From IMG/VR virus record IMGVR_UViG_3300020465_000870, positions 1 to 39,151 of that record: a stretch of 39,151 nt of DNA. One strand, given 5' to 3'. The DNA is from a virus. This document shows, one piece after another, positions 1 through 39,151 of this stretch. A model generated the notes under the pieces. It ran no database searches and was not told the DNA's origin. It was given only the letters and a program-made list of their open reading frames with translations. How positions within the stretch are numbered: position 1 is the first letter of the stretch; each line of letters begins with the position of its first letter. The position numbers and the translations under genes are program-made.

Positions 1-396
1 CCTGAAGAAAAATATGATGTCATCGAGAGCATGGTAGATAAACTTGATGAAATGGAAGGTAAACTCAACGAGCAAATCGAAAAGAATATTGCTCTTAACA
101 GGAGATTAGCCGAGTCCACTTCTGATGTTGTCTTTGGCGAAGTTGCCGAAGGACTTGCATCATCACAAAAGGAGAAACTTGCAACCCTCGTGGAAAATGT
201 TGAGTTTGAAAGTGAGTCAGACTATCGGGAGAAACTAGTAACACTTAAGGAATCTTATTTCCCAAGTAATGCTGGATCTCAAAGAGACAAGTCAGAAAAT
301 TTATCTGAAGGCACAGAAACTCCCGAAAATATAGCGGAAATATCAAACACAATGTCTGCATATCTTCAGACTCTGAATCGTGTCTCTAAAAAGTGA
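1..396 (+). CDS. 22: Prohead core scaffold protein gp22, C-terminal part
   Basis: The reading frame is open from the first base and has no start inside the window, so this is the last 131 residues of a longer protein. It is rich in Glu, Lys and Ser, with a coiled-coil-like helix near the left edge (DKLDEMEGKLNEQIEKN) and a disordered acidic tail. This is the composition of the T4 gp22 scaffold, which forms the prohead core and is degraded by the gp21 protease during maturation. Its position directly before gp23 is the invariant T4-like order. The family call rests on this context and composition, because little of the sequence is conserved. Confidence 0.85.
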   Translation, partial: PEEKYDVIESMVDKLDEMEGKLNEQIEKNIALNRRLAESTSDVVFGEVAEGLASSQKEKLATLVENVEFESESDYREKLVTLKESYFPSNAGSQRDKSENLSEGTETPENIAEISNTMSAYLQTLNRVSKK

Positions 397-405
397 TTTT
401 TATAT

Positions 406-413
406 CATAAATT
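406..413 (+). promoter_or_regulatory. Possible late promoter CATAAATT before gp23
   Basis: CATAAATT lies 23 bases before the gp23 start. It differs at one position from the NATAAATA late promoter box recognised by gp55-type sigma factors in cyanophages. It is weak on its own and is listed because gp23 is expected to have its own strong late promoter. Confidence 0.35.
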
Positions 414-436
414 CAAACTTACGAGGTAAAACTTAA

Positions 437-1864
437 ATGCAAGCCCCTATTAATCAGGAAGCTCTGCAGGAGAAGTGGGCACCACTACTAGACTACGAAG
501 GTTTAGATCAAATTAAAGATCCTCATCGTAGAATGGTAACCGCCGTTCTCTTGGAGAACCAAGAACAAACAATGCGCGAAGAGCGCGAATTCTTAACTGA
601 GCAACCAACAAACGCAACTGGATCTTCAGGTGCTACTGCTGGTTTCTCTGCTGGCGCAACTGCAGCAGGCCCTGTTGCTGGTTTCGACCCAGTACTTATA
701 AGTCTTATCCGTCGTTCAATGCCTAACTTGGTCGCTTATGACCTAGCAGGTGTTCAACCAATGAACGGCCCAACAGGACTTATCTTCGCAATGAGAAGTC
801 GCTTCACTTCACAGAGTGGAACAGAAGCACTATTCGATGAAGCAGATACAGCATTCTCTGCACAGCATCCAGACGGAGGAAACGACGTTTCTGCTGGATA
901 CACTCAGAATGAGGGTGCAAATACAGGTGGAGCAGTTGGTTTCGGTACTACAGGTGGTACTCAGCAAACTAACCCTGCTGCACTTAACCCAGAAAGTGGT
1001 CAGCAACACAATACCTACGTTACTGGACGTGGTATGGATACTGAGGACTCTGAAGCACTCGGTACAACTGGAAATGCTTTCAACGAGATGGCATTCTCAA
1101 TCGAGAAAGTCACCGTTACAGCGAAGACCAGAGCACTCAAAGCTGAGTACAGTCTAGAACTTGCTCAAGACTTGAAAGCAATTCATGGTCTTAATGCTGA
1201 AGCAGAACTTGCCAACATTCTTTCTACTGAGATCCTTGCTGAGATCAATAGAGAAGTTATCAGAACAATCTATAAGGTTGCTGAATCTGGTGCACAAACA
1301 AACACAGCAACTGCTGGTGCGTTTGACCTAGACACAGACAGTAACGGTAGGTGGTCTGTTGAGAAGTTCAAAGGACTTATCTTCCAAATCGAGCGCGACG
1401 CTAACGCTATCGCACAAAGAACTCGTCGCGGAAAGGGTAACATGATCCTCTGCTCTGCTGACGTTGCTTCTGCACTCACAATGGCAGGTGTTCTAGATTA
1501 CACCCCTGCACTTAATGCAAACCTTAACGTAGATGACACAGGCAACACATTTGCTGGTGTTCTTCAAGGTAAGTACAGAGTTTACATCGACCCATTCGCT
1601 GCAAACTTAGCTGCTGATCAGTACTACGTTGTTGGATACAAAGGTACATCACCTTACGACGCTGGATTATTCTACTGCCCATACGTTCCTCTACAGATGG
1701 TTCGTGCGGTTGGTCAGGACACCTTCCAACCAAAAATTGGATTTAAGACTCGCTACGGCATGGTCGCAAACCCATTCGCAGAAGGTACAACTCAGGGTCT
1801 TGGTCGTCTTGCAGTTAACGCTAACCGTTACTACAGACGTGTTAAGGTTCAGAACCTCATGTAA
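437..1864 (+). CDS. 23: Major capsid protein gp23
   Basis: This 475-residue protein is the T4-type major head subunit, which forms the hexamers of the prohead and mature capsid. The N-terminal delta region (about residues 1-55) ends in Leu-Thr-Glu at 53-55. That fits the L/I-x-E cleavage rule of the gp21 protease, so maturation probably cuts after Glu55. A Gly/Ala/Thr-rich stretch follows, then the conserved segment with FDPVLISLIRRSMPNLVAYD (residues 83-102), which is diagnostic of cyanophage gp23. The C-terminal HK97-like core ends near the stop with RYYRRVKVQNLM. Codon use is richer in C-ending codons than in neighbouring genes, as expected for the most highly expressed phage gene. A strong terminator follows. 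Confidence 0.98.
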   Translation: MQAPINQEALQEKWAPLLDYEGLDQIKDPHRRMVTAVLLENQEQTMREEREFLTEQPTNATGSSGATAGFSAGATAAGPVAGFDPVLISLIRRSMPNLVAYDLAGVQPMNGPTGLIFAMRSRFTSQSGTEALFDEADTAFSAQHPDGGNDVSAGYTQNEGANTGGAVGFGTTGGTQQTNPAALNPESGQQHNTYVTGRGMDTEDSEALGTTGNAFNEMAFSIEKVTVTAKTRALKAEYSLELAQDLKAIHGLNAEAELANILSTEILAEINREVIRTIYKVAESGAQTNTATAGAFDLDTDSNGRWSVEKFKGLIFQIERDANAIAQRTRRGKGNMILCSADVASALTMAGVLDYTPALNANLNVDDTGNTFAGVLQGKYRVYIDPFAANLAADQYYVVGYKGTSPYDAGLFYCPYVPLQMVRAVGQDTFQPKIGFKTRYGMVANPFAEGTTQGLGRLAVNANRYYRRVKVQNLM

Positions 1865-1883
1865 TTCATATTACATATCTTTC

Positions 1884-1914
1884 AAAGACTCCCTTTCGAG
1901 GGGGTCTTTTTTTT
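1884..1914 (+). terminator. Rho-independent terminator after gp23
   Basis: A 10-bp stem (AAAGACTCCC with GGGGGTCTTT, one G-U pair) closes a 6-base loop, TTTCGA. It is followed directly by a run of T residues to 1914. It lies 20 bases after the gp23 stop and should end the head-gene transcript. Confidence 0.92.
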
Positions 1915-1979
1915 GACTAAGTATAAATTCGTAGGCATTTCTTTTTGTTAACAAAATCTTTAGGATATCAACACCATAT

Positions 1980-1987
1980 AATAAATA
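1980..1987 (+). promoter_or_regulatory. T4-type late promoter box AATAAATA
   Basis: AATAAATA matches the NATAAATA late promoter motif of cyanophages. It lies between the gp23 terminator and the small gene starting at 2068, leaving a leader of about 70 bases. A second looser copy (TATAAATT) is at 1922-1929. The 1865-2067 interval holds only the terminator and these boxes. Confidence 0.55.
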
Positions 1988-2067
1988 ATGGTAGAATTGG
2001 AGAACCAATATGTAACCAAACCTTGCTTGGTTATGGTGCAAAAATCAAAGAATTTAGGAGGCAATTA

Positions 2068-2214
2068 ATGCACAACCTAGTATCATATAATCAACTAGCA
2101 GGTTCATACGATGATGAACAAGACAACAAACTCACAGAATACTACGAGTGTTTAATTGACTGTCTAGACGACCAACACGTATGTAAACGTATTTGTAGGG
2201 AGGTTCTTACTTAA
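2068..2214 (+). CDS. Small conserved cyanophage protein, Cys-rich C-terminus
   Basis: This is a 48-residue protein with no known function. The start at 2068 is chosen because a strong ribosome binding site (AGGAGG) lies 7 bases upstream. The frame can be extended to a TTG at 1945, but that would run through the promoter region and has no binding site. The second half is acidic and contains three Cys residues (ECLIDC and KRIC), which could bind metal or form disulfides. It has its own promoter and terminator, so it is probably expressed late as a single-gene transcript. Similar proteins are common next to gp23 in cyanomyoviruses. Confidence 0.75.
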   Translation: MHNLVSYNQLAGSYDDEQDNKLTEYYECLIDCLDDQHVCKRICREVLT

Positions 2215-2239
2215 GTTATCAAAGTCTTTCATGAATGGA

Positions 2240-2264
2240 GAGAGGAGCAATCCTCTCTTTTTTT
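2240..2264 (+). terminator. Rho-independent terminator with GNRA tetraloop
   Basis: A 7-bp stem, GAGAGGA with TCCTCTC, closes a GCAA tetraloop of the stable GNRA class. Seven T residues follow. It ends the transcript of the small gene at 2068. Confidence 0.93.
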
Positions 2265-2271
2265 ATCTCTA

Positions 2272-2279
2272 TATAAATA
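2272..2279 (+). promoter_or_regulatory. Consensus late promoter TATAAATA
   Basis: TATAAATA is the exact T4 late promoter box. It lies directly after the terminator and only 5 bases before the ATG at 2285. Transcription starting about 6-8 bases downstream would begin at or inside that start codon. Either that gene is leaderless or the main targets are the downstream genes from 2400 to 3942, which include structural genes. Confidence 0.75.
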
Positions 2280-2284
2280 CCTAT

Positions 2285-2437
2285 ATGAAAGACAAAAAAG
2301 CAGCGAAACTAATCCTAAAACGAGCCAAAAAAAATCCTAAATTGTATTCTAAACAAGAAGTTTATTATGCAAAACAGATAAAAAAACAACTCAAGAAAGA
2401 TGCCTTATCACATAAAAAAACCAAGTGCGACGAATAG
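2285..2437 (+). CDS. Small basic conserved cyanophage protein
   Basis: This 50-residue protein is strongly basic: about one third of residues are Lys or Arg, with repeated KKAAK and KKQLKK helices. A nucleic-acid-binding role is possible but not shown. The ATG at 2285 is preferred over an in-frame ATG at 2231, because 2231 lies before the terminator and the late promoter. It overlaps the next gene by 38 bases in another frame, which is typical of compact late operons in these phages. I recognise it as a recurrent hypothetical protein of cyanomyoviruses and cannot name a function. Confidence 0.7.
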   Translation: MKDKKAAKLILKRAKKNPKLYSKQEVYYAKQIKKQLKKDALSHKKTKCDE

Positions 2438-2597
2438 TAGTGTAGATGTATATTACATCGGTGCTGCAAAAGGTTTTGCTAGGTGGAGTGATGATTTTAG
2501 TAAAAGAAAACAATATACAAAAAACCCAACCTATCTAACCACAAACAATGATGGTAAAAATGGTGGATGGAAAGGGTGTAGTGTTGTTTCCGAATAA
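2400..2597 (+). CDS. Conserved cyanophage hypothetical protein (MPYHIKKPS family)
   Basis: This 65-residue soluble protein resembles a small family that recurs in T4-like cyanophages. Members start MPYHIKK, contain a VYYIG segment with an aromatic W (RWSDDF), and end with a Gly/Trp motif (NGGWKGCSVVSE). No catalytic motif is visible. It begins inside the upstream basic gene, and its location among late genes suggests a virion or assembly role. That role is inference only. Confidence 0.75.
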   Translation: MPYHIKKPSATNSSVDVYYIGAAKGFARWSDDFSKRKQYTKNPTYLTTNNDGKNGGWKGCSVVSE

Positions 2598-2622
2598 CTA
2601 AATAACTAAAAATATAACTCCA

Positions 2623-2781
2623 ATGAAACCATCACCACGCCAATTAAAAGAGGCTACAAAGGCATACGAAAAGATAATAAACCATTTAGTTAGTGAGGGA
2701 TATGCATCAAATAAAGGAGATGCAGATTCTATTATCGGTGGAATGAGTGAAGAATGGTATCACATGATCGTTAACGAATGA
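2623..2781 (+). CDS. Small hypothetical protein
   Basis: This 52-residue helical protein (starting MKPSPRQLKEATKAYEKII) ends in EEWYHMIVNE. Its stop codon overlaps the start of the next gene as ATGA, so the two are probably translationally coupled. The N-terminus resembles other small cyanophage proteins with a helical KEATKAYEKIINHLVSEGYA segment. No function can be assigned. Confidence 0.65.
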   Translation: MKPSPRQLKEATKAYEKIINHLVSEGYASNKGDADSIIGGMSEEWYHMIVNE

Positions 2782-3065
2782 AAAATTTTCAAGAGTTTCT
2801 TGAATCGACAAAGTGCCCAAAAGGATATAGATTCGATACAAAACTTAAGAGTTGCGTCCCAACTAAAAGATATCCATACTATCCTTATGGGATGTTAGGT
2901 AGAAGTAGGGAGGAAACGAAAAATGGTAACGGATCTAATGGATCTAACGGGAATGGAACTAATGGTTCTCATTCTGGCAACGGTAATGGTTCTAACGGGC
3001 ATTCTGGTGGGAATGGTGGTGGAGCTTCGGGCAATGGCGGCAACGGTGGGGGAAACGGAGGTTAG
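2778..3065 (+). CDS. Gly/Asn/Ser-repeat protein with capsid-targeting-like N-terminus
   Basis: This 95-residue protein starts MKNFQEFLES. That resembles the T4 capsid targeting sequence MKTYQEFIAE, found on internal head proteins and removed by the gp21 protease. A short Cys-containing module follows (residues 13-27, CPKGYRFDTKLKSC). After about residue 49 the protein is almost purely Gly, Asn and Ser with a few His and Thr (GNGSNGS repeats), so the tail must be flexible or aggregation-prone. It overlaps the gene before by ATGA and is followed after 2 bases by another gene with a similar N-terminus. It may be packaged in the head, but the last-residue cleavage match (F-L-E) is imperfect. Confidence 0.7.
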   Translation: MKNFQEFLESTKCPKGYRFDTKLKSCVPTKRYPYYPYGMLGRSREETKNGNGSNGSNGNGTNGSHSGNGNGSNGHSGGNGGGASGNGGNGGGNGG

Positions 3066-3067
3066 TC

Positions 3068-3385
3068 ATGAAAAATTTACGCCAATTTCTAGAAGAATCA
3101 AATCCACGCATTCCTAGAAAGAAAGGTCAACCAGCAAAATCAAAAAAACATTCGGACTTGTATACAGACGAAGATCCGAAGGGAACTATTCATGGTCTTG
3201 GATTTAAAGATGAATCCACAGCTAGATCGAGTGTAACAAAAATAAGAAAATCAAGCCGTTCACACGCACATAAAATACAGGCAGCGATTGCGATGGAGCA
3301 ACGTGCTAGAGTAATGGGTAAGACATCAGAAGCAGCGATCTATCGTAAGTTTATAAATTCTATGAAGAAGAAAACTAAAAAATGA
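3068..3385 (+). CDS. Basic protein with capsid-targeting-like N-terminus, candidate internal head protein
   Basis: This 105-residue basic protein starts MKNLRQFLEES. The segment L-E-E fits the L/I-x-E rule of the T4 prohead protease, so cleavage after residue 10 is plausible. The rest is Lys/Arg-rich. It contains a conserved cyanophage module (HGLGFKDESTARSSVTKIRK and SHAHKIQAAIAMEQRAR, about residues 43-82) and ends KKKTKK. T4 internal proteins IPI-IPIII share this layout: a targeting peptide followed by a small basic domain carried with the DNA. Its location between gp23 and gp3 in the late operon supports this. The enzymatic role, if any, is unknown. Confidence 0.75.
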   Translation: MKNLRQFLEESNPRIPRKKGQPAKSKKHSDLYTDEDPKGTIHGLGFKDESTARSSVTKIRKSSRSHAHKIQAAIAMEQRARVMGKTSEAAIYRKFINSMKKKTKK

Positions 3386-3942
3386 CATCATCTACAAATC
3401 GTGGCCCTTTAGCAGGTCAAATTGCAAATCGTAATTATCTTTCACCGATTGGGTTTAAATTTATTTTATCTAAATTTCCCAAGATAGATTTCTTCTGCAA
3501 CTCTGCTTCAATACCAGATATCACATTAGGAACATTTCAACAACCATCATACTTAAAGTTTATTGATGTCCCCGGTGAAAAATTAACTTATGGAGATTTA
3601 GATATTCGATTCTTAGTTGATGAGAATATGGAAAATTATGCAGCAGTTCATAATTGGTTAACAGGATTAGGTTTTCCAGAAACACCACAACAATTTGTCA
3701 ATAAAACTACAGATTCTGATGGTATTCGTGATTTGGAAGAACAATTTTGTGATGGATCTCTACGTATCTTGAATAGTAATTATCGTGATGTTGCTATAGT
3801 AAAATTTCAAGACTTATTTCCCGTATCCTTAACATCTCTAACATTTGATGCTACAGAATCAGATATACAATACTTTACAGCACAGGCTGTTTTCCGCTAT
3901 ACTATATACACACTAACTGATACGACTGGCAAACCTTTATGA
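3382..3942 (+). CDS. 3: Tail completion and sheath stabiliser protein gp3
   Basis: This 186-residue protein belongs to the tail-tube fold group. Cyanophage members in this position, between gp23 and uvsY, are the gp3 equivalents that cap the tail tube and sheath. Conserved stretches include NRNYLSPIGFKFILSKFPKI (residues 17-36), FLVDENMENYAAVHNWLTGLG (about 78-98), and the FPVSLTSLTFDATESDIQYF region near the C-terminus. T4 gp3 has a similar length (176 residues). Confusion with the related tube protein gp19 is possible, but gp19 normally sits upstream beside gp18. The start overlaps the stop of the basic protein gene, and the stop overlaps the uvsY start. Confidence 0.85.
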   Translation: MTSSTNRGPLAGQIANRNYLSPIGFKFILSKFPKIDFFCNSASIPDITLGTFQQPSYLKFIDVPGEKLTYGDLDIRFLVDENMENYAAVHNWLTGLGFPETPQQFVNKTTDSDGIRDLEEQFCDGSLRILNSNYRDVAIVKFQDLFPVSLTSLTFDATESDIQYFTAQAVFRYTIYTLTDTTGKPL

Positions 3943-4367
3943 ATCTTGAAAAAATTCAGGAGATGTGGGAGCGTGATGCTGTCATTGATCCTGATAATCT
4001 ACATGATGAGTCATTAAAAATACCTCAATTACATTCAAAGTATTATACAATCTATAATACGATTAGTTTGATGCGTGAGAAAGCAAGAGAGACATATAAT
4101 AAAATTAAATTAGAGAGACATAATTACTACACAGGAAAGGCAACTGCAGAAGTATATGCCGAAGACCCATTTCCATACAAAGTTAGAGAAAAGGACGCAA
4201 TACAGAGGCATCTAGATGCTGATGAAAGACTTAATCAGAGTGACATGAAGATTAGATATTATGATGTGACTCTTAAATTTTTAGAAGAGATAATCAGAAA
4301 TATATCTGGTCGTACATACCAAATTAAGAATGCCATTGAGTGGCAGAAATTTCAATCTGGATTTTAA
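3939..4367 (+). CDS. uvsY: Recombination mediator UvsY
   Basis: This 142-residue protein is the T4-type UvsY. It loads the UvsX recombinase onto single-stranded DNA covered by gp32. The N-terminal helix (LEKIQEMWERDAVID) and the segment LHSKYYTIYNTISLMREKARETYNK match the family. So does the basic motif with LERHNYYTGK (K/R-x-x-YY-x-G, residues 59-68), known in T4 as LDYYSG. The length is almost that of T4 UvsY (137). It is coupled to gp3 by an ATGA overlap. The frame stays open to the tRNA region without a terminator, and transcripts running on would read antisense to the tRNA. Confidence 0.95.
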   Translation: MNLEKIQEMWERDAVIDPDNLHDESLKIPQLHSKYYTIYNTISLMREKARETYNKIKLERHNYYTGKATAEVYAEDPFPYKVREKDAIQRHLDADERLNQSDMKIRYYDVTLKFLEEIIRNISGRTYQIKNAIEWQKFQSGF

Positions 4368-4385
4368 ATAAATATATTTTTTAAA

Positions 4386-4481
4386 CTGTAGAGGCACGAC
4401 TCGAACGTGCAAGACCTACCAAGCTAATGATTGATCGGGAGAGAAACAGTCTCCTGTGTTTACCAATTTCACCACTCTACA
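4386..4481 (-). tRNA. tRNA-Asn(GUU)-like gene with long variable arm
   Basis: Read on the minus strand from 4481 to 4386, the sequence folds as a tRNA. The acceptor stem is TGTAGAG/CTCTACA (7 bp) and the D stem is GTG/CAC with GG in the loop. The anticodon stem is GGAGA/TCTCC with loop CTGTTTC. A 27-base variable region follows (plus-strand 4411-4437). The T stem is GCACG/CGTGC with the canonical loop TTCGAGT, and the discriminator is G. No CCA is encoded. The anticodon GTT (4445-4447) reads Asn codons. G73, the U1-A72 pair and the GUU anticodon agree with bacterial Asn identity. The long variable arm (a 5-bp hairpin ATCAA/TTGGT is possible) is a Leu/Ser/Tyr trait, and base 37 is T rather than the usual purine. 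It lies 12 bases downstream of the AsnRS-like gene. Confidence 0.85.
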
Positions 4482-4493
4482 TTGACCCTGAAG

Positions 4494-5297
4494 TTAATCA
4501 GGGATTGCTTGCATGATACGTGTTACACCGATTCCTCCTCCACTTCTAGGAAAGAAATCAAACTCAAGGAACTCTTCTAGTTCTTTCTCAACTCTTTCCT
4601 TACCAAATAATTTGTAAAGTAAGTCAGCATATTGCCCATCAGAGATAGTATGGAATGTATCACGCATCTGTTTCTTATCGGTGCTACGTTCCGCAGAACC
4701 AATAGTTTCCATACCATTTAAGATTACATCAATCTTCTTACTGGTTTCACCATCATCATTTCTTGCCATATTCCAGAATGGTGATGTCCACTCAGGGAAA
4801 TGTGTAATCATACCACGACCAATTGATTTCTCATGATCATGATCTAATTCTTTGGTCTTAAATGCTCCTGCCCAATGCTCATATTTTTTAACATCATATT
4901 CTTGTAAAGGAACACCTACATACTTGCATAATTCCATCTCCATTTTCTCAAGTTCTTCCACACCACCGTGCATTTCAAACTCAAACATTGGGAAGATTAC
5001 TTCATGTCTTCCTTCTACTGGATTTGGTTCTTGACGATATGAGGTGGAGACACAAAAGAAACCGGGTGCTTCTGGATTCTTGAGTAATTCATATTCCAAC
5101 CACATCTGTCCTGTTTGTGGAAGTGGCCAAACTTGTCCATTATATTCATATGTTGCTACAGTTTCAGGATCTTCGCATGCAGCAAGTATACTTAAACGGT
5201 TCTGAGTATGAACTTCAAAAAAACCTTTAGACAAAAAAAATGACCTTAATAGGTCAACGGTCTTTGTATACTTTTTCGGGTCAATGAGACTTGTCAT
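4494..5297 (-). CDS. Class II aminoacyl-tRNA synthetase catalytic core, AsnRS/AspRS-like, without anticodon domain
   Basis: The 267-residue protein has the three class II synthetase motifs. Motif 1 is around FFLSKGFFEVHTQNR (residues 20-34). Motif 2 contains Y-R-Q-E (87-90), followed by RHEVIFPMFEFEM. Motif 3 is SGGGIGVTRI (252-261). GMETIGSAERSTD (195-207) resembles the AsnRS/AspRS glycine-rich flipping region. Full AsnRS is about 460 residues with an N-terminal OB-fold that reads the anticodon; that domain is absent here. Known AsnRS paralogues without it include AsnA-type asparagine synthetases, so Asn synthesis from Asp is an alternative. The neighbouring tRNA-Asn-like gene on the same strand favours a tRNA substrate. 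It is the only protein gene on the minus strand. Confidence 0.9.
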   Translation of the reverse strand: MTSLIDPKKYTKTVDLLRSFFLSKGFFEVHTQNRLSILAACEDPETVATYEYNGQVWPLPQTGQMWLEYELLKNPEAPGFFCVSTSYRQEPNPVEGRHEVIFPMFEFEMHGGVEELEKMEMELCKYVGVPLQEYDVKKYEHWAGAFKTKELDHDHEKSIGRGMITHFPEWTSPFWNMARNDDGETSKKIDVILNGMETIGSAERSTDKKQMRDTFHTISDGQYADLLYKLFGKERVEKELEEFLEFDFFPRSGGGIGVTRIMQAIPD

Positions 5298-5325
5298 TAT
5301 TTTAGGCTAAACTGCATTATTTAGC

Positions 5326-5345
5326 ATTTAGTGAGCTCACTAAAT
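5326..5345. promoter_or_regulatory. Perfect 20-bp palindrome between divergent genes
   Basis: ATTTAGTGAGCTCACTAAAT is a perfect inverted repeat with no spacer. It lies in the 70-base gap between the start of the synthetase-like gene (minus strand) and uvsW (plus strand). Because it sits at the 5' ends of both genes, a terminator role is unlikely. A dimeric operator controlling both directions fits better. No clear sigma-70 boxes are visible around it. Confidence 0.7.
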
Positions 5346-5367
5346 ATCTGTGAATGAACACTATTTT

Positions 5368-6831
5368 ATGTCTCATTTGAGTATATCAAAAAAGAATGAA
5401 GTTTTCCTTCAGGTAGAATCAGATCCGCATGTATACTACGAGTTATCTGATCAATTTACCTTTGAGATTCCGGGAGCTAAATTCATGCCTCAATACCGTA
5501 ATAAGTATTGGGATGGTAAGATCCGTCTATTCAACGTAAAGAACGGAGAAATCTACGTTGGACTACTGGATAAAATACAAAAGTTTTGTGACGATCACGA
5601 ATATACTTACGAGTTTGTAGATAATAAATTCTTTGGCACACCTTTTGAAGTCAATGAGCATATCTCATATGAGGGTGTTAAAGATTATATGAAATCTATT
5701 TGCAAGTATGTTCCTCGTGATTATCAAGTAGAGGGAGTATACGACGCTTTAAGACATAATAGAAAGTTGTTGATATCCCCAACTGCTTCAGGAAAGTCTC
5801 TGATGATATATTCGATTGTGAGATATTACGTTGAACGGAAGCAAAATACTCTGATAGTTGTTCCGACGACTTCGCTAGTAGAGCAAATGTATAAAGATTT
5901 TGCGGATTATGGGTGGGATGTAGGTTCATTTTGCCATAAGATATACGCTGGTAAAGAAAGAGAGACGGACTCTCAGGTCATAATTACTACTTGGCAATCA
6001 ATCTATAAACTCCCCAGAAAGTATTTTGAGAGATTCTCTGTTGTAATTGGGGATGAAGCGCACCAGTTCAAAAGTAAATCACTTATATCTATAATGACAA
6101 AACTTCACAAGGCCAAATATAGATTTGGATTTACTGGCACACTTGATGGAACGCAAACACATAAGTGGGTTTTAGAAGGATTATTTGGCCCTTCATATAA
6201 AATTATAGGAACTAAAGACCTCATGACCAAAGGTCATGTTGCAAAACTTGATATTAATATATTACTACTAAAACATTCTCCACAAAAGTTTGAAACATTT
6301 GAGGATGAAGTTCAATACATTATCAATAATGAACAGAGAAATAAATTCATAAGAAATCTTACATTAGATCTAAAGGGAAATACATTGATTTTATATTCAA
6401 GAGTTGAGGGCCATGGAAGAGTTCTTTATGATTTAATAAATAGTAATGTACTCGAACAGCGTCAAACTTTTTTTGTCCACGGAGGAGTGGATGCTGAAAA
6501 TCGTGAAAATGTTCGGTCAATCACTGAATCCGAAATTAATGCTATAATAGTTGCATCTTATGGGACTTTCTCCACAGGAATTAACATTAAAAATTTACAT
6601 AACGTTATTTTTGCATCACCGTCTAAATCTCGAATACGGAATCTACAATCAATTGGAAGAGTCCTGAGAAAAGGTAACAACAAAGTTAAAGCCACTTTGT
6701 ATGATATTGCAGATGACATTACATACAAATCAAGAAGAAACTACACTTTGAATCATCTTGTAGAAAGAATTAAAATCTACAATGAAGAAAACTTTAATTA
6801 TGACATCATCAACATTTCACTCAAAAAATAA
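5368..6831 (+). CDS. uvsW: DNA/RNA helicase UvsW
   Basis: This SF2 helicase remodels recombination and replication forks and removes R-loop origins late in infection. Starting at the ATG at 5368 gives 487 residues and an N-terminus (MSHLSISKKNEVFL) like cyanophage UvsW. A GTG at 5350 would add six residues. The N-terminal UvsW domain contains PGAKFMPQYRNKYWDG. Walker A is SPTASGKS (about residues 137-144), and the DEAH box is in GDEAHQF. Motif VI is in QSIGRVLRKGNNK near the C-terminus. T4 UvsW has 503 residues. It starts just beyond the 20-bp palindrome and is followed after one base by the next gene. Confidence 0.95.
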   Translation: MSHLSISKKNEVFLQVESDPHVYYELSDQFTFEIPGAKFMPQYRNKYWDGKIRLFNVKNGEIYVGLLDKIQKFCDDHEYTYEFVDNKFFGTPFEVNEHISYEGVKDYMKSICKYVPRDYQVEGVYDALRHNRKLLISPTASGKSLMIYSIVRYYVERKQNTLIVVPTTSLVEQMYKDFADYGWDVGSFCHKIYAGKERETDSQVIITTWQSIYKLPRKYFERFSVVIGDEAHQFKSKSLISIMTKLHKAKYRFGFTGTLDGTQTHKWVLEGLFGPSYKIIGTKDLMTKGHVAKLDINILLLKHSPQKFETFEDEVQYIINNEQRNKFIRNLTLDLKGNTLILYSRVEGHGRVLYDLINSNVLEQRQTFFVHGGVDAENRENVRSITESEINAIIVASYGTFSTGINIKNLHNVIFASPSKSRIRNLQSIGRVLRKGNNKVKATLYDIADDITYKSRRNYTLNHLVERIKIYNEENFNYDIINISLKK

Positions 6832-6832
6832 T

Positions 6833-7291
6833 ATGAGAGACGAATTTTTCAGCATCTTAAAACTTGTTTCTGGTGAAGAAATCTTCGCACTCGTTTGTGT
6901 AGATGAAAGTGAGGATGATCCTATTCTAGTCTTGCATAATCCAATCAAAATGACTCCTATACCTCATGTAGGTAATGCAAGTCAACTTAATTATATAAAA
7001 GTCACTCCTTGGATGGAGATGACAACTGAAGACATGTATGTATTAAAAATGGATAAAGTAATCACAATGATTGAATGTCGTGATAAAAAACTAATTGCAA
7101 TATACAAACAGTATGTTGAAGACGAACAAAACTCTGGTGGAGTTGAAATATTTAAACCTAAATTAAATACAGGAAAAGTAAAATTATCAACAGACTTAGG
7201 ATATGTCTCTAGTGTTGAACAAAAAAGAGAATCCCTTGAAAAAATATTTAAAGAAGATATAAAGGATACTAAAGATACGAAAGAAAGCTAA
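6833..7291 (+). CDS. Conserved cyanophage protein, possible Sm-like small beta barrel
   Basis: The 152-residue protein begins MRDEFFSILKLVSGEEI directly after the uvsW stop (TAATATG). Longer in-frame starts inside uvsW are less likely. The first 85 residues show the pattern LKLxSGEEIxA, a hydrophobic strand, NPIKM, then TPWMEMT and an IT-MIE strand. Two proteins at 33093 and 33382 share this order. The pattern looks like a small five-stranded barrel of Sm/LSm type, but this is inference from the strand pattern. The C-terminal third is Lys/Glu-rich and probably disordered. It is found beside uvsW in other cyanophages without known function. Confidence 0.7.
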   Translation: MRDEFFSILKLVSGEEIFALVCVDESEDDPILVLHNPIKMTPIPHVGNASQLNYIKVTPWMEMTTEDMYVLKMDKVITMIECRDKKLIAIYKQYVEDEQNSGGVEIFKPKLNTGKVKLSTDLGYVSSVEQKRESLEKIFKEDIKDTKDTKES

Positions 7292-7354
7292 TACCCCTTC
7301 CAAACCTCACAAAGGTTATTGTACATAGTTTTAGGGGTCTTGTCAAGCATCACC

Positions 7355-7382
7355 TTGTCACCTGACAAAAATGTGTTATAAT
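7355..7382 (+). promoter_or_regulatory. Sigma-70-type promoter for gp55 with embedded inverted repeat
   Basis: TTGTCA (7355-7360) and TATAAT (7377-7382) are spaced by 16 bases and lie 24 bases before the gp55 start. The -35 box is the left arm of an inverted repeat TTGTCA-CC-TGACAA (7355-7368), so a repressor could block it. The 115-base gap also holds a two-tier hairpin (7293-7338) without a T run. Confidence 0.75.
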
Positions 7383-7406
7383 AAGAACAGTTAAGACAAA
7401 TAAGTT

Positions 7407-7883
7407 ATGCCAAGAAAGAAGTCTGAACATTATGTAAATAACAAAGAACTACTTGAGGCATTGATAGTATATCGATCAAAAGTCGCTGTTGCTAAAGAAA
7501 AAGGATTGCCAAAGCCAAGAATTACAAACTATCTTGGAGAATGCTTTCTTAAGATAGCAACTCATCTATCATATAAACCAAACTTTGTGAATTATATGTT
7601 CCGTGATGATATGATATCTGACGGAATTGAAAACTGTGTTCAATACATTCATAATTTTGATCCAGAGAAATCTCGCAATCCTTTTGCATATTTTACTCAG
7701 ATCATACACTATGCATTTTTAAGACGTATTCAAAAAGAGAAAAAGCAGTTAGATATTAAGAATAAAATTATTGAGAAGACAGGTTATGATGAAGTAATGC
7801 ACGTTGAGCCTGGTGCATTGACGGGAGCAATGTCCGAGTATAATACGATTAAAGATAACATTGCACAAAAGAAAAACAGATAA
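7407..7883 (+). CDS. 55: Late transcription sigma factor gp55
   Basis: This 158-residue sigma-like factor directs host RNA polymerase to NATAAATA late promoters. In T4 it works together with the sliding clamp gp45. The sigma region 2 core is visible in MFRDDMISDGIENCVQYIHN and FDPEKSRNPFAYFTQIIHYA (about residues 67-104), followed by the FLRRIQKEKKQ helix. As in T4 gp55 (185 residues) there is no region 4. It has its own sigma-70-type promoter, so it should be made by the unmodified host polymerase before late genes. The next gene starts one base after its stop. Confidence 0.95.
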   Translation: MPRKKSEHYVNNKELLEALIVYRSKVAVAKEKGLPKPRITNYLGECFLKIATHLSYKPNFVNYMFRDDMISDGIENCVQYIHNFDPEKSRNPFAYFTQIIHYAFLRRIQKEKKQLDIKNKIIEKTGYDEVMHVEPGALTGAMSEYNTIKDNIAQKKNR

Positions 7884-7884
7884 C

Positions 7885-8226
7885 ATGGCTATCTACAATG
7901 ATGTAAAGATCACAATTGATCTGAATGAACTGGTTGAGTGTAGGGCAAAGTTTCTTAAACAGAGTATGAGTCCAAATCAAATTGATTATCTGGCAGAAAC
8001 TTTGCGTAGAACTTTGACATGGGATAATCTATATTTCATGGTTGATGAGTCCATCTTAGAGTTTTTTGACAATCATGAGCATCCAGAAATTTGGGATTCT
8101 CATTATGGTGAGACTGCTGGTAATGAACCTGCTGCTACTTTTGAAAAGAACAGACAGCAATTTAAGATGGTAAAATTAGAATCACCATCATGGACAATTG
8201 AAGTACCAGTACGTAAGAAAAAATGA
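7885..8226 (+). CDS. Conserved cyanophage hypothetical protein
   Basis: This 113-residue soluble protein starts MAIYNDVKITIDLNEL one base after the gp55 stop and overlaps the gp47 start by ATGA. It has an N-terminal helical region (NQIDYLAETLRRTLTWDNLY), an acidic centre and a basic end (VPVRKKK). No motif identifies a function. Its fixed position between the late sigma factor and gp47 in cyanophages suggests co-expression with recombination genes. Confidence 0.7.
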   Translation: MAIYNDVKITIDLNELVECRAKFLKQSMSPNQIDYLAETLRRTLTWDNLYFMVDESILEFFDNHEHPEIWDSHYGETAGNEPAATFEKNRQQFKMVKLESPSWTIEVPVRKKK

Positions 8227-9257
8227 AAGTAGCAATTATAACGGATACTCATTTCGGTGCACGAAAGGGATCTAAGTATCTGCATGATTACTTTGAACTC
8301 TTTTACAAAGATGTGTTCTTTCCAAAAATGGAAGAATATGGAATTGATACTGTCATTCATATGGGTGATGTATTTGATAGTCGTAAGGCTATTGATTTGC
8401 AAACACTTGAATGGTCAAACCGTGTTGTCTTTGAACCATTGAAGAAGTATAAGGTATATGCAGCAACAGGAAACCATGATGCATATTATAAAAATACAAA
8501 CTTTGTAAACTCACCTGAGTTACTTCTTACATCTCATACAAATTGGGAGATATACTCAAGTGCGAAAGAGATTCAAGTAGATGGATTGGATATATTATTA
8601 CTTCCTTGGATTACTACAGAAAATTATGATCACACTTTAAATGCTATTAAATCATCTAAGTCAAGAGTTGCAATGGGTCATCTTGAATTAAATGGATTCA
8701 AAGCTACTCGTGGACATATGATGGAAGATGGTATGGATGTAAATGTCTTTGATAAGTTTGACACTGTATTCTCAGGGCATTTTCACACAAGATCAAATGA
8801 TGGAAAGATATTCTACCTTGGTAATCCTTATGAGATGTTTTGGAATGATGTAAATGATAAGAGAGGATTTCATATCTTTGACACTGAAACTCTTGAATTA
8901 ATTGAAATTAATAATCCTTATAAATTGTTTTATAATGTTTACTATGAAGATACTAATCATCGTATCTTTAACACCAGTCAGTATGAAAATAAAATTGTAA
9001 AAGTTATTGTTCGTAAAAAGTCGGATCCAAAAGAATTTGAAAAGTTTATTGACAAGTTATATAATGCAGGTGTTCAAGATTTAAAGATTATTGAGAATTT
9101 TGCTATTCTTGAAAATGAGGAATTTGAAGTTGATGAAGATGAAAATACTATCTCAATATTGAATCGCTATATTGATGAAGCTGAGATGGAGTTTGACAAG
9201 AGTATTGTAAAAAACATTTTTAGGGATCTATATCGACAAGCCTGCGAGGTAGGGTAA
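8223..9257 (+). CDS. 47: Recombination endonuclease subunit gp47 (Mre11/SbcD-like)
   Basis: This 344-residue calcineurin-like nuclease forms the gp46/gp47 complex. The complex resects DNA ends for recombination-dependent replication and host DNA breakdown. Metal-binding motifs are in order: DTHFG (Asp8, His10), GDVFD (Asp49), GNHD (residues 83-86), GHLE (about 155-158) and GHFHT (about 183-187). T4 gp47 has 339 residues. Its stop overlaps the start of the DUF3110 gene, which separates it from gp46. Confidence 0.97.
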   Translation: MKVAIITDTHFGARKGSKYLHDYFELFYKDVFFPKMEEYGIDTVIHMGDVFDSRKAIDLQTLEWSNRVVFEPLKKYKVYAATGNHDAYYKNTNFVNSPELLLTSHTNWEIYSSAKEIQVDGLDILLLPWITTENYDHTLNAIKSSKSRVAMGHLELNGFKATRGHMMEDGMDVNVFDKFDTVFSGHFHTRSNDGKIFYLGNPYEMFWNDVNDKRGFHIFDTETLELIEINNPYKLFYNVYYEDTNHRIFNTSQYENKIVKVIVRKKSDPKEFEKFIDKLYNAGVQDLKIIENFAILENEEFEVDEDENTISILNRYIDEAEMEFDKSIVKNIFRDLYRQACEVG

Positions 9258-9544
9258 TGTTTCTTCTTACACTTAAACACCGAAAGGATGATGGAGCATT
9301 TGCTGTTCAAGACACGGATGGTGATAAAGTTCTGTTTTTGTTTGTGGAAGAAGACGATGCTGAAAGATATGCTATGATGTTAGAGGATCAAGAGCATTCT
9401 GATAAGAAAAAGAAACTAGAAGTTATAGAAGTTGATGATGCCCTTGCCATAAAGACGTGTAACATGTATAATTATAAGTATGCTGTCATCACTCCTGATG
9501 ACCTTGTGATTCCAATTAGTAATGATAAGATTCAAGAAAATTAG
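9257..9544 (+). CDS. DUF3110 protein
   Basis: This 95-residue protein matches the cyanobacterial DUF3110 family. It has an N-terminal strand (FLLTLKHRKDDGAFAVQDTDGDKVLFLF), the conserved EEDDAERYAMMLEDQEH helix and a C-terminal segment with VIEVDDALAIKTC. The family is essentially restricted to cyanobacteria, plants and their phages, and its function is unknown. It is inserted between gp47 and gp46 and overlaps gp46 by 23 bases. That arrangement is typical of cyanomyoviruses and a strong sign of host range. Confidence 0.85.
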   Translation: MFLLTLKHRKDDGAFAVQDTDGDKVLFLFVEEDDAERYAMMLEDQEHSDKKKKLEVIEVDDALAIKTCNMYNYKYAVITPDDLVIPISNDKIQEN

Positions 9545-11234
9545 ATGGAAAAATTTTCTGTCAACAGGTGATCACTGGACAGAGGTTGATTTTTTAAAAC
9601 ACCATACAAATTTAATAATCGGAACCAATGGGTCAGGTAAGTCTACAATGTTAGATGCCCTGACTTTTGTGCTGTTTAACAAACCATTTCGTAAAATTAA
9701 TAAATCACAACTAATTAATACTACAAATGAAAAGGGAACATTAGTTGAGATTGAGTTTGATGTAAATGCAAAGGAGTATTTGATTCGTAGAGGTATCAAA
9801 CCAAATACTTTTGATATTGAAGTAAATGGTACAGCATTGCATCGTGAGGCTGATGACCGATCAAATCAGAGGATACTTGAAGAGAATATACTGAAAGTAA
9901 ATTACAAGTCATTCACTCAAATAATCATATTGGGTAGTAGCACGTTTGTTCCTTTCATGCAACTGAGTGCACCTAATAGAAGAGATGTGATTGAAGATCT
10001 TTTAGATATTCGTATCTTCTCGTATATGAATAATCTTTTAAAAGAAAGTATAAGAGAGAAGAAAGAAAAAATTAGATCACTTAATCTAAAGAAGGAAACT
10101 TTAACTGACAAAATACAAATGCAGTCTAAGTTTATCAAGGAAATAGAGAATCGTAGTAAAGAAGATATTAAAGAGAAGAAAGAAAAGATTACAGAATTAT
10201 TTTCTGAAACTGATAATTATGTATTAATTAATGGAGAGCTAGGAAATGAAGTTTTTGACTTATCTAAGCAGCAAGAAGGAGTTGCAGGTGCAGATAAAAA
10301 GTTAAGAAAATTAAATAATTTGAAAGGTAAAATATCTAATAAAGTATCTACTATTACCAAAGAACATAAGTTTTTCACAGACAATACGGTATGTCCTACA
10401 TGTGATCAGGATATAGAAGAATCGTTTAGGTTAAATAGAATTGCTGATGCTCAAGATAAAGCAAAGGAGTTGCAATCTGGTTATAAGGAACTAGAAGAGG
10501 CAATTAAAAACGAAGAAAACCGAGAGCATCAGTTTACCACACTCACAAAGGAGATTTCTAAACTCAACAATGACATTTCTCAAAACAATACTCGAATTTC
10601 TGGATGCCAACGACAGATCAGAGATTTGGAATCGGAAGTACAAAAATTTACCGAGCAACTTAAAAACAGAAATATTGAGCATGAGAAACTAGCAGAGTTT
10701 AAGGAGAATCTTCAAAAAACTATAGATGAGTCATCTGAGAAGAATCAGGATATTGTACATCATGATTTTGCATATTCACTTCTTAAAGATGATGGTGTTA
10801 AGACGAAGATAATCAAAAAATATTTGCCATTAATTAATCAGCAAGTAAATCGTTACTTGCAGATGATGGACTTCTATATCAATTTTAAATTGAATGAAGA
10901 GTTTAGTGAAACTATAGAGTCACCGATTCATGAAGATTTTTCATATGCTTCATTTAGTGAAGGTGAAAAGATGAGAATTGATTTAGCACTTCTATTTACA
11001 TGGAGAGAAGTGGCCAGAGTAAAGAACTCTGTCAATACAAATCTATTAATTATGGATGAAGTATTTGACAGTTCTCTTGATGGTTTTGGTGTGGATGAAT
11101 TTATGAAGATTATTCGTTTTATAATTAAAGATGCAAACATCTTTGTAATATCGCACAAATCAGACTTACATGATAAGTTTGAGAATATGATTAAGTTTGA
11201 CAAAGTTCGTGGATTCAGTAGAATAGTATCATGA
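9522..11234 (+). CDS. 46: Recombination endonuclease subunit gp46 (Rad50/SbcC-like)
   Basis: This 570-residue SMC-type ATPase partners gp47 in end resection. The N-terminal Walker A is GTNGSGKS (residues 34-41). Long coiled coils run through about residues 170-430, with a zinc hook CPTC at 291-294. The C-terminal ATPase half has the signature FSEGEKMR and Walker B LLIMDEVFD, followed by the ISHKSDL switch region. Domain order and length match T4 gp46 (560 residues). The start inside the DUF3110 gene is supported by the conserved opening IRFKKIRWKNFLSTG. Confidence 0.97.
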   Translation: MIRFKKIRWKNFLSTGDHWTEVDFLKHHTNLIIGTNGSGKSTMLDALTFVLFNKPFRKINKSQLINTTNEKGTLVEIEFDVNAKEYLIRRGIKPNTFDIEVNGTALHREADDRSNQRILEENILKVNYKSFTQIIILGSSTFVPFMQLSAPNRRDVIEDLLDIRIFSYMNNLLKESIREKKEKIRSLNLKKETLTDKIQMQSKFIKEIENRSKEDIKEKKEKITELFSETDNYVLINGELGNEVFDLSKQQEGVAGADKKLRKLNNLKGKISNKVSTITKEHKFFTDNTVCPTCDQDIEESFRLNRIADAQDKAKELQSGYKELEEAIKNEENREHQFTTLTKEISKLNNDISQNNTRISGCQRQIRDLESEVQKFTEQLKNRNIEHEKLAEFKENLQKTIDESSEKNQDIVHHDFAYSLLKDDGVKTKIIKKYLPLINQQVNRYLQMMDFYINFKLNEEFSETIESPIHEDFSYASFSEGEKMRIDLALLFTWREVARVKNSVNTNLLIMDEVFDSSLDGFGVDEFMKIIRFIIKDANIFVISHKSDLHDKFENMIKFDKVRGFSRIVS

Positions 11235-11581
11235 GATATTGTATAGACATCGATGGTACAATATGTACCCCAACAATTGGTAGAGACTACCACAAAGCAC
11301 AACCTTGGTATGATAGAATTAAGGTTCTAAACAAACTTTATGATGAAGGTCATTACATTATCTACTTTACTGCAAGAGCTATGGGTAGATTCTCTGATGA
11401 ACCTCATTCCATTGCATCTGTAAAAGCAGAAGGAGTTCTATTTGAGTTGACTCAAAATCAACTTAAAGAATGGGGAGTTAAATATCATGAATTAATCATG
11501 GGTAAACCACATGCAGATTATTTTATAGATGATAAAGCATGGTCTGATAAATTATTTTTCAATGACATGGGGGCACAATGA
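11231..11581 (+). CDS. HAD-superfamily phosphatase-like protein
   Basis: This 116-residue protein has the HAD motif I DIDGTIC (nucleophile Asp6, acid Asp8) and motif II as YFTARAMGR (Thr in FTA). The motif IV acidic pair is in YFIDDKAW. It has no cap domain, like small HAD phosphatases found in LPS and capsule sugar operons. It overlaps gp46 and the epimerase-like gene by 4 bases each, so it belongs to a two-gene sugar-modification insert after gp46. Substrate unknown. Confidence 0.85.
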   Translation: MRYCIDIDGTICTPTIGRDYHKAQPWYDRIKVLNKLYDEGHYIIYFTARAMGRFSDEPHSIASVKAEGVLFELTQNQLKEWGVKYHELIMGKPHADYFIDDKAWSDKLFFNDMGAQ

Positions 11582-12363
11582 AACTAAACACTCCTTTTAC
11601 AATTCCAAATTCAAAACCAGATATTGATAATGTTGGTTTTTCTCGTAAGAAAATTTTAGTTACTGGACATCTTGGTTTTATTGGAAGTCATGTTTATCAG
11701 TATTTTGTGGCTCAAGGACATGATGTTGATGGTTTTGATATACCAAATGATATTGGTAATTTTAAAACAAAAAAGAAGTATGATTTAGTGGTTCATCTAG
11801 CAGCAAATGCTGCTATCAGAGAAGCAATTGCAAATCCTGATGCATTTTGGGAAAATAATGTAGTCAAGTCAAAACCTATATTTGAGTATTGTAGAGATAA
11901 TAATGTTAGATGTTTATATGCAAGTTCTGCATCTGTATATGAGTGGTGGATAAATGCATATGGTATCACAAAGAAAGTGAACGAAATACAAGCACCACCT
12001 AACAGCGTAGGTATGCGATTCTTTAACGTGTATGCAGAGAAAGTGAGTAGACAAGATATGTTGTATAGAATGTTAGAAGATAGAACTGCAACATATCTAA
12101 CACGACATAAGAGAGATTGGATTCATGTTCATGATATTGTTTCAGCAATCGCAGTTCTAGCAGAAAGTGATTATACTGGTGTCTTAGATGTTGGTACAGC
12201 AAATCCTATATCAGTGATTGAATTGGCCACTAAGATGGGTATGGGTCATCTTCCTATTAAAGAAGATACTCCCGGAGAAAGAGATATCACATGTGCTGAT
12301 ATCACAGAATTAAAAAAACTTGGTTGGTCACCGACAATAAATATTTTGGACACTATAAAATAG
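11578..12363 (+). CDS. NAD-dependent nucleotide-sugar epimerase/dehydratase
   Basis: This 261-residue protein is an extended short-chain dehydrogenase of the GalE/RmlB type. The Rossmann motif G-x-x-G-x-x-G is GHLGFIG (residues 30-36). The catalytic pair YGITK is at 128-132, after the SSASVYE segment that supplies the Ser. The sugar-binding GMRFFNVY and the RDWIHVHDIVSAI segment are also present. It is shorter than typical family members (about 310-340 residues). The first 23 residues precede the Rossmann strand and have no obvious role. Together with the HAD gene upstream it may alter a nucleotide sugar for virion or host surface glycans, or divert host carbon. The exact reaction cannot be told. 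Confidence 0.9.
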   Translation: MKLNTPFTIPNSKPDIDNVGFSRKKILVTGHLGFIGSHVYQYFVAQGHDVDGFDIPNDIGNFKTKKKYDLVVHLAANAAIREAIANPDAFWENNVVKSKPIFEYCRDNNVRCLYASSASVYEWWINAYGITKKVNEIQAPPNSVGMRFFNVYAEKVSRQDMLYRMLEDRTATYLTRHKRDWIHVHDIVSAIAVLAESDYTGVLDVGTANPISVIELATKMGMGHLPIKEDTPGERDITCADITELKKLGWSPTINILDTIK

Positions 12364-12370
12364 GATACTT

Positions 12371-12670
12371 ATGTTATCAACTGAATATCGTTTGAGACTT
12401 GAAGCTATCTGTAAAGATATTGCTTCTGGAACTGAAGTCAGTCTCACTGATATGATTTGGGCAAACAAATTAGCAAAAGCGAATACCTCTGCAAGGGGTA
12501 TGCTAAATAAGGCTCGTAGGATGAGCACTAATCCTAACGAGTCTTTTCTTAATAGCTTGGATATAGGAGACCCCGATTCAAGCAATCATCGTAGGGGTTT
12601 CGGAGATCCACAAGATGTGGTAGACTGGTTTCATCAAGAACGATCTGATGATTGGAGGCAAAGGGATTGA
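12371..12670 (+). CDS. Conserved cyanophage hypothetical protein
   Basis: This 99-residue mostly helical protein has a recognisable cyanophage core, STEYRLRLEAICKDI followed by DMIWANKLAKANTSARGMLNKARR. A short acidic, Gly/Pro-containing tail (LDIGDPDSSNH) follows. Function unknown. It starts 7 bases after the epimerase gene. The next gene starts at a TTG overlapping its stop. Confidence 0.7.
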   Translation: MLSTEYRLRLEAICKDIASGTEVSLTDMIWANKLAKANTSARGMLNKARRMSTNPNESFLNSLDIGDPDSSNHRRGFGDPQDVVDWFHQERSDDWRQRD

Positions 12671-12801
12671 CTTTAGAAATTATATTAATCTTTGCAGCAT
12701 TACCGTTTGTAGGACTATCATTGTTCTTTGGAACTAAAGGTGGTTACTATGATAGTGATGATTATAATGGTGATGGTTGTGCTCATGATGTCCAACGATG
12801 A
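12667..12801 (+). CDS. Small single-span membrane protein before psaJ
   Basis: This 44-residue protein starts at a TTG overlapping the previous stop (TTGA). It has one N-terminal membrane helix ([19 protein letters not shown]) followed by a Gly/Tyr/Asp-rich soluble tail ([17 protein letters not shown]). Its stop overlaps the psaJ start as ATGA. Similar tiny proteins occur in cyanophages. The size and topology also resemble small photosystem or NDH-1 subunits, but no specific match is recognised. Confidence 0.6.
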
Positions 12802-12941
12802 AAAATCTATTTAAAATCTTTTATACAAAATGGTTTAGGTCTGCTCCAGTAGTAGCAACTATATGGTTGACTCTTACAGCAGTCATACTCATAGAGTTTA
12901 ATTACTTCTTTCCAGATCTTTTATTTCATCCAATGCAATGA
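12798..12941 (+). CDS. psaJ: Photosystem I subunit IX, PsaJ
   Basis: This 47-residue protein is a close match to cyanobacterial PsaJ. It has an N-terminal basic segment, [20 protein letters not shown] leading into the single membrane helix, then [15 protein letters not shown]. The [12 protein letters not shown] ending is the hallmark of the subunit. In host PSI, PsaJ lies at the edge of the complex next to PsaF, the plastocyanin/cytochrome c6 docking subunit. A phage copy could change electron donor access to PSI. PSI gene cassettes are known in some marine cyanophages. Here psaJ stands without psaF, psaA or psaB in the window and is followed by an unknown membrane protein and ndhI. Confidence 0.93.
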
Positions 12942-13186
12942 TTAATTTTTTATTAAACAATCATGAGTTCTTAGGTAATCATTCAATACCTGAGTTTCTT
13001 ATTGGTTATATTTTTGGCGCAGCACTTATTATAGGTGCTCCAACAATATTTCTTCTTCTTGCATTTACATCTGCATTAATGAAAACCAATGGTAAGATGG
13101 GTGGGTATAGAGAGTATGAACAGTATGGCCCATCTTCTTGTAATGATGCACCACCATTTATTCTTCCAGATCCAACAAAGAAATGA
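12938..13186 (+). CDS. Small membrane protein between psaJ and ndhI
   Basis: This 82-residue protein has one clear membrane helix (about residues 20-47, [20 protein letters not shown] onward). A soluble C-terminal tail contains [10 protein letters not shown] and ends [11 protein letters not shown]. Its start overlaps the psaJ stop and its stop overlaps the ndhI start, both as ATGA, so the three should be made together. The position suggests a role at thylakoid complexes such as NDH-1 or PSI. I do not recognise it as a named subunit. Confidence 0.6.
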
Positions 13187-13725
13187 AAGCGATCTTTAAT
13201 TATCTAAAAGAAATTAAAGACACTGCAAAGTATATGTTGCAAGGGTTAGAAGTAACTTTTGATCATATGCGAAGAAGACCTGTAACCATACAGTATCCTT
13301 ATGAAAAACTTATCCCTTCTGAGCGTTATCGAGGCCGTATTCATTACGAGTTTGATAAATGTATTGCTTGTGAAGTATGTGTTCGTGTATGCCCAATAAA
13401 TCTCCCAGTGGTCGATTGGGTGATGAACAAACAGACAAAGAAAAAAGAACTTAGAAATTATTCGATAGACTTCGGAGCTTGCATATTCTGTGGAAATTGT
13501 GTAGAATACTGTCCTACGAACTGTCTATCAATGACGGAGGAATATGAACTTTCAGTTTTTGACAGACATCAACTTAACTATGATAATGTCGCTCTTGGAC
13601 GACTGCCCACTAATGTTACAACTGATCCCTCAGTTAGGGCTATGCGTGAGCTTGCTTACTTACCAAAAGGAAAAATGGATCCCCATGAAGTACCAGACAG
13701 TGAACCAAGGGTAGGAGCAAGATGA
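13183..13725 (+). CDS. ndhI: NAD(P)H-quinone oxidoreductase subunit I, NdhI
   Basis: This 180-residue ferredoxin-like subunit of the cyanobacterial NDH-1 complex carries two 4Fe-4S clusters. These pass electrons from ferredoxin towards plastoquinone in cyclic flow. Both C-x2-C-x2-C-x3-CP motifs are intact: [12 protein letters not shown] (about residues 63-74) and [12 protein letters not shown] (about 102-113). [20 protein letters not shown] and [12 protein letters not shown] are near-identical to host NdhI. It lacks roughly 25-35 C-terminal residues compared with most host proteins, and the N-terminal helix has diverged ([17 protein letters not shown]). Combined with psaJ, this suggests the phage boosts or redirects cyclic electron flow around PSI to make ATP. 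Confidence 0.97.
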
Positions 13726-13823
13726 TTGACACTTCCCCTAGTTCAATTAGAGTGTTTTTAATAATTGTTTTATCAATTGCTTGGTTAACTATTTTTAATC
13801 TACCAGACATGGATGAGAAATGA
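13722..13823 (+). CDS. Tiny single-span membrane protein after ndhI
   Basis: This 33-residue protein is a short N-terminus ([10 protein letters not shown]), one membrane helix ([15 protein letters not shown]) and a short acidic end (NLPDMDEK). It overlaps ndhI and the next gene by ATGA on both sides, which argues that it is a real coupled gene. Its size matches single-helix photosynthetic subunits, but the sequence is not one I recognise. Confidence 0.55.
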
Positions 13824-14299
13824 AAACTGTTGAAAGGAATAGGTACGATGGTAAGAGAATTTTTGAAACAAGAACACTTACCTTTGAACCTTATCCGTAT
13901 GATGAAATTGAATTTGTAATCAAAAAAATTCAAGACAATCTTACCCCAGATTTACTTAAAGGAAGAAAGTCGTTAATGTATCCTAGTGATGTATTAACTA
14001 ACAAATATTATGGTCATTGTTATCATTCTTCTCAAGCCTTGTATTATCTGATTGATACTGATAAGTTAGTGTCAATGAGTGGTGAAGATTATCGTGGAGA
14101 GAAACATTGGTGGTTACAGGATGGTGAAAGGATCTATGATTGCACTGCAAATCAATACCTTGACAAAGGAAAGAATCCACCGTATAATATTGGAAAGAAA
14201 ACAAATTGGTATGGATGGAAACACAGACCGCAACAAGTATCTTTGAATTTGATGAAAAGAATCTTAGGCAACAGATTAGAGAGCGATCATATATGTTAA
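13820..14299 (+). CDS. Conserved marine phage protein with Cys-His-Asp pattern
   Basis: This 159-residue soluble protein contains KYYGHCYHSSQALYYL (about residues 62-77), GEKHWWLQDGERIYDCTANQY (about 93-113) and NWYGWKHRPQQ near the end. The order Cys with a following helix, His-Trp-Trp on a strand, and Asp in YDCTANQY resembles the catalytic layout of papain-like or transglutaminase-fold enzymes. That is inference only. Related proteins recur in marine cyanophages. It overlaps the tiny membrane gene by ATGA. Confidence 0.65.
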   Translation: MKTVERNRYDGKRIFETRTLTFEPYPYDEIEFVIKKIQDNLTPDLLKGRKSLMYPSDVLTNKYYGHCYHSSQALYYLIDTDKLVSMSGEDYRGEKHWWLQDGERIYDCTANQYLDKGKNPPYNIGKKTNWYGWKHRPQQVSLNLMKRILGNRLESDHIC

Positions 14300-15762
14300 A
14301 ACCTGATTCTATTGTAAAAATAGATAAAACAAAAGTAGATGGTGTTGATAGAAATTCATACGATTCTATTGTATATGAGTTTGAGGTTTTAAAGGGATTA
14401 TATAGAGGAGATAAGTATCTTGGGTATCATCATTTGCAAGATGATGAGGAAATTTTTGATGGAAGATATTTTAATAGTTCTACCTGTGACAAATTTAAAA
14501 AACTTTTTCAAACAGGTATACCCTTATCTTTAACACTAATTGATTATGGAGTAAAACAAGACATGCAAAATTTAGAAAGTAAATTGCAAAAAGAAAATAA
14601 TGTGATTAAAAATCCTTTATTTTTTAACAAAAGTGTGGCACCAACAGGATTTAAAGATCCTAGAAATAGAGAACAAAATAAAGCATTTGTAGAACAAGTT
14701 GAAAAATTCAATGAAAAACTCAGAAGGCCAATCAAGGATGATGGAACATGTTACTCAAAAGAAGAACTTGAGTCTATGGGTTTGTGGAGTGAACTAATAC
14801 CATTATTCAGTAAATCATCAAGATTAGGTTCACTATCTTCTATACAAACTAGATTAGAGGAAGATAAAAAGCACATTAAAGAAATACAAGGTTACATGGA
14901 GGATAAAGGTGATGGAATGGGAGCCGAGTATATTTTAGTGTGGGAAAATTTTGAATTAAAAAGTGACCCACATAAAAAAGATAGGGTGGGTGATGGTAAT
15001 TGCACAATTAAAGCAGGTATAAACGCAAAATTGGATTATATGAAAGAGTTGCGTGTTCCTGAATCGGTAATTAAAAAATATGGAATTACTGAAGAGGATG
15101 CTAGACATATTGGAAATTTAAGAAATAGAAAATCAAAAACTATAAAAGATGAAATTAAAAAGGAAGACGCAGCAAAAGAAATAAAATCAAGAAAAACAGA
15201 TCATAATATTGATATTAGATCAAAAACTAATATTGATTGTTTAAAGGAAGATTATGGATTTCATACAAAAACTGCTAATAGAATCCTTGATATGGTTGAG
15301 TCTAACATAAAACAAGAGAGAGAAGAAAAAAGAGATAACAAAACTTTTATTCATTATATAAATGATAAGGCTCACAAGGATAATTGGAATGAATTGCAAA
15401 ATAAAAAGAAAGAGTTAGAAAGTGATGGTGATACAATTGTTATAACTATCGCCACAGCAGGTTGGAAATCAGGTCTATTATCCACTCTAAAAGCTGTAAA
15501 AGATGACCCAAATAAAAGAAACATTGTTGCTCTCATGCATCATTCTGAATACTCTTACATTGAAAAATGGTTTGGTAAAGGTAAAAAAAAGGGAAAGGTT
15601 GATAAGTTTGAAAGTATTTTAAGATATTATATCGAGGATGCTATTAAACCTATACAAAGAAAAGATAAATCATCGGGTTCAAAATATAACATTGATAGAA
15701 CATTTTCTATAAAATATATGGAAGAATGGAGATCAGATGTCAAGAAAGAAAAAGAAGAATAA
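14293..15762 (+). CDS. Large orphan protein, possible ParB-like domain
   Basis: Starting at the ATG at 14293 (7-base overlap with the gene before) gives 489 residues; an in-frame ATG at 14206 would overlap by 94 bases. I do not recognise the protein. It is very Lys/Glu/Asp-rich. Around 15000 it has GDGNCTIKAG, followed by ELRVPESVIKKYGI and then RHIGNLRNRKSKTIKDEI. This pattern loosely resembles ParB-like phage proteins with a GNH-type turn. The C-terminal quarter contains a hydrophobic strand TIVITIATAGWKSG and VALMHHSEYSYIEKWFGKGK. A nuclease or DNA-binding role is possible but unproven. It interrupts the run from ndhI to purM and may be a late insertion. Confidence 0.6.
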   Translation: MLKPDSIVKIDKTKVDGVDRNSYDSIVYEFEVLKGLYRGDKYLGYHHLQDDEEIFDGRYFNSSTCDKFKKLFQTGIPLSLTLIDYGVKQDMQNLESKLQKENNVIKNPLFFNKSVAPTGFKDPRNREQNKAFVEQVEKFNEKLRRPIKDDGTCYSKEELESMGLWSELIPLFSKSSRLGSLSSIQTRLEEDKKHIKEIQGYMEDKGDGMGAEYILVWENFELKSDPHKKDRVGDGNCTIKAGINAKLDYMKELRVPESVIKKYGITEEDARHIGNLRNRKSKTIKDEIKKEDAAKEIKSRKTDHNIDIRSKTNIDCLKEDYGFHTKTANRILDMVESNIKQEREEKRDNKTFIHYINDKAHKDNWNELQNKKKELESDGDTIVITIATAGWKSGLLSTLKAVKDDPNKRNIVALMHHSEYSYIEKWFGKGKKKGKVDKFESILRYYIEDAIKPIQRKDKSSGSKYNIDRTFSIKYMEEWRSDVKKEKEE

Positions 15763-15763
15763 A

Positions 15764-16729
15764 ATGGATTATAAATCTTCTGGTGTTGACATAGAAGCAG
15801 GAAATGCTTTTGTATCTCAAATAAAGAAGGCCGTCAAATCCACTCATAGACCAGAGGTCATGGGTGGATATGGTGGTTTTAATGGAATGATAAAAATTCC
15901 TAGTGGATATGAAAAACCTGTATTGGTTTCTGGTACTGATGGTGTAGGAACTAAGGTTCATGTTGCTGAATTAAATTCAACTGGTAATCCATCTGTAATG
16001 CATGGTATAGGTATTGATCTTGTTGCCATGTGTGTTAATGATATAATCACTTGTGGTGCAAAACCATTATATTTTTTAGATTATATTTGCACATCAAATC
16101 TAAAATTATATGGAGATTTATTGACAGAATTAGTCAATGGAATATCAGAAGGGTGTATACAATCTGGTTGTTCTTTATTAGGTGGAGAAACAGCAGAGCA
16201 TCCAAAACGTTCAGCAATGGTAAATGCCATTAGAGATGTATCAGGATTTTGCACTGGTGTAGTGGAGCAAAATGAAATTATTGATGGAAGTCTTATAAAG
16301 TCTGGAGATAAGATTATTGGTTTACCCAGTAGTGGTATTCATAGTAATGGTTATAGTTTGATTACAGATATGCTTTGGAGGCATAAGTTATATCTTAGTG
16401 AGATGCCAGAACTTCTTACTCCAACCACAATTTATGCAAATCAGATTAATCAATTATTGGATGAGATACCTATTGTTGGTATGGCACATATCACTGGTGG
16501 TGGATTGGAAGAAAATATATCCAGAGTTATTCCTGATGGATTGAAAGCCAATATTGATTGGAACTCTTGGAAACGTCCTGAATTGTTTACCAAAATTCAA
16601 AATGCAGGTGACATTGATGAAAGTGAAATGAGAAAAGTATTTAATTGTGGTATTGGTTTTTGTCTTATTGTTCCACCAGAAATAGATTATGGACTTCAGA
16701 TAGGAGAGATTGTTTACAATACTAAATAA
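15764..16729 (+). CDS. purM: Phosphoribosylaminoimidazole synthetase PurM
   Basis: This enzyme (AIR synthetase, FGAM cyclo-ligase) makes 5-aminoimidazole ribonucleotide in purine synthesis. The ATG at 15764 is chosen because it gives the usual start MDYKSSGVDIEAGN; the frame extends back to 15737 inside the previous gene. Motifs are VSGTDGVGTK (ATP loop), IGIDLVAMCVNDIITCGAKP, LGGETAEHP and AHITGGGLEENI. At 321 residues it is slightly shorter than bacterial PurM (about 345), with a trimmed C-terminal end. purS at 23234 belongs to the same pathway. Cyanophages commonly carry such genes to raise purine supply for DNA replication. Confidence 0.97.
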   Translation: MDYKSSGVDIEAGNAFVSQIKKAVKSTHRPEVMGGYGGFNGMIKIPSGYEKPVLVSGTDGVGTKVHVAELNSTGNPSVMHGIGIDLVAMCVNDIITCGAKPLYFLDYICTSNLKLYGDLLTELVNGISEGCIQSGCSLLGGETAEHPKRSAMVNAIRDVSGFCTGVVEQNEIIDGSLIKSGDKIIGLPSSGIHSNGYSLITDMLWRHKLYLSEMPELLTPTTIYANQINQLLDEIPIVGMAHITGGGLEENISRVIPDGLKANIDWNSWKRPELFTKIQNAGDIDESEMRKVFNCGIGFCLIVPPEIDYGLQIGEIVYNTK

Positions 16730-16749
16730 TTTTAAATTCGGTTATCCGT

Positions 16750-16998
16750 ATGATATTGGAAGAAGCATGTCATTCTCTTAAGTTAGAATGTGCTTTGAGA
16801 GATCTGGGATTTGTTGACATAGGATGGAAATGCGTTGCACACGCTGGCATATTCTTTGTTCAACCAGTAGGTATTCCAGACGATCCAGAGGGAGATCTTT
16901 TAGGATTCTCAGTATCAATACCCTATACTAAAGACTATAGGAAAATTCGATTATTATCCACGGCTAAAAAAGCATTAGATTATGCTACAGGAACATGA
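16750..16998 (+). CDS. Small conserved cyanophage hypothetical protein
   Basis: This 82-residue soluble protein has two Cys (CHSLKLEC), alternating strands (FVDIGWKCVAHAGIFFVQPV, then LLGFSVSIPYTKDYRKIRLL) and a C-terminal helix. No function is recognised. Its stop overlaps the start of the next small basic gene as ATGA. Confidence 0.65.
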   Translation: MILEEACHSLKLECALRDLGFVDIGWKCVAHAGIFFVQPVGIPDDPEGDLLGFSVSIPYTKDYRKIRLLSTAKKALDYATGT

Positions 16999-17156
16999 AC
17001 ACACCTAACTGGCAGCATCACTCCAAGAAGGAGAAGAAACGAAAACTTAAACCTCAAGCGTTACGTTCTGCAAAAGAACGACGCAGACAGTTGATAAAGT
17101 GTCTACTACACCCGTCCAAGAGGCGGGTTTCGTATTATTATGGGTATATCAGATAA
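16995..17156 (+). CDS. Very basic small protein
   Basis: This 53-residue protein (MNTPNWQHHSKKEKKRKLKP onwards) has nearly 40 percent Lys, Arg and His, and is probably nucleic-acid binding. It overlaps the previous gene by ATGA. A CCCG/CGGG hairpin at about 17111-17127 lies inside its 3' end, so part of the sequence may also act at the RNA level. Similar basic proteins occur at this place before the cobT-like gene in other cyanophages. Confidence 0.6.
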   Translation: MNTPNWQHHSKKEKKRKLKPQALRSAKERRRQLIKCLLHPSKRRVSYYYGYIR

Positions 17157-17165
17157 AGATCCCCA

Positions 17166-19385
17166 ATGACCATCTCATACGAAATCAAATCACAATTAGC
17201 AAAATTACTCGCTGCAGAAGACCTAATAGTAGAGCATAAGAGAGTTGAAACCGCACAGTTTAATGTCAATACTCGTATTCTTACATTGCCTGTCTGGGAT
17301 ACAGCTGTTGAAGTATATGACATGCTTGTGAGTCATGAGGTTGGTCATGCTTTGTACACTCCTGATAGGGATTGGTTTCTTGAGAAAGAGTGGTTTGGAC
17401 TGAATCCATCATTTGTGAATATTGTTGAAGATGCTCGTATTGAAAAAATGATGAAACGTCGTTATGAAGGTATATCTAAAACATTCTACAAAGGTTATAC
17501 TCAGTTAGTTGATGATGATTTCTTTGATGTTGAAGGTAAAGATATTTCTTTAATGAACCTTGCAGACCGTGTTAATCTTTACTATAAGATTGGAACTCAT
17601 ATCAATATTCCTTTTACTGATAATGAGAAAGTGTTCATTCGTAAGATAGATCAGTGTGAAACTTTTGATCAAGTTCTTTCTACATCTAAAGAATTGTTTG
17701 ATTATTGTCAGGCAGAGTATGATAAAGCAAAAGAAGAGTCTGAATCACAATCACAACGTCCAGATTTAGGTAAAGATAATACCGAGTATGAGGGTGGTGA
17801 AGGTGAAAGTGAAACTAATCAGGAATCCACATTAGAAGATTTGGTTAACAGTAATGAGTCTAATGAAGATACTAATACTGATGGTGAGCAGAAAGTTCAA
17901 GTAAAACAAGAGCAATCAAATCCTAGTGATATGCCAATGGGTGGTTCATCTAATAATGGAATTGAAGATGAACTTAAAGTTGAGACTGTTGAGAATCTTG
18001 ATAATGCACTCAAAAATCTTGCACAGATGGAAGGTAGAGATAATGTATATGTAGAGATTCCAAAGTTAGATATTGAGAAGATAATCATACCAAATGAAGT
18101 TATTCATGAATGGTGTGAAGAATTACATAGTGAGATAAAGCAACCTTTAGTATCAAATGAAAATGAATATTATAATCCTATGCAATCTTCTTACGATTTT
18201 CTGAAACAAATTGATGAAGAGTTTGCACAGTTTAAAAAAGAAGCACAGAAAGAAGTTAATTACTTAGTTAAAGAGTTTGAGTGTAAGAAAGCTGCTAGTG
18301 CTTATGCTCGTGCTACAACTGCTAGAACAGGAATCTTAGATTGTAGTAAACTTCATACTTACAAGTATAATGAGGATCTATTCAGAAAGATATCTGTAGT
18401 TCCTGATGGTAAAAATCATGGTCTTATATTCATTCTTGATTGGAGTGGTTCCATGGCTCATGTCATGCAGGATACTATTAAGCAACTATACAATCTAATT
18501 TGGTTTTGTAAAAAAGTTCAAATACCTTTTGAGGTCTATGCATTTACTAATAGTTGCCCAAGAGATGAAGATCTAAAAAATGCTTATCAGCAAAAAAGAA
18601 ACTTAGTAAGAGTTGAGGAAAGTTTTTCTTTGATGAATCTGTTTTCTAGTAAAGTTCGTAATAAAGAACTTAATCAACAACTTATTAATATTTTTAGAGT
18701 GGTATCATCCTTTAGATCGTATCATGGTAATCGGATGTGCCCAACACTTATGAATTTATCTGGAACACCATTGAATGAAACAGTTATTGCATTACATGAA
18801 GTGATTCCATATTTTAAAAAAGAGTCTGGTGTAGAAAAGGTTAATTGTGTAATACTTACTGATGGTGAAGCTCAATCACCTTCATATCATCGTGAAGTGC
18901 ACAGATATTGGGAGGAGGATCCCTATCTTGGCAGTGGTTCAATTAGTGAAGGTGTATTTCTTCGTAATCGTAAAACTGGTAGAACACATGCGTTCACATA
19001 TGATTGGATTTCTCACTCTAAAATTTTTCTTAAAGATATTTGTGAGACTTTCCCTGATGTAAATTTTGTTGGTATTCGTATCTTAGAAGCAAGAGAGGCA
19101 TCTAGATTTATTAGATTCAATTCTAATAATACATACACAAATATTTCTAGTTATGAAAGTAAAATGTCTGAGTGGAAGAGGAATAAATCTATTGTTCTTA
19201 GTAGTGAGGACTCTGGATTTAGTGTATACCTTGGATTATCATCTAATGCCATAGGATCTGATACTGAATTTGAAGTTCAGGATGATGCTACTAAGGCTCA
19301 AATTAAAAAAGCATTTACTAAGAGTCTTAAAGGTAAGAAAATGAACAAGAAGATACTTAGTAAATTTATTGAAATGGTTGCATAA
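17166..19385 (+). CDS. CobT-like protein: zinc metallopeptidase motif plus von Willebrand A domain
   Basis: This 739-residue protein has three parts. The N-terminal part has HEVGH (residues 57-61) and the downstream NIVEDARIEKMM helix (85-96). That is the arrangement of an HExxH zinc peptidase with a Glu third ligand. A long acidic Ser/Glu/Asn linker runs from about 195 to 265. The C-terminal vWA domain has the metal-ion site DWSGSM (Asp425) plus LSGTPLNE and ILTDGEAQ. It is the usual partner of the downstream CobS-like AAA+ ATPase. In phages this pair is named after cobaltochelatase, but no other cobalamin genes are visible. A MoxR/vWA chaperone or remodelling machine with peptidase activity is equally likely. 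Confidence 0.9.
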   Translation: MTISYEIKSQLAKLLAAEDLIVEHKRVETAQFNVNTRILTLPVWDTAVEVYDMLVSHEVGHALYTPDRDWFLEKEWFGLNPSFVNIVEDARIEKMMKRRYEGISKTFYKGYTQLVDDDFFDVEGKDISLMNLADRVNLYYKIGTHINIPFTDNEKVFIRKIDQCETFDQVLSTSKELFDYCQAEYDKAKEESESQSQRPDLGKDNTEYEGGEGESETNQESTLEDLVNSNESNEDTNTDGEQKVQVKQEQSNPSDMPMGGSSNNGIEDELKVETVENLDNALKNLAQMEGRDNVYVEIPKLDIEKIIIPNEVIHEWCEELHSEIKQPLVSNENEYYNPMQSSYDFLKQIDEEFAQFKKEAQKEVNYLVKEFECKKAASAYARATTARTGILDCSKLHTYKYNEDLFRKISVVPDGKNHGLIFILDWSGSMAHVMQDTIKQLYNLIWFCKKVQIPFEVYAFTNSCPRDEDLKNAYQQKRNLVRVEESFSLMNLFSSKVRNKELNQQLINIFRVVSSFRSYHGNRMCPTLMNLSGTPLNETVIALHEVIPYFKKESGVEKVNCVILTDGEAQSPSYHREVHRYWEEDPYLGSGSISEGVFLRNRKTGRTHAFTYDWISHSKIFLKDICETFPDVNFVGIRILEAREASRFIRFNSNNTYTNISSYESKMSEWKRNKSIVLSSEDSGFSVYLGLSSNAIGSDTEFEVQDDATKAQIKKAFTKSLKGKKMNKKILSKFIEMVA

Positions 19386-19412
19386 ATACAACCAGTTTGT
19401 AAACTGTCTACT

Positions 19413-19436
19413 AAGGGGGTCTTACGACCCCTTTTT
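19413..19436 (+). terminator. Rho-independent terminator after the cobT-like gene
   Basis: The stem AAGGGGGTC pairs with GACCCCTTT (one G-U) around a TTAC loop and runs into a T tract. It lies 28 bases after the stop at 19385 and just before a TATAAT box, so transcription is reset between cobT-like and cobS. Confidence 0.9.
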
Positions 19437-19440
19437 CAGT

Positions 19441-19446
19441 TATAAT
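19441..19446 (+). promoter_or_regulatory. TATAAT -10 box before cobS
   Basis: TATAAT lies right after the terminator. Its surrounding TTATAATAAG-ACA is also found at the gp55 promoter. No good -35 box is visible, because that position falls inside the terminator stem. The leader to the ATG at 19476 has a C run and no clear ribosome binding site. Confidence 0.5.
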
Positions 19447-19475
19447 AAGTACATAACTGAAACCCCCCCTTTATT

Positions 19476-20588
19476 ATGGCTTTCGAGATTAAAATGACTC
19501 AAAATCAAATCATAGAAAAACTTCAAGATTTATACGGATCTGAATTTACTACTGCGGATATCAAAGCATTCTGTGCGATGAATGATATTACATATCAAAC
19601 AGTCACTAAGAAGTTAAAGCAATTCAAAGTATCTAAAGGTAAGTGGAATCTTGAAATTACACAGGAAAGTGTACAGCAGATTGAAAAAAGTTTTGCTGCT
19701 CCTGCTGTTCTTCCACCAGAAGTTCAAAATCTTATTCCTACAAAAGATGAAACATTTGTTCCTTTTGGTGGATTTAAGGATGTCAAAAAAATCATTCAGT
19801 CTAAACAATTCTACCCTGCATTTATTACAGGCCTATCAGGTAATGGTAAAACATTCTCTGTAGAACAAGCATGTGCTCAACTAAATAGAGAGTTGATTAG
19901 AGTTAATATCACAATCGAAACAGATGAAGACGACCTTATTGGTGGGTTTCGTCTTGTTGATGGTAATACTGTTTGGCACAATGGCCCCGTTATCGAATCT
20001 TTGGAGAGGGGAGCTATACTCCTTTTAGATGAAATAGATTTAGCATCAAACAAGATCCTATGTTTACAGTCTATTCTTGAGGGCAAAGGTGTCTTCTTGA
20101 AGAAGATAGGAAAGTGGGTAAAACCTGCTGCAGGATTCAATATCATTGCAACTGCAAACACAAAAGGTAAAGGTTCTGATGATGGCAGATTCATTGGTAC
20201 AAATGTACTGAATGAAGCATTCTTAGAGAGATTCCCTGTTACCTTTGAGCAACAGTATCCTCACGTTAAGATTGAAGAGAAGATACTTCGCTTACATTCT
20301 GCAAGTGTTGGTGTTCATGATGACAAGTTTATTAAGAAACTTGTTGACTGGGCTGACATTATTCGTAGAACATTCTATGATGGTGGTATTGAAGAGATCA
20401 TTAGTACTCGTCGTTTAGTTCACATTATTCGTGCCTTTTCTATCTTCAATGATAAAGCAAAAGCAATTGAAGTTTGTGTGAATCGTTTTGATGATGAGAC
20501 AAAGCAATCATTCATGGAGTTGTATGACAAAGTGGATGCAGACGTTGACTTCGACAAGGAGAATAATGAATCTGTGGAAACAGTATAA
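19476..20588 (+). CDS. cobS: CobS-like AAA+ ATPase (MoxR type)
   Basis: This 370-residue protein is the cyanophage CobS. An N-terminal helical region (about 1-90) precedes the AAA+ core. The core has Walker A GLSGNGKT (119-126), Walker B in AILLLDEIDLAS, and the sensor segment NIIATANTKGKG followed by NEAFLERFPV. In Pseudomonas cobalamin synthesis CobS works with CobT and CobN to insert cobalt. CobN is not present here. MoxR-type ATPases generally act with vWA proteins such as the gene upstream to remodel or activate enzymes. pebS begins inside its 3' end. Confidence 0.95.
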   Translation: MAFEIKMTQNQIIEKLQDLYGSEFTTADIKAFCAMNDITYQTVTKKLKQFKVSKGKWNLEITQESVQQIEKSFAAPAVLPPEVQNLIPTKDETFVPFGGFKDVKKIIQSKQFYPAFITGLSGNGKTFSVEQACAQLNRELIRVNITIETDEDDLIGGFRLVDGNTVWHNGPVIESLERGAILLLDEIDLASNKILCLQSILEGKGVFLKKIGKWVKPAAGFNIIATANTKGKGSDDGRFIGTNVLNEAFLERFPVTFEQQYPHVKIEEKILRLHSASVGVHDDKFIKKLVDWADIIRRTFYDGGIEEIISTRRLVHIIRAFSIFNDKAKAIEVCVNRFDDETKQSFMELYDKVDADVDFDKENNESVETV

Positions 20589-21189
20589 AGATGTCCTACA
20601 TGACACTATCAGCCTCTACAGTGAGGTTGGTAGTGTTTGGGCAAATTGGGAAAGTAAGAAAACTTATCTTACTGCAAAAACTTATTCCAATCCTCTTATA
20701 ATTAAATCTAGAGAGGTGGAGATCTGGAATGAAAAATCTTGTATCTATAACAACATTATCTATCCTAAGACAGGTAGTAATCTTCCATGTTTTGGTATGG
20801 ATCTTATGGGATTTTTTGATAAAAAGGTCATTATCGTATTCGATTTTCAGCATCCTTTAGAAAACTATCCATTTTCAGTTGATGGACTACCAGTTTATGA
20901 AGGTGATTATCGATTCTTTGAGATTGGAAATCATTTTTCAAAAAACATATACATCGCCAAATGTACAATGTCTGAAGTAAACGAACATCTAGAAATGTTT
21001 AAGACTTACTTGACTAAGTACAAAGATATGTTAGAATTAGAGAAACCAAATGGTATTGATACTACTGTTTATAAAGACTTTGATGCTTACATGACTAAAT
21101 TAGATCCAGTATCAGGCTATCTGACTGGTAAGTTTGGTAAAGAGCAATCTGAAAGTCTAGTTAATGATTTCTTATTTACCTATGGTTAA
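20566..21189 (+). CDS. pebS: Phycoerythrobilin synthase PebS
   Basis: PebS is a phage ferredoxin-dependent bilin reductase that converts biliverdin IXalpha to phycoerythrobilin in one enzyme, where the host needs PebA and PebB. The ATG at 20566 has a good site (AAGGAG) 6 bases upstream and overlaps cobS by 23 bases. The 207-residue product shares long stretches with known PebS, such as IIYPKTGSNLPCFGMDLM and KKVIIVFDFQHP. The catalytic Asp pair is present at Asp79 (GMDLM) and Asp180 (LDPVSGY). These sit 26 positions earlier than Asp105 and Asp206 of the Prochlorococcus phage enzyme, which fits a shorter N-terminus. Heme oxygenase, needed to make biliverdin, is not in this window. Confidence 0.95.
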   Translation: MNLWKQYKDVLHDTISLYSEVGSVWANWESKKTYLTAKTYSNPLIIKSREVEIWNEKSCIYNNIIYPKTGSNLPCFGMDLMGFFDKKVIIVFDFQHPLENYPFSVDGLPVYEGDYRFFEIGNHFSKNIYIAKCTMSEVNEHLEMFKTYLTKYKDMLELEKPNGIDTTVYKDFDAYMTKLDPVSGYLTGKFGKEQSESLVNDFLFTYG

Positions 21190-21805
21190 TGCATGGAGTT
21201 TAGCACATTCCGTGTTAAACGGAACACTTGACGAGGATTATCCTATGTTTACACCTGAAGATGAACAGGCAATAGTTGAAAGAAATAAAAAGAAATTTCC
21301 TGCAACTGATAATGCTACAGGCATCACAGAGTATCCACCAGATTATATTTACTGTGTAAATGAAGTACCAGAATCGGTTGATTTAAATTATGAAGAATTA
21401 AATTTAAAAATACACTCAACTTCATCCTATAATGATGGATGGACTCAACAAGCAGCAAAGGAGGAACTCAAAAAAATGTCAGATGCGAGAAACAAGTATC
21501 ATGAAAAAGAGATACTTAAAGATGTAGAAGAGTATGTATCACGTACTTACAATGGTCATTATACTGGAACTAAACATGAGTATCGTAATGTTCAGACAAT
21601 AGACTTAATGGCATCAAGAGATCTTGCTTCTGATTTCTGTCAGGCTAATATACTTAAGTATGGTAGTAGATATGGAAGTAAGGATGGAAAGAATAAGAAA
21701 GACTTGCTGAAAGTAATACATTATGCTATGCTACTATTACATTTTGATGAACACTACGGTAAACCATCAATCACTAGTGGAAACATTGACCACAACATGC
21801 CTTAA
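21182..21805 (+). CDS. Protein with C-terminal DUF3310 domain
   Basis: This 207-residue protein has an N-terminal part (MVNAWSLAHSVLNGTLDEDY and MFTPEDEQAIVE) recurrent in cyanophages. The C-terminal DUF3310 domain is about residues 135-190: HYTGTKHEYRNVQTIDLM, then DFCQANILKYGSRYGSKDG and a Lys-rich helix. DUF3310 is frequent in phage replication regions and is often labelled nucleotide kinase without proof. The ATG at 21182 overlaps pebS by 8 bases; an ATG at 21164 is possible. It directly precedes the sliding clamp. Confidence 0.75.
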   Translation: MVNAWSLAHSVLNGTLDEDYPMFTPEDEQAIVERNKKKFPATDNATGITEYPPDYIYCVNEVPESVDLNYEELNLKIHSTSSYNDGWTQQAAKEELKKMSDARNKYHEKEILKDVEEYVSRTYNGHYTGTKHEYRNVQTIDLMASRDLASDFCQANILKYGSRYGSKDGKNKKDLLKVIHYAMLLLHFDEHYGKPSITSGNIDHNMP

Positions 21806-21825
21806 TGAAATTACGATCAAAAACT

Positions 21826-22491
21826 ATGAATCTAAGTGACAACACCCTTGGTATCCTTAAAAACTTTGCGGGTATCAATAATTCAATTCTTGTTAAAAAA
21901 GGTAATCAACTTCGTACTATCTCTGTGGCAAAGAATATTCTTGCTGAAGCAGAGATACCAGAAGATTTTCCTCGTGATGTGGCCATCTATGATCTAAATC
22001 AATTCTTGAATGGACTAATTTTACATCAAGATCCTGATTTAGATTTTACTCAAGAATCTTATCTTACTATCCGTGAAGGTAAGAGAAAAGTTAAGTATTT
22101 CTATGCAGATCCACAGGTAATTATTGCACCACCTGAAAAAGAAATATCTTTGCCATCTCAAGATGCTTGTTTCCAACTTGATAGTAGTGCTCTGGATAAG
22201 TTGCTTAAGGCTGCTGCAGTTTATCAGTTACCTGATTTATCAGTTATAGGTGGTGATGGTGTTATTAAATTAGTTGTTCGCGATAAGAAGAATGATACAT
22301 CAAATGAATTTGCAGTTACTGTGGGTGAAACTGATAAGCAATTTACCTTTAATTTTAAGGTAGAAAATATCCGTATTATTCCCGGATCATATGATGTAGT
22401 AGTATCTTCTAAGTTGCTTTCTAAATTTAGTAATAGTAAGTTAAATCTTACATATTTCATTGCTCTTGAACCAGACTCTGCTTTTGAATGA
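21826..22491 (+). CDS. 45: Sliding clamp gp45
   Basis: This trimeric clamp gives processivity to DNA polymerase gp43 and, in T4, also activates gp55 late transcription. The start at 21826 gives MNLSDNTLGILKNFAGINNS, which aligns with the T4 start; an ATG at 21805 would add seven residues. The product has 221 residues against 228 in T4. Family landmarks are VAIYDLNQFLNGL, the central PPEKEISLPS and the C-terminal YFIALEPDSAFE. Its stop overlaps the next membrane-protein gene. RegA, encoded at 30754, is expected to repress its translation by analogy with T4. Confidence 0.93.
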   Translation: MNLSDNTLGILKNFAGINNSILVKKGNQLRTISVAKNILAEAEIPEDFPRDVAIYDLNQFLNGLILHQDPDLDFTQESYLTIREGKRKVKYFYADPQVIIAPPEKEISLPSQDACFQLDSSALDKLLKAAAVYQLPDLSVIGGDGVIKLVVRDKKNDTSNEFAVTVGETDKQFTFNFKVENIRIIPGSYDVVVSSKLLSKFSNSKLNLTYFIALEPDSAFE

Positions 22492-22709
22492 CTGCAATAA
22501 ATAGATGTCGATTAGTAGGAAGTATCCTACTTATTCTAGGATATTTTCTAGTTTTATATGTGGATGTAAAGTCTGGATGTACAGCTCGTTTATTTGGTAA
22601 TCTATTAGTATTACCATTTTCATTAAACTGTAAAGCATATGACATTTCTTTTGTTTCATCTTTCTTTGCAGTTATCGACATTTCTAAAATAATTCAATTA
22701 TCGACATGA
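22488..22709 (+). CDS. Small two-span membrane protein
   Basis: This 73-residue protein has a first membrane helix after INRCRLVGSILLILGYFLVLYV-like residues 5-25. A second hydrophobic segment lies near the C-terminus (FVSSFFAVIDISKII). The pattern of RxRxxG, a hydrophobic helix, then a Val/Asp-Val is familiar from cyanophage proteins placed beside gp45. Function unknown. It overlaps its neighbours by ATGA. Confidence 0.65.
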   Translation: MTAINRCRLVGSILLILGYFLVLYVDVKSGCTARLFGNLLVLPFSLNCKAYDISFVSSFFAVIDISKIIQLST

Positions 22710-22822
22710 ATAATCTAGGATTAGAAATTCTCTTTTGGACTATACTTACACTTTACGTTCTAACAAAATTTGGTGTCTTTAGTAAGAAACCAAAAAAATC
22801 ATACAAGAGGAAAAAGAAATGA
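22706..22822 (+). CDS. Single-span membrane microprotein with basic tail
   Basis: This 38-residue protein has a membrane helix (LEILFWTILTLYVLTKFGVF) and then a strongly basic tail (KKPKKSYKRKKK), so the C-terminus should stay in the cytoplasm. It overlaps both neighbours by 4 bases. Function unknown. Confidence 0.6.
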   Translation: MNNLGLEILFWTILTLYVLTKFGVFSKKPKKSYKRKKK

Positions 22823-23061
22823 TACCAACCAAAGATTATATGGTTGATGGATGGGACAGATCACCCCATCTAGCAGTGCATCCCTATAAACGTGGAAGTA
22901 AGCATAATAAAATTGGTATGTGGATTATGTGGCTTTTCTATGGTATAATTACTGTACAAATTGTTCATCTTCTTACAGTACTTCCTTGGATTTTTCCTGC
23001 ACTAATGGGTACTGGATTAGCATTAGCAGGATATGTTGTTATTAGGGTAAACTGGGAATGA
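22819..23061 (+). CDS. Small two-span membrane protein
   Basis: This 80-residue protein has a basic N-terminus followed by two membrane helices (about residues 33-53 and 55-76, IGMWIMWLFYGIITVQIVHL and then ALMGTGLALAGYVVI). It is part of a run of four overlapping small genes between the clamp gene and purS. No function recognised. Confidence 0.65.
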   Translation: MIPTKDYMVDGWDRSPHLAVHPYKRGSKHNKIGMWIMWLFYGIITVQIVHLLTVLPWIFPALMGTGLALAGYVVIRVNWE

Positions 23062-23237
23062 GACTAACAGAAGAAGTTATTAACAAGATTGCAGTCTTGA
23101 TGCAACACACCAAAATGAATGGTGAAGTTAATTGGAAAGATGGTGATGAGATTGATGTCTGCCTTGGTGGACATTTTGCTGGTGATAAGTTTATATCTAT
23201 CATCAACCGAACCCGTAGCAACACTACTAAAAAATGA
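23058..23237 (+). CDS. Small hypothetical protein
   Basis: This 59-residue soluble protein (MRLTEEVINKIAVLMQHTKM start) has a helix-strand pattern with a Gly-rich turn (CLGGHFAGDKF). It overlaps the previous gene and purS by ATGA, so it is likely a real gene of the operon. Function unknown. Confidence 0.6.
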   Translation: MRLTEEVINKIAVLMQHTKMNGEVNWKDGDEIDVCLGGHFAGDKFISIINRTRSNTTKK

Positions 23238-23557
23238 GATTTAAAGCATTAGTCTTTGTTAGATTAAGAGGATCTGTATCCGATGCTGCTGGTAATGCAG
23301 TGATGAATAATACTAAAAGAATTGCTCCTCTTCTTGAGCCACATTTATTAAGGATAGGTAAGTGTATTGACTTCTGGTTTGATGCAGAGACTGAAGAGAT
23401 AGCAAGAGAACAAATGGATCTTTTATCTGATAGAATGCTTGCCAATACTGTGATAGAAGATTGGGAGTATACTTTAGAAGAGACTGAAGAAACTGGAATA
23501 GGAAATATATCAAATGACAATGCTGGTACTTCAAAGCATCATATATTTGAAAAATGA
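23234..23557 (+). CDS. purS: FGAM synthase subunit PurS
   Basis: PurS is the small subunit that joins PurL and PurQ to convert FGAR to FGAM, the substrate of PurM. The first 83 residues match the family. They include the FKALVFVRLRGSVSDAAGNAV strand-turn, LRIGKCIDFWF and the helix-strand DRMLANTVIEDWEYTLEE (compare LLANPVIEDYEI in hosts). The last 24 residues are an extra polar tail. PurL and PurQ are not in this window, so the phage subunit may work with host partners. It is linked by overlaps with the genes on both sides. Confidence 0.9.
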   Translation: MRFKALVFVRLRGSVSDAAGNAVMNNTKRIAPLLEPHLLRIGKCIDFWFDAETEEIAREQMDLLSDRMLANTVIEDWEYTLEETEETGIGNISNDNAGTSKHHIFEK

Positions 23558-23874
23558 TTGAAAAACATTCATACACTAATCCATCAGAAGAACAAAATCT
23601 AGCACATGTAGAGGCTGGTAGTGATGATGATGGTTTTGGATTTGCTGGTGCAGAAACTATTATTGATGAGAATGGGTGGAGACAGAGAGCACCAATACCA
23701 GCATCAGAAACAGTAAGACTAGCACTTGAGAACTGTGAACAGTTGTGTGGTCTGAACAAATTACAGATACAAGAATTATTGAAAGGTGAATTTTCCTCTT
23801 ATGAATGTTTTGAGTCAGATGGTGGACAATATAGGAAAGTTGTGATAAAGTATGATGTAAAGGATAAAACTTGA
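23554..23874 (+). CDS. Conserved hypothetical protein
   Basis: This 106-residue acidic protein has an Asp/Gly-rich N-terminal half (GSDDDGFGFAGAETIIDENG) and a helical C-terminal half (SETVRLALENCEQLCGLNKL). Two Cys sit in that half. It overlaps purS by ATGA and the next gene by a TTGA. No function recognised. Confidence 0.6.
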   Translation: MIEKHSYTNPSEEQNLAHVEAGSDDDGFGFAGAETIIDENGWRQRAPIPASETVRLALENCEQLCGLNKLQIQELLKGEFSSYECFESDGGQYRKVVIKYDVKDKT

Positions 23875-24074
23875 GACAACTATGGAAAATTTGGAAGTAT
23901 GCCCTTGGCTCCTTCCAAGACAAAACAACTAAAGATTATGATAATATAATCTGTGTTGTTCGATCTTTTATCTTTCTCCAACTCGTTATTACTAATTGCT
24001 TTATCATTGCAGGTAATATTCGACATTGGAATGATCACCATACCCCACCACATTATGAACGTATTCGTAACTGA
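23871..24074 (+). CDS. Single-span membrane protein with TTG start
   Basis: This 67-residue protein starts at TTG overlapping the previous stop. It has the motif LWKIWKYALGSFQDKTTKDY, followed by a membrane helix (residues about 30-50). The W-KYALGSF-D-TK-YDN pattern recurs in cyanophage membrane proteins, which supports the unusual start. It overlaps the next gene by 20 bases. Confidence 0.65.
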   Translation: MRQLWKIWKYALGSFQDKTTKDYDNIICVVRSFIFLQLVITNCFIIAGNIRHWNDHHTPPHYERIRN

Positions 24075-24579
24075 TCCATCACCTTATGTGTCAGCGCAAT
24101 GTTTACCAGATAAACATGTCGTTAAGATGCCCCTAGAAACATGTCAAATGCTTTCTATTGTTTGCTCTAAGAAATGGGGTCATGATTATGGTGAATTGCA
24201 TAAGAAAGATGGCACAGCATATTTTACAGAGAAAGGTGCATTTCGTAATCACCCTTGCACAATATGGGCAAATGAAACTCTTATCAATACATGGTGGTTA
24301 GTTACTCATGGCATAGCTCTATGTCAAGAATACACACATAGATATGGTAAAGTTCATAGTTGTGAGAAAACTATATTTGAGGCAGCAAGTTTACTTCCTA
24401 CTAAAAAACCAACTACACCAGAAATATTTGCTAGAGCAATGCCAGAGGAATGGAAATATGATAATACTATAGATACATTCACGGCATATAAAAGATACAT
24501 TGCATCTAAACCTTGGGTAAAAGACAACTATCTTCGTAAACCTGATCGTAAACCAATATGGATAGAGAGTAATGAATGA
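24055..24579 (+). CDS. Conserved phage protein (DNA glycosylase-like candidate)
   Basis: The ATG at 24055 gives 174 residues starting MNVFVTDPSPYVSAQCLPDK. A longer frame to 23953 would add a hydrophobic stretch that belongs to the overlapping membrane gene. Conserved pieces are DKHVVKMPLETCQMLS, FRNHPCTIWANETLINTWWL and CQEYTHRYGKVHSCE. This family is widespread in cyanophages and other marine phages. The Lys-x-x-x-Glu helix has a loose likeness to pyrimidine-dimer glycosylases, but that is a weak guess. Confidence 0.7.
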   Translation: MNVFVTDPSPYVSAQCLPDKHVVKMPLETCQMLSIVCSKKWGHDYGELHKKDGTAYFTEKGAFRNHPCTIWANETLINTWWLVTHGIALCQEYTHRYGKVHSCEKTIFEAASLLPTKKPTTPEIFARAMPEEWKYDNTIDTFTAYKRYIASKPWVKDNYLRKPDRKPIWIESNE

Positions 24580-24736
24580 CGAACATGTAAATGATCTTTA
24601 TGAAGATATGTCGAGACTTAATTCACTTTATGAAGAATTAATGTGGGATCATGAAGATGTACTTGAATTTATTCCAGATTATGATAATAATAGAATTATC
24701 ATACAAAATAAAACCATGATGAAAAACAAGGATTGA
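24572..24736 (+). CDS. Small acidic hypothetical protein
   Basis: This 54-residue acidic helical protein (MNDEHVNDLYEDMSRLNSLY, with later EELMWDHEDVLEFIPDYD) has coiled-coil potential. It starts 8 bases inside the previous gene and ends 2 bases before the gp44 start. Function unknown. Confidence 0.55.
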   Translation: MNDEHVNDLYEDMSRLNSLYEELMWDHEDVLEFIPDYDNNRIIIQNKTMMKNKD

Positions 24737-24738
24737 TT

Positions 24739-25680
24739 ATGAGTGACTTTATATGGGTTGAAAAATACAGACCCAAAACAATTGAAGAATGTATTCTCCC
24801 TGATGGTATCAAAAAAACTTTTAGGGATTTTCTATCAGGTGGTGAGATCCCAAATATGTTGTTATCAGGCCCACCGGGAATTGGTAAGACAACAGTTGCA
24901 AAAGCATTATGTAATGAATTAGGAGCAGATTTTTATGTCATTAATGGATCGGATGAAGGACGCTTTCTCGACACTGTTCGGAACAACGCAAAGAACTTCG
25001 CATCTACAGTCTCTCTTACGAGCGAGTCGAAGCATAAAGTCATCATCATCGACGAAGCAGACAATACCACTTCCGACGTACAACTCCTTCTTAGAGCGAG
25101 TATTGAGGAGTTCTCCAGAAACTGCAGATTTATCTTTACCTGCAATTACAAGAATAAAATCATCGAGCCTCTCCATAGTAGGTGCGCTGTTATTGACTTC
25201 AATGTTAATAAAAAAGACAAACCCACAATCGCAGCAGGATTCTTCCAACGAATAATTGATATTTTAGATGAGGAAAGGATTGAGTATGATAAAAAAGTTA
25301 TAATAGAATTAATCAATAAACATTTTCCTGATTGGAGAAGAGTATTAAATGAATGTCAGAGATACTCTGTTGGAGGTAAAATAGATTCTGGTATCTTAGC
25401 TTCTTTTTCTGATGTCTCTGTAAATGAACTTATTAAAAATCTTAAAGAAAAAAACTTTTCTGAAGTACGTAAGTGGGTCAACACTAATCTGGATAATGAT
25501 ACTACTTTACTCTTTCGTCGTATTTACGATAATTTATATGAATCCTTGGTCGCTAGTTCTATTCCTGCTGCCGTCCTTGTTCTTGCTAAATATCAGTACC
25601 AAGTGGCATTTGTAGCAGATCAGGAGATCAATATGCTAGCCTGTTTAACGGAAATCATGGTGGAGTGTGAATTCAAATGA
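24739..25680 (+). CDS. 44: Clamp loader large subunit gp44
   Basis: This AAA+ ATPase of the RFC type forms, with gp62, the loader that opens the gp45 clamp at primer ends. The ATG at 24739 gives MSDFIWVEKYRPKTIEEC, as in T4. Walker A is GPPGIGKT (44-51), Walker B IIIDEAD (102-108) and the SRC motif is at 147-149 (HSRCA). It has 313 residues against 319 in T4. Codons from about 24955 to 25210, around Walker B and the SRC motif, are clearly richer in C-ending and GC-rich choices than both ends of the gene. This suggests past recombination or a local constraint. Confidence 0.95.
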   Translation: MSDFIWVEKYRPKTIEECILPDGIKKTFRDFLSGGEIPNMLLSGPPGIGKTTVAKALCNELGADFYVINGSDEGRFLDTVRNNAKNFASTVSLTSESKHKVIIIDEADNTTSDVQLLLRASIEEFSRNCRFIFTCNYKNKIIEPLHSRCAVIDFNVNKKDKPTIAAGFFQRIIDILDEERIEYDKKVIIELINKHFPDWRRVLNECQRYSVGGKIDSGILASFSDVSVNELIKNLKEKNFSEVRKWVNTNLDNDTTLLFRRIYDNLYESLVASSIPAAVLVLAKYQYQVAFVADQEINMLACLTEIMVECEFK

Positions 25681-25829
25681 GAACACAAAATAAGGAAAAT
25701 TATTACTACTTCTTTTGGGTAGTTGCAATGGTTGCATTTATAGTTCCTCAAGTGGTAACTGCATTTGCATATCATAGATTGGCAGAGTATTTAACACAAC
25801 CAATTAAAGTTGAAGTTATTGAGGAATGA
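25677..25829 (+). CDS. Single-span membrane microprotein
   Basis: This 50-residue protein has a polar N-terminus, one membrane helix (YYFFWVVAMVAFIVPQVVTA) and a soluble C-terminal tail (HRLAEYLTQPIKVEVIEE). It overlaps gp44 and the next gene by ATGA. A third protein of similar layout is at 26653. Function unknown. Confidence 0.6.
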   Translation: MRTQNKENYYYFFWVVAMVAFIVPQVVTAFAYHRLAEYLTQPIKVEVIEE

Positions 25830-25954
25830 AAAGGAAAAGGAAAACGAAACCTTTTCAACTTAACTGTTTCGGTTTTTTCGGAATTGTGCTATTATTAAGT
25901 GGTACTGGTTCCGTTATTTTTGTTTATTATGCTATTATGGAGATGATTAAATGA
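25826..25954 (+). CDS. Single-span membrane microprotein
   Basis: This 42-residue protein has a basic N-terminus (MKRKRKTKPF) followed by a membrane helix (CFGFFGIVLLLSGTGSVIFV). This orientation would place the C-terminus across the membrane. It overlaps both the gene before and pyrE by 4 bases. Function unknown. Confidence 0.55.
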   Translation: MKRKRKTKPFQLNCFGFFGIVLLLSGTGSVIFVYYAIMEMIK

Positions 25955-26508
25955 AAGACGAGTTACTCACAATGTTGAAAGATAGTGCCTATAAAAAAGG
26001 TGATTTCACATTATCTTCTGGAAAACAGAGTGAGCATTATATAAATTGCAAACCTGTCACATTATCAGGTAGAGGTTTAGCAATTACTAGTGCCATGCTT
26101 GTTGAGTGTGTAGAGGATGATTCTGTCGCAGTTGCTGGATTAACTCTTGGTGCTGATCCATTAGTATCGGGTGTTGCACTTGTATCTGCTTTAAACAAGG
26201 GATCACTTTCTGGGTTGATAGTTCGTAAAGAACCAAAAGGCCATGGAACTCAAGCATGGATAGAAGGCCCATTACCTGAAAAGGGATCTAAAATTACAGT
26301 CTTAGAAGATGTAGTTACCACAGGTTCATCTGCAATAAAAGCAGTAGAAAAACTTAGAGATGCTGGTTATGTTGTGAATCGTATTGTCAGTATCATTGAT
26401 AGGCAAGAAGATTGTGATTCCTGTGGAATGGGTGAAGCTGATACTGCTTTTAAGGAGGCAGGTCTTGAATTTTATAGTCTCTTTAATTTGGAGGAAATTA
26501 CTAAATGA
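25951..26508 (+). CDS. pyrE: Orotate phosphoribosyltransferase PyrE
   Basis: This 185-residue type I phosphoribosyltransferase makes OMP from orotate and PRPP in pyrimidine synthesis. Visible signatures are FTLSSGKQSEHYINCK (substrate region), GLTLGADPLVSG, RKEPKGHG (flexible loop) and the PRPP motif ITVLEDVVTTGSSA. A GGAG site precedes the start. The length is close to host PyrE. Together with the purine genes and apt it broadens nucleotide supply during infection. Confidence 0.95.
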   Translation: MKDELLTMLKDSAYKKGDFTLSSGKQSEHYINCKPVTLSGRGLAITSAMLVECVEDDSVAVAGLTLGADPLVSGVALVSALNKGSLSGLIVRKEPKGHGTQAWIEGPLPEKGSKITVLEDVVTTGSSAIKAVEKLRDAGYVVNRIVSIIDRQEDCDSCGMGEADTAFKEAGLEFYSLFNLEEITK

Positions 26509-26696
26509 ATTGCTGGCACTGTCAGACAGAACTTATCTGGGGAAGTGATTCAGACCTAGATGAAGAACTATTTCCTGAGTTTAGCTTTGTGACTAATTTG
26601 TCATGCCCTAAATGTGAATCATTTGTAGAAGTATTTTATCCAAGAAATGAAAATGTCAACGAACACCGAAAAATTAAGAAACCAAGTGAAATCTAG
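26505..26696 (+). CDS. Small zinc-ribbon protein
   Basis: This 63-residue protein has two Cys pairs, CWHC (residues 3-6) and CPKC (34-37), separated by an acidic loop. That is a zinc-ribbon layout. The MNCWHCQTELIWG start and SFVTNLSCPKCESF are familiar from cyanophage proteins. It may bind nucleic acid or RNA polymerase, but no partner is known. It overlaps pyrE by ATGA. Confidence 0.75.
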   Translation: MNCWHCQTELIWGSDSDLDEELFPEFSFVTNLSCPKCESFVEVFYPRNENVNEHRKIKKPSEI

Positions 26697-26853
26697 ATTT
26701 TATTATCTCTTTTGGGGTATTGCAACAGCATCTGTTGTATTTGGTCAAATATATGTTGGTGCAGGATACAGAGCGTATGCTAATGCACTTTTAAGAATAT
26801 TTGATACTATACAGGTAGAGGTAAACCCTAACACTTTTGAGAGGTTCTATTAA
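26653..26853 (+). CDS. Single-span membrane protein
   Basis: The ATG at 26653 gives 66 residues (MSTNTEKLRNQVKSRFYYLF); an ATG two codons earlier is also possible. One membrane helix (YLFWGIATASVVFGQIYVGA) is followed by a soluble tail. The SRFYY-FWG-A-x-V-GQIYVG pattern recurs in cyanophages. It overlaps the zinc-ribbon gene by 44 bases and touches the next gene at TAATG. Confidence 0.7.
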   Translation: MSTNTEKLRNQVKSRFYYLFWGIATASVVFGQIYVGAGYRAYANALLRIFDTIQVEVNPNTFERFY

Positions 26854-27161
26854 TGATTTTTTTATCAAAACCATCGGTATATACATTACCGGGAACATGG
26901 GAAAAACAAGATGATGTTCTTATCCCACATTTACATTTAACACCTGATCAGGGATTCATCCTTTTCATAGTGTTGTTTTTATTTACTTTAGTTGGAATTG
27001 CTCTTTACAATGCTTTTGGGCCCGGAAGTAAAAATCTTAAAGATCAGATTGACGAGCATGCTAAGCTGCATGAGTTGGGTATTGCTCATGGGCATGAAGG
27101 TAGAAGAGCAGTTATGAAATCTGTAAACAAAGATTATCCGAAGCATTCACATGACGATTAA
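26853..27161 (+). CDS. PsbN-like membrane protein with extra C-terminal tail
   Basis: This 102-residue protein has a membrane helix (about 36-53, FILFIVLFLFTLVGIALY) followed by NAFGPGSKNLKDQIDEHAKL. That resembles the end of host PsbN, where the helix is followed by TSFGPPSKELSDPFEEHED. PsbN is needed for photosystem II assembly and repair and is not part of the mature complex. The phage protein differs by about 30 extra N-terminal residues and a His/Lys-rich tail of about 30 residues. The relationship is visible in the motif but needs profile support. Confidence 0.65.
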   Translation: MIFLSKPSVYTLPGTWEKQDDVLIPHLHLTPDQGFILFIVLFLFTLVGIALYNAFGPGSKNLKDQIDEHAKLHELGIAHGHEGRRAVMKSVNKDYPKHSHDD

Positions 27162-28284
27162 TATCATTTCTAAAAATGATACTCTTTGGGCAGCAGATAA
27201 ATTTATTCAATATTTCTCTCACATGGGGAATATTGAAGATTATTTGCGTTTCGTAAAGAAAGAAACAATTAAAAGTTTTAGTTCTCTTACACCATTAGAG
27301 GATGAGTTTCTTAATGAAGATATTCATCCAAATGATATGGAGTTTGATATTCGTTTTGTAGGTGATAGATTTCAAAATGGTCTACCACAAGATCATTATA
27401 AAACTATGTTAGGTGTTGTATCATCTCATAATAATGAATCAAATATTCCGGGTAGAGAATTACGTTGGATGGTATATGAAAAGAATACACAAAAGTTAAT
27501 TGGTTTTATACGTTTTGGTTCACCCACTATCAACTCAAAACCAAGAAATGTATGGTTAGGTAAACCAGCCAATTTATCCATATTAAATCGTCATACTTGT
27601 ATGGGATTTGTTATTGTTCCATCTCAACCATTTGGATACAATTATCTTGGTGGTAAATTATTGGCATTACTTTGTTGTTCACATTTTGCAAGGGAAACTA
27701 TATCTAAAGTATTTGATAAAGAGATTGCATTATTTGAAACAACTTCTTTATATGGATCTACTACAGCAGCATCACAATATGATGGTCTTAAACCTTTTAT
27801 GAGATACAAAGGTTTAACTGAAAGTAAGTTCACACCATTGTTACATGACAATGCATTTCATAAACTTCATAACAAGTTTAAAGAATTAAATAATAATACA
27901 CCTCTTACTGATAATAAAGCATCTTCAAAGAAGTTGAAGAGACAAACTAAGATGATATCTATAATTAAAAATTCAATGAAAGAATATGGAATGCAAACTG
28001 AATTGGAACAGTTTACTGATGCGATTAACATGGCATTGAATCTTACACAGAAGAAAAGATTTTATATTTCTGATTATGGATATGGTAATGTTCGTGAAGT
28101 TATAGCTGGTGAGCAAGATAAACTAGTTCGTGGTCAGAACTGGGATAAATTTTATCTTGAAAATATCATCTCATGGTGGAAGAAGAAAGCAAGTAAGAGA
28201 TATGAAAAGTTAAAGAAGGAGGAACGCTTTAGAGATAAAGTTGAACTATGGACACAGGAGGATGATATACAAATCATTAGATAA
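27151..28284 (+). CDS. DUF4338 (DruA-like) family protein
   Basis: This 377-residue protein has the layout of DUF4338. GRELRWMVYEKNTQKLIGFI is followed by FGSP, then NRHTCMGFVIVP (compare nnsRFLilP), YNYLGGKLLALLCCSHFARE, IALFETTSLYGSTTAASQYD, and a Lys-rich C-terminal third with helices. DUF4338 includes DruA of the Druantia anti-phage system, but its biochemical role is not firmly known. Here it lies in a phage core region without the other Druantia genes. A counter-defence, regulatory or nucleic-acid role is therefore more likely than defence. It overlaps the psbN-like gene by 11 bases. Confidence 0.7.
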   Translation: MTINIISKNDTLWAADKFIQYFSHMGNIEDYLRFVKKETIKSFSSLTPLEDEFLNEDIHPNDMEFDIRFVGDRFQNGLPQDHYKTMLGVVSSHNNESNIPGRELRWMVYEKNTQKLIGFIRFGSPTINSKPRNVWLGKPANLSILNRHTCMGFVIVPSQPFGYNYLGGKLLALLCCSHFARETISKVFDKEIALFETTSLYGSTTAASQYDGLKPFMRYKGLTESKFTPLLHDNAFHKLHNKFKELNNNTPLTDNKASSKKLKRQTKMISIIKNSMKEYGMQTELEQFTDAINMALNLTQKKRFYISDYGYGNVREVIAGEQDKLVRGQNWDKFYLENIISWWKKKASKRYEKLKKEERFRDKVELWTQEDDIQIIR

Positions 28285-28290
28285 TAAATA
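28283..28290 (+). promoter_or_regulatory. Late promoter box AATAAATA
   Basis: AATAAATA fits NATAAATA and overlaps the stop of the DUF4338 gene. It lies 16 bases before the ATG at 28307. Together with a second copy at 28568 it marks 28307-29085 as a small late unit inside an otherwise early/middle region. Confidence 0.55.
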
Positions 28291-28306
28291 AAAAAACTGA
28301 ATTATT

Positions 28307-28576
28307 ATGGATAAGATAGATACTCAAGGAATGAGTGGGCCTGCGGATCCTAACTTCAAAGGAGAACTAAAAGCACAACCACATAAACCTATGATGATAT
28401 ATCCTCGTAGGTTACATACACCTGAAATGGTTAAGGAACTAAAAATTTTATTTAATGAAGTTTTGGATGAGAGAGAAGGTAAAATGAACTATACTTCTTA
28501 CTTTGATGAATCTAAATTTGCACATCGTATTAATGAACCAGAACCAAAATATGAGAACAAATTAAATAATAAATAA
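28307..28576 (+). CDS. Hypothetical protein in a late unit
   Basis: This 89-residue protein has a Pro/Lys-rich N-terminal half (MSGPADPNFKGELKAQPHKP) and a helical centre (PEMVKELKILFNEVLDEREG). The tail is charged. Function unknown. It stands between two late promoter boxes and may be a virion or assembly protein. Confidence 0.6.
   Translation: MDKIDTQGMSGPADPNFKGELKAQPHKPMMIYPRRLHTPEMVKELKILFNEVLDEREGKMNYTSYFDESKFAHRINEPEPKYENKLNNK
28568..28575 (+). promoter_or_regulatory. Late promoter box AATAAATA before the candidate internal protein
   Basis: AATAAATA lies 18 bases before the start at 28594 and overlaps the stop of the gene before. Placement matches a T4-type late promoter driving the lysine-rich capsid-targeting-like protein. 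Confidence 0.6.
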
Positions 28577-28593
28577 TTAAAAATTGGTAAGAG

Positions 28594-29085
28594 ATGAAGA
28601 CATTTAAAGAATTTATACAAGAGAGTAGTCTTTCTAGAATTAAAAGCAAGTCCGATAAAAAGGGTATTGCTGTAATGTCTGCGTCTAGAGGAAATCTATC
28701 TAAGAAAGAAAATACCGCGAGAGCAAAGAAATTAGATAAAGATATTCGTGGTAGATTTGGTAAAGGTGCTACGAAAGTAACTGGATCATATTCAGAGAAA
28801 GATGAAAAGACTGGTAAAGAAACAAAGGTAAAAGAGAGAAGTCATGTCATAGCTCGTGGTAAGATGGGTAAGAAAAAGTTTAAAAAAGAAGTTAAGAAAC
28901 TGGGTAAGAAGTATGGGCAGGATTCTGTATTGACACAAACTAAAAAAACTGGTACACTATCAGCCACTCGCAAAGGTGGTCTTGGCAAGAAAAAAGGTAT
29001 AAATGTGGGTAGATTTAAACCACAGGGTAAAAACCCAGAAGGTCAATCTCAAATCAAAGGAAAAACTTTTACTTACGGAGATTAA
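28594..29085 (+). CDS. Lysine-rich candidate internal head protein with capsid-targeting-like N-terminus
   Basis: This 163-residue protein starts MKTFKEFIQESS. This is very close to the T4 capsid targeting sequence MKTYQEFIAEA, and I-Q-E obeys the L/I-x-E protease rule for a cut after residue 10. The remainder is extremely basic, with Lys/Gly/Thr repeats (KGATKVTGSY, GKMGKKKFKKEVKK, RKGGLGKKKG), and could coat or condense DNA like T4 internal proteins. A late promoter box sits just upstream. The region KDIRGRFGKGATKVTGSYSE resembles a module seen in other cyanophage proteins. Whether it is injected with the DNA is inference. Confidence 0.75.
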   Translation: MKTFKEFIQESSLSRIKSKSDKKGIAVMSASRGNLSKKENTARAKKLDKDIRGRFGKGATKVTGSYSEKDEKTGKETKVKERSHVIARGKMGKKKFKKEVKKLGKKYGQDSVLTQTKKTGTLSATRKGGLGKKKGINVGRFKPQGKNPEGQSQIKGKTFTYGD

Positions 29086-29333
29086 TGACAACAAAACTTT
29101 ATGATGACTCTAATTGGAGAGAAGAATACAAAAGTTACACTAGCGATAAAAGGGAACTTGAATTGCTAGAAAATGGGCCACATAGTCTTGCTCAATCTTG
29201 GCATCTTGGTGCATTATATAATAATTGGAAAAAGATAAAAGGTTATAACAAATTAGACCCCAAAGAAAATAAGGGTCAACTACAATCCTCTATGAAAGAT
29301 TTCTTTGCTAAAAATAAAGATCAAGGAATCTAA
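29085..29333 (+). CDS. Conserved cyanophage hypothetical protein
   Basis: This 82-residue protein has the cyanophage pattern LYDDSNWREEYKSYTSDKRE, followed by LLENGPHSLAQSWHLGALYN. It is mainly helical with a basic tail. Function unknown. Its start overlaps the stop of the lysine-rich gene (TAATG). Confidence 0.7.
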   Translation: MTTKLYDDSNWREEYKSYTSDKRELELLENGPHSLAQSWHLGALYNNWKKIKGYNKLDPKENKGQLQSSMKDFFAKNKDQGI

Positions 29334-29347
29334 ATTTATTTTTTATT

Positions 29348-29869
29348 ATGGCTGCTTTAATTATTGCTCTTCCTGAAGAGGCAGAAGGAATTCAGGGATA
29401 CCCAATTTATTTAAGTGGGTGTGGAAAAGTGAACGCTACTATTGCTACAATGAGAGCAATTAGGGATGGACACAAATTCATTATTAATTATGGATCTGCT
29501 GGAACAGTAAGTAATATTACTGGACTTGTAGAGGTTACTGGATATGTTGATAGAGATATGGATGCAAGAGCATTGAAATGTGAGCTTGGACAAACACCCT
29601 TTGAAGATGGTATAATAATTGGGAACAAAGGAATAGTTTGTGGAAGTGGAGACAAGTTTGCAACATCCAAACCTGAGATTGTTTGTGACATTGTGGACAT
29701 GGAAGCATATGCTATTGCTAAAACTTGTCTCAAAGAGGAAGTGGATTTTAGAAGTTTTAAATACATTTCCGATTCTGCTGATGAAAATTCAGCAAATGAT
29801 TGGGAGGAGAATGTTCATAAAGGTAATTCGTTATTCAAAGCAATGCTGTATCGTGGAGGATTAAATTAA
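29348..29869 (+). CDS. Nucleosidase/phosphorylase of the MTAN/PNP family
   Basis: This 173-residue protein belongs to the PNP/UDP superfamily. Signatures are MAALIIALPEEAEG at the start, IINYGSAGTVSN (compare GTAG), and DIVDMEAYAIAKTC with the substrate-binding M-E, followed by FKYISDSADE carrying the catalytic Asp. Typical MTA/SAH nucleosidases have about 230 residues, so this one is compact. It could free adenine from methylthioadenosine, S-adenosylhomocysteine or nucleosides. The next gene, apt, would turn adenine into AMP, so the two look like a two-step salvage unit. Confidence 0.88.
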   Translation: MAALIIALPEEAEGIQGYPIYLSGCGKVNATIATMRAIRDGHKFIINYGSAGTVSNITGLVEVTGYVDRDMDARALKCELGQTPFEDGIIIGNKGIVCGSGDKFATSKPEIVCDIVDMEAYAIAKTCLKEEVDFRSFKYISDSADENSANDWEENVHKGNSLFKAMLYRGGLN

Positions 29870-30381
29870 TGGATCTTAAAAAATTAATTTCTGATCATCC
29901 TGATTTTCCTAAGAAAGGTATCTTGTTTAGAGATATGTTTCCGATATTAAGGAGTCCTACAGCAACAACTTTTATGTTAGATAGATTAGGAGAATTCTCT
30001 GAGAGATTAACTCCTGATTATATTGTTGGAATTGAATCTAGGGGATTTATTATTGGAACTGCTTTAGCGACTAGACAGAGGATGGGATTTGTTCCAATAA
30101 GAAAAAAAGGTAAGTTACCTAGTAAAATTGTTGGTGTTAATTATAGTTTGGAATATGGTCAAGATAGATTGGAAATACAATCTAACATCTTAAAAGACCA
30201 CAAGGTGTTATTAGTTGATGACCTACTAGCAACTGGTGGTACAGTAAAAGCAGCATCTAAATTAATTAGTAAGGTAGGTGGAAGACTTGTGGGTTGTGCA
30301 TTTGTGGTAGAATTGTTAGGATTGAATGGTAGAGATAATATTCCTAATGTTCCAATTAAATCATTAGTTAGTTATGACTGA
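29869..30381 (+). CDS. apt: Adenine phosphoribosyltransferase-like protein
   Basis: This 170-residue type I phosphoribosyltransferase matches Apt. LISDHPDFPKKGILFRDMFP is the classic Apt N-terminus (I-x-D-F-P-K-P/K-G-I-x-F-x-D). IVGIESRGFIIGTALA is the next landmark, followed by FVPIRKKGKLP. VLLVDDLLATGGTVKAA is the PRPP loop. It joins adenine and PRPP to AMP. It overlaps the nucleosidase gene at TAATGG, so they are coupled. It sits before gp62 in a replication operon. Confidence 0.93.
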   Translation: MDLKKLISDHPDFPKKGILFRDMFPILRSPTATTFMLDRLGEFSERLTPDYIVGIESRGFIIGTALATRQRMGFVPIRKKGKLPSKIVGVNYSLEYGQDRLEIQSNILKDHKVLLVDDLLATGGTVKAASKLISKVGGRLVGCAFVVELLGLNGRDNIPNVPIKSLVSYD

Positions 30382-30757
30382 ATTGAAAGAGTGGTTGAAC
30401 TCAATCAACCTTAATAAAAACAATCTAATAGATGAGGATCCATTAGTAGAAAAAGATTATCCTCCCTTCATTGTCAATAAGTGTTTGTCAGGTCATCTTG
30501 ACACAGTGATGCTTGCAAATGAGATGAATAAGTATCCTTTTTTACCAAAGAAGATGCAACATGATTTTCTTATACATATAGTGAGGAAGAAGCGTAGATT
30601 CTCTCCTTGGCTTCGTAAAGACAAGATCAAAGACCTTGATAGTGTCAAAACATACTATGCATGTAGTAATGCTAAAGCGGAACAGATTCTGAAAATTCTT
30701 ACAAAAGAACAACTGAATTTTATTAAATCTAAACTTGATATTGGAGGAAGGCAATGA
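30374..30757 (+). CDS. 62: Clamp loader small subunit gp62
   Basis: This 127-residue protein is the cyanophage form of gp62, which binds gp44 and loads the clamp. T4 gp62 is longer (187 residues). Recognisable segments are EKDYPPFIVNKCLSGHLDTV, NEMNKYPFLPKKMQHDFLIH and RKKRRFSPWLRKD, which recur in cyanophage gp62. The gene overlaps apt by 8 bases and regA by ATGA. In T4, 44, 62 and regA are adjacent; here gp44 is separated by about 4.7 kb of accessory genes. Confidence 0.88.
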   Translation: MTELKEWLNSINLNKNNLIDEDPLVEKDYPPFIVNKCLSGHLDTVMLANEMNKYPFLPKKMQHDFLIHIVRKKRRFSPWLRKDKIKDLDSVKTYYACSNAKAEQILKILTKEQLNFIKSKLDIGGRQ

Positions 30758-31200
30758 CCGTTCTTAAGGAACCAGATGTAAAATGGAATCCTGACCAAAT
30801 GGTAGAAGTGACATTGAATGAACCAGATGATTTCCTGAAAGTTAGGGAGACATTGACAAGGATCGGTGTTGCATCTAGAAAGGAGAAAAAAATATATCAG
30901 TCTTGCCATATTCTTCATAAGCAAGGTAGATATTTTTTAGTACATTTTAAAGAGTTATTTGCATTAGATGGTAAACATGCAAATCTTACCACTAATGATA
31001 TACAGAGAAGAAATCGTATAGCACAACTGTTGGTTGATTGGGGTTTAGTTGGTATTGTCAATGCTGACACCATTCAAGATGTTGCGCCATTAAATCAGAT
31101 TAAAGTTCTATCTTATAAAGATAAACAAGATTGGATATTGGAAACCAAATATAATATTGGATCTAAGAAGAAAAAAGTAGAAGTAGAAGAGTCTGAGTAA
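30754..31200 (+). CDS. regA: Translational repressor RegA
   Basis: This 148-residue protein is the T4-type RegA, which binds the start regions of early mRNAs and shuts off translation, including those of clamp and clamp-loader genes. Landmarks are MVEVTLNEPDDFLKVRETLTRIGVAS, YQSCHILHKQGRYFLVHFKE and LTTNDIQRRNRIAQLL. T4 RegA has 122 residues; the extra length is a basic/acidic tail (KKKKVEVEESE). It overlaps gp62 by ATGA and ends at a strong terminator, closing the operon. Confidence 0.95.
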   Translation: MTVLKEPDVKWNPDQMVEVTLNEPDDFLKVRETLTRIGVASRKEKKIYQSCHILHKQGRYFLVHFKELFALDGKHANLTTNDIQRRNRIAQLLVDWGLVGIVNADTIQDVAPLNQIKVLSYKDKQDWILETKYNIGSKKKKVEVEESE

Positions 31201-31225
31201 AGGGGGTACCATTACCCCCTTCTTT
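31200..31225 (+). terminator. Rho-independent terminator after regA
   Basis: GGGGGTA pairs with TACCCCC around a CCAT loop, extended by A-T pairs, then TTCTTT. It overlaps the last base of regA and ends the gp62/regA operon. Confidence 0.9.
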
Positions 31226-31226
31226 A

Positions 31227-31235
31227 TGCTATAAT
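31227..31235 (+). promoter_or_regulatory. Extended -10 promoter before the phosphomannomutase gene
   Basis: TGCTATAAT is an extended -10 element (TGnTATAAT) with no good -35. It lies only 6 bases before the ATG at 31242, so the transcript should start at or next to the start codon. Confidence 0.6.
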
Positions 31236-31241
31236 CTATCC

Positions 31242-31946
31242 ATGAAGAAATTTATTTTTGATGTTGATGGTACTCTGACTCCTAGTCGGAGGCAAATAGA
31301 ACATTCTTTTTGGGCTCCCTTTCTGATATTTTGTCGTCATCATGATGTTTACATCGTTACTGGTAGTGACAGACAGAAGACATTGGAGCAGTTAGGATTG
31401 GACATATGTTATACAGCTAAGAGAGTATATAATTGTTCTGGTTGTGATGCGTATGAAAAAAATGTGAATGTATATCAAAGTGAATGGAAGTTACCAAAGA
31501 AAGTAGAAAATTTTTTATTAGATGAATTGGCATATAGTTGTTTTCCTATTCGTAATGGAGTTCATATTGAGTCTAGGCCGGGATCTGTTAATTTTAGTAT
31601 TCTAGGTAGAGGTAAAGATCCTTTTGTGGGAAGAGATGAATATATTAAATGGGATAAGGAAAGATTAGAAAGAGAGGATATTGCAGATAGAATTAGAAAT
31701 CAATTTCCTGAATTGACAGTTGTAATTGGAGGACAGACTGGTATTGATATTGGGCCACTAGGAACTGATAAGAGTCAAATATTACGGGATTTTTCTGAGG
31801 ATGATGAATTATATTTTTTTGGTGATAGAATGGAGGTAACTGGTAATGATTACTCATTAGCAGAAGCCGTAAAGAAAAGACATGGTTGTACATATCATGT
31901 TAAAGACTGGCATGAAACTAAACAAATACTCAAGGAGACTTCATAG
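31242..31946 (+). CDS. Phosphomannomutase-like HAD protein (eukaryotic PMM type)
   Basis: This 234-residue protein has HAD motif I FDVDGTLTPSR (Asp7, Asp9) and VTGSDRQKTLEQLG. The PMM-specific cap segment is HIESRPGSVNFSILGRG (compare E-x-R-x-G-x-x-N-x-S-x-x-GR), and motif IV lies in YFFGDRMEVTGNDYSLAEAV (compare FFGD and GGNDHEI). These are features of the eukaryotic PMM family, which converts mannose-6-P to mannose-1-P; bacterial enzymes are usually of the unrelated alpha-phosphohexomutase type. It could supply GDP-sugars and connect with the epimerase at 11578. Its own promoter follows the regA terminator. Confidence 0.85.
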   Translation: MKKFIFDVDGTLTPSRRQIEHSFWAPFLIFCRHHDVYIVTGSDRQKTLEQLGLDICYTAKRVYNCSGCDAYEKNVNVYQSEWKLPKKVENFLLDELAYSCFPIRNGVHIESRPGSVNFSILGRGKDPFVGRDEYIKWDKERLEREDIADRIRNQFPELTVVIGGQTGIDIGPLGTDKSQILRDFSEDDELYFFGDRMEVTGNDYSLAEAVKKRHGCTYHVKDWHETKQILKETS

Positions 31947-31947
31947 C

Positions 31948-32154
31948 ATGGAAAGAATTATTTTTCGTATTGATCAAGATGGAAATGTAAAAGAAGAAGT
32001 ACAAGGTGTTCAAGGTAATGTATGTGAGAATCTCACTAAAGATATAGAAAATCGTTTGGGTGATGTCTCTGGACGCATACATAAACCAGAATATTATCAG
32101 CAACAAAAAAACGTATCCGATGTCACACTTCAGCACAATCAAAACGAAAATTAA
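31948..32154 (+). CDS. DUF2997 protein
   Basis: Starting at the ATG at 31948 gives 68 residues: MERIIFRIDQDGNVKEEVQG, then GNVCENLTKDIENRLGDV. This fits DUF2997 (D-G-x-V-x-E-x-V-x-G-x-x-G-x-x-C-x-x-x-T-x-x-IE), a small family found in cyanobacteria. An in-frame ATG at 31882 inside the previous gene is less likely. In hosts it often neighbours Ycf35 (DUF1257), as here. Function unknown. Confidence 0.82.
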   Translation: MERIIFRIDQDGNVKEEVQGVQGNVCENLTKDIENRLGDVSGRIHKPEYYQQQKNVSDVTLQHNQNEN

Positions 32155-32497
32155 AGACAAGGACGTTCTAATAAAAGCGTTGAATTCTTTGAGTTACTCG
32201 GCTCAGGAAAATGTTCTTTTAGATAATCCTGTAGACCATCAACATGAACAAGTTAAGGTTGAGGTTGGTATAACTCGCTATGTTGGATTTAAGAGACATA
32301 GTGATGGGACACTTAATTTAGTTGCTGAGTTAGATGCATGGGAAGAACCATTTCCCATAGAAAGATTTTTACAAAAAGTAACTCAGGAATATGCAAAATG
32401 TATTGTAGTAGAGACCGCACAATCAAATGGTTTCAATGTAACAACCGAACAAAAAGATGTTGATAATACTATAGAAATAGTAATGGAAAAATGGTAG
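32120..32497 (+). CDS. DUF1257 / Ycf35-like protein
   Basis: The ATG at 32120 gives the typical Ycf35 start MSHFSTIKTKIKDKDVLIKAL in 125 residues; the frame is open back to 32060. A central GITRYVGFKRHSDGTLNLVA and the C-terminal FLQKVTQEYAKCIVVETAQS also fit. Ycf35 is conserved in cyanobacteria and red algal plastids without known biochemical role. It overlaps the DUF2997 gene by 35 bases, keeping the host gene pair. Confidence 0.85.
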   Translation: MSHFSTIKTKIKDKDVLIKALNSLSYSAQENVLLDNPVDHQHEQVKVEVGITRYVGFKRHSDGTLNLVAELDAWEEPFPIERFLQKVTQEYAKCIVVETAQSNGFNVTTEQKDVDNTIEIVMEKW

Positions 32498-32562
32498 CAT
32501 TTGTTAAATAGTTACGGATGCCGAAAGGGTCTAAACTTTAAACTCGCTTACTAAGGAGAACT

Positions 32563-32991
32563 ATGAACGCACTACAACGTTACCACGCTGAAAATCTTCC
32601 AGAACTTATAGAGAAGATTAATCGTAACAGCATTGGATTAGATGATTACTTTGATAGATTTTTCAACGAAACTACAACAAATTATCCCCCATACAATCTT
32701 GTGACTGTTAGTAATCATGAATCAAGGCTTGAGATTGCACTTGCAGGATTTAAACAGAAAGATGTAAAAGTATATACCGAGTATGGTAAACTAATTGTAC
32801 AAGGTGACAAAGAGACTAAGAAAGAACCTGAAAATTACACTCACAGAGGATTAGCTCAAAGATCCTTTACTAGAACTTGGACACTCTCTGACGACACAAA
32901 AGTTGAGGATGTAAATTTTGAAGATGGAATGCTTACAATTAAATTGGGTAAGGTAGTTCCAGAACATCATGCTCGGAAAGAGTATCTATAA
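32563..32991 (+). CDS. hsp20: Small heat shock protein Hsp20
   Basis: This 142-residue alpha-crystallin-type chaperone is a regular cyanophage gene. The crystallin domain (about residues 46-137) contains NHESRLEIALAGFKQKDVKV and YGKLIVQGDKET. Its last strand carries FEDGMLTIKLGKVVPEHHARK. The start is supported by AAGGAG 5 bases upstream. It could protect phage assembly or host photosystem proteins during infection. A late promoter box overlaps its stop. Confidence 0.95.
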   Translation: MNALQRYHAENLPELIEKINRNSIGLDDYFDRFFNETTTNYPPYNLVTVSNHESRLEIALAGFKQKDVKVYTEYGKLIVQGDKETKKEPENYTHRGLAQRSFTRTWTLSDDTKVEDVNFEDGMLTIKLGKVVPEHHARKEYL

Positions 32992-32994
32992 ATA
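32987..32994 (+). promoter_or_regulatory. Consensus late promoter TATAAATA after hsp20
   Basis: TATAAATA is the exact late box and overlaps the hsp20 stop. The next feature downstream is a terminator at 33019-33060. It would therefore make a transcript of about 60 bases, or read through into the genes from 33093. Confidence 0.6.
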
Positions 32995-33018
32995 AAATTG
33001 AATATCGTCGTCGCAGAC

Positions 33019-33060
33019 AGAGGGGAAACTGGCACAATCCAGTTGACACCCCTCTTTTTT
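33019..33060 (+). terminator. Two-part terminator hairpin after hsp20
   Basis: The outer stem AGAGGGG/CCCCTCT and inner stem AACTGG/CCAGTT with a 6-base loop are followed by a T run to 33060. The right side of the hairpin contains TTGACA, which is also the -35 box of the next promoter. Confidence 0.9.
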
Positions 33061-33071
33061 ATTGGTATAAT
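33043..33071 (+). promoter_or_regulatory. Full-consensus sigma-70 promoter inside the terminator
   Basis: TTGACA (33043-33048) and TATAAT (33066-33071) are both perfect and spaced by 17 bases. The -10 box is the centre of the inverted repeat TTGGTAT-A-ATACCAA (33062-33076). It should drive the genes from 33093, including DNA polymerase, early in infection. Confidence 0.88.
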
Positions 33072-33092
33072 ACCAAAACACAGGAAATTAAC

Positions 33093-33422
33093 ATGTCAAT
33101 TAAACTCGCTGTGCTTCAATCCGGCGATCAAATTGTCGCAGAGATGAAAGAGATTGTATCTGAGGATAAACCAATCGCATATTTGTTTCACAAACCACAA
33201 AAGGTATTTGTGAAAAATCAGATTGTATTATCAGAAAGTAAAGATGCAACTTCTATTGAAGTATCACTGCAAAATTGGATTCTAGTATCCGAAGAGGAGG
33301 ACATCCCAGTCGCAGTAAATCAAGTCGTCACACTTGTAGAACCAGTGGCAAGTATCAAAAAAATGTATTCGGAGAAAACAAATGGAAGATCAGATGATCA
33401 AGTGTCTGCTTCTAAAGAATGA
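33093..33422 (+). CDS. Possible Sm-like small beta-barrel protein
   Basis: This 109-residue protein begins SIKLAVLQSGDQIVAEMKEI, continues with a strand-rich region (YLFHKPQKVFVKNQIVLS) and SLQNWILVS. The order L-x-SGD-x-I-x-AE, a kinked P-strand, then W and a final strand parallels the proteins at 33382 and 6833. Strands predominate, and the last 25 residues are polar. A small RNA-binding barrel is possible but not shown. It is the first gene after a perfect sigma-70 promoter, with AGGAAA before the start. Confidence 0.7.
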   Translation: MSIKLAVLQSGDQIVAEMKEIVSEDKPIAYLFHKPQKVFVKNQIVLSESKDATSIEVSLQNWILVSEEEDIPVAVNQVVTLVEPVASIKKMYSEKTNGRSDDQVSASKE

Positions 33423-33648
33423 AGACCTATTGGTATCTCAAATTGTTGAAGTGGACACTGAACTGGGTGGCCCTGATTGCAAACTGATAAAACCATTTAA
33501 GATGGTTAAAGTTAATGATGAGTATGTATTGGAACCTTGGTTGGATTTTACTACACAAAGTGAAATGATGATACATTCTGACAGCATTCTGACTATAGTT
33601 GCTCCAACACCTGTTATACTATCTAAGTATCTTGAACTGATTGCCTAA
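33382..33648 (+). CDS. Possible Sm-like small beta-barrel protein, paralogue
   Basis: This 88-residue protein shows LLLKNEDLLVSQIVEVDTEL, then KLIKPFKMVKVNDEYVLEPW and a final SDSILTIVAPTPVILSKYLE. The PxKM and PW pairs and the final Thr-Ile strand line up with the protein at 6833 and, more loosely, that at 33093. It overlaps the gene before by 41 bases and touches the polymerase start (TAATG). Function unknown. Expression with gp43 suggests a replication or RNA role. Confidence 0.7.
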   Translation: MEDQMIKCLLLKNEDLLVSQIVEVDTELGGPDCKLIKPFKMVKVNDEYVLEPWLDFTTQSEMMIHSDSILTIVAPTPVILSKYLELIA

Positions 33649-36146
33649 TGAAATTCTATACTAACGTTCAGTTAGTTGGTGACAATTTTTTAGTTCGTGG
33701 TTATGAGAATGGCAGACACTTCATGACGCGAGAGAAGTTCTATCCAACTCTCTTTGTTCCTGCAAAAAAGAAAACCAAATATAAAACATTGACTGGTGAA
33801 TATGTGGAGTCAGTCAATCCCGGAACTGTGCGTGAGTCCCGTGAGTTTATCAAGAGGTATGATGGTGTAGAAAACTTTAGTGTGTATGGTAATGACAGAT
33901 ATATCTATCAGTATATCTCAGAGATGTATCCTGAAGAAGAGATTAAGTTTGATATTAGTAAGATCAAGTTGACCACTCTTGATATTGAGGTCAAATCAGA
34001 GAATGGATTCCCCGATGTAGAATCTGCTGCTGAAGAGATATTACTTATTACAATACAGGATTACACAACAAAACAGATTCGCACTTGGGGTCAGGGGCCT
34101 TTCAACAACAAACAAGATAATGTCATTTACAAGTCATACAATTCAGAGTATGAACTTCTAAATGCATTTATCAACTGGTGGATGATGGAAGAGAATACAC
34201 CAGAAGTTGTGACTGGTTGGAACATTGAATTGTATGATATTCCATACTTGTCCCGAAGACTTGAGAGAGTTCTTGGTGAGAAGTTGATGAAGAGACTTTC
34301 ACCTTGGGGTCTTGTAACTGAAGATGAAATCTACATCGCAGGTCGTAAGAATATTGCATATGATGTTGGTGGTATTACTCAACTTGATTATCTAAATCTA
34401 TACAAGAAGTTTACATACAAGGCACAAGAATCATATCGCCTTGATTACATTGCAAAGGTTGAACTTGGTCAGCAGAAACTTGATCACTCAGAGTTTGATA
34501 CATTCAAAGACTTTTATACAAAAGGTTGGCAGAAGTTTGTAGAATACAACATCATTGACGTAGAACTGGTTGACCGTCTTGAAGACAAGATGAAGTTGAT
34601 CGAACTTGCAATTACAATGGCATACGATGCTAAAGCAAATTATGTCGATGTGTTTTCACAAGTACGTATGTGGGATACAATAATCTATAACTATTTAAAG
34701 AAGAGGAATATTGTTATTCCTCCAAAGAACAGATCCAACAAGGACGCAAAATACGCAGGGGCTTATGTTAAAGAACCGATTCCGGGAAAGTATGATTGGG
34801 TGGTGTCTTTTGACCTTAACAGTCTGTACCCTCATCTTATTATGCAATACAACATTTCCCCAGAGACCCTCCGGGAAACTAGACATTCCAGTGCGAGCGT
34901 TGAAAGGATCTTAAATAAGGAGATAGAAGATTTTAATCCTGAGTATGCAACATGTGCAAATGGTGCACAGTATCGGAAAGATGTTCGTGGATTCTTACCA
35001 GAGTTGATGGAGAAGATCTATAAGGATCGAACCATTTATAAAAAGAAAATGTTGGAGGCAAAACAACAATATGAGAAAACAAAAACCAAGAAGTTGGAGA
35101 AGGAGATCGCAAGGTGCAATAATATCCAAATGGCACGAAAGATCCAACTTAACTCTGCTTATGGTGCTATTGGTAATCAATACTTTCGTTATTACAAACT
35201 TGCAAACGCGGAAGCCATCACACTATCTGGACAAGTCTCAATCCGTTGGATTGAGAATAAAATGAATCAGAAGATAAATGAAATACTAAAAACGGAGGAT
35301 ATTGATTATGTTATTGCTAGTGACACTGATAGTATCTACCTCAATCTGGGGCCTTTGGTTGACGCTGTATACGAAGGGAGAGAGAAGACTAATCAAAGCG
35401 TTGTTGCGTTCCTTAACAAGGTGTGTGAAAACAAATTTGAACCTTATATTGAGAGTTCTTATGAAGCGTTGGCCACGTACGTAAATGCTTATGATCAGAA
35501 GATGTTCATGAAACGTGAGAACATTGCTGAACGTGGTATCTGGACTGCCAAGAAAAGATATATTCTAAACGTATGGGATAGTGAGGGTGTTCGATATGAA
35601 GAACCCAAACTTAAGATGATGGGTATTGAAGCAGTCAAGTCATCAACTCCTGCACCTTGTCGCACTATGATTAAGGATGGACTTAAGTTGATGATGAATG
35701 GCACAGAAGAACAAGTGATTGATTACATTGATAGATGTAGGGACAAGTTCAAATCACTGCCTCCAGAGGACATTGCTTTTCCAAGAACATGCTCTAATGT
35801 TAAGAAGTATCATTCACATACTGACATATACTCAAAGGGCACACCGATTCATGCTCGTGGTGCTCTTTTATTCAACTATTATATTAAGAAGAATAAACTG
35901 GACAAGAAGTATTCTCTTATTGGTAATGGGGAAAAGATCAAGTTCATATACCTTAAGAAACCAAACATCATTCAAGAGAACGTAATATCCTTCATCCAAG
36001 ATTTTCCAACCGAACTTAACCTTGACAAATACATAGATTATGATCTACAATTTGAGAAGAGTTTCGTAGAACCACTTAAGGCAATACTTGATGCCATTGG
36101 GTGGAACGTCGAAAAAACCGTAAACCTTGAACTTTTCTTTACATAA
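33648..36146 (+). CDS. 43: DNA polymerase gp43
   Basis: This 832-residue family B polymerase has proofreading. Exo motifs are TTLDIEVKS (DIE at 112-114), NIELYD (192-197) and YNIIDVELV (about 300-308). Polymerase motif A is FDLNSLYP (388-395), motif B KIQLNSAYGAIGNQ (498-511) and motif C ASDTDSIY (557-564). The C-terminus LELFFT resembles the clamp-binding tail of T4 gp43. It is shorter than T4 gp43 (898 residues). It starts at the stop of the small barrel gene and is followed by three tiny genes before uvsX. GC-richer codons cluster around motif A. Confidence 0.98.
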   Translation: MKFYTNVQLVGDNFLVRGYENGRHFMTREKFYPTLFVPAKKKTKYKTLTGEYVESVNPGTVRESREFIKRYDGVENFSVYGNDRYIYQYISEMYPEEEIKFDISKIKLTTLDIEVKSENGFPDVESAAEEILLITIQDYTTKQIRTWGQGPFNNKQDNVIYKSYNSEYELLNAFINWWMMEENTPEVVTGWNIELYDIPYLSRRLERVLGEKLMKRLSPWGLVTEDEIYIAGRKNIAYDVGGITQLDYLNLYKKFTYKAQESYRLDYIAKVELGQQKLDHSEFDTFKDFYTKGWQKFVEYNIIDVELVDRLEDKMKLIELAITMAYDAKANYVDVFSQVRMWDTIIYNYLKKRNIVIPPKNRSNKDAKYAGAYVKEPIPGKYDWVVSFDLNSLYPHLIMQYNISPETLRETRHSSASVERILNKEIEDFNPEYATCANGAQYRKDVRGFLPELMEKIYKDRTIYKKKMLEAKQQYEKTKTKKLEKEIARCNNIQMARKIQLNSAYGAIGNQYFRYYKLANAEAITLSGQVSIRWIENKMNQKINEILKTEDIDYVIASDTDSIYLNLGPLVDAVYEGREKTNQSVVAFLNKVCENKFEPYIESSYEALATYVNAYDQKMFMKRENIAERGIWTAKKRYILNVWDSEGVRYEEPKLKMMGIEAVKSSTPAPCRTMIKDGLKLMMNGTEEQVIDYIDRCRDKFKSLPPEDIAFPRTCSNVKKYHSHTDIYSKGTPIHARGALLFNYYIKKNKLDKKYSLIGNGEKIKFIYLKKPNIIQENVISFIQDFPTELNLDKYIDYDLQFEKSFVEPLKAILDAIGWNVEKTVNLELFFT

Positions 36147-36325
36147 TGGACTTACCAATTAATGACGAAGAACTGTCCAAATTAGTTTGGTGGACAGGAC
36201 ACATGAGAGGTGATCTTGAAGAAGGTCTCCATAAAAAATTAAAATTAGTCAAAGAGGTAAGAGAAAAAAACCCTGATGGGCCGTACAAAAAAATACTCCG
36301 AGAGGAGCATGGAATGGTAATCTAA
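36146..36325 (+). CDS. Small hypothetical protein after gp43
   Basis: This 59-residue charged helical protein (MDLPINDEELSKLVWWTGHM start) overlaps the polymerase stop (TAATGG). Conserved placement between gp43 and uvsX in cyanophages supports it. Function unknown. Confidence 0.6.
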   Translation: MDLPINDEELSKLVWWTGHMRGDLEEGLHKKLKLVKEVREKNPDGPYKKILREEHGMVI

Positions 36326-36326
36326 A

Positions 36327-36440
36327 ATGAAATTTATTTTAACGTCAATGTCCAGTTTCTTATATCAGTCAGTAATTTTTTCTGCTGGTGTTTTTATTGG
36401 ATATCTAGTAGGAATTAACACACCAAACTCAAATCGGTAA
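36327..36440 (+). CDS. Single-span membrane microprotein
   Basis: This 37-residue protein has a short N-terminus and one membrane helix (FLYQSVIFSAGVFIGYLVGI). It starts one base after the previous stop and ends 2 bases before the next gene. Function unknown. Confidence 0.5.
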   Translation: MKFILTSMSSFLYQSVIFSAGVFIGYLVGINTPNSNR

Positions 36441-36442
36441 TT

Positions 36443-36610
36443 ATGGAATCATCAGCAGACAGAATAGCAGATGCTCTTGAAAGAATTGCAACTGCTTTGG
36501 AGAGTAAATCTTTACATATAAATATTGATCATGGCCACATTGAGCATATCGATTATGTAGATCATAATCATATCGATGGTGATATTAATACACATTCAAA
36601 GACTTGGTGA
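36443..36610 (+). CDS. Small His/Asp-rich protein
   Basis: This 55-residue protein has a helical start (ESSADRIADALERIATALES) and a second half with seven His and many Asp (INIDHGHIEHIDYVDHNHID). That is a possible metal-binding repeat. It recurs before uvsX in cyanophages. Function unknown. Confidence 0.65.
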   Translation: MESSADRIADALERIATALESKSLHINIDHGHIEHIDYVDHNHIDGDINTHSKTW

Positions 36611-36631
36611 AATTATTATTAACTAATCATT

Positions 36632-37639
36632 ATGGACTTCTTAAAAGAAATTGTAAAAGAGATTGGGGATGAGTATACCCAAATCGCATCAGACATCGAT
36701 GAAACAGAAAGATACATCGACACAGGTTCGTACATCTTTAACGGATTGGTTAGCGGTTCCATTTATGGTGGCGTATCTAGCAATAAGATTACTGCCATCG
36801 CTGGTGAATCCTCTACTGGTAAAACTTACTTCTCCCTCGCAGTTGTCAAGAACTTTTTGGATAGCAATCCTGACGGTTACTGTTTGTACTTCGACACTGA
36901 AGCTGCTGTTAATAAAGGACTACTTGAATCTCGTGGGATTGATACCACAAGGTTAGTTGTTGTAAATGTAGTTACTATAGAAGAGTTTCGTGGTAAGGCT
37001 TTGAAAGCAGTTGATATGTATTTGAAGTCGTCTGAAGAGGATCGCAAACCATGTATGTTTGTGTTAGACTCTCTAGGTATGCTTTCTACAGAGAAAGAGA
37101 TTCGTGATGCATTGGATGATAAGCAAGTTAGAGACATGACCAAATCTCAACTTGTCAAAGGTGCATTCCGTATGCTTACTTTAAAACTTGGTCAAGCAAA
37201 CATTCCACTATTAGTAACAAACCATACCTACGATGTCATCGGATCTTATGTCCCAACTAAAGAAATGGGAGGAGGCTCTGGTCTCAAATATGCCGCGTCT
37301 ACGATCATTTATCTCAGCAAAAAAAAGGAAAAGGATAAGACGGAAGTTGTTGGAAACATTATCAAAGCTAAGACGCATAAATCAAGACTCTCCAGAGAAA
37401 ACCAACAAGTCGAAATAAGACTCTACTATGATGAGAGAGGACTTGATAGATATTACGGTCTTCTTGAACTTGGAGAGATTGGTGGTCTATGGAAGAATGT
37501 TGCTGGTCGTTATCAGATTAATGATAAGAAGATTTATGGTAAAGAAATACTAAAGAATCCTACAGAATATTTCACAGATGATATAATGAATAAGTTAGAC
37601 AACATTGCGATGGAACACTTCTCATATGGAAAGAATTGA
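36632..37639 (+). CDS. uvsX: RecA-like recombinase UvsX
   Basis: This 335-residue strand-exchange protein works with UvsY (3939) and UvsW (5368) in recombination-dependent replication. Walker A is GESSTGKT (58-65) and Walker B lies in KPCMFVLDSLGM. The VTNHTYDVIGSYVPTKEMGG segment is the DNA-binding loop 2 region. T4 UvsX has 391 residues, and the shorter form is usual in cyanophages. The gene overlaps gp41 by 14 bases. Confidence 0.97.
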   Translation: MDFLKEIVKEIGDEYTQIASDIDETERYIDTGSYIFNGLVSGSIYGGVSSNKITAIAGESSTGKTYFSLAVVKNFLDSNPDGYCLYFDTEAAVNKGLLESRGIDTTRLVVVNVVTIEEFRGKALKAVDMYLKSSEEDRKPCMFVLDSLGMLSTEKEIRDALDDKQVRDMTKSQLVKGAFRMLTLKLGQANIPLLVTNHTYDVIGSYVPTKEMGGGSGLKYAASTIIYLSKKKEKDKTEVVGNIIKAKTHKSRLSRENQQVEIRLYYDERGLDRYYGLLELGEIGGLWKNVAGRYQINDKKIYGKEILKNPTEYFTDDIMNKLDNIAMEHFSYGKN

Positions 37640-39005
37640 AACTACGATTCTTCGGAATCTCATTCATAATGAAGAATACGCTCGCAAGTCAATACCTTTT
37701 ATTCAACCTGATTATTTTGAACAAAGAACTGAAAAGATTATTTTTGAAGAAGTAGTTTCCTTCATTAATAAGTACGATAGTTGTGTAACTATCGAAGCAC
37801 TAAATATTGAGGTTGACAATAGGACAGACCTTACCGCAGAGGAATCAAAAAGCATTAGTGATATAACTAAAGACTTGAATAACTCACCTGTAGAATCGCA
37901 GTGGTTATTGGACACAACTGAGAAGTGGTGTCGTGACCGTGCGATTTATCTTGCGTTAATGGAGTCAATTCATATTGCCGATGGTGATGATGAGAAAAAG
38001 AATCGTGATGCGATTCCTTCTATTCTATCTGAAGCCCTTTCTGTTTCATTCGATAACAACATTGGACACGACTATCTACAAAACTATGAAGAAAGGTACG
38101 AGTATTACCACAAAACGGAAGATAAGATTTCGTTCGATCTTGAGTATTTTAACAAAATTACCAAAGGTGGTTTACCTAATAAGACTCTTAATATCGCGCT
38201 TGCTGGTACAGGTGTCGGGAAAAGTTTATTCATGTGCCATTTCGCTAGCTCCGTGTTGTTACAAGGCAGGAACGTACTCTACATTACAATGGAAATGGCA
38301 GAAGAGAAGATTGCTGAACGAATTGATGCAAATCTTTTGAATGTGCCAATTCAACAACTGGTTGACCTACCCAAAACCATGTTCGATAAGAAGGTAAATA
38401 AACTATCAGATAAGACACAGGGAACACTTATTATTAAAGAGTATCCAACTGCTGCTGCACACTCAGGTCATTTTAAAGCATTGCTTAATGAGTTAGCATT
38501 GAAAAAATCATTCAGACCTGATATAATATTCATAGATTACTTAAACATCTGTGCCTCTTCAAGATACCGCGCCAACACCGCAGTTAACTCCTACTCCTAC
38601 ATCAAAGCAATCGCGGAAGAACTCCGTGGTCTCGCTGTTGAATCAAATGTTCCGATACTTAGTGCGACACAGACGACTCGTAGCGGGTTTGCTTCTTCTG
38701 ATGTTGATCTTACCGATACCAGCGAATCCTTTGGTCTTCCTGCTACTGCTGATCTTATGTTTGCCCTCATCTCAACTGAAGAACTCGAAGGATTAGGCCA
38801 AATTATGGTGAAACAATTGAAGAATAGATACAATGATCCTACAATTCATAAGAGATTCATTGTCGGTATTGATCGTGCAAAGATGAGATTGTATGATTGT
38901 GAACAAAAAGCACAAGAAGATGTTCTTGACAGTGGACAAGAAGAGGAGTATAATCCTAATGAAGAAAAAAAATCTAAAAAATCTTTCGCAGAGTTTAAAT
39001 TCTAA
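37626..39005 (+). CDS. 41: Replicative DNA helicase gp41
   Basis: This 459-residue DnaB-type hexameric helicase unwinds the fork and works with primase gp61. The ATG at 37626 gives MERIETTILRNLIHNEEYAR, aligned with T4 gp41. The frame is open back to 37605. Walker A is AGTGVGKS (193-200), followed by ITMEMAEEKIAERIDANLL. Walker B lies in DIIFIDYLNIC, and SATQTTRSGF is motif H3-like. The acidic/Lys tail (EEEYNPNEEKKSKKSFAEF) may bind partners. Codons around 38545-38795 are markedly GC-richer than the rest. Confidence 0.97.
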   Translation: MERIETTILRNLIHNEEYARKSIPFIQPDYFEQRTEKIIFEEVVSFINKYDSCVTIEALNIEVDNRTDLTAEESKSISDITKDLNNSPVESQWLLDTTEKWCRDRAIYLALMESIHIADGDDEKKNRDAIPSILSEALSVSFDNNIGHDYLQNYEERYEYYHKTEDKISFDLEYFNKITKGGLPNKTLNIALAGTGVGKSLFMCHFASSVLLQGRNVLYITMEMAEEKIAERIDANLLNVPIQQLVDLPKTMFDKKVNKLSDKTQGTLIIKEYPTAAAHSGHFKALLNELALKKSFRPDIIFIDYLNICASSRYRANTAVNSYSYIKAIAEELRGLAVESNVPILSATQTTRSGFASSDVDLTDTSESFGLPATADLMFALISTEELEGLGQIMVKQLKNRYNDPTIHKRFIVGIDRAKMRLYDCEQKAQEDVLDSGQEEEYNPNEEKKSKKSFAEFKF

Positions 39006-39151
39006 TGACTAAAAAAGTTGACTTTAGTAAGTACCTTAATTTCGTGGATGGTGTCACATCCGATCCCAGTAAGGATTATAACTCTTTTATTGAGAGTCTT
39101 CAACTTCTTGATAAGCAGGGTTCCAATATTAATCGTCTTACTACTGCTGCT
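39005..39151 (+). CDS. Start of a conserved cyanophage protein, probably MazG-like
   Basis: The first 49 residues are MTKKVDFSKYLNFVDGVTSDPSKDYNSFIES and on to the window end; the gene is cut off. This N-terminus resembles proteins that follow gp41 in cyanophages and carry a MazG-type nucleotide pyrophosphohydrolase domain. The domain itself lies beyond the edge and cannot be checked. It overlaps the gp41 stop (TAATG). Confidence 0.55.
   Translation, partial: MTKKVDFSKYLNFVDGVTSDPSKDYNSFIESLQLLDKQGSNINRLTTAA

What the first reader, a model, noticed from the sequence alone, without database searches (positions are those of the whole stretch)
4386..5297. Phage-encoded truncated AsnRS paired with its own tRNA-Asn-like gene
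The sequence shows a 267-residue protein with all three class II synthetase motifs and AsnRS/AspRS-specific features but no anticodon-binding OB-fold. It is followed after 12 bases on the same strand by a tRNA with GUU anticodon and G73. These are the only two minus-strand genes in 39 kb, so they form one unit. A synthetase without an anticodon domain needs another way to recognise its tRNA, and the long variable arm could serve as that handle. The pair may be an orthogonal charging system, a tRNA-dependent amino acid donor for a non-ribosomal reaction, or a way to escape host tRNA cleavage. I know of no described phage system of this exact type.
Basis: partly seen in the sequence, partly recalled or inferred. 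Interest (0 to 1): 0.93.

Follow-up and report, generated by a model that had tools for sequence, protein, structure and literature searches.

The report
Phage AsnRS-like enzyme with private tRNA
Hundreds of ocean viruses of bacteria carry, side by side, a cut-down asparagine-activating enzyme and a strange private tRNA, and relatives of the enzyme in cells sit where the first steps of pyrimidine (U, C, T) synthesis are missing, so the pair is probably a metabolic device rather than a spare translation set.

Summary
In detail: a 267-aa class IIb synthetase core without anticodon domain (enzyme X), then after 12 nt a class II tRNA with anticodon GUU and G73.

The pair is real and old. The tRNA lies right behind X in 198 loci, in 106 different gene contexts; searching by tRNA alone, 138 of 139 hits have X directly upstream and none lacks X. 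All five tRNA helices covary.

It is probably not an ordinary synthetase/tRNA pair. Cellular homologues lack the tRNA and often sit beside pyrD/pyrE/pyrF; 20 of 20 carrier genomes lack PyrB and CarB (14 of 14 controls have both). Some X+tRNA phages carry pyr genes beside the cassette, and the window has its own pyrE. Among named cyanophage isolates, X and this pyrE occur in the same three. X's pocket is AsnRS-like. The tRNA keeps every Asn identity element but breaks ribosomal rules (purine-37 in 10 of 127 against 162 of 163 ordinary tRNAs).

Best model: X is an asparagine- and ATP-using enzyme replacing the front half of pyrimidine synthesis, with the tRNA as its Asn carrier. The pathway link is well supported; chemistry and tRNA role are inferred. 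A terminator-like hairpin inside X's coding region is conserved beyond codon constraint (163/163 in the two main clades, about 6 expected).

The parts
4494..5297 (-). Enzyme X: 267-aa class IIb aaRS catalytic core (AsnRS-like), stop codon included; PHROG 29758, cyanophage gene cluster T4-GC 194 ('tRNA ligase')
4386..4481 (-). Class II tRNA with anticodon GUU, U1-A72 and G73, no encoded CCA
4443..4449 (-). Anticodon loop CUGUUUC: GUU at 4447-4445, U at position 37 (4444)
   Evidence: control
4413..4436 (-). Long variable arm with a stem (GAUC/GGUC)
5233..5256 (-). Intragenic terminator-like hairpin plus U8 run in the 5' coding part of X (TGACCTATTAAGGTCA-TTTTTTTT)
5298..5349 (-). Leader of the cassette between X and the divergent uvsW gene, with a 20-bp perfect palindrome (5326-5345) and a CTAAATA motif on the + strand at 5340; function not tested
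25951..26508 (+). pyrE, orotate phosphoribosyltransferase of the same phage (TIGR00336, 143 bits, cut-off 107); functional partner in the proposed pathway, not part of the cassette

Best explanation
X is an ATP- and asparagine-using enzyme built on the AsnRS catalytic core. In cells and viruses it stands in for the front half of de novo pyrimidine synthesis (CarAB, PyrB, PyrC), feeding the DHODH-PyrE-PyrF back end. In phages it is an auxiliary metabolic gene that would bypass the host's regulated first steps and supply pyrimidines for phage DNA. The likely chemistry (inferred) is Asn + HCO3-/CO2 + ATP -> dihydroorotate: both Asn nitrogens become ring N1 and N3 and bicarbonate gives C2, a ring closure like that of dethiobiotin synthetase. 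The private tRNA is X's partner: it carries the determinants by which host enzymes make Asn-tRNA (GUU and G73 for AsnRS or ND-AspRS, U1-A72 for GatCAB) on a Leu-type class II body with a loop unfit for the ribosome, and so would hold Asn as Asn-tRNA for X rather than for translation. Shown: conserved cassette, covariation, Asn identity set, abnormal loop, AsnRS-like pocket, pyr-gene linkage, absence of PyrB/CarB. Inferred: the reaction, and X using Asn-tRNA. Step-wise confidence: X works in pyrimidine synthesis 0.75; Asn is its substrate 0.6; the tRNA serves X and not the ribosome 0.5; X consumes Asn from this tRNA 0.3.
For: Cellular homologues lie beside DHODH/OPRT/OMPDC genes (25 of 76 tRNA-less loci within 3 kb; Pasteurella atlantica pyrD, X, pyrF, pyrE-like; Bandiella X, pyrF, pyrE-like, DHODH-like, PRPP synthetase). 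20 of 20 carrier genomes lack PyrB and CarB over cut-off and 16 of 20 have PyrF; 14 of 14 controls have all three; no PyrC over cut-off in the 20; the 20 were picked before the pathway idea arose. tRNA+ phages with pyr genes beside the cassette: L172 and L175 DHODH-like, X, tRNA, OPRT-like; L086 DHODH-like, X, tRNA; L238 X, tRNA, PRPP synthetase; L039 X, tRNA, ORF, pyrE, purM. The window has pyrE; among named cyanophage isolates X and close pyrE homologues occur in the same three, P-SSM2, P-SSM5 and P-SSM7. Pocket residues E42, Q64, L67-E68, E106/E108 and R204 match AsnRS; best profile hit is AsnRS 2xgt. tRNA: GUU 126/127, G73 in all complete copies, U1-A72 125 of 127; non-U33 29/127 and non-purine 37 117/127, against 0/163 and 1/163 in ordinary tRNAs. 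Identity elements from PMC9976931. tRNA never without X: 138/139 directly upstream, 1 a little further. Conserved intragenic terminator that could give pyrBI-like attenuation.
Against: No biochemistry exists. X works without the tRNA in all cellular carriers and some in-clade phages (L178, L195, L206, L210, L211, L223, L224), so the tRNA is not obligatory for X. Decoding by U37/C33 loops cannot be excluded, and GUU conservation is also what decoding would give. X of the tRNA+ clade is more acidic (median net charge -19 against -10) and shows no new basic patch for RNA. Only 14 of 194 tRNA+ viral loci show a pyrD/E/F gene within 3 kb. Six single-cell virus records have pyrE without X seen (incomplete assemblies). 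PyrC-like sub-threshold hits in four carriers leave the exact product open. Many carriers are MAGs or reduced genomes. tRNA-less in-clade phage contigs carry no AsnB, so the idea 'tRNA instead of AsnB' got no support there.
Confidence: 0.42

Rival explanations
1. X is a tRNA-independent pyrimidine enzyme and the tRNA does something beside it: a decoy that ties up host AsnRS/AspRS and so raises free Asn, a regulator of X, or compensation for Asn drain.
For: X exists without the tRNA in cells and some phages; the tRNA has the full Asn identity set but a poor decoding loop; the tRNA never occurs without X.
Against: A decoy would not obviously need covariation in all five helices or an encoded CCA (101 of 192 complete loci have CCA).
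Confidence: 0.25
2. One reading: X is a minimal AsnRS that charges its own tRNA with Asn through the acceptor end and variable arm, and the tRNA decodes AAY codons for the phage.
For: AsnRS-like pocket with class II motifs; GUU in 126 of 127; a Leu body with G73 should be rejected by LeuRS; the tRNA never occurs without X.
Against: Cellular X has no tRNA and tracks pyrimidine genes and PyrB/CarB loss; 13 of 20 carriers also have an AsnRS-family match; positions 33 and 37 violate decoding norms.
Confidence: 0.18
3. X is an archaeal-type asparagine synthetase (AS-AR) and the tRNA is an accessory Asn tRNA.
For: Same size and same lack of the OB fold; weak profile match to 3p8t (E=1e-4).
Against: AS-AR keeps the AspRS-like HKQ and LDFE pocket, X has WLE and FEFE like AsnRS; 12 of 20 carriers already have AsnB; it does not explain PyrB/CarB loss.
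Confidence: 0.05
4. Escape from host anticodon nucleases: a cleavage-resistant Asn tRNA with its own charging enzyme.
For: An altered anticodon loop is what van den Berg et al. 2023 (PMC10264068) report for phage tRNAs.
Against: Does not explain the pyr linkage, the cellular family, or why no orphan tRNA exists.
Confidence: 0.05

Closest known systems
Asparaginyl-tRNA synthetase (AsnRS, class IIb)
   Same: Catalytic fold, ATP and Asn pocket residues, motifs 2 and 3.
   Different: No OB-fold anticodon domain; about 17% identity in the structural match; cellular members occur where pyrimidine front-end genes are missing and coexist with an AsnRS in most genomes tested.
Archaeal asparagine synthetase AS-AR (3p8t, 1nnh) and other aaRS paralogues (AsnA, HisZ, PoxA/EpmA, GluQ-RS)
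   Same: Truncated aaRS core used in metabolism or modification.
   Different: AS-AR pocket is AspRS-like; none is known to me in pyrimidine synthesis or with a private tRNA.
PylRS-tRNA(Pyl)
   Same: Synthetase-like enzyme and dedicated unusual tRNA kept side by side.
   Different: Pyl reads a reassigned stop codon; here a sense anticodon for Asn, a Leu-type class II body, and an enzyme linked to pyrimidine genes.
Dethiobiotin synthetase (by mechanism only, from general knowledge)
   Same: ATP-driven ring closure with CO2 between two nitrogens, as proposed for Asn to dihydroorotate.
   Different: Unrelated fold; the analogy is untested.
Ordinary phage tRNAs
   Same: tRNA gene on a large phage genome.
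   Different: Never found without X; Asn identity set on a Leu body; abnormal positions 33 and 37.

Membership tests
AsnRS (asparagine--tRNA ligase) | Class II motifs and Asn/ATP pocket | tested here: met
   Invariant Q64, E68, R88, E90, E106, E108, D190, E197, R204, R260 in 94 sequences; alignment to 2xgt
AsnRS (asparagine--tRNA ligase) | N-terminal OB-fold anticodon-binding domain | tested here: not met
   267 aa, catalytic core only; relatives about 265-317 aa
AsnRS (asparagine--tRNA ligase) | Family score over curated cut-off (TIGR00457, 342.6 bits) | tested here: not met
   17.5 bits
AsnRS (asparagine--tRNA ligase) | Charges tRNA-Asn for translation | not testable with these tools
   needs an aminoacylation assay
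Archaeal asparagine synthetase AS-AR | AspRS-like Asp pocket (HKQ, LDFE) | tested here: not met
   X has WLE and FEFE at these places
Archaeal asparagine synthetase AS-AR | Makes Asn from Asp and ammonia | not testable with these tools
   needs an enzyme assay
Elongator tRNA-Asn | GUU, G73, U1-A72 | tested here: met
   126/127, all complete copies, 125/127
Elongator tRNA-Asn | Class I body, U33, purine (t6A) 37 | tested here: not met
   class II body; U33 98/127; purine-37 10/127
tRNA-Leu | A73 on a class II body with A15-U48, G18G19, A20a | tested here: not met
   body features present by alignment but G73 throughout
Orthogonal aaRS/tRNA pair (PylRS type) | Obligatory co-occurrence of enzyme and tRNA | tested here: not met
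   tRNA never without X, but X often without tRNA
Replacement of the pyrimidine front end | Present where PyrB and CarB are absent and the back end is present | tested here: met
   20/20 lack both, 16/20 have PyrF, controls 14/14
Replacement of the pyrimidine front end | Produces dihydroorotate or carbamoyl-aspartate | not testable with these tools
   needs complementation or an enzyme assay

The most novel reading that the evidence does not exclude
A tRNA-dependent branch of pyrimidine biosynthesis: host enzymes make Asn-tRNA on the phage's private tRNA and X turns the Asn (with CO2 and ATP) into dihydroorotate, so that a tRNA works as a metabolic carrier for nucleotide synthesis, as Glu-tRNA does for heme.
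Probability: 0.27. Interest if true: 0.97.

Novelty: categorically new. Interest (0 to 1): 0.88.

Why it matters
If X replaces carbamoyl-phosphate synthetase, aspartate carbamoyltransferase and dihydroorotase, a textbook pathway taken as nearly universal has an unrecognised alternative spread through CPR bacteria, Bacteroidota, endosymbionts and ocean viruses, and bacteria without PyrB become explicable. The viral branch would be a new kind of auxiliary metabolic gene that bypasses the host's feedback-regulated step. A tRNA kept only for the sake of such an enzyme would be a new use of tRNA. Both claims can be tested quickly in uracil-auxotrophic laboratory E. coli.

Tried and rejected
ARAGORN's four-base anticodon: rejected, the loop has 7 nt and the stem covaries. 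Rfam gave no family for the window at gathering score. AS-AR membership rejected on pocket residues. 'X substitutes a missing AsnRS in cells': rejected, 13/20 carriers have an AsnRS-family match. 'tRNA-less phages keep the tRNA elsewhere': none found for the L211 and L224 contigs; another phage without an adjacent tRNA (contig of L323) has a long-variable-arm tRNA-Asn GUU with a canonical CUGUUAA loop in a distant tRNA cluster. 'tRNA-less phages carry AsnB instead': none found. The hairpin upstream of X in the jumbo phage L083 does not fold as a cloverleaf. A new basic RNA-binding patch in the tRNA+ clade: none found. Paper searches found no description of the pair or of such a pyrimidine route in the open-access library; the paper that describes P-SSM7 only lists 'tRNA ligase'. 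Host genomes (Prochlorococcus) could not be reached, so host asparagine synthetase status is untested.

Full report
What is in the window. The minus strand of a T4-like cyanophage contig (gp22, gp23, gp3, uvsY, [cassette], uvsW, a sigma-like factor, gp47, gp46 in order) carries a 267-aa ORF (4494-5297) and, 12 nt behind it, a tRNA (4386-4481). Pfam PF00152 and PHROG 29758 match the protein. It scores far below every curated cut-off of AsnRS, AspRS, LysRS or AS-AR. The tRNA folds as a class II cloverleaf.

The pair is conserved and travels as a unit. The protein is in Prochlorococcus phages P-SSM2, P-SSM5 and P-SSM7, annotated 'tRNA ligase', with the tRNA next to it, and in at least 598 IMG/VR stretches. 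Over 303 distinct loci the covariance model finds the tRNA directly behind the gene in 198, median gap 8 nt. In the window's own clade the only loci without it are three contigs that end within 8 nt of the gene. Among 151 loci with both neighbours visible there are 106 different contexts and all four orientation combinations. Searching IMG/VR for the tRNA alone gives 138 of 139 informative hits with X directly upstream and one with X slightly further; no orphan tRNA. So the tRNA depends on X. X does not depend on the tRNA: nearly all loci from cellular assemblies (76 of 80; at least one of the four exceptions, L119, looks like a mis-binned phage contig) and a few in-clade phages lack it, and on the tree all tRNA+ members lie in one clade of 93 representatives, SH-aLRT 91.

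The tRNA is a working structured RNA with a contradictory design. In 28 diverse copies 99.7% of paired cells hold, with 148 double changes and covariation in every helix. Of 127 distinct copies 126 have GUU, all complete ones G73 and 125 U1-A72. According to PMC9976931 G73 and G34-U35-U36 are the bacterial Asn identity set and U1-A72 is the GatCAB determinant, while A73 is the Leu determinant. The D arm and long variable arm are of tRNA-Leu type. Yet 29 of 127 lack U33 and 117 of 127 have no purine at 37, against 0 of 163 and 1 of 163 ordinary tRNAs from the same loci. X has no anticodon domain, so something else must hold GUU constant: the ribosome, or host AsnRS/AspRS. The loop speaks against the ribosome. 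One copy has GUC (L304) and one has lost the long variable arm (L268).

The enzyme is AsnRS-like in its pocket. A profile of 94 members finds AsnRS 2xgt first (E=2.8e-13), then AspRS and others, with AS-AR 3p8t at 1e-4. E42, Q64, L67-E68, R88, E90, E106, E108, D190, E197, R204 and R260 are invariant from cyanophage to CPR. AS-AR has the AspRS-like HKQ/LDFE pattern instead. The AF2 model (pLDDT 93.5, pTM 0.90) superposes on the catalytic halves of AsnRS and AspRS alike, so fold alone does not decide the amino acid. The roles of single residues follow from established knowledge of AspRS and AsnRS.

The cellular family points to pyrimidine synthesis. Homologues of about 50-62% identity occur in CPR/Patescibacteria, Bacteroidota (Aureispira and others), Midichloriaceae, Dependentiae, Pasteurella atlantica and DPANN, all without the OB fold. 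25 of 76 tRNA-less loci have DHODH, OPRT or OMPDC genes within 3 kb, for example pyrD-X-pyrF-pyrE-like in Pasteurella atlantica and X-pyrF-pyrE-like-DHODH-like-PRPP synthetase in Bandiella. In 20 carrier genomes chosen before this idea arose, none has PyrB or CarB over cut-off and none PyrC over cut-off, while 16 have PyrF; the 14 control genomes all have PyrB, CarB and PyrF. Of the 20, 13 have an AsnRS-family match, 12 AsnB and 16 GatB, so in most X is not the AsnRS.

The viral branch keeps that link. Some tRNA+ phages have next to the cassette DHODH-like (L086, L092, L172, L175), OPRT-like (L172, L175, L220, L296), pyrE and purM (L039) or PRPP synthetase genes (L238, L241, L268). The window has pyrE at 25951-26508. 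Among named cyanophage isolates close homologues of this pyrE occur in P-SSM2, P-SSM5 and P-SSM7 only, the three with X. Six single-cell virus records have this pyrE without X seen; they are fragmentary.

A second RNA element. A hairpin followed by eight U lies in codons about 14-22 of X in 82/82 cyanophage-clade and 81/81 second-clade genes; re-drawing synonymous codons predicts 3.5 and 2.7. Variants keep the stem with different sequences (GACCUAUUAAGGUC, GAGCGUUUACGCUC, GACCGAGUUACGGUC), and 131 of 134 distinct copies keep at least seven U. An intrinsic terminator that a following ribosome would suppress is the design of the UTP-sensitive pyrBI attenuator (general knowledge), which would fit, but this is not tested.

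How it most likely works. Shown: cassette, RNA structure, identity set, unfit loop, AsnRS-like pocket, pathway linkage, missing front end. Inferred: X converts Asn with ATP and CO2 into dihydroorotate, and in phages takes Asn from a private Asn-tRNA that the host charges and the ribosome avoids. This explains why GUU is kept without an anticodon domain, why U1-A72 is kept, why the loop drifts, why the tRNA never occurs without X, and why X can occur without it. It remains possible that X needs no tRNA and the tRNA is a decoy or regulator, or that X charges the tRNA for translation.

Limits. The papers searched describe neither the pair nor the route, but only open-access text is held. Novelty is marked 'categorically new' because no known family's defining features are all met; that rests partly on the inferred function and could fall to 'new variant' if X proves to be a plain synthetase.

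Noticed in passing
window 5233-5256 (-), and the same place in 163 related genes: Conserved intragenic terminator-like hairpin with U8 in the 5' coding region of X, far beyond codon constraint; looks like an attenuator.
   Followed up: partly
window 5326-5345: Perfect 20-bp palindrome ATTTAGTGAGCTCACTAAAT between X and the divergent uvsW, single copy in the window.
   Followed up: no
L178:7545-7861 and L224:7758-8092 (-): Phage-encoded permuted alphaproteobacterial tmRNA (RF01849/RF04321) near tRNA-less copies of X; suggests alphaproteobacterial hosts.
   Followed up: partly
L178:4927-5133 and L224:4925-5122 (-): manA RNA motif (RF01745) just behind X, on the opposite strand, in phages that lack the cassette tRNA.
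   Followed up: no
L083:3830-3915 and the same place upstream of X in L247: Conserved structured element closed by a long stem right upstream of X in jumbo phages; not a cloverleaf.
   Followed up: partly
L304:3868-3963: The only copy of the cassette tRNA with anticodon GUC (Asp) instead of GUU.
   Followed up: no
L268:4793-4866 and L092:4316-4403: tRNA overlaps the 3' end of X by 18 nt, so cutting out the tRNA would truncate the coding RNA; L268 also lacks the long variable arm.
   Followed up: no
L333 (contig of L323): Phage without an adjacent cassette tRNA has a tRNA-Asn GUU and a tRNA-Thr UGU, both with long variable arms, in a distant tRNA cluster.
   Followed up: partly
L119 / L167: 335-kb contig binned as Neomarinimicrobiota has an X gene identical to that of an IMG/VR viral contig; likely a mis-binned phage.
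   Followed up: no
L145 (candidate division SR1): X homologue with an in-frame stop codon, as expected from SR1 reading TGA as glycine; the same genome shows in-frame TGA in AsnRS and GatB.
   Followed up: no

Follow-up and report, generated by a model that had tools for sequence, protein, structure and literature searches.

An AsnRS-like synthetase core and a class II tRNA with an asparagine anticodon: a candidate private unit of marine viruses

Related systems and the viral locus

A small class II synthetase that is combined with an odd tRNA of its own and does not need a canonical anticodon domain is known from PylRS and tRNA-Pyl, and the gene pair described here resembles it in these respects. 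PylRS, however, belongs to another synthetase subclass than the present enzyme, and tRNA-Pyl, with its short variable arm, decodes a stop codon. Charged tRNAs are also used as metabolic carriers, Glu-tRNA in tetrapyrrole synthesis and tRNA-Gly for cell-wall peptides, but these cases rely on ordinary synthetases and class I tRNAs, unlike the present pair. We know of no case of such a carrier in pyrimidine synthesis.

The same two genes are found in the records of the Prochlorococcus phages P-SSM2, P-SSM5 and P-SSM7, where they are named 'tRNA ligase' and 'tRNA-Asn'. Among 16 cyanophages, the 'tRNA ligase' (T4-GC 194) was listed for P-SSM2 and P-SSM7 only (Sullivan et al. 2010, PMC3037559, Table 3). 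This annotation is a bare label, and the available parts of these sources hold no statement on a unit, on the class II nature of the tRNA or on a role. Odd tRNAs are treated in PMC7609411, whose available sections mention neither phages nor tRNAAsn; huge phages are known to carry synthetases, with no mention of an asparaginyl enzyme in the corresponding sections of PMC7162821. In open-licence PMC full text, a scope that leaves subscription papers and preprints aside, neither the pair nor a pyrimidine route of the kind considered below was found to be described.

The DNA analysed here (the window) is a stretch of 39,151 nucleotides from the virus record IMGVR_UViG_3300020465_000870. Positions 1-10297 are 99.99% identical over 10,297 bases to a stretch of L007, the 66-kb contig IMGVR_UViG_3300020455_000015, which represents the same virus population. 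The features relevant to this work are the following.

4386..4481, minus strand: class II tRNA with GUU anticodon, U1-A72 and G73, no encoded CCA (ARAGORN, fold, Rfam, covariation; 91.6 bits with the family covariance model R1)
4411..4437, minus strand: 27-nt variable region with a long arm (fold and covariation)
4445..4447, minus strand: anticodon GUU (sequence); the next base (4444) is U37
4494..5297, minus strand: 267-aa AsnRS-like class IIb synthetase core without anticodon-binding domain, phrog_29758 (ORF, Pfam, PHROG, predicted structure, structure comparison)
25951..26508, plus strand: PyrE-like phosphoribosyltransferase, not adjacent to the unit, with which it may be connected

The enzyme gene lies 12 nt upstream of the tRNA on the same strand, and the cassette is inverted between a tail-tube-family gene with a 142-aa ORF (3382-4367) and a DNA helicase (5350-6831). 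The reading that we tentatively put forward is that of a private unit, in which an AsnRS-like core would serve a dedicated carrier tRNA, charged with Asn or Asp and tied to an orotate-type (pyrimidine) pathway.

The tRNA and its family

The tRNA is the only one detected in the window by ARAGORN. The four-base anticodon 'gttt' given by the program, with a misdrawn anticodon arm, is a drawing artefact: the loop is the 7-nt CUGUUUC, closed by a 5-bp stem. A scan of a 296-bp stretch with Infernal/Rfam matched RF00005 at 44.1 bits (gathering threshold 29), although the gathering scan of the whole window did not find the tRNA, presumably because of a filter effect. The predicted cloverleaf has a 7-bp acceptor stem, a 3-bp D stem, and anticodon and T stems of 5 bp each, and the two-part variable arm is composed of 4 + 4 bp with an A.A mismatch. 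The acceptor and T stems of 7 and 5 bp differ from the acceptor branch of tRNA-Sec-like molecules and allo-tRNAs, which is 8/4, 8/5 or 9/3. It should be noted that the z-score of the fold is only -1.6, and thermodynamics alone is no proof.

Evidence for the fold came from 50 distinct homologous tRNAs, in which 99.9% of 1198 cells are standard pairs and 18 of the 24 stem pairs have changed on both sides. The covariation score was 0.571 versus 0.181 in shuffles, none of 500 shuffles reached the observed value, and pairing dropped to 40-48% in slid controls. Judged from these alignments, the tRNA is intact and under selection, which confirms the view of the earlier note that it is not decayed. 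The GUU, the G73, the U37, the 27-nt variable region and the Leu-like D arm described there were all found again, and no better fold with a normal Leu anticodon appeared. The picture of a chimera, with Asn-type marks on a class II Leu-like body, was thus borne out. The GUU and G73 are those of bacterial tRNA-Asn, but A37, the t6A site, is absent, and a variable region of 17-27 nt with a paired arm replaces the 4-5 nt variable loop of class I. The class II body with its Leu-type D arm is that of tRNA-Leu, but GUU and G73 stand in place of a Leu anticodon and A73.

As to its ancestry, a search of 16 cellular genomes with the family model gave 30 best matches, of which 25 are outside the family, namely 24 tRNA-Leu and one tRNA-Tyr, and the annotated phage matches among those listed by blastn are tRNA-Leu. 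A Leu-type origin is therefore likely. Across the family the acceptor stems vary widely, while U1-A72, G73 (in all 48 rows with a letter at that position) and GUU (50/50) are fixed.

The anticodon loop is peculiar. The U37 that had been flagged as an oddity is a family trait, a pyrimidine being present at position 37 in all 50 members; position 33 is C or A in 13 of them and U in the other 37. Among 85 other unique tRNAs of the fetched loci, a pyrimidine at 37 occurs in two, one of which (L269) looks like a family member, and a base other than U at 33 occurs in three. These positions, abnormal for decoding, are the strongest sign in the sequences that decoding is not the constraint on the family. 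The invariant GUU still needs a reader, which may be the enzyme, the host AsnRS or AspRS, or the ribosome. One tRNA (L071:4963-5050) has the loop CAGTTCA, with both A33 and C37, and is fully paired.

The ribosome as the reader is the basis of the main rival explanation, a private translation kit, in which the enzyme would load Asn and ribosomes would use the tRNA at AAC/AAU codons, providing more Asn or an escape from host control or tRNA-cutting defences. GUU in every member and U33 in 37 are what this explanation would predict; G73 and the anticodon are the elements of bacterial Asn identity (PMC9976931, in part), and other decoding tRNAs adjoin the pair in P-SSM7. The same evidence weakens the carrier reading, since GUU is invariant even though the enzyme has no anticodon domain, as decoding would predict, and most members keep U33. 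On the other hand, a translation kit accounts poorly for the pyrimidine at 37 in all members, for the 13 without U33, and for cellular relatives located beside PyrD/E/F-like genes rather than solely beside translation genes. We regard it as possible, but not probable.

The synthetase core and its pairing with the tRNA

The 267-aa protein matches Pfam tRNA-synt_2 (class II D, K and N; E 1.4e-14) and, over its full length, phrog_29758, for which no function is given. The structure predicted by AlphaFold (pLDDT 93.1) is nearest to solved structures of AsnRS bound to Asn-adenylate or an analogue of it (Z 26.2, 2.3 A, 244 residues), followed by AspRS (Z 25.1), archaeal asparagine synthetase A (Z 23.3, 240 residues) and GenX (Z 23.2), and Foldseek also puts an AsnRS first. 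This modelled fold alone leaves the substrate unsettled. The class II catalytic residues do not vary among 40 enzyme sequences, so that the catalytic core with the motif residues typical of AsnRS is present. In addition, a QMWLE stretch that belongs to the amino-acid pocket has its Glu aligned with the Glu by which AsnRS contacts the Asn side chain, whereas the AspRS compared has a gap there. The enzyme shares with AsnRS this Glu and the catalytic fold, but the N-terminal OB anticodon-binding domain is absent, all 267 residues being covered by the catalytic fold, and the protein scores far below the NCBIfam asnS cut-off (17.5 versus 342.6 bits). The enzyme likely charges the tRNA with Asn or Asp.

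A scan of IMG/VR found at least 598 stretches encoding relatives (of 600 among the matches listed), of which the best 80 loci were taken (L006-L085); these include L007, which approximates the window's own virus, and L082, which is P-SSM7 again. With the covariance model, a tRNA was found behind the enzyme gene on the same strand in 80 of the 83 best-matching viral loci. Because the model was built from 50 of these viral tRNAs, high scores are expected, and what is informative is the constant location of the tRNA. Enzyme gene and tRNA are 7-12 nt apart in 76 loci and 88-90 nt apart in four, and in three of the 80 the tRNA is cut by the contig end. In the three loci in which it was not found (L008, L019 and L066), the contig stops at most 5 nt from the enzyme stop codon.

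Among 50,697 phage records searched by tblastn, the enzyme was found in P-SSM2, P-SSM5 and P-SSM7 (six records) and in three records of uncultured huge phages; for comparison, a UvsX like that of the window occurs in 474 phage records at E <= 1e-60. In the huge phages LR756501 and LR756508, searched whole, no family tRNA lies within 4 kb of the gene, and the best model matches are Leu-type or tRNA-Pro. The pair is located between gp23 and gp3 in P-SSM7 and among other genes in P-SSM2, and therefore appears to move. The enzyme and a dedicated tRNA very probably form a unit, as the conserved gene order suggests. The reading made from the single sequence stands as regards the Leu-like body and non-decoding as a serious option, but it had missed this conserved unit with the AsnRS-like core upstream, and the tRNA is not a lone oddity, being widespread in marine phages.

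The two members L006 and L007 have enzymes that are 96% identical and tRNA variable regions of 17 and 27 nt, respectively; hence, the enzyme cannot depend on one arm sequence. In the P-SSM2 record (AY939844.2), the tRNA-Asn (PSSM2_199) is annotated at 164094-164179, inside another gene, whereas the model places the family tRNA at 162083-162168, directly behind the 'tRNA ligase' gene; the annotation looks shifted by about 2 kb.

The genome collection contained 105 relatives of the enzyme, and the 80 that were taken are 50-69% identical and come from Patescibacteria, Dependentiae, Midichloria, Gammaproteobacteria, archaeal MAGs and others. A class II GUU tRNA follows the enzyme gene in five of these 80 loci, all MAG contigs with 57-69% enzyme identity, the gap being 6 nt in L087, 8 nt in L110, 172 nt in L089 and 209 nt in L149; in L093 the end of the enzyme reading frame and the tRNA overlap. 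Some of these contigs may be viral, and L149 has genes of the endolysin and ribonucleotide-reductase types. No dedicated tRNA was found locally in the other 75 loci, nor was a class II tRNA-Asn among the best model matches in 11 enzyme-bearing genomes searched whole, where the best were tRNA-Leu. In the enzyme tree (without the cellular rows L124, L132, L157 and L161, of which three have internal stops and the fourth contains unread bases), 22 tRNA-bearing rows and three tRNA-less ones (L088, L090, L092) form one clade with support 96/95 within tRNA-less rows. Two changes of tRNA presence are required, so that an older enzyme probably acquired the tRNA either in a single event followed by one loss or on two separate occasions.

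The loss of AsnRS was considered as a driver and discarded, since a full AsnRS is present in six of 15 enzyme-bearing genomes. A tRNA-Gln is repeatedly found in Patescibacteria-type loci, at most about 5 kb from the enzyme gene (L096, L097, L099, L100, L105, L114, L118, L124 and L153; upstream in L102), often with a DNA polymerase III gamma/tau-like gene in between.

Cellular relatives that lack a dedicated tRNA imply that the reaction of the enzyme may not need one, which weakens the carrier reading and is the starting point of a second rival. The enzyme would be a tRNA-free ligase, similar to asparagine synthetase A or directly making a dihydroorotate precursor, and the tRNA, charged by the host AsnRS or a non-discriminating AspRS through GUU and G73, would act separately or supply Asn. 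Archaeal asparagine synthetase A, which is related to AsnRS, is likewise a core-only class IIb fold of similar size, and GUU is fixed even though the enzyme has no anticodon domain. However, the window enzyme is far below the NCBIfam cut-off for the archaeal enzyme (16.8 versus 389 bits; E 2.7e-08 for the best of 40 family members), AsnRS folds outrank the archaeal one, and the gene is tied to a tRNA both in the viruses and in the five MAG contigs. This explanation seems to us unlikely.

Pyrimidine genes and the possible role of the unit

Neighbour comparison and Pfam showed OMP-decarboxylase-like, phosphoribosyltransferase-like and DHODH-like genes adjoining the cellular enzyme. PyrE- or PyrF-like genes occur in 15 of the 75 tRNA-less cellular loci, which is a raw count; three of these loci (L122, L123, L138) are near-copies, and the rest span several phyla according to the record titles. 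Several loci (L112, L122, L127, L130, L148) show tight same-strand runs. Over curated cut-offs, 20 enzyme-bearing genomes, whose completeness is not stated and many of which look reduced, contained CarB in three, ATCase in two, DHOase in two and PyrF in 17, versus 14, 14, 11 and 14, respectively, in 14 control genomes.

These cellular loci, 15 in all (e.g. L112, L122, L127, L148), combine a small AsnRS-like protein beside PyrD/PyrE/PyrF-like genes with genomes mostly devoid of CarB, ATCase and DHOase, and are a possible start of pyrimidine synthesis that has gone unrecognised, independent of the viral tRNA. If the link is true, such a start would concern Patescibacteria, Dependentiae, Midichloria and others.

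Among 140 Pasteurellaceae genomes the enzyme is present in three, each time adjoining PyrD-, PyrF- and PyrE-like genes, and the cassette may restore a lost route or act in parallel. ATCase was over the cut-off in none of the 140, enzyme-bearing or not, so that its complementarity with the enzyme is uninformative in this family, and P. atlantica has a second PyrF; both facts weaken the link to the pathway.

Three of the five MAG contigs with the tRNA also have a DHODH-like gene: in L087 it immediately precedes the pair, in L093 it comes two genes after the pair, and in L110 it is located elsewhere on the contig. The same query gave no match in the L089 and L149 genomes or in the cyanophage records searched, which also weakens the link. 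PyrE is present in all three enzyme-bearing cyanophages and otherwise, at >=53% identity, only in six SAG virus records, in which no enzyme gene was detected, again to the detriment of the link. According to parts of PMC9983427, phage pyrE and purN profiles follow low-light host ecotypes, and the association in cyanophages may therefore be ecological. Five viral contigs carrying the pair, four smaller ones and one of 150 kb, yielded no PyrE; all of them are possibly fragments. PyrE lies in the fetched flanks of three of the 80 loci L006-L085 (L043, L044, L051), and by a rough estimate such closeness is about chance level for a PyrE-bearing genome. A PurN-like formyltransferase, considered as a one-carbon donor, is not specific, being present in P-SSM2, P-SSM5 and P-SSM7 but also in S-SKS1 and SAG viruses.

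The carrier reading may be detailed as follows. The virus-borne two-gene module would consist of a minimal AsnRS-like synthetase core and its own class II tRNA. The enzyme would activate Asn (or Asp) with ATP and load it onto this tRNA, a tRNA-Leu body given the Asn-type marks U1-A72, G73 and GUU, and the long arm and the non-standard positions 33 and 37 would hold the product out of normal decoding. The charged tRNA would then serve as a carrier substrate, and the entry to an orotate-type (PyrD/PyrE/PyrF) pathway is the likeliest place for it; joining one carbonyl carbon to Asn would, on paper, give the dihydroorotate skeleton, a chemistry that is our own proposal. We infer this role because it best fits loop, pairing and neighbourhood together. 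A wider version, in which a core descended from AsnRS would open the route to orotate by making or processing Asn/Asp-tRNA, in place of CarAB-PyrB-PyrC in many bacteria, and ocean viruses would carry the core together with a class II tRNA built for the carrier role and not for decoding, appears doubtful.

Two further explanations concern the tRNA. As a decoy or resistance tRNA, it would mimic tRNA-Asn closely enough to titrate or withstand a host anticodon nuclease or sensor, with the enzyme keeping it charged; the altered loop with its conserved GUU and the phage origin are in keeping with this, but the pyrimidine neighbourhoods of the cellular relatives would be left unexplained, and we consider it very improbable. 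Least credible of all is a missense tRNA of Leu or Ser type, charged by the host LeuRS or SerRS and putting Leu or Ser at Asn codons, which would suit the Leu-like body and the reading of a long variable arm with G73 by SerRS (PMC7609411, in part), but not the private AsnRS-like core encoded directly upstream, the role of G73 as an antideterminant against LeuRS (PMC9976931, in part) or, on general grounds, the cost of proteome-wide missense.

The carrier reading, if its pyrimidine link is true, would add a further case, beside tetrapyrroles, of a charged tRNA feeding primary metabolism, and with the pair it can be asked directly whether viral tRNAs have a metabolic use. Being present in many ocean viruses and bearing Asn marks on a class II body, it is also a natural candidate orthogonal pair.

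Other genes of the window deserve brief mention. The gene at 11578-12363, like a 279-aa gene of L093, belongs to a common nucleotide-sugar epimerase family and is not part of the unit. Another nucleotide-synthesis gene, PurM-like (phosphoribosylaminoimidazole synthetase family), is located at 15737-16729, and shortly after the PyrE-like gene, positions 27151-28284 encode a 377-aa protein that matches phrog_19197 (no function given) with E 1.1e-157.

Follow-up and report, generated by a model that had tools for sequence, protein, structure and literature searches.

Why a T4-like phage should place what looks like a head-targeting signal on a small, lysine-rich protein is the question raised by the open reading frame at 28594..29085 (+), whose body the initial annotation described as a 'Lys/Gly/Thr polymer-like' sequence that could condense DNA. 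The window, by which we mean the whole analysed stretch of 39,151 bases, is a fragment of a T4-like marine phage and carries the C-terminal part of the head scaffold gp22 (31..396, +; phrog_237), the major capsid protein gp23 (437..1864, +; phrog_138), the late sigma factor gp55 (7407..7883, +; phrog_234) and a DNA polymerase. The reading frame was confirmed: it begins with ATG and encodes 163 amino acids, with 38 Lys and 9 Arg against 6 Asp and 9 Glu, and its closest match in a named isolate is a protein of the Prochlorococcus phage P-TIM68 (78% identical). In this T4-like ocean cyanophage, the apparent product of the gene is a SAM-destroying enzyme that bears a T4-style head address tag.

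The body of the protein is a folded enzyme domain, so that the description of it as polymer-like was mistaken. Residues 27-159 (28672..29070, +) match the Pfam family PF23780 (S-AdoMet_lyase) with 72.9 bits, above the curated cut-off of 28 (E=3.2e-20), and the PHROGs match is phrog_2226 (E=1.6e-13), whose label, SAM-dependent methyltransferase, is also the label of T3 SAMase in the T3 record. A weak NCBIfam match to valyl-tRNA ligase (E 0.032) was taken as chance. In a Foldseek search with an AlphaFold2 model of moderate quality (mean pLDDT 62.9, with residues 1-15 below 50), the top match was T3 SAM lyase (E 1e-4), followed by Svi3-3; VIA-align scored two T3 SAM lyase entries at Z 13.3 (over 133 residues) and 12.9, Svi3-3 at 7.7 and 7.1, and all remaining rows at 6.1 or below. 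As the T3 SAM lyase alignment begins at model residue 14, the N-terminal tag lies outside the enzyme fold. When the PDB was searched with a profile of 42 diverse relatives, Svi3-3 was the sole match at E<=10, and this weak match (E=0.72) keeps Gly56-Tyr58, Glu69-Ser71 and Gln104-Glu105 of Svi3-3 in register with Gly64-x-Tyr66 (28783..28791, +), Glu81-x-Ser83 (28834..28842, +) and Gln109-Asp110 (28918..28923, +) of the window protein, which thus has the full active-site set of Gly-x-Tyr, Glu-x-Ser and Gln-Glu/Asp, with Asp in place of Svi3-3 Glu105. The SAM-binding residues of Svi3-3 include Ser50, Gly56, Tyr58, Glu69, Ser71, Gln104 and Glu105 (PMC7877911). A profile built from close relatives picked up no SAM lyase among PDB entries, and an initial structure model was of poor quality (pLDDT 48.8); with the 42 diverse rows both became better. 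In the alignment of these 42 relatives, Gly64, Glu81 and Gln109 are among 15 invariant columns, as is Glu10 of the N-terminal tag, and Phe7, Tyr66 and Ser83 are nearly invariant. The active-site pattern is kept in 39 of 40 dereplicated relatives. The enzyme family is well supported, and on the combined sequence and model evidence the product is almost certainly a SAM lyase.

The strong positive charge invites a different reading, in which the protein would be a polymer-like component of the head interior, its many lysines serving to condense DNA, and would have no enzyme activity. Its net charge is +0.196 per residue, compared with a median of +0.153 in the 40 relatives and +0.013 in T3 SAMase, and the internal proteins of T4, described as basic (PMC9026906), offer a precedent; the enzyme family, the fold and the invariant active site nevertheless tell against this reading, which we find very hard to credit, and the DNA condensation first proposed for the Lys-rich body finds no support, since that body is a SAM lyase whose active site is conserved. 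By analogy with T4's basic internal proteins, the charge may instead help the lyase to sit with packaged DNA.

The first ten residues, MKTFKEFIQE (28594..28623, +), resemble the capsid-targeting sequence (CTS) of T4, and comparison with T4 predicts a prohead-protease site after E10 (I-Q-E/S-S). In the T4 record, IPII and IPIII begin with MKTYQEFIAE, which has 7 of 10 residues in common with the window lyase, and the first seven residues of the lyase are those of IPI (MKTFKEF); the likeness to the T4 targeting peptide noted in the initial annotation is real. CTS residues 4 and 7 serve targeting and residues 8 and 10 processing, and the prohead protease gp21 cuts after L/I-x-E (PMC9026906); the window lyase has F4, F7, I8 and E10 at these positions. 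We wrote a strict pattern, ^M..[FYL]..F[ILMVF].[ED], whose positions follow the published T4 rule. Of the window's 114 ATG open reading frames of at least 50 amino acids, counted over both strands, it matches 2 (those at 28594 and 3068), and it matches none of 868 internal Met residues in the proteins of the cyanophage S-CREM2 (two very long proteins were covered in part). The second strict match, MKNLRQFLEES, starts a basic protein (3068..3385, +) with no TAAATA box directly before its gene. Thus, of three capsid-targeting-like proteins originally counted in this DNA, those at 28594 and 3068 fit the strict pattern and the third (2778..3065, +; MKNFQEFLES) falls outside it; this last gene has no box directly before it, a box lying before the overlapping gene at 2623. 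By eye, its Cys-containing start resembles that of S-CREM2 ORF15, which was detected by mass spectrometry (MS).

Comparison of the N-terminus in related phages, which the initial annotation had recommended, bears out the tag. The IMG/VR scans covered the best 80 of 304, the best 80 of 211 and the best 80 of at least 551 relatives; 155 intact-start proteins from the first two scans plus P-TIM68 were reduced at 90% identity to 40 representatives, one identical to the window protein (L002) and one being P-TIM68 itself (L082). The start was set at a CTS-like Met where present and otherwise at the first Met. A strict CTS start was found in 33/40 and a looser form in 39/40, and [ILMV]-x-Glu stands just before an [STA]S[LM]xR linker in 39/40. 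As the seeds of the first scan included the CTS, the fair count is that of the second scan, seeded on the enzyme domain only, in which the strict CTS is present in 23/28; here 69 of 74 selected starts are the first Met of the open frame, and 6 of the 80 loci were left out because their 5' ends are open. Since the scans share contigs, their loci overlap, and the 228 loci of the neighbour count are not independent. A scan of genome contigs covering 587 stretches gave at least three relatives. Two, from bacterial assemblies, look by eye like cyanophage sequence of the P-SSM7 and P-TIM40 types; the third, in a Campylobacterales MAG (L300), keeps ESSLSR and, by eye, the active-site residues.

Among the relatives the linker starts anywhere from 9 to 227 residues into the protein. 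The tag is usually at the extreme N-terminus, and in several relatives tens of residues, in L093 more than 200, separate it from the enzyme; a tag that stays N-terminal at such variable distance fits a targeting signal and not a part of the enzyme. The CTS-like stretch is internal in L117 and L162. By eye, the products of L093 (2260-3429) and L172 (1-1926) are large and basic, and ahead of their lyase domains stand several I/L-x-E joints as well as stretches that resemble a CTS; they are possibly prohead-protease polyproteins. As a control we took the T3-type enzymes, found in 507 phage records: 55 of 60 evenly listed rows align from residue 1 of T3 SAMase, the start of which does not match the CTS pattern. 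A gp21-type protease is encoded in 10 of 12 lyase-carrying contigs of 39-210 kb (one of the ten has an internal stop) and is annotated in P-TIM68; the window starts inside gp22, which puts the expected place of gp21 off the record.

Virion proteomes of relatives bear on packaging. In S-CREM2, 52 proteins were detected in virions by MS (PMC10665884, Table 3). Five of the 219 S-CREM2 proteins have a strict CTS (ORFs 6, 13, 14, 136 and 154), and all five are among the 52 (P=6e-4, a value that is somewhat optimistic since the pattern was written after the S-CREM2 N-termini had been seen). They include an APH-like kinase, a cytidylyltransferase and ORF6, which is a direct relative of the window lyase, 52.5% identical over residues 5-160 with the CTS-like start MKDFDSFLEE, and differs from it in its length of 414 amino acids with an extra C-terminal part. 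ORF6 was detected with 19 unique peptides (PMC10665884). Two of the five strict-CTS proteins are acidic, so that CTS cargo need not be basic. A CTS-like stretch, RFASFMAEA, lies about 18 residues into S-CREM2 ORF12 (L083 7704-10313), a Cas9-like nuclease detected in virions, and the true start of ORF12 may lie downstream. In S-SCSM1 an NMNAT is reported in the virion proteome (PMC9602691); its start reads MKSFLQFLKE.

These detections could in principle reflect carry-over from the lysate, with the CTS-like start having a different function, for instance binding to the scaffold solely in assembly. The S-CREM2 authors themselves caution that highly expressed proteins may not have separated from virions in the CsCl purification (PMC10665884), and the S-SZBM1 virion list of 30 MS proteins (PMC9146016, Table 1) lacks both ORF191, the only strict-CTS protein of that phage, and ORF194, its 707-residue polyprotein with the lyase domain. 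Of the CTS-like S-SZBM1 proteins 140, 191 and 192, one was detected, the cytidylyltransferase ORF140 (MRFRQFIIEA). The S-SZBM1 proteome is shallower (30 proteins against 52), yet its result stands as a negative for packaging. Against carry-over is the selectivity of the S-CREM2 result, in which all five strict-CTS proteins were detected and 167 of 219 proteins were not, and we judge carry-over to be improbable.

Late expression is expected of head cargo. The late-promoter-like box AATAAATA that had been noted at 28568 is present at 28568..28575 (+), its first base 26 nt before the ATG, and a second AATAAATA box (28283..28290, +) precedes an 89-amino-acid gene (28307-28576); by eye, a stretch like this second one is the box directly before the lyase in many relatives. 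Counted across the window as the sole evidence, the box is not above chance, with 93 TATAAATA-like sites (at most one mismatch) observed and 112 expected; it gains weight from its position and its conservation among relatives. TAAATA occurs at -36..-18 in 43 of 50 distinct lyase upstreams (the count excludes L080, L081 and any upstream of less than 45 nt) and is missing from the other seven, against 12 of 523 other open reading frames of the same loci, which were called mechanically and not annotated, so that the 22 of 167 in S-CREM2 may be the fairer background. In that phage, the TAAATA core lies at -40..-12 before 29 of 52 virion genes and 22 of 167 others (P=2.5e-9), and before four of the five strict-CTS genes. 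Clustering of the upstream DNA gave six contexts: the box is in all or all but one of the loci of four of them (30, 29, 6 and 4 loci), and in none and one of the loci of two small ones (3 and 3 loci). In the window, 4 of 51 gene starts examined have a box at -40..-12 (12371, 16750, 28307 and 28594). The TAAATA box is not a complete late signature, being absent before gp23 of the window, the CTS-like open reading frames at 2778 and 3068, and S-CREM2 gp23. That the promoter is 'private' to the lyase is doubtful: an 82-amino-acid gene (29085..29333, +; phrog_16908) starts in the lyase stop codon (TAATG), and the promoter therefore probably serves several genes. The proposals of capsid targeting, cleavage after I-Q-E, late control and a putative action in the host after injection draw support from the conservation, the promoter statistics and the virion detection of a relative, and have the S-SZBM1 virion list against them; late-class packaging of the lyase is likely.

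The best reading of these results, and a likely one, is that of a SAM lyase that is made late, packaged, trimmed by protease and injected as a counter-defence. A late promoter of the gp55 type would drive its production late in infection; the first ten residues of the enzyme would act as a T4-type CTS and carry it into the prohead core, where gp21 would trim it after Glu10, and the trimmed lyase would stay in the mature head and enter the next cell with the DNA. For the window phage we infer both the transcription class and the cutting after Glu10. In the new host the enzyme would convert SAM to methylthioadenosine (MTA) and homoserine lactone, and the depletion of SAM would starve defences that depend on methylation (restriction-modification of types I and III, BREX and possibly SAM-AMP signalling) before phage genes are expressed. 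The role as an injected counter-defence, for which we infer injection, activity on entry and the target, appears reasonably likely. SAM lyases of this fold function as trimers (PMC7877911), and such a trimer may be too large for the tail tube unless the enzyme is injected unfolded or as monomers. A packaged and injected lyase might also have another target, either the SAM-AMP messengers of type III CRISPR or, as a shut-off, host SAM metabolism in general. The CRISPR-associated SAM-AMP lyases 9gab and 9gad and the SAM lyase 9lqd are among the fold matches (Z 5.2-5.4), and a published suggestion holds that SAM depletion might affect the SAM-AMP signal; these entries score no better than other ferredoxin-like rows, and T3 SAM lyase and Svi3-3 score higher; we regard such a target as unlikely.

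As an injected counter-defence, the window lyase would combine features of several known systems. With IPI, IPII and IPIII of T4 it has in common the 10-residue N-terminal tag, the gp21-type I/L-x-E site and the basic body. Injected T4 Ip1-3 each block one GmrSD subtype (PMC12373910); the T4 cargo consists of small inhibitors of one restriction enzyme type, whereas the window cargo would be an enzyme that removes a cofactor and so could act on many defences. With T3 SAMase (gp0.3) and Svi3-3 it shares the fold and the active-site residues, and PF23780 takes in both the T3 and the window protein. In the T3 record no gene stands between promoters A1-A3 and that of T3 SAMase, an enzyme that has no CTS and is near neutral, unlike the CTS-tagged, late-box-linked and strongly basic window lyase. 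In 2023 Andriianov reportedly described the T3 SAM lyase as acting against BREX. To our knowledge, DarA and Hdf of phage P1 are not SAM enzymes, and they represent an unrelated system. They resemble the window lyase in being head-associated virion proteins that counter restriction (PMC12810830), as is proposed for the lyase. That a SAM hydrolase is injected was already suggested by the S-CREM2 authors, who named a virion 'SAM hydrolase' whose entry may protect the genome from restriction-modification (PMC10665884). The available text of their paper makes no mention of a targeting sequence, of other carriers or of a late box. We found no statement of a CTS on cyanophage SAM lyases in the open-licence PMC library, nor the literal T4 CTS string in the papers searched. 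New here are the CTS, which is widely conserved, the resemblance of the hypothetical T4-GC 110 to SAM lyases and the neighbouring pair of MTA nucleosidase and adenine phosphoribosyltransferase (Apt).

Known SAM lyases, that of T3 among them, need to be expressed before they can protect an incoming genome, and the packaged proteins of T4 protect at once, each against one enzyme type. If our reading is true, a packaged SAM lyase would give protection that is both immediate and broad, blunting defences that rely on methylation as soon as infection begins. It would also provide a function for the long-standing cyanophage 'hypothetical' T4-GC 110 and help to explain the presence of enzymes in cyanophage virion proteomes, and the CTS would become a sequence rule for predicting injected cargo from genomes.

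The lyase domain of the window protein is also found in the T4-GC 110 'hypothetical protein' of P-SSM2, P-SSM4, S-SSM5 and P-SSM7 and in similar proteins. At the PF23780 cut-off of 28, P-SSM2_114 (32.6 bits) and S-WAM1 (33.3) pass and P-SSM7 (27.7) falls just below. These proteins differ from the window lyase in being about 35% identical to it, in their mostly extended or polyprotein N-termini (among those read) and in their place in a late structural cluster; the homologs of P-SSM2, P-SSM4, S-SSM5, P-SSM7 and S-TIM4, the five fetched with neighbours, adjoin terminase or structural genes. In eight of nine distant homologs (P-SSM4, S-SSM5, P-SSM7, S-TIM4, S-WAM1, S-SZBM1, P-TIM40 and P-RSM6) the CTS-like stretch is internal and the N-terminus is extended, the exception being P-SSM2, where P-SSM2_114 starts with MRTFQEFLQLCE; this count leaves out P-SSM5, P-RSM1, P-RSM3, P-RSM4, metaG-MbCM1 and AG-345-E02. 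P-SSM3 (L177 1269-2080) has a lyase homolog of the T4-GC 110 type that carries a frameshift and lacks annotation; in P-SSM4 the homolog is intact.

A wider reading, which we put forward tentatively and as somewhat less than probable, is that in T4-like cyanophages the CTS serves as a modular tag of general use, by which a mixture of host-takeover enzymes is injected: the SAM lyase, an NMNAT-like cytidylyltransferase, an APH-like kinase and perhaps a Cas9-like nuclease. Some of this cargo would be made as polyproteins, cut by the prohead protease at I/L-x-E joints inside the head. The destruction of SAM would be the widely distributed anti-defence component, which even model phages such as P-SSM2 would have in the form of the unrecognised T4-GC 110, and the window phage would additionally recycle SAM through MTA and adenine to AMP.

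This last step is suggested by the genes behind the lyase. All 52 close relatives for which 2.3 kb of downstream sequence is available have the 82-amino-acid gene directly behind the lyase; a weak match of its product to DUF5045 (E 0.044) was not believed. Beyond it, a nucleosidase of the MTA/SAH kind (29348..29869, +) starts 263 nt past the lyase stop and Apt (29869..30381, +; TIGR01090, 194.9 bits against a cut-off of 185.85) starts 784 nt past it, in the nucleosidase stop codon (TAATG). The nucleosidase passes at the superfamily level (PF01048, 45.6 against a cut-off of 25.1) and lies below the NCBIfam equivalog cut-offs, with 77.4 against 129 for the best, PRK05634 'nucleosidase', and 34.8 against 73.8 for TIGR01704; its 26 PDB matches at E<=0.01 are all MTA/SAH or aminodeoxyfutalosine nucleosidases. 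The three enzymes could together take SAM to MTA, adenine and AMP, a link that stays a suggestion since the nucleosidase and Apt are rare beside the lyase. In the 52 relatives, the nucleosidase occurs in four and Apt in three, both counts including L002, which is 100% identical to the window in these two genes. Across the phage collection at E<=1e-5, the nucleosidase matches 5 records and Apt 16, none of them named as a cyanophage, Synechococcus phage or Prochlorococcus phage; among the rows listed, one record, Phage C48C1, has both genes, side by side.

The same genes could be taken to mean that the lyase is not packaged to any effect and acts late in the producing cell, salvaging SAM to AMP or leaving progeny DNA unmethylated, and that its likeness to a CTS is chance. 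The nucleosidase and Apt behind the lyase, and the presence of one or the other near it in a few relatives, agree with this explanation, but the counts of four and three in 52 are low, the CTS is conserved far beyond chance and a relative was detected in virions; we regard it as quite unlikely.

Several further genes in the surroundings of the lyase merit description. Upstream, 27151-28284 encodes a 377-amino-acid protein with a match to the DruA (Druantia) domain (PF14236, 38 bits, cut-off 27), and of 66 close relatives of the lyase with 1.5 kb of upstream sequence, 27 have a relative of this protein ending within 250 nt ahead of the lyase. A phage-borne orotate phosphoribosyltransferase (pyrE) is encoded at 25951-26508 (TIGR00336, 143.2 bits against a cut-off of 106.8), and a phosphomannomutase-like HAD protein (31242-31946; PF03332, 86.1 bits, cut-off 22.4) lies within the replication gene cluster. 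In S-CREM2 (L083 5245-6135) and S-H34 (L167 4949-5842) a single small gene separates a DNA adenine methylase gene from the SAM lyase, and one phage thus encodes both a user and a destroyer of SAM.
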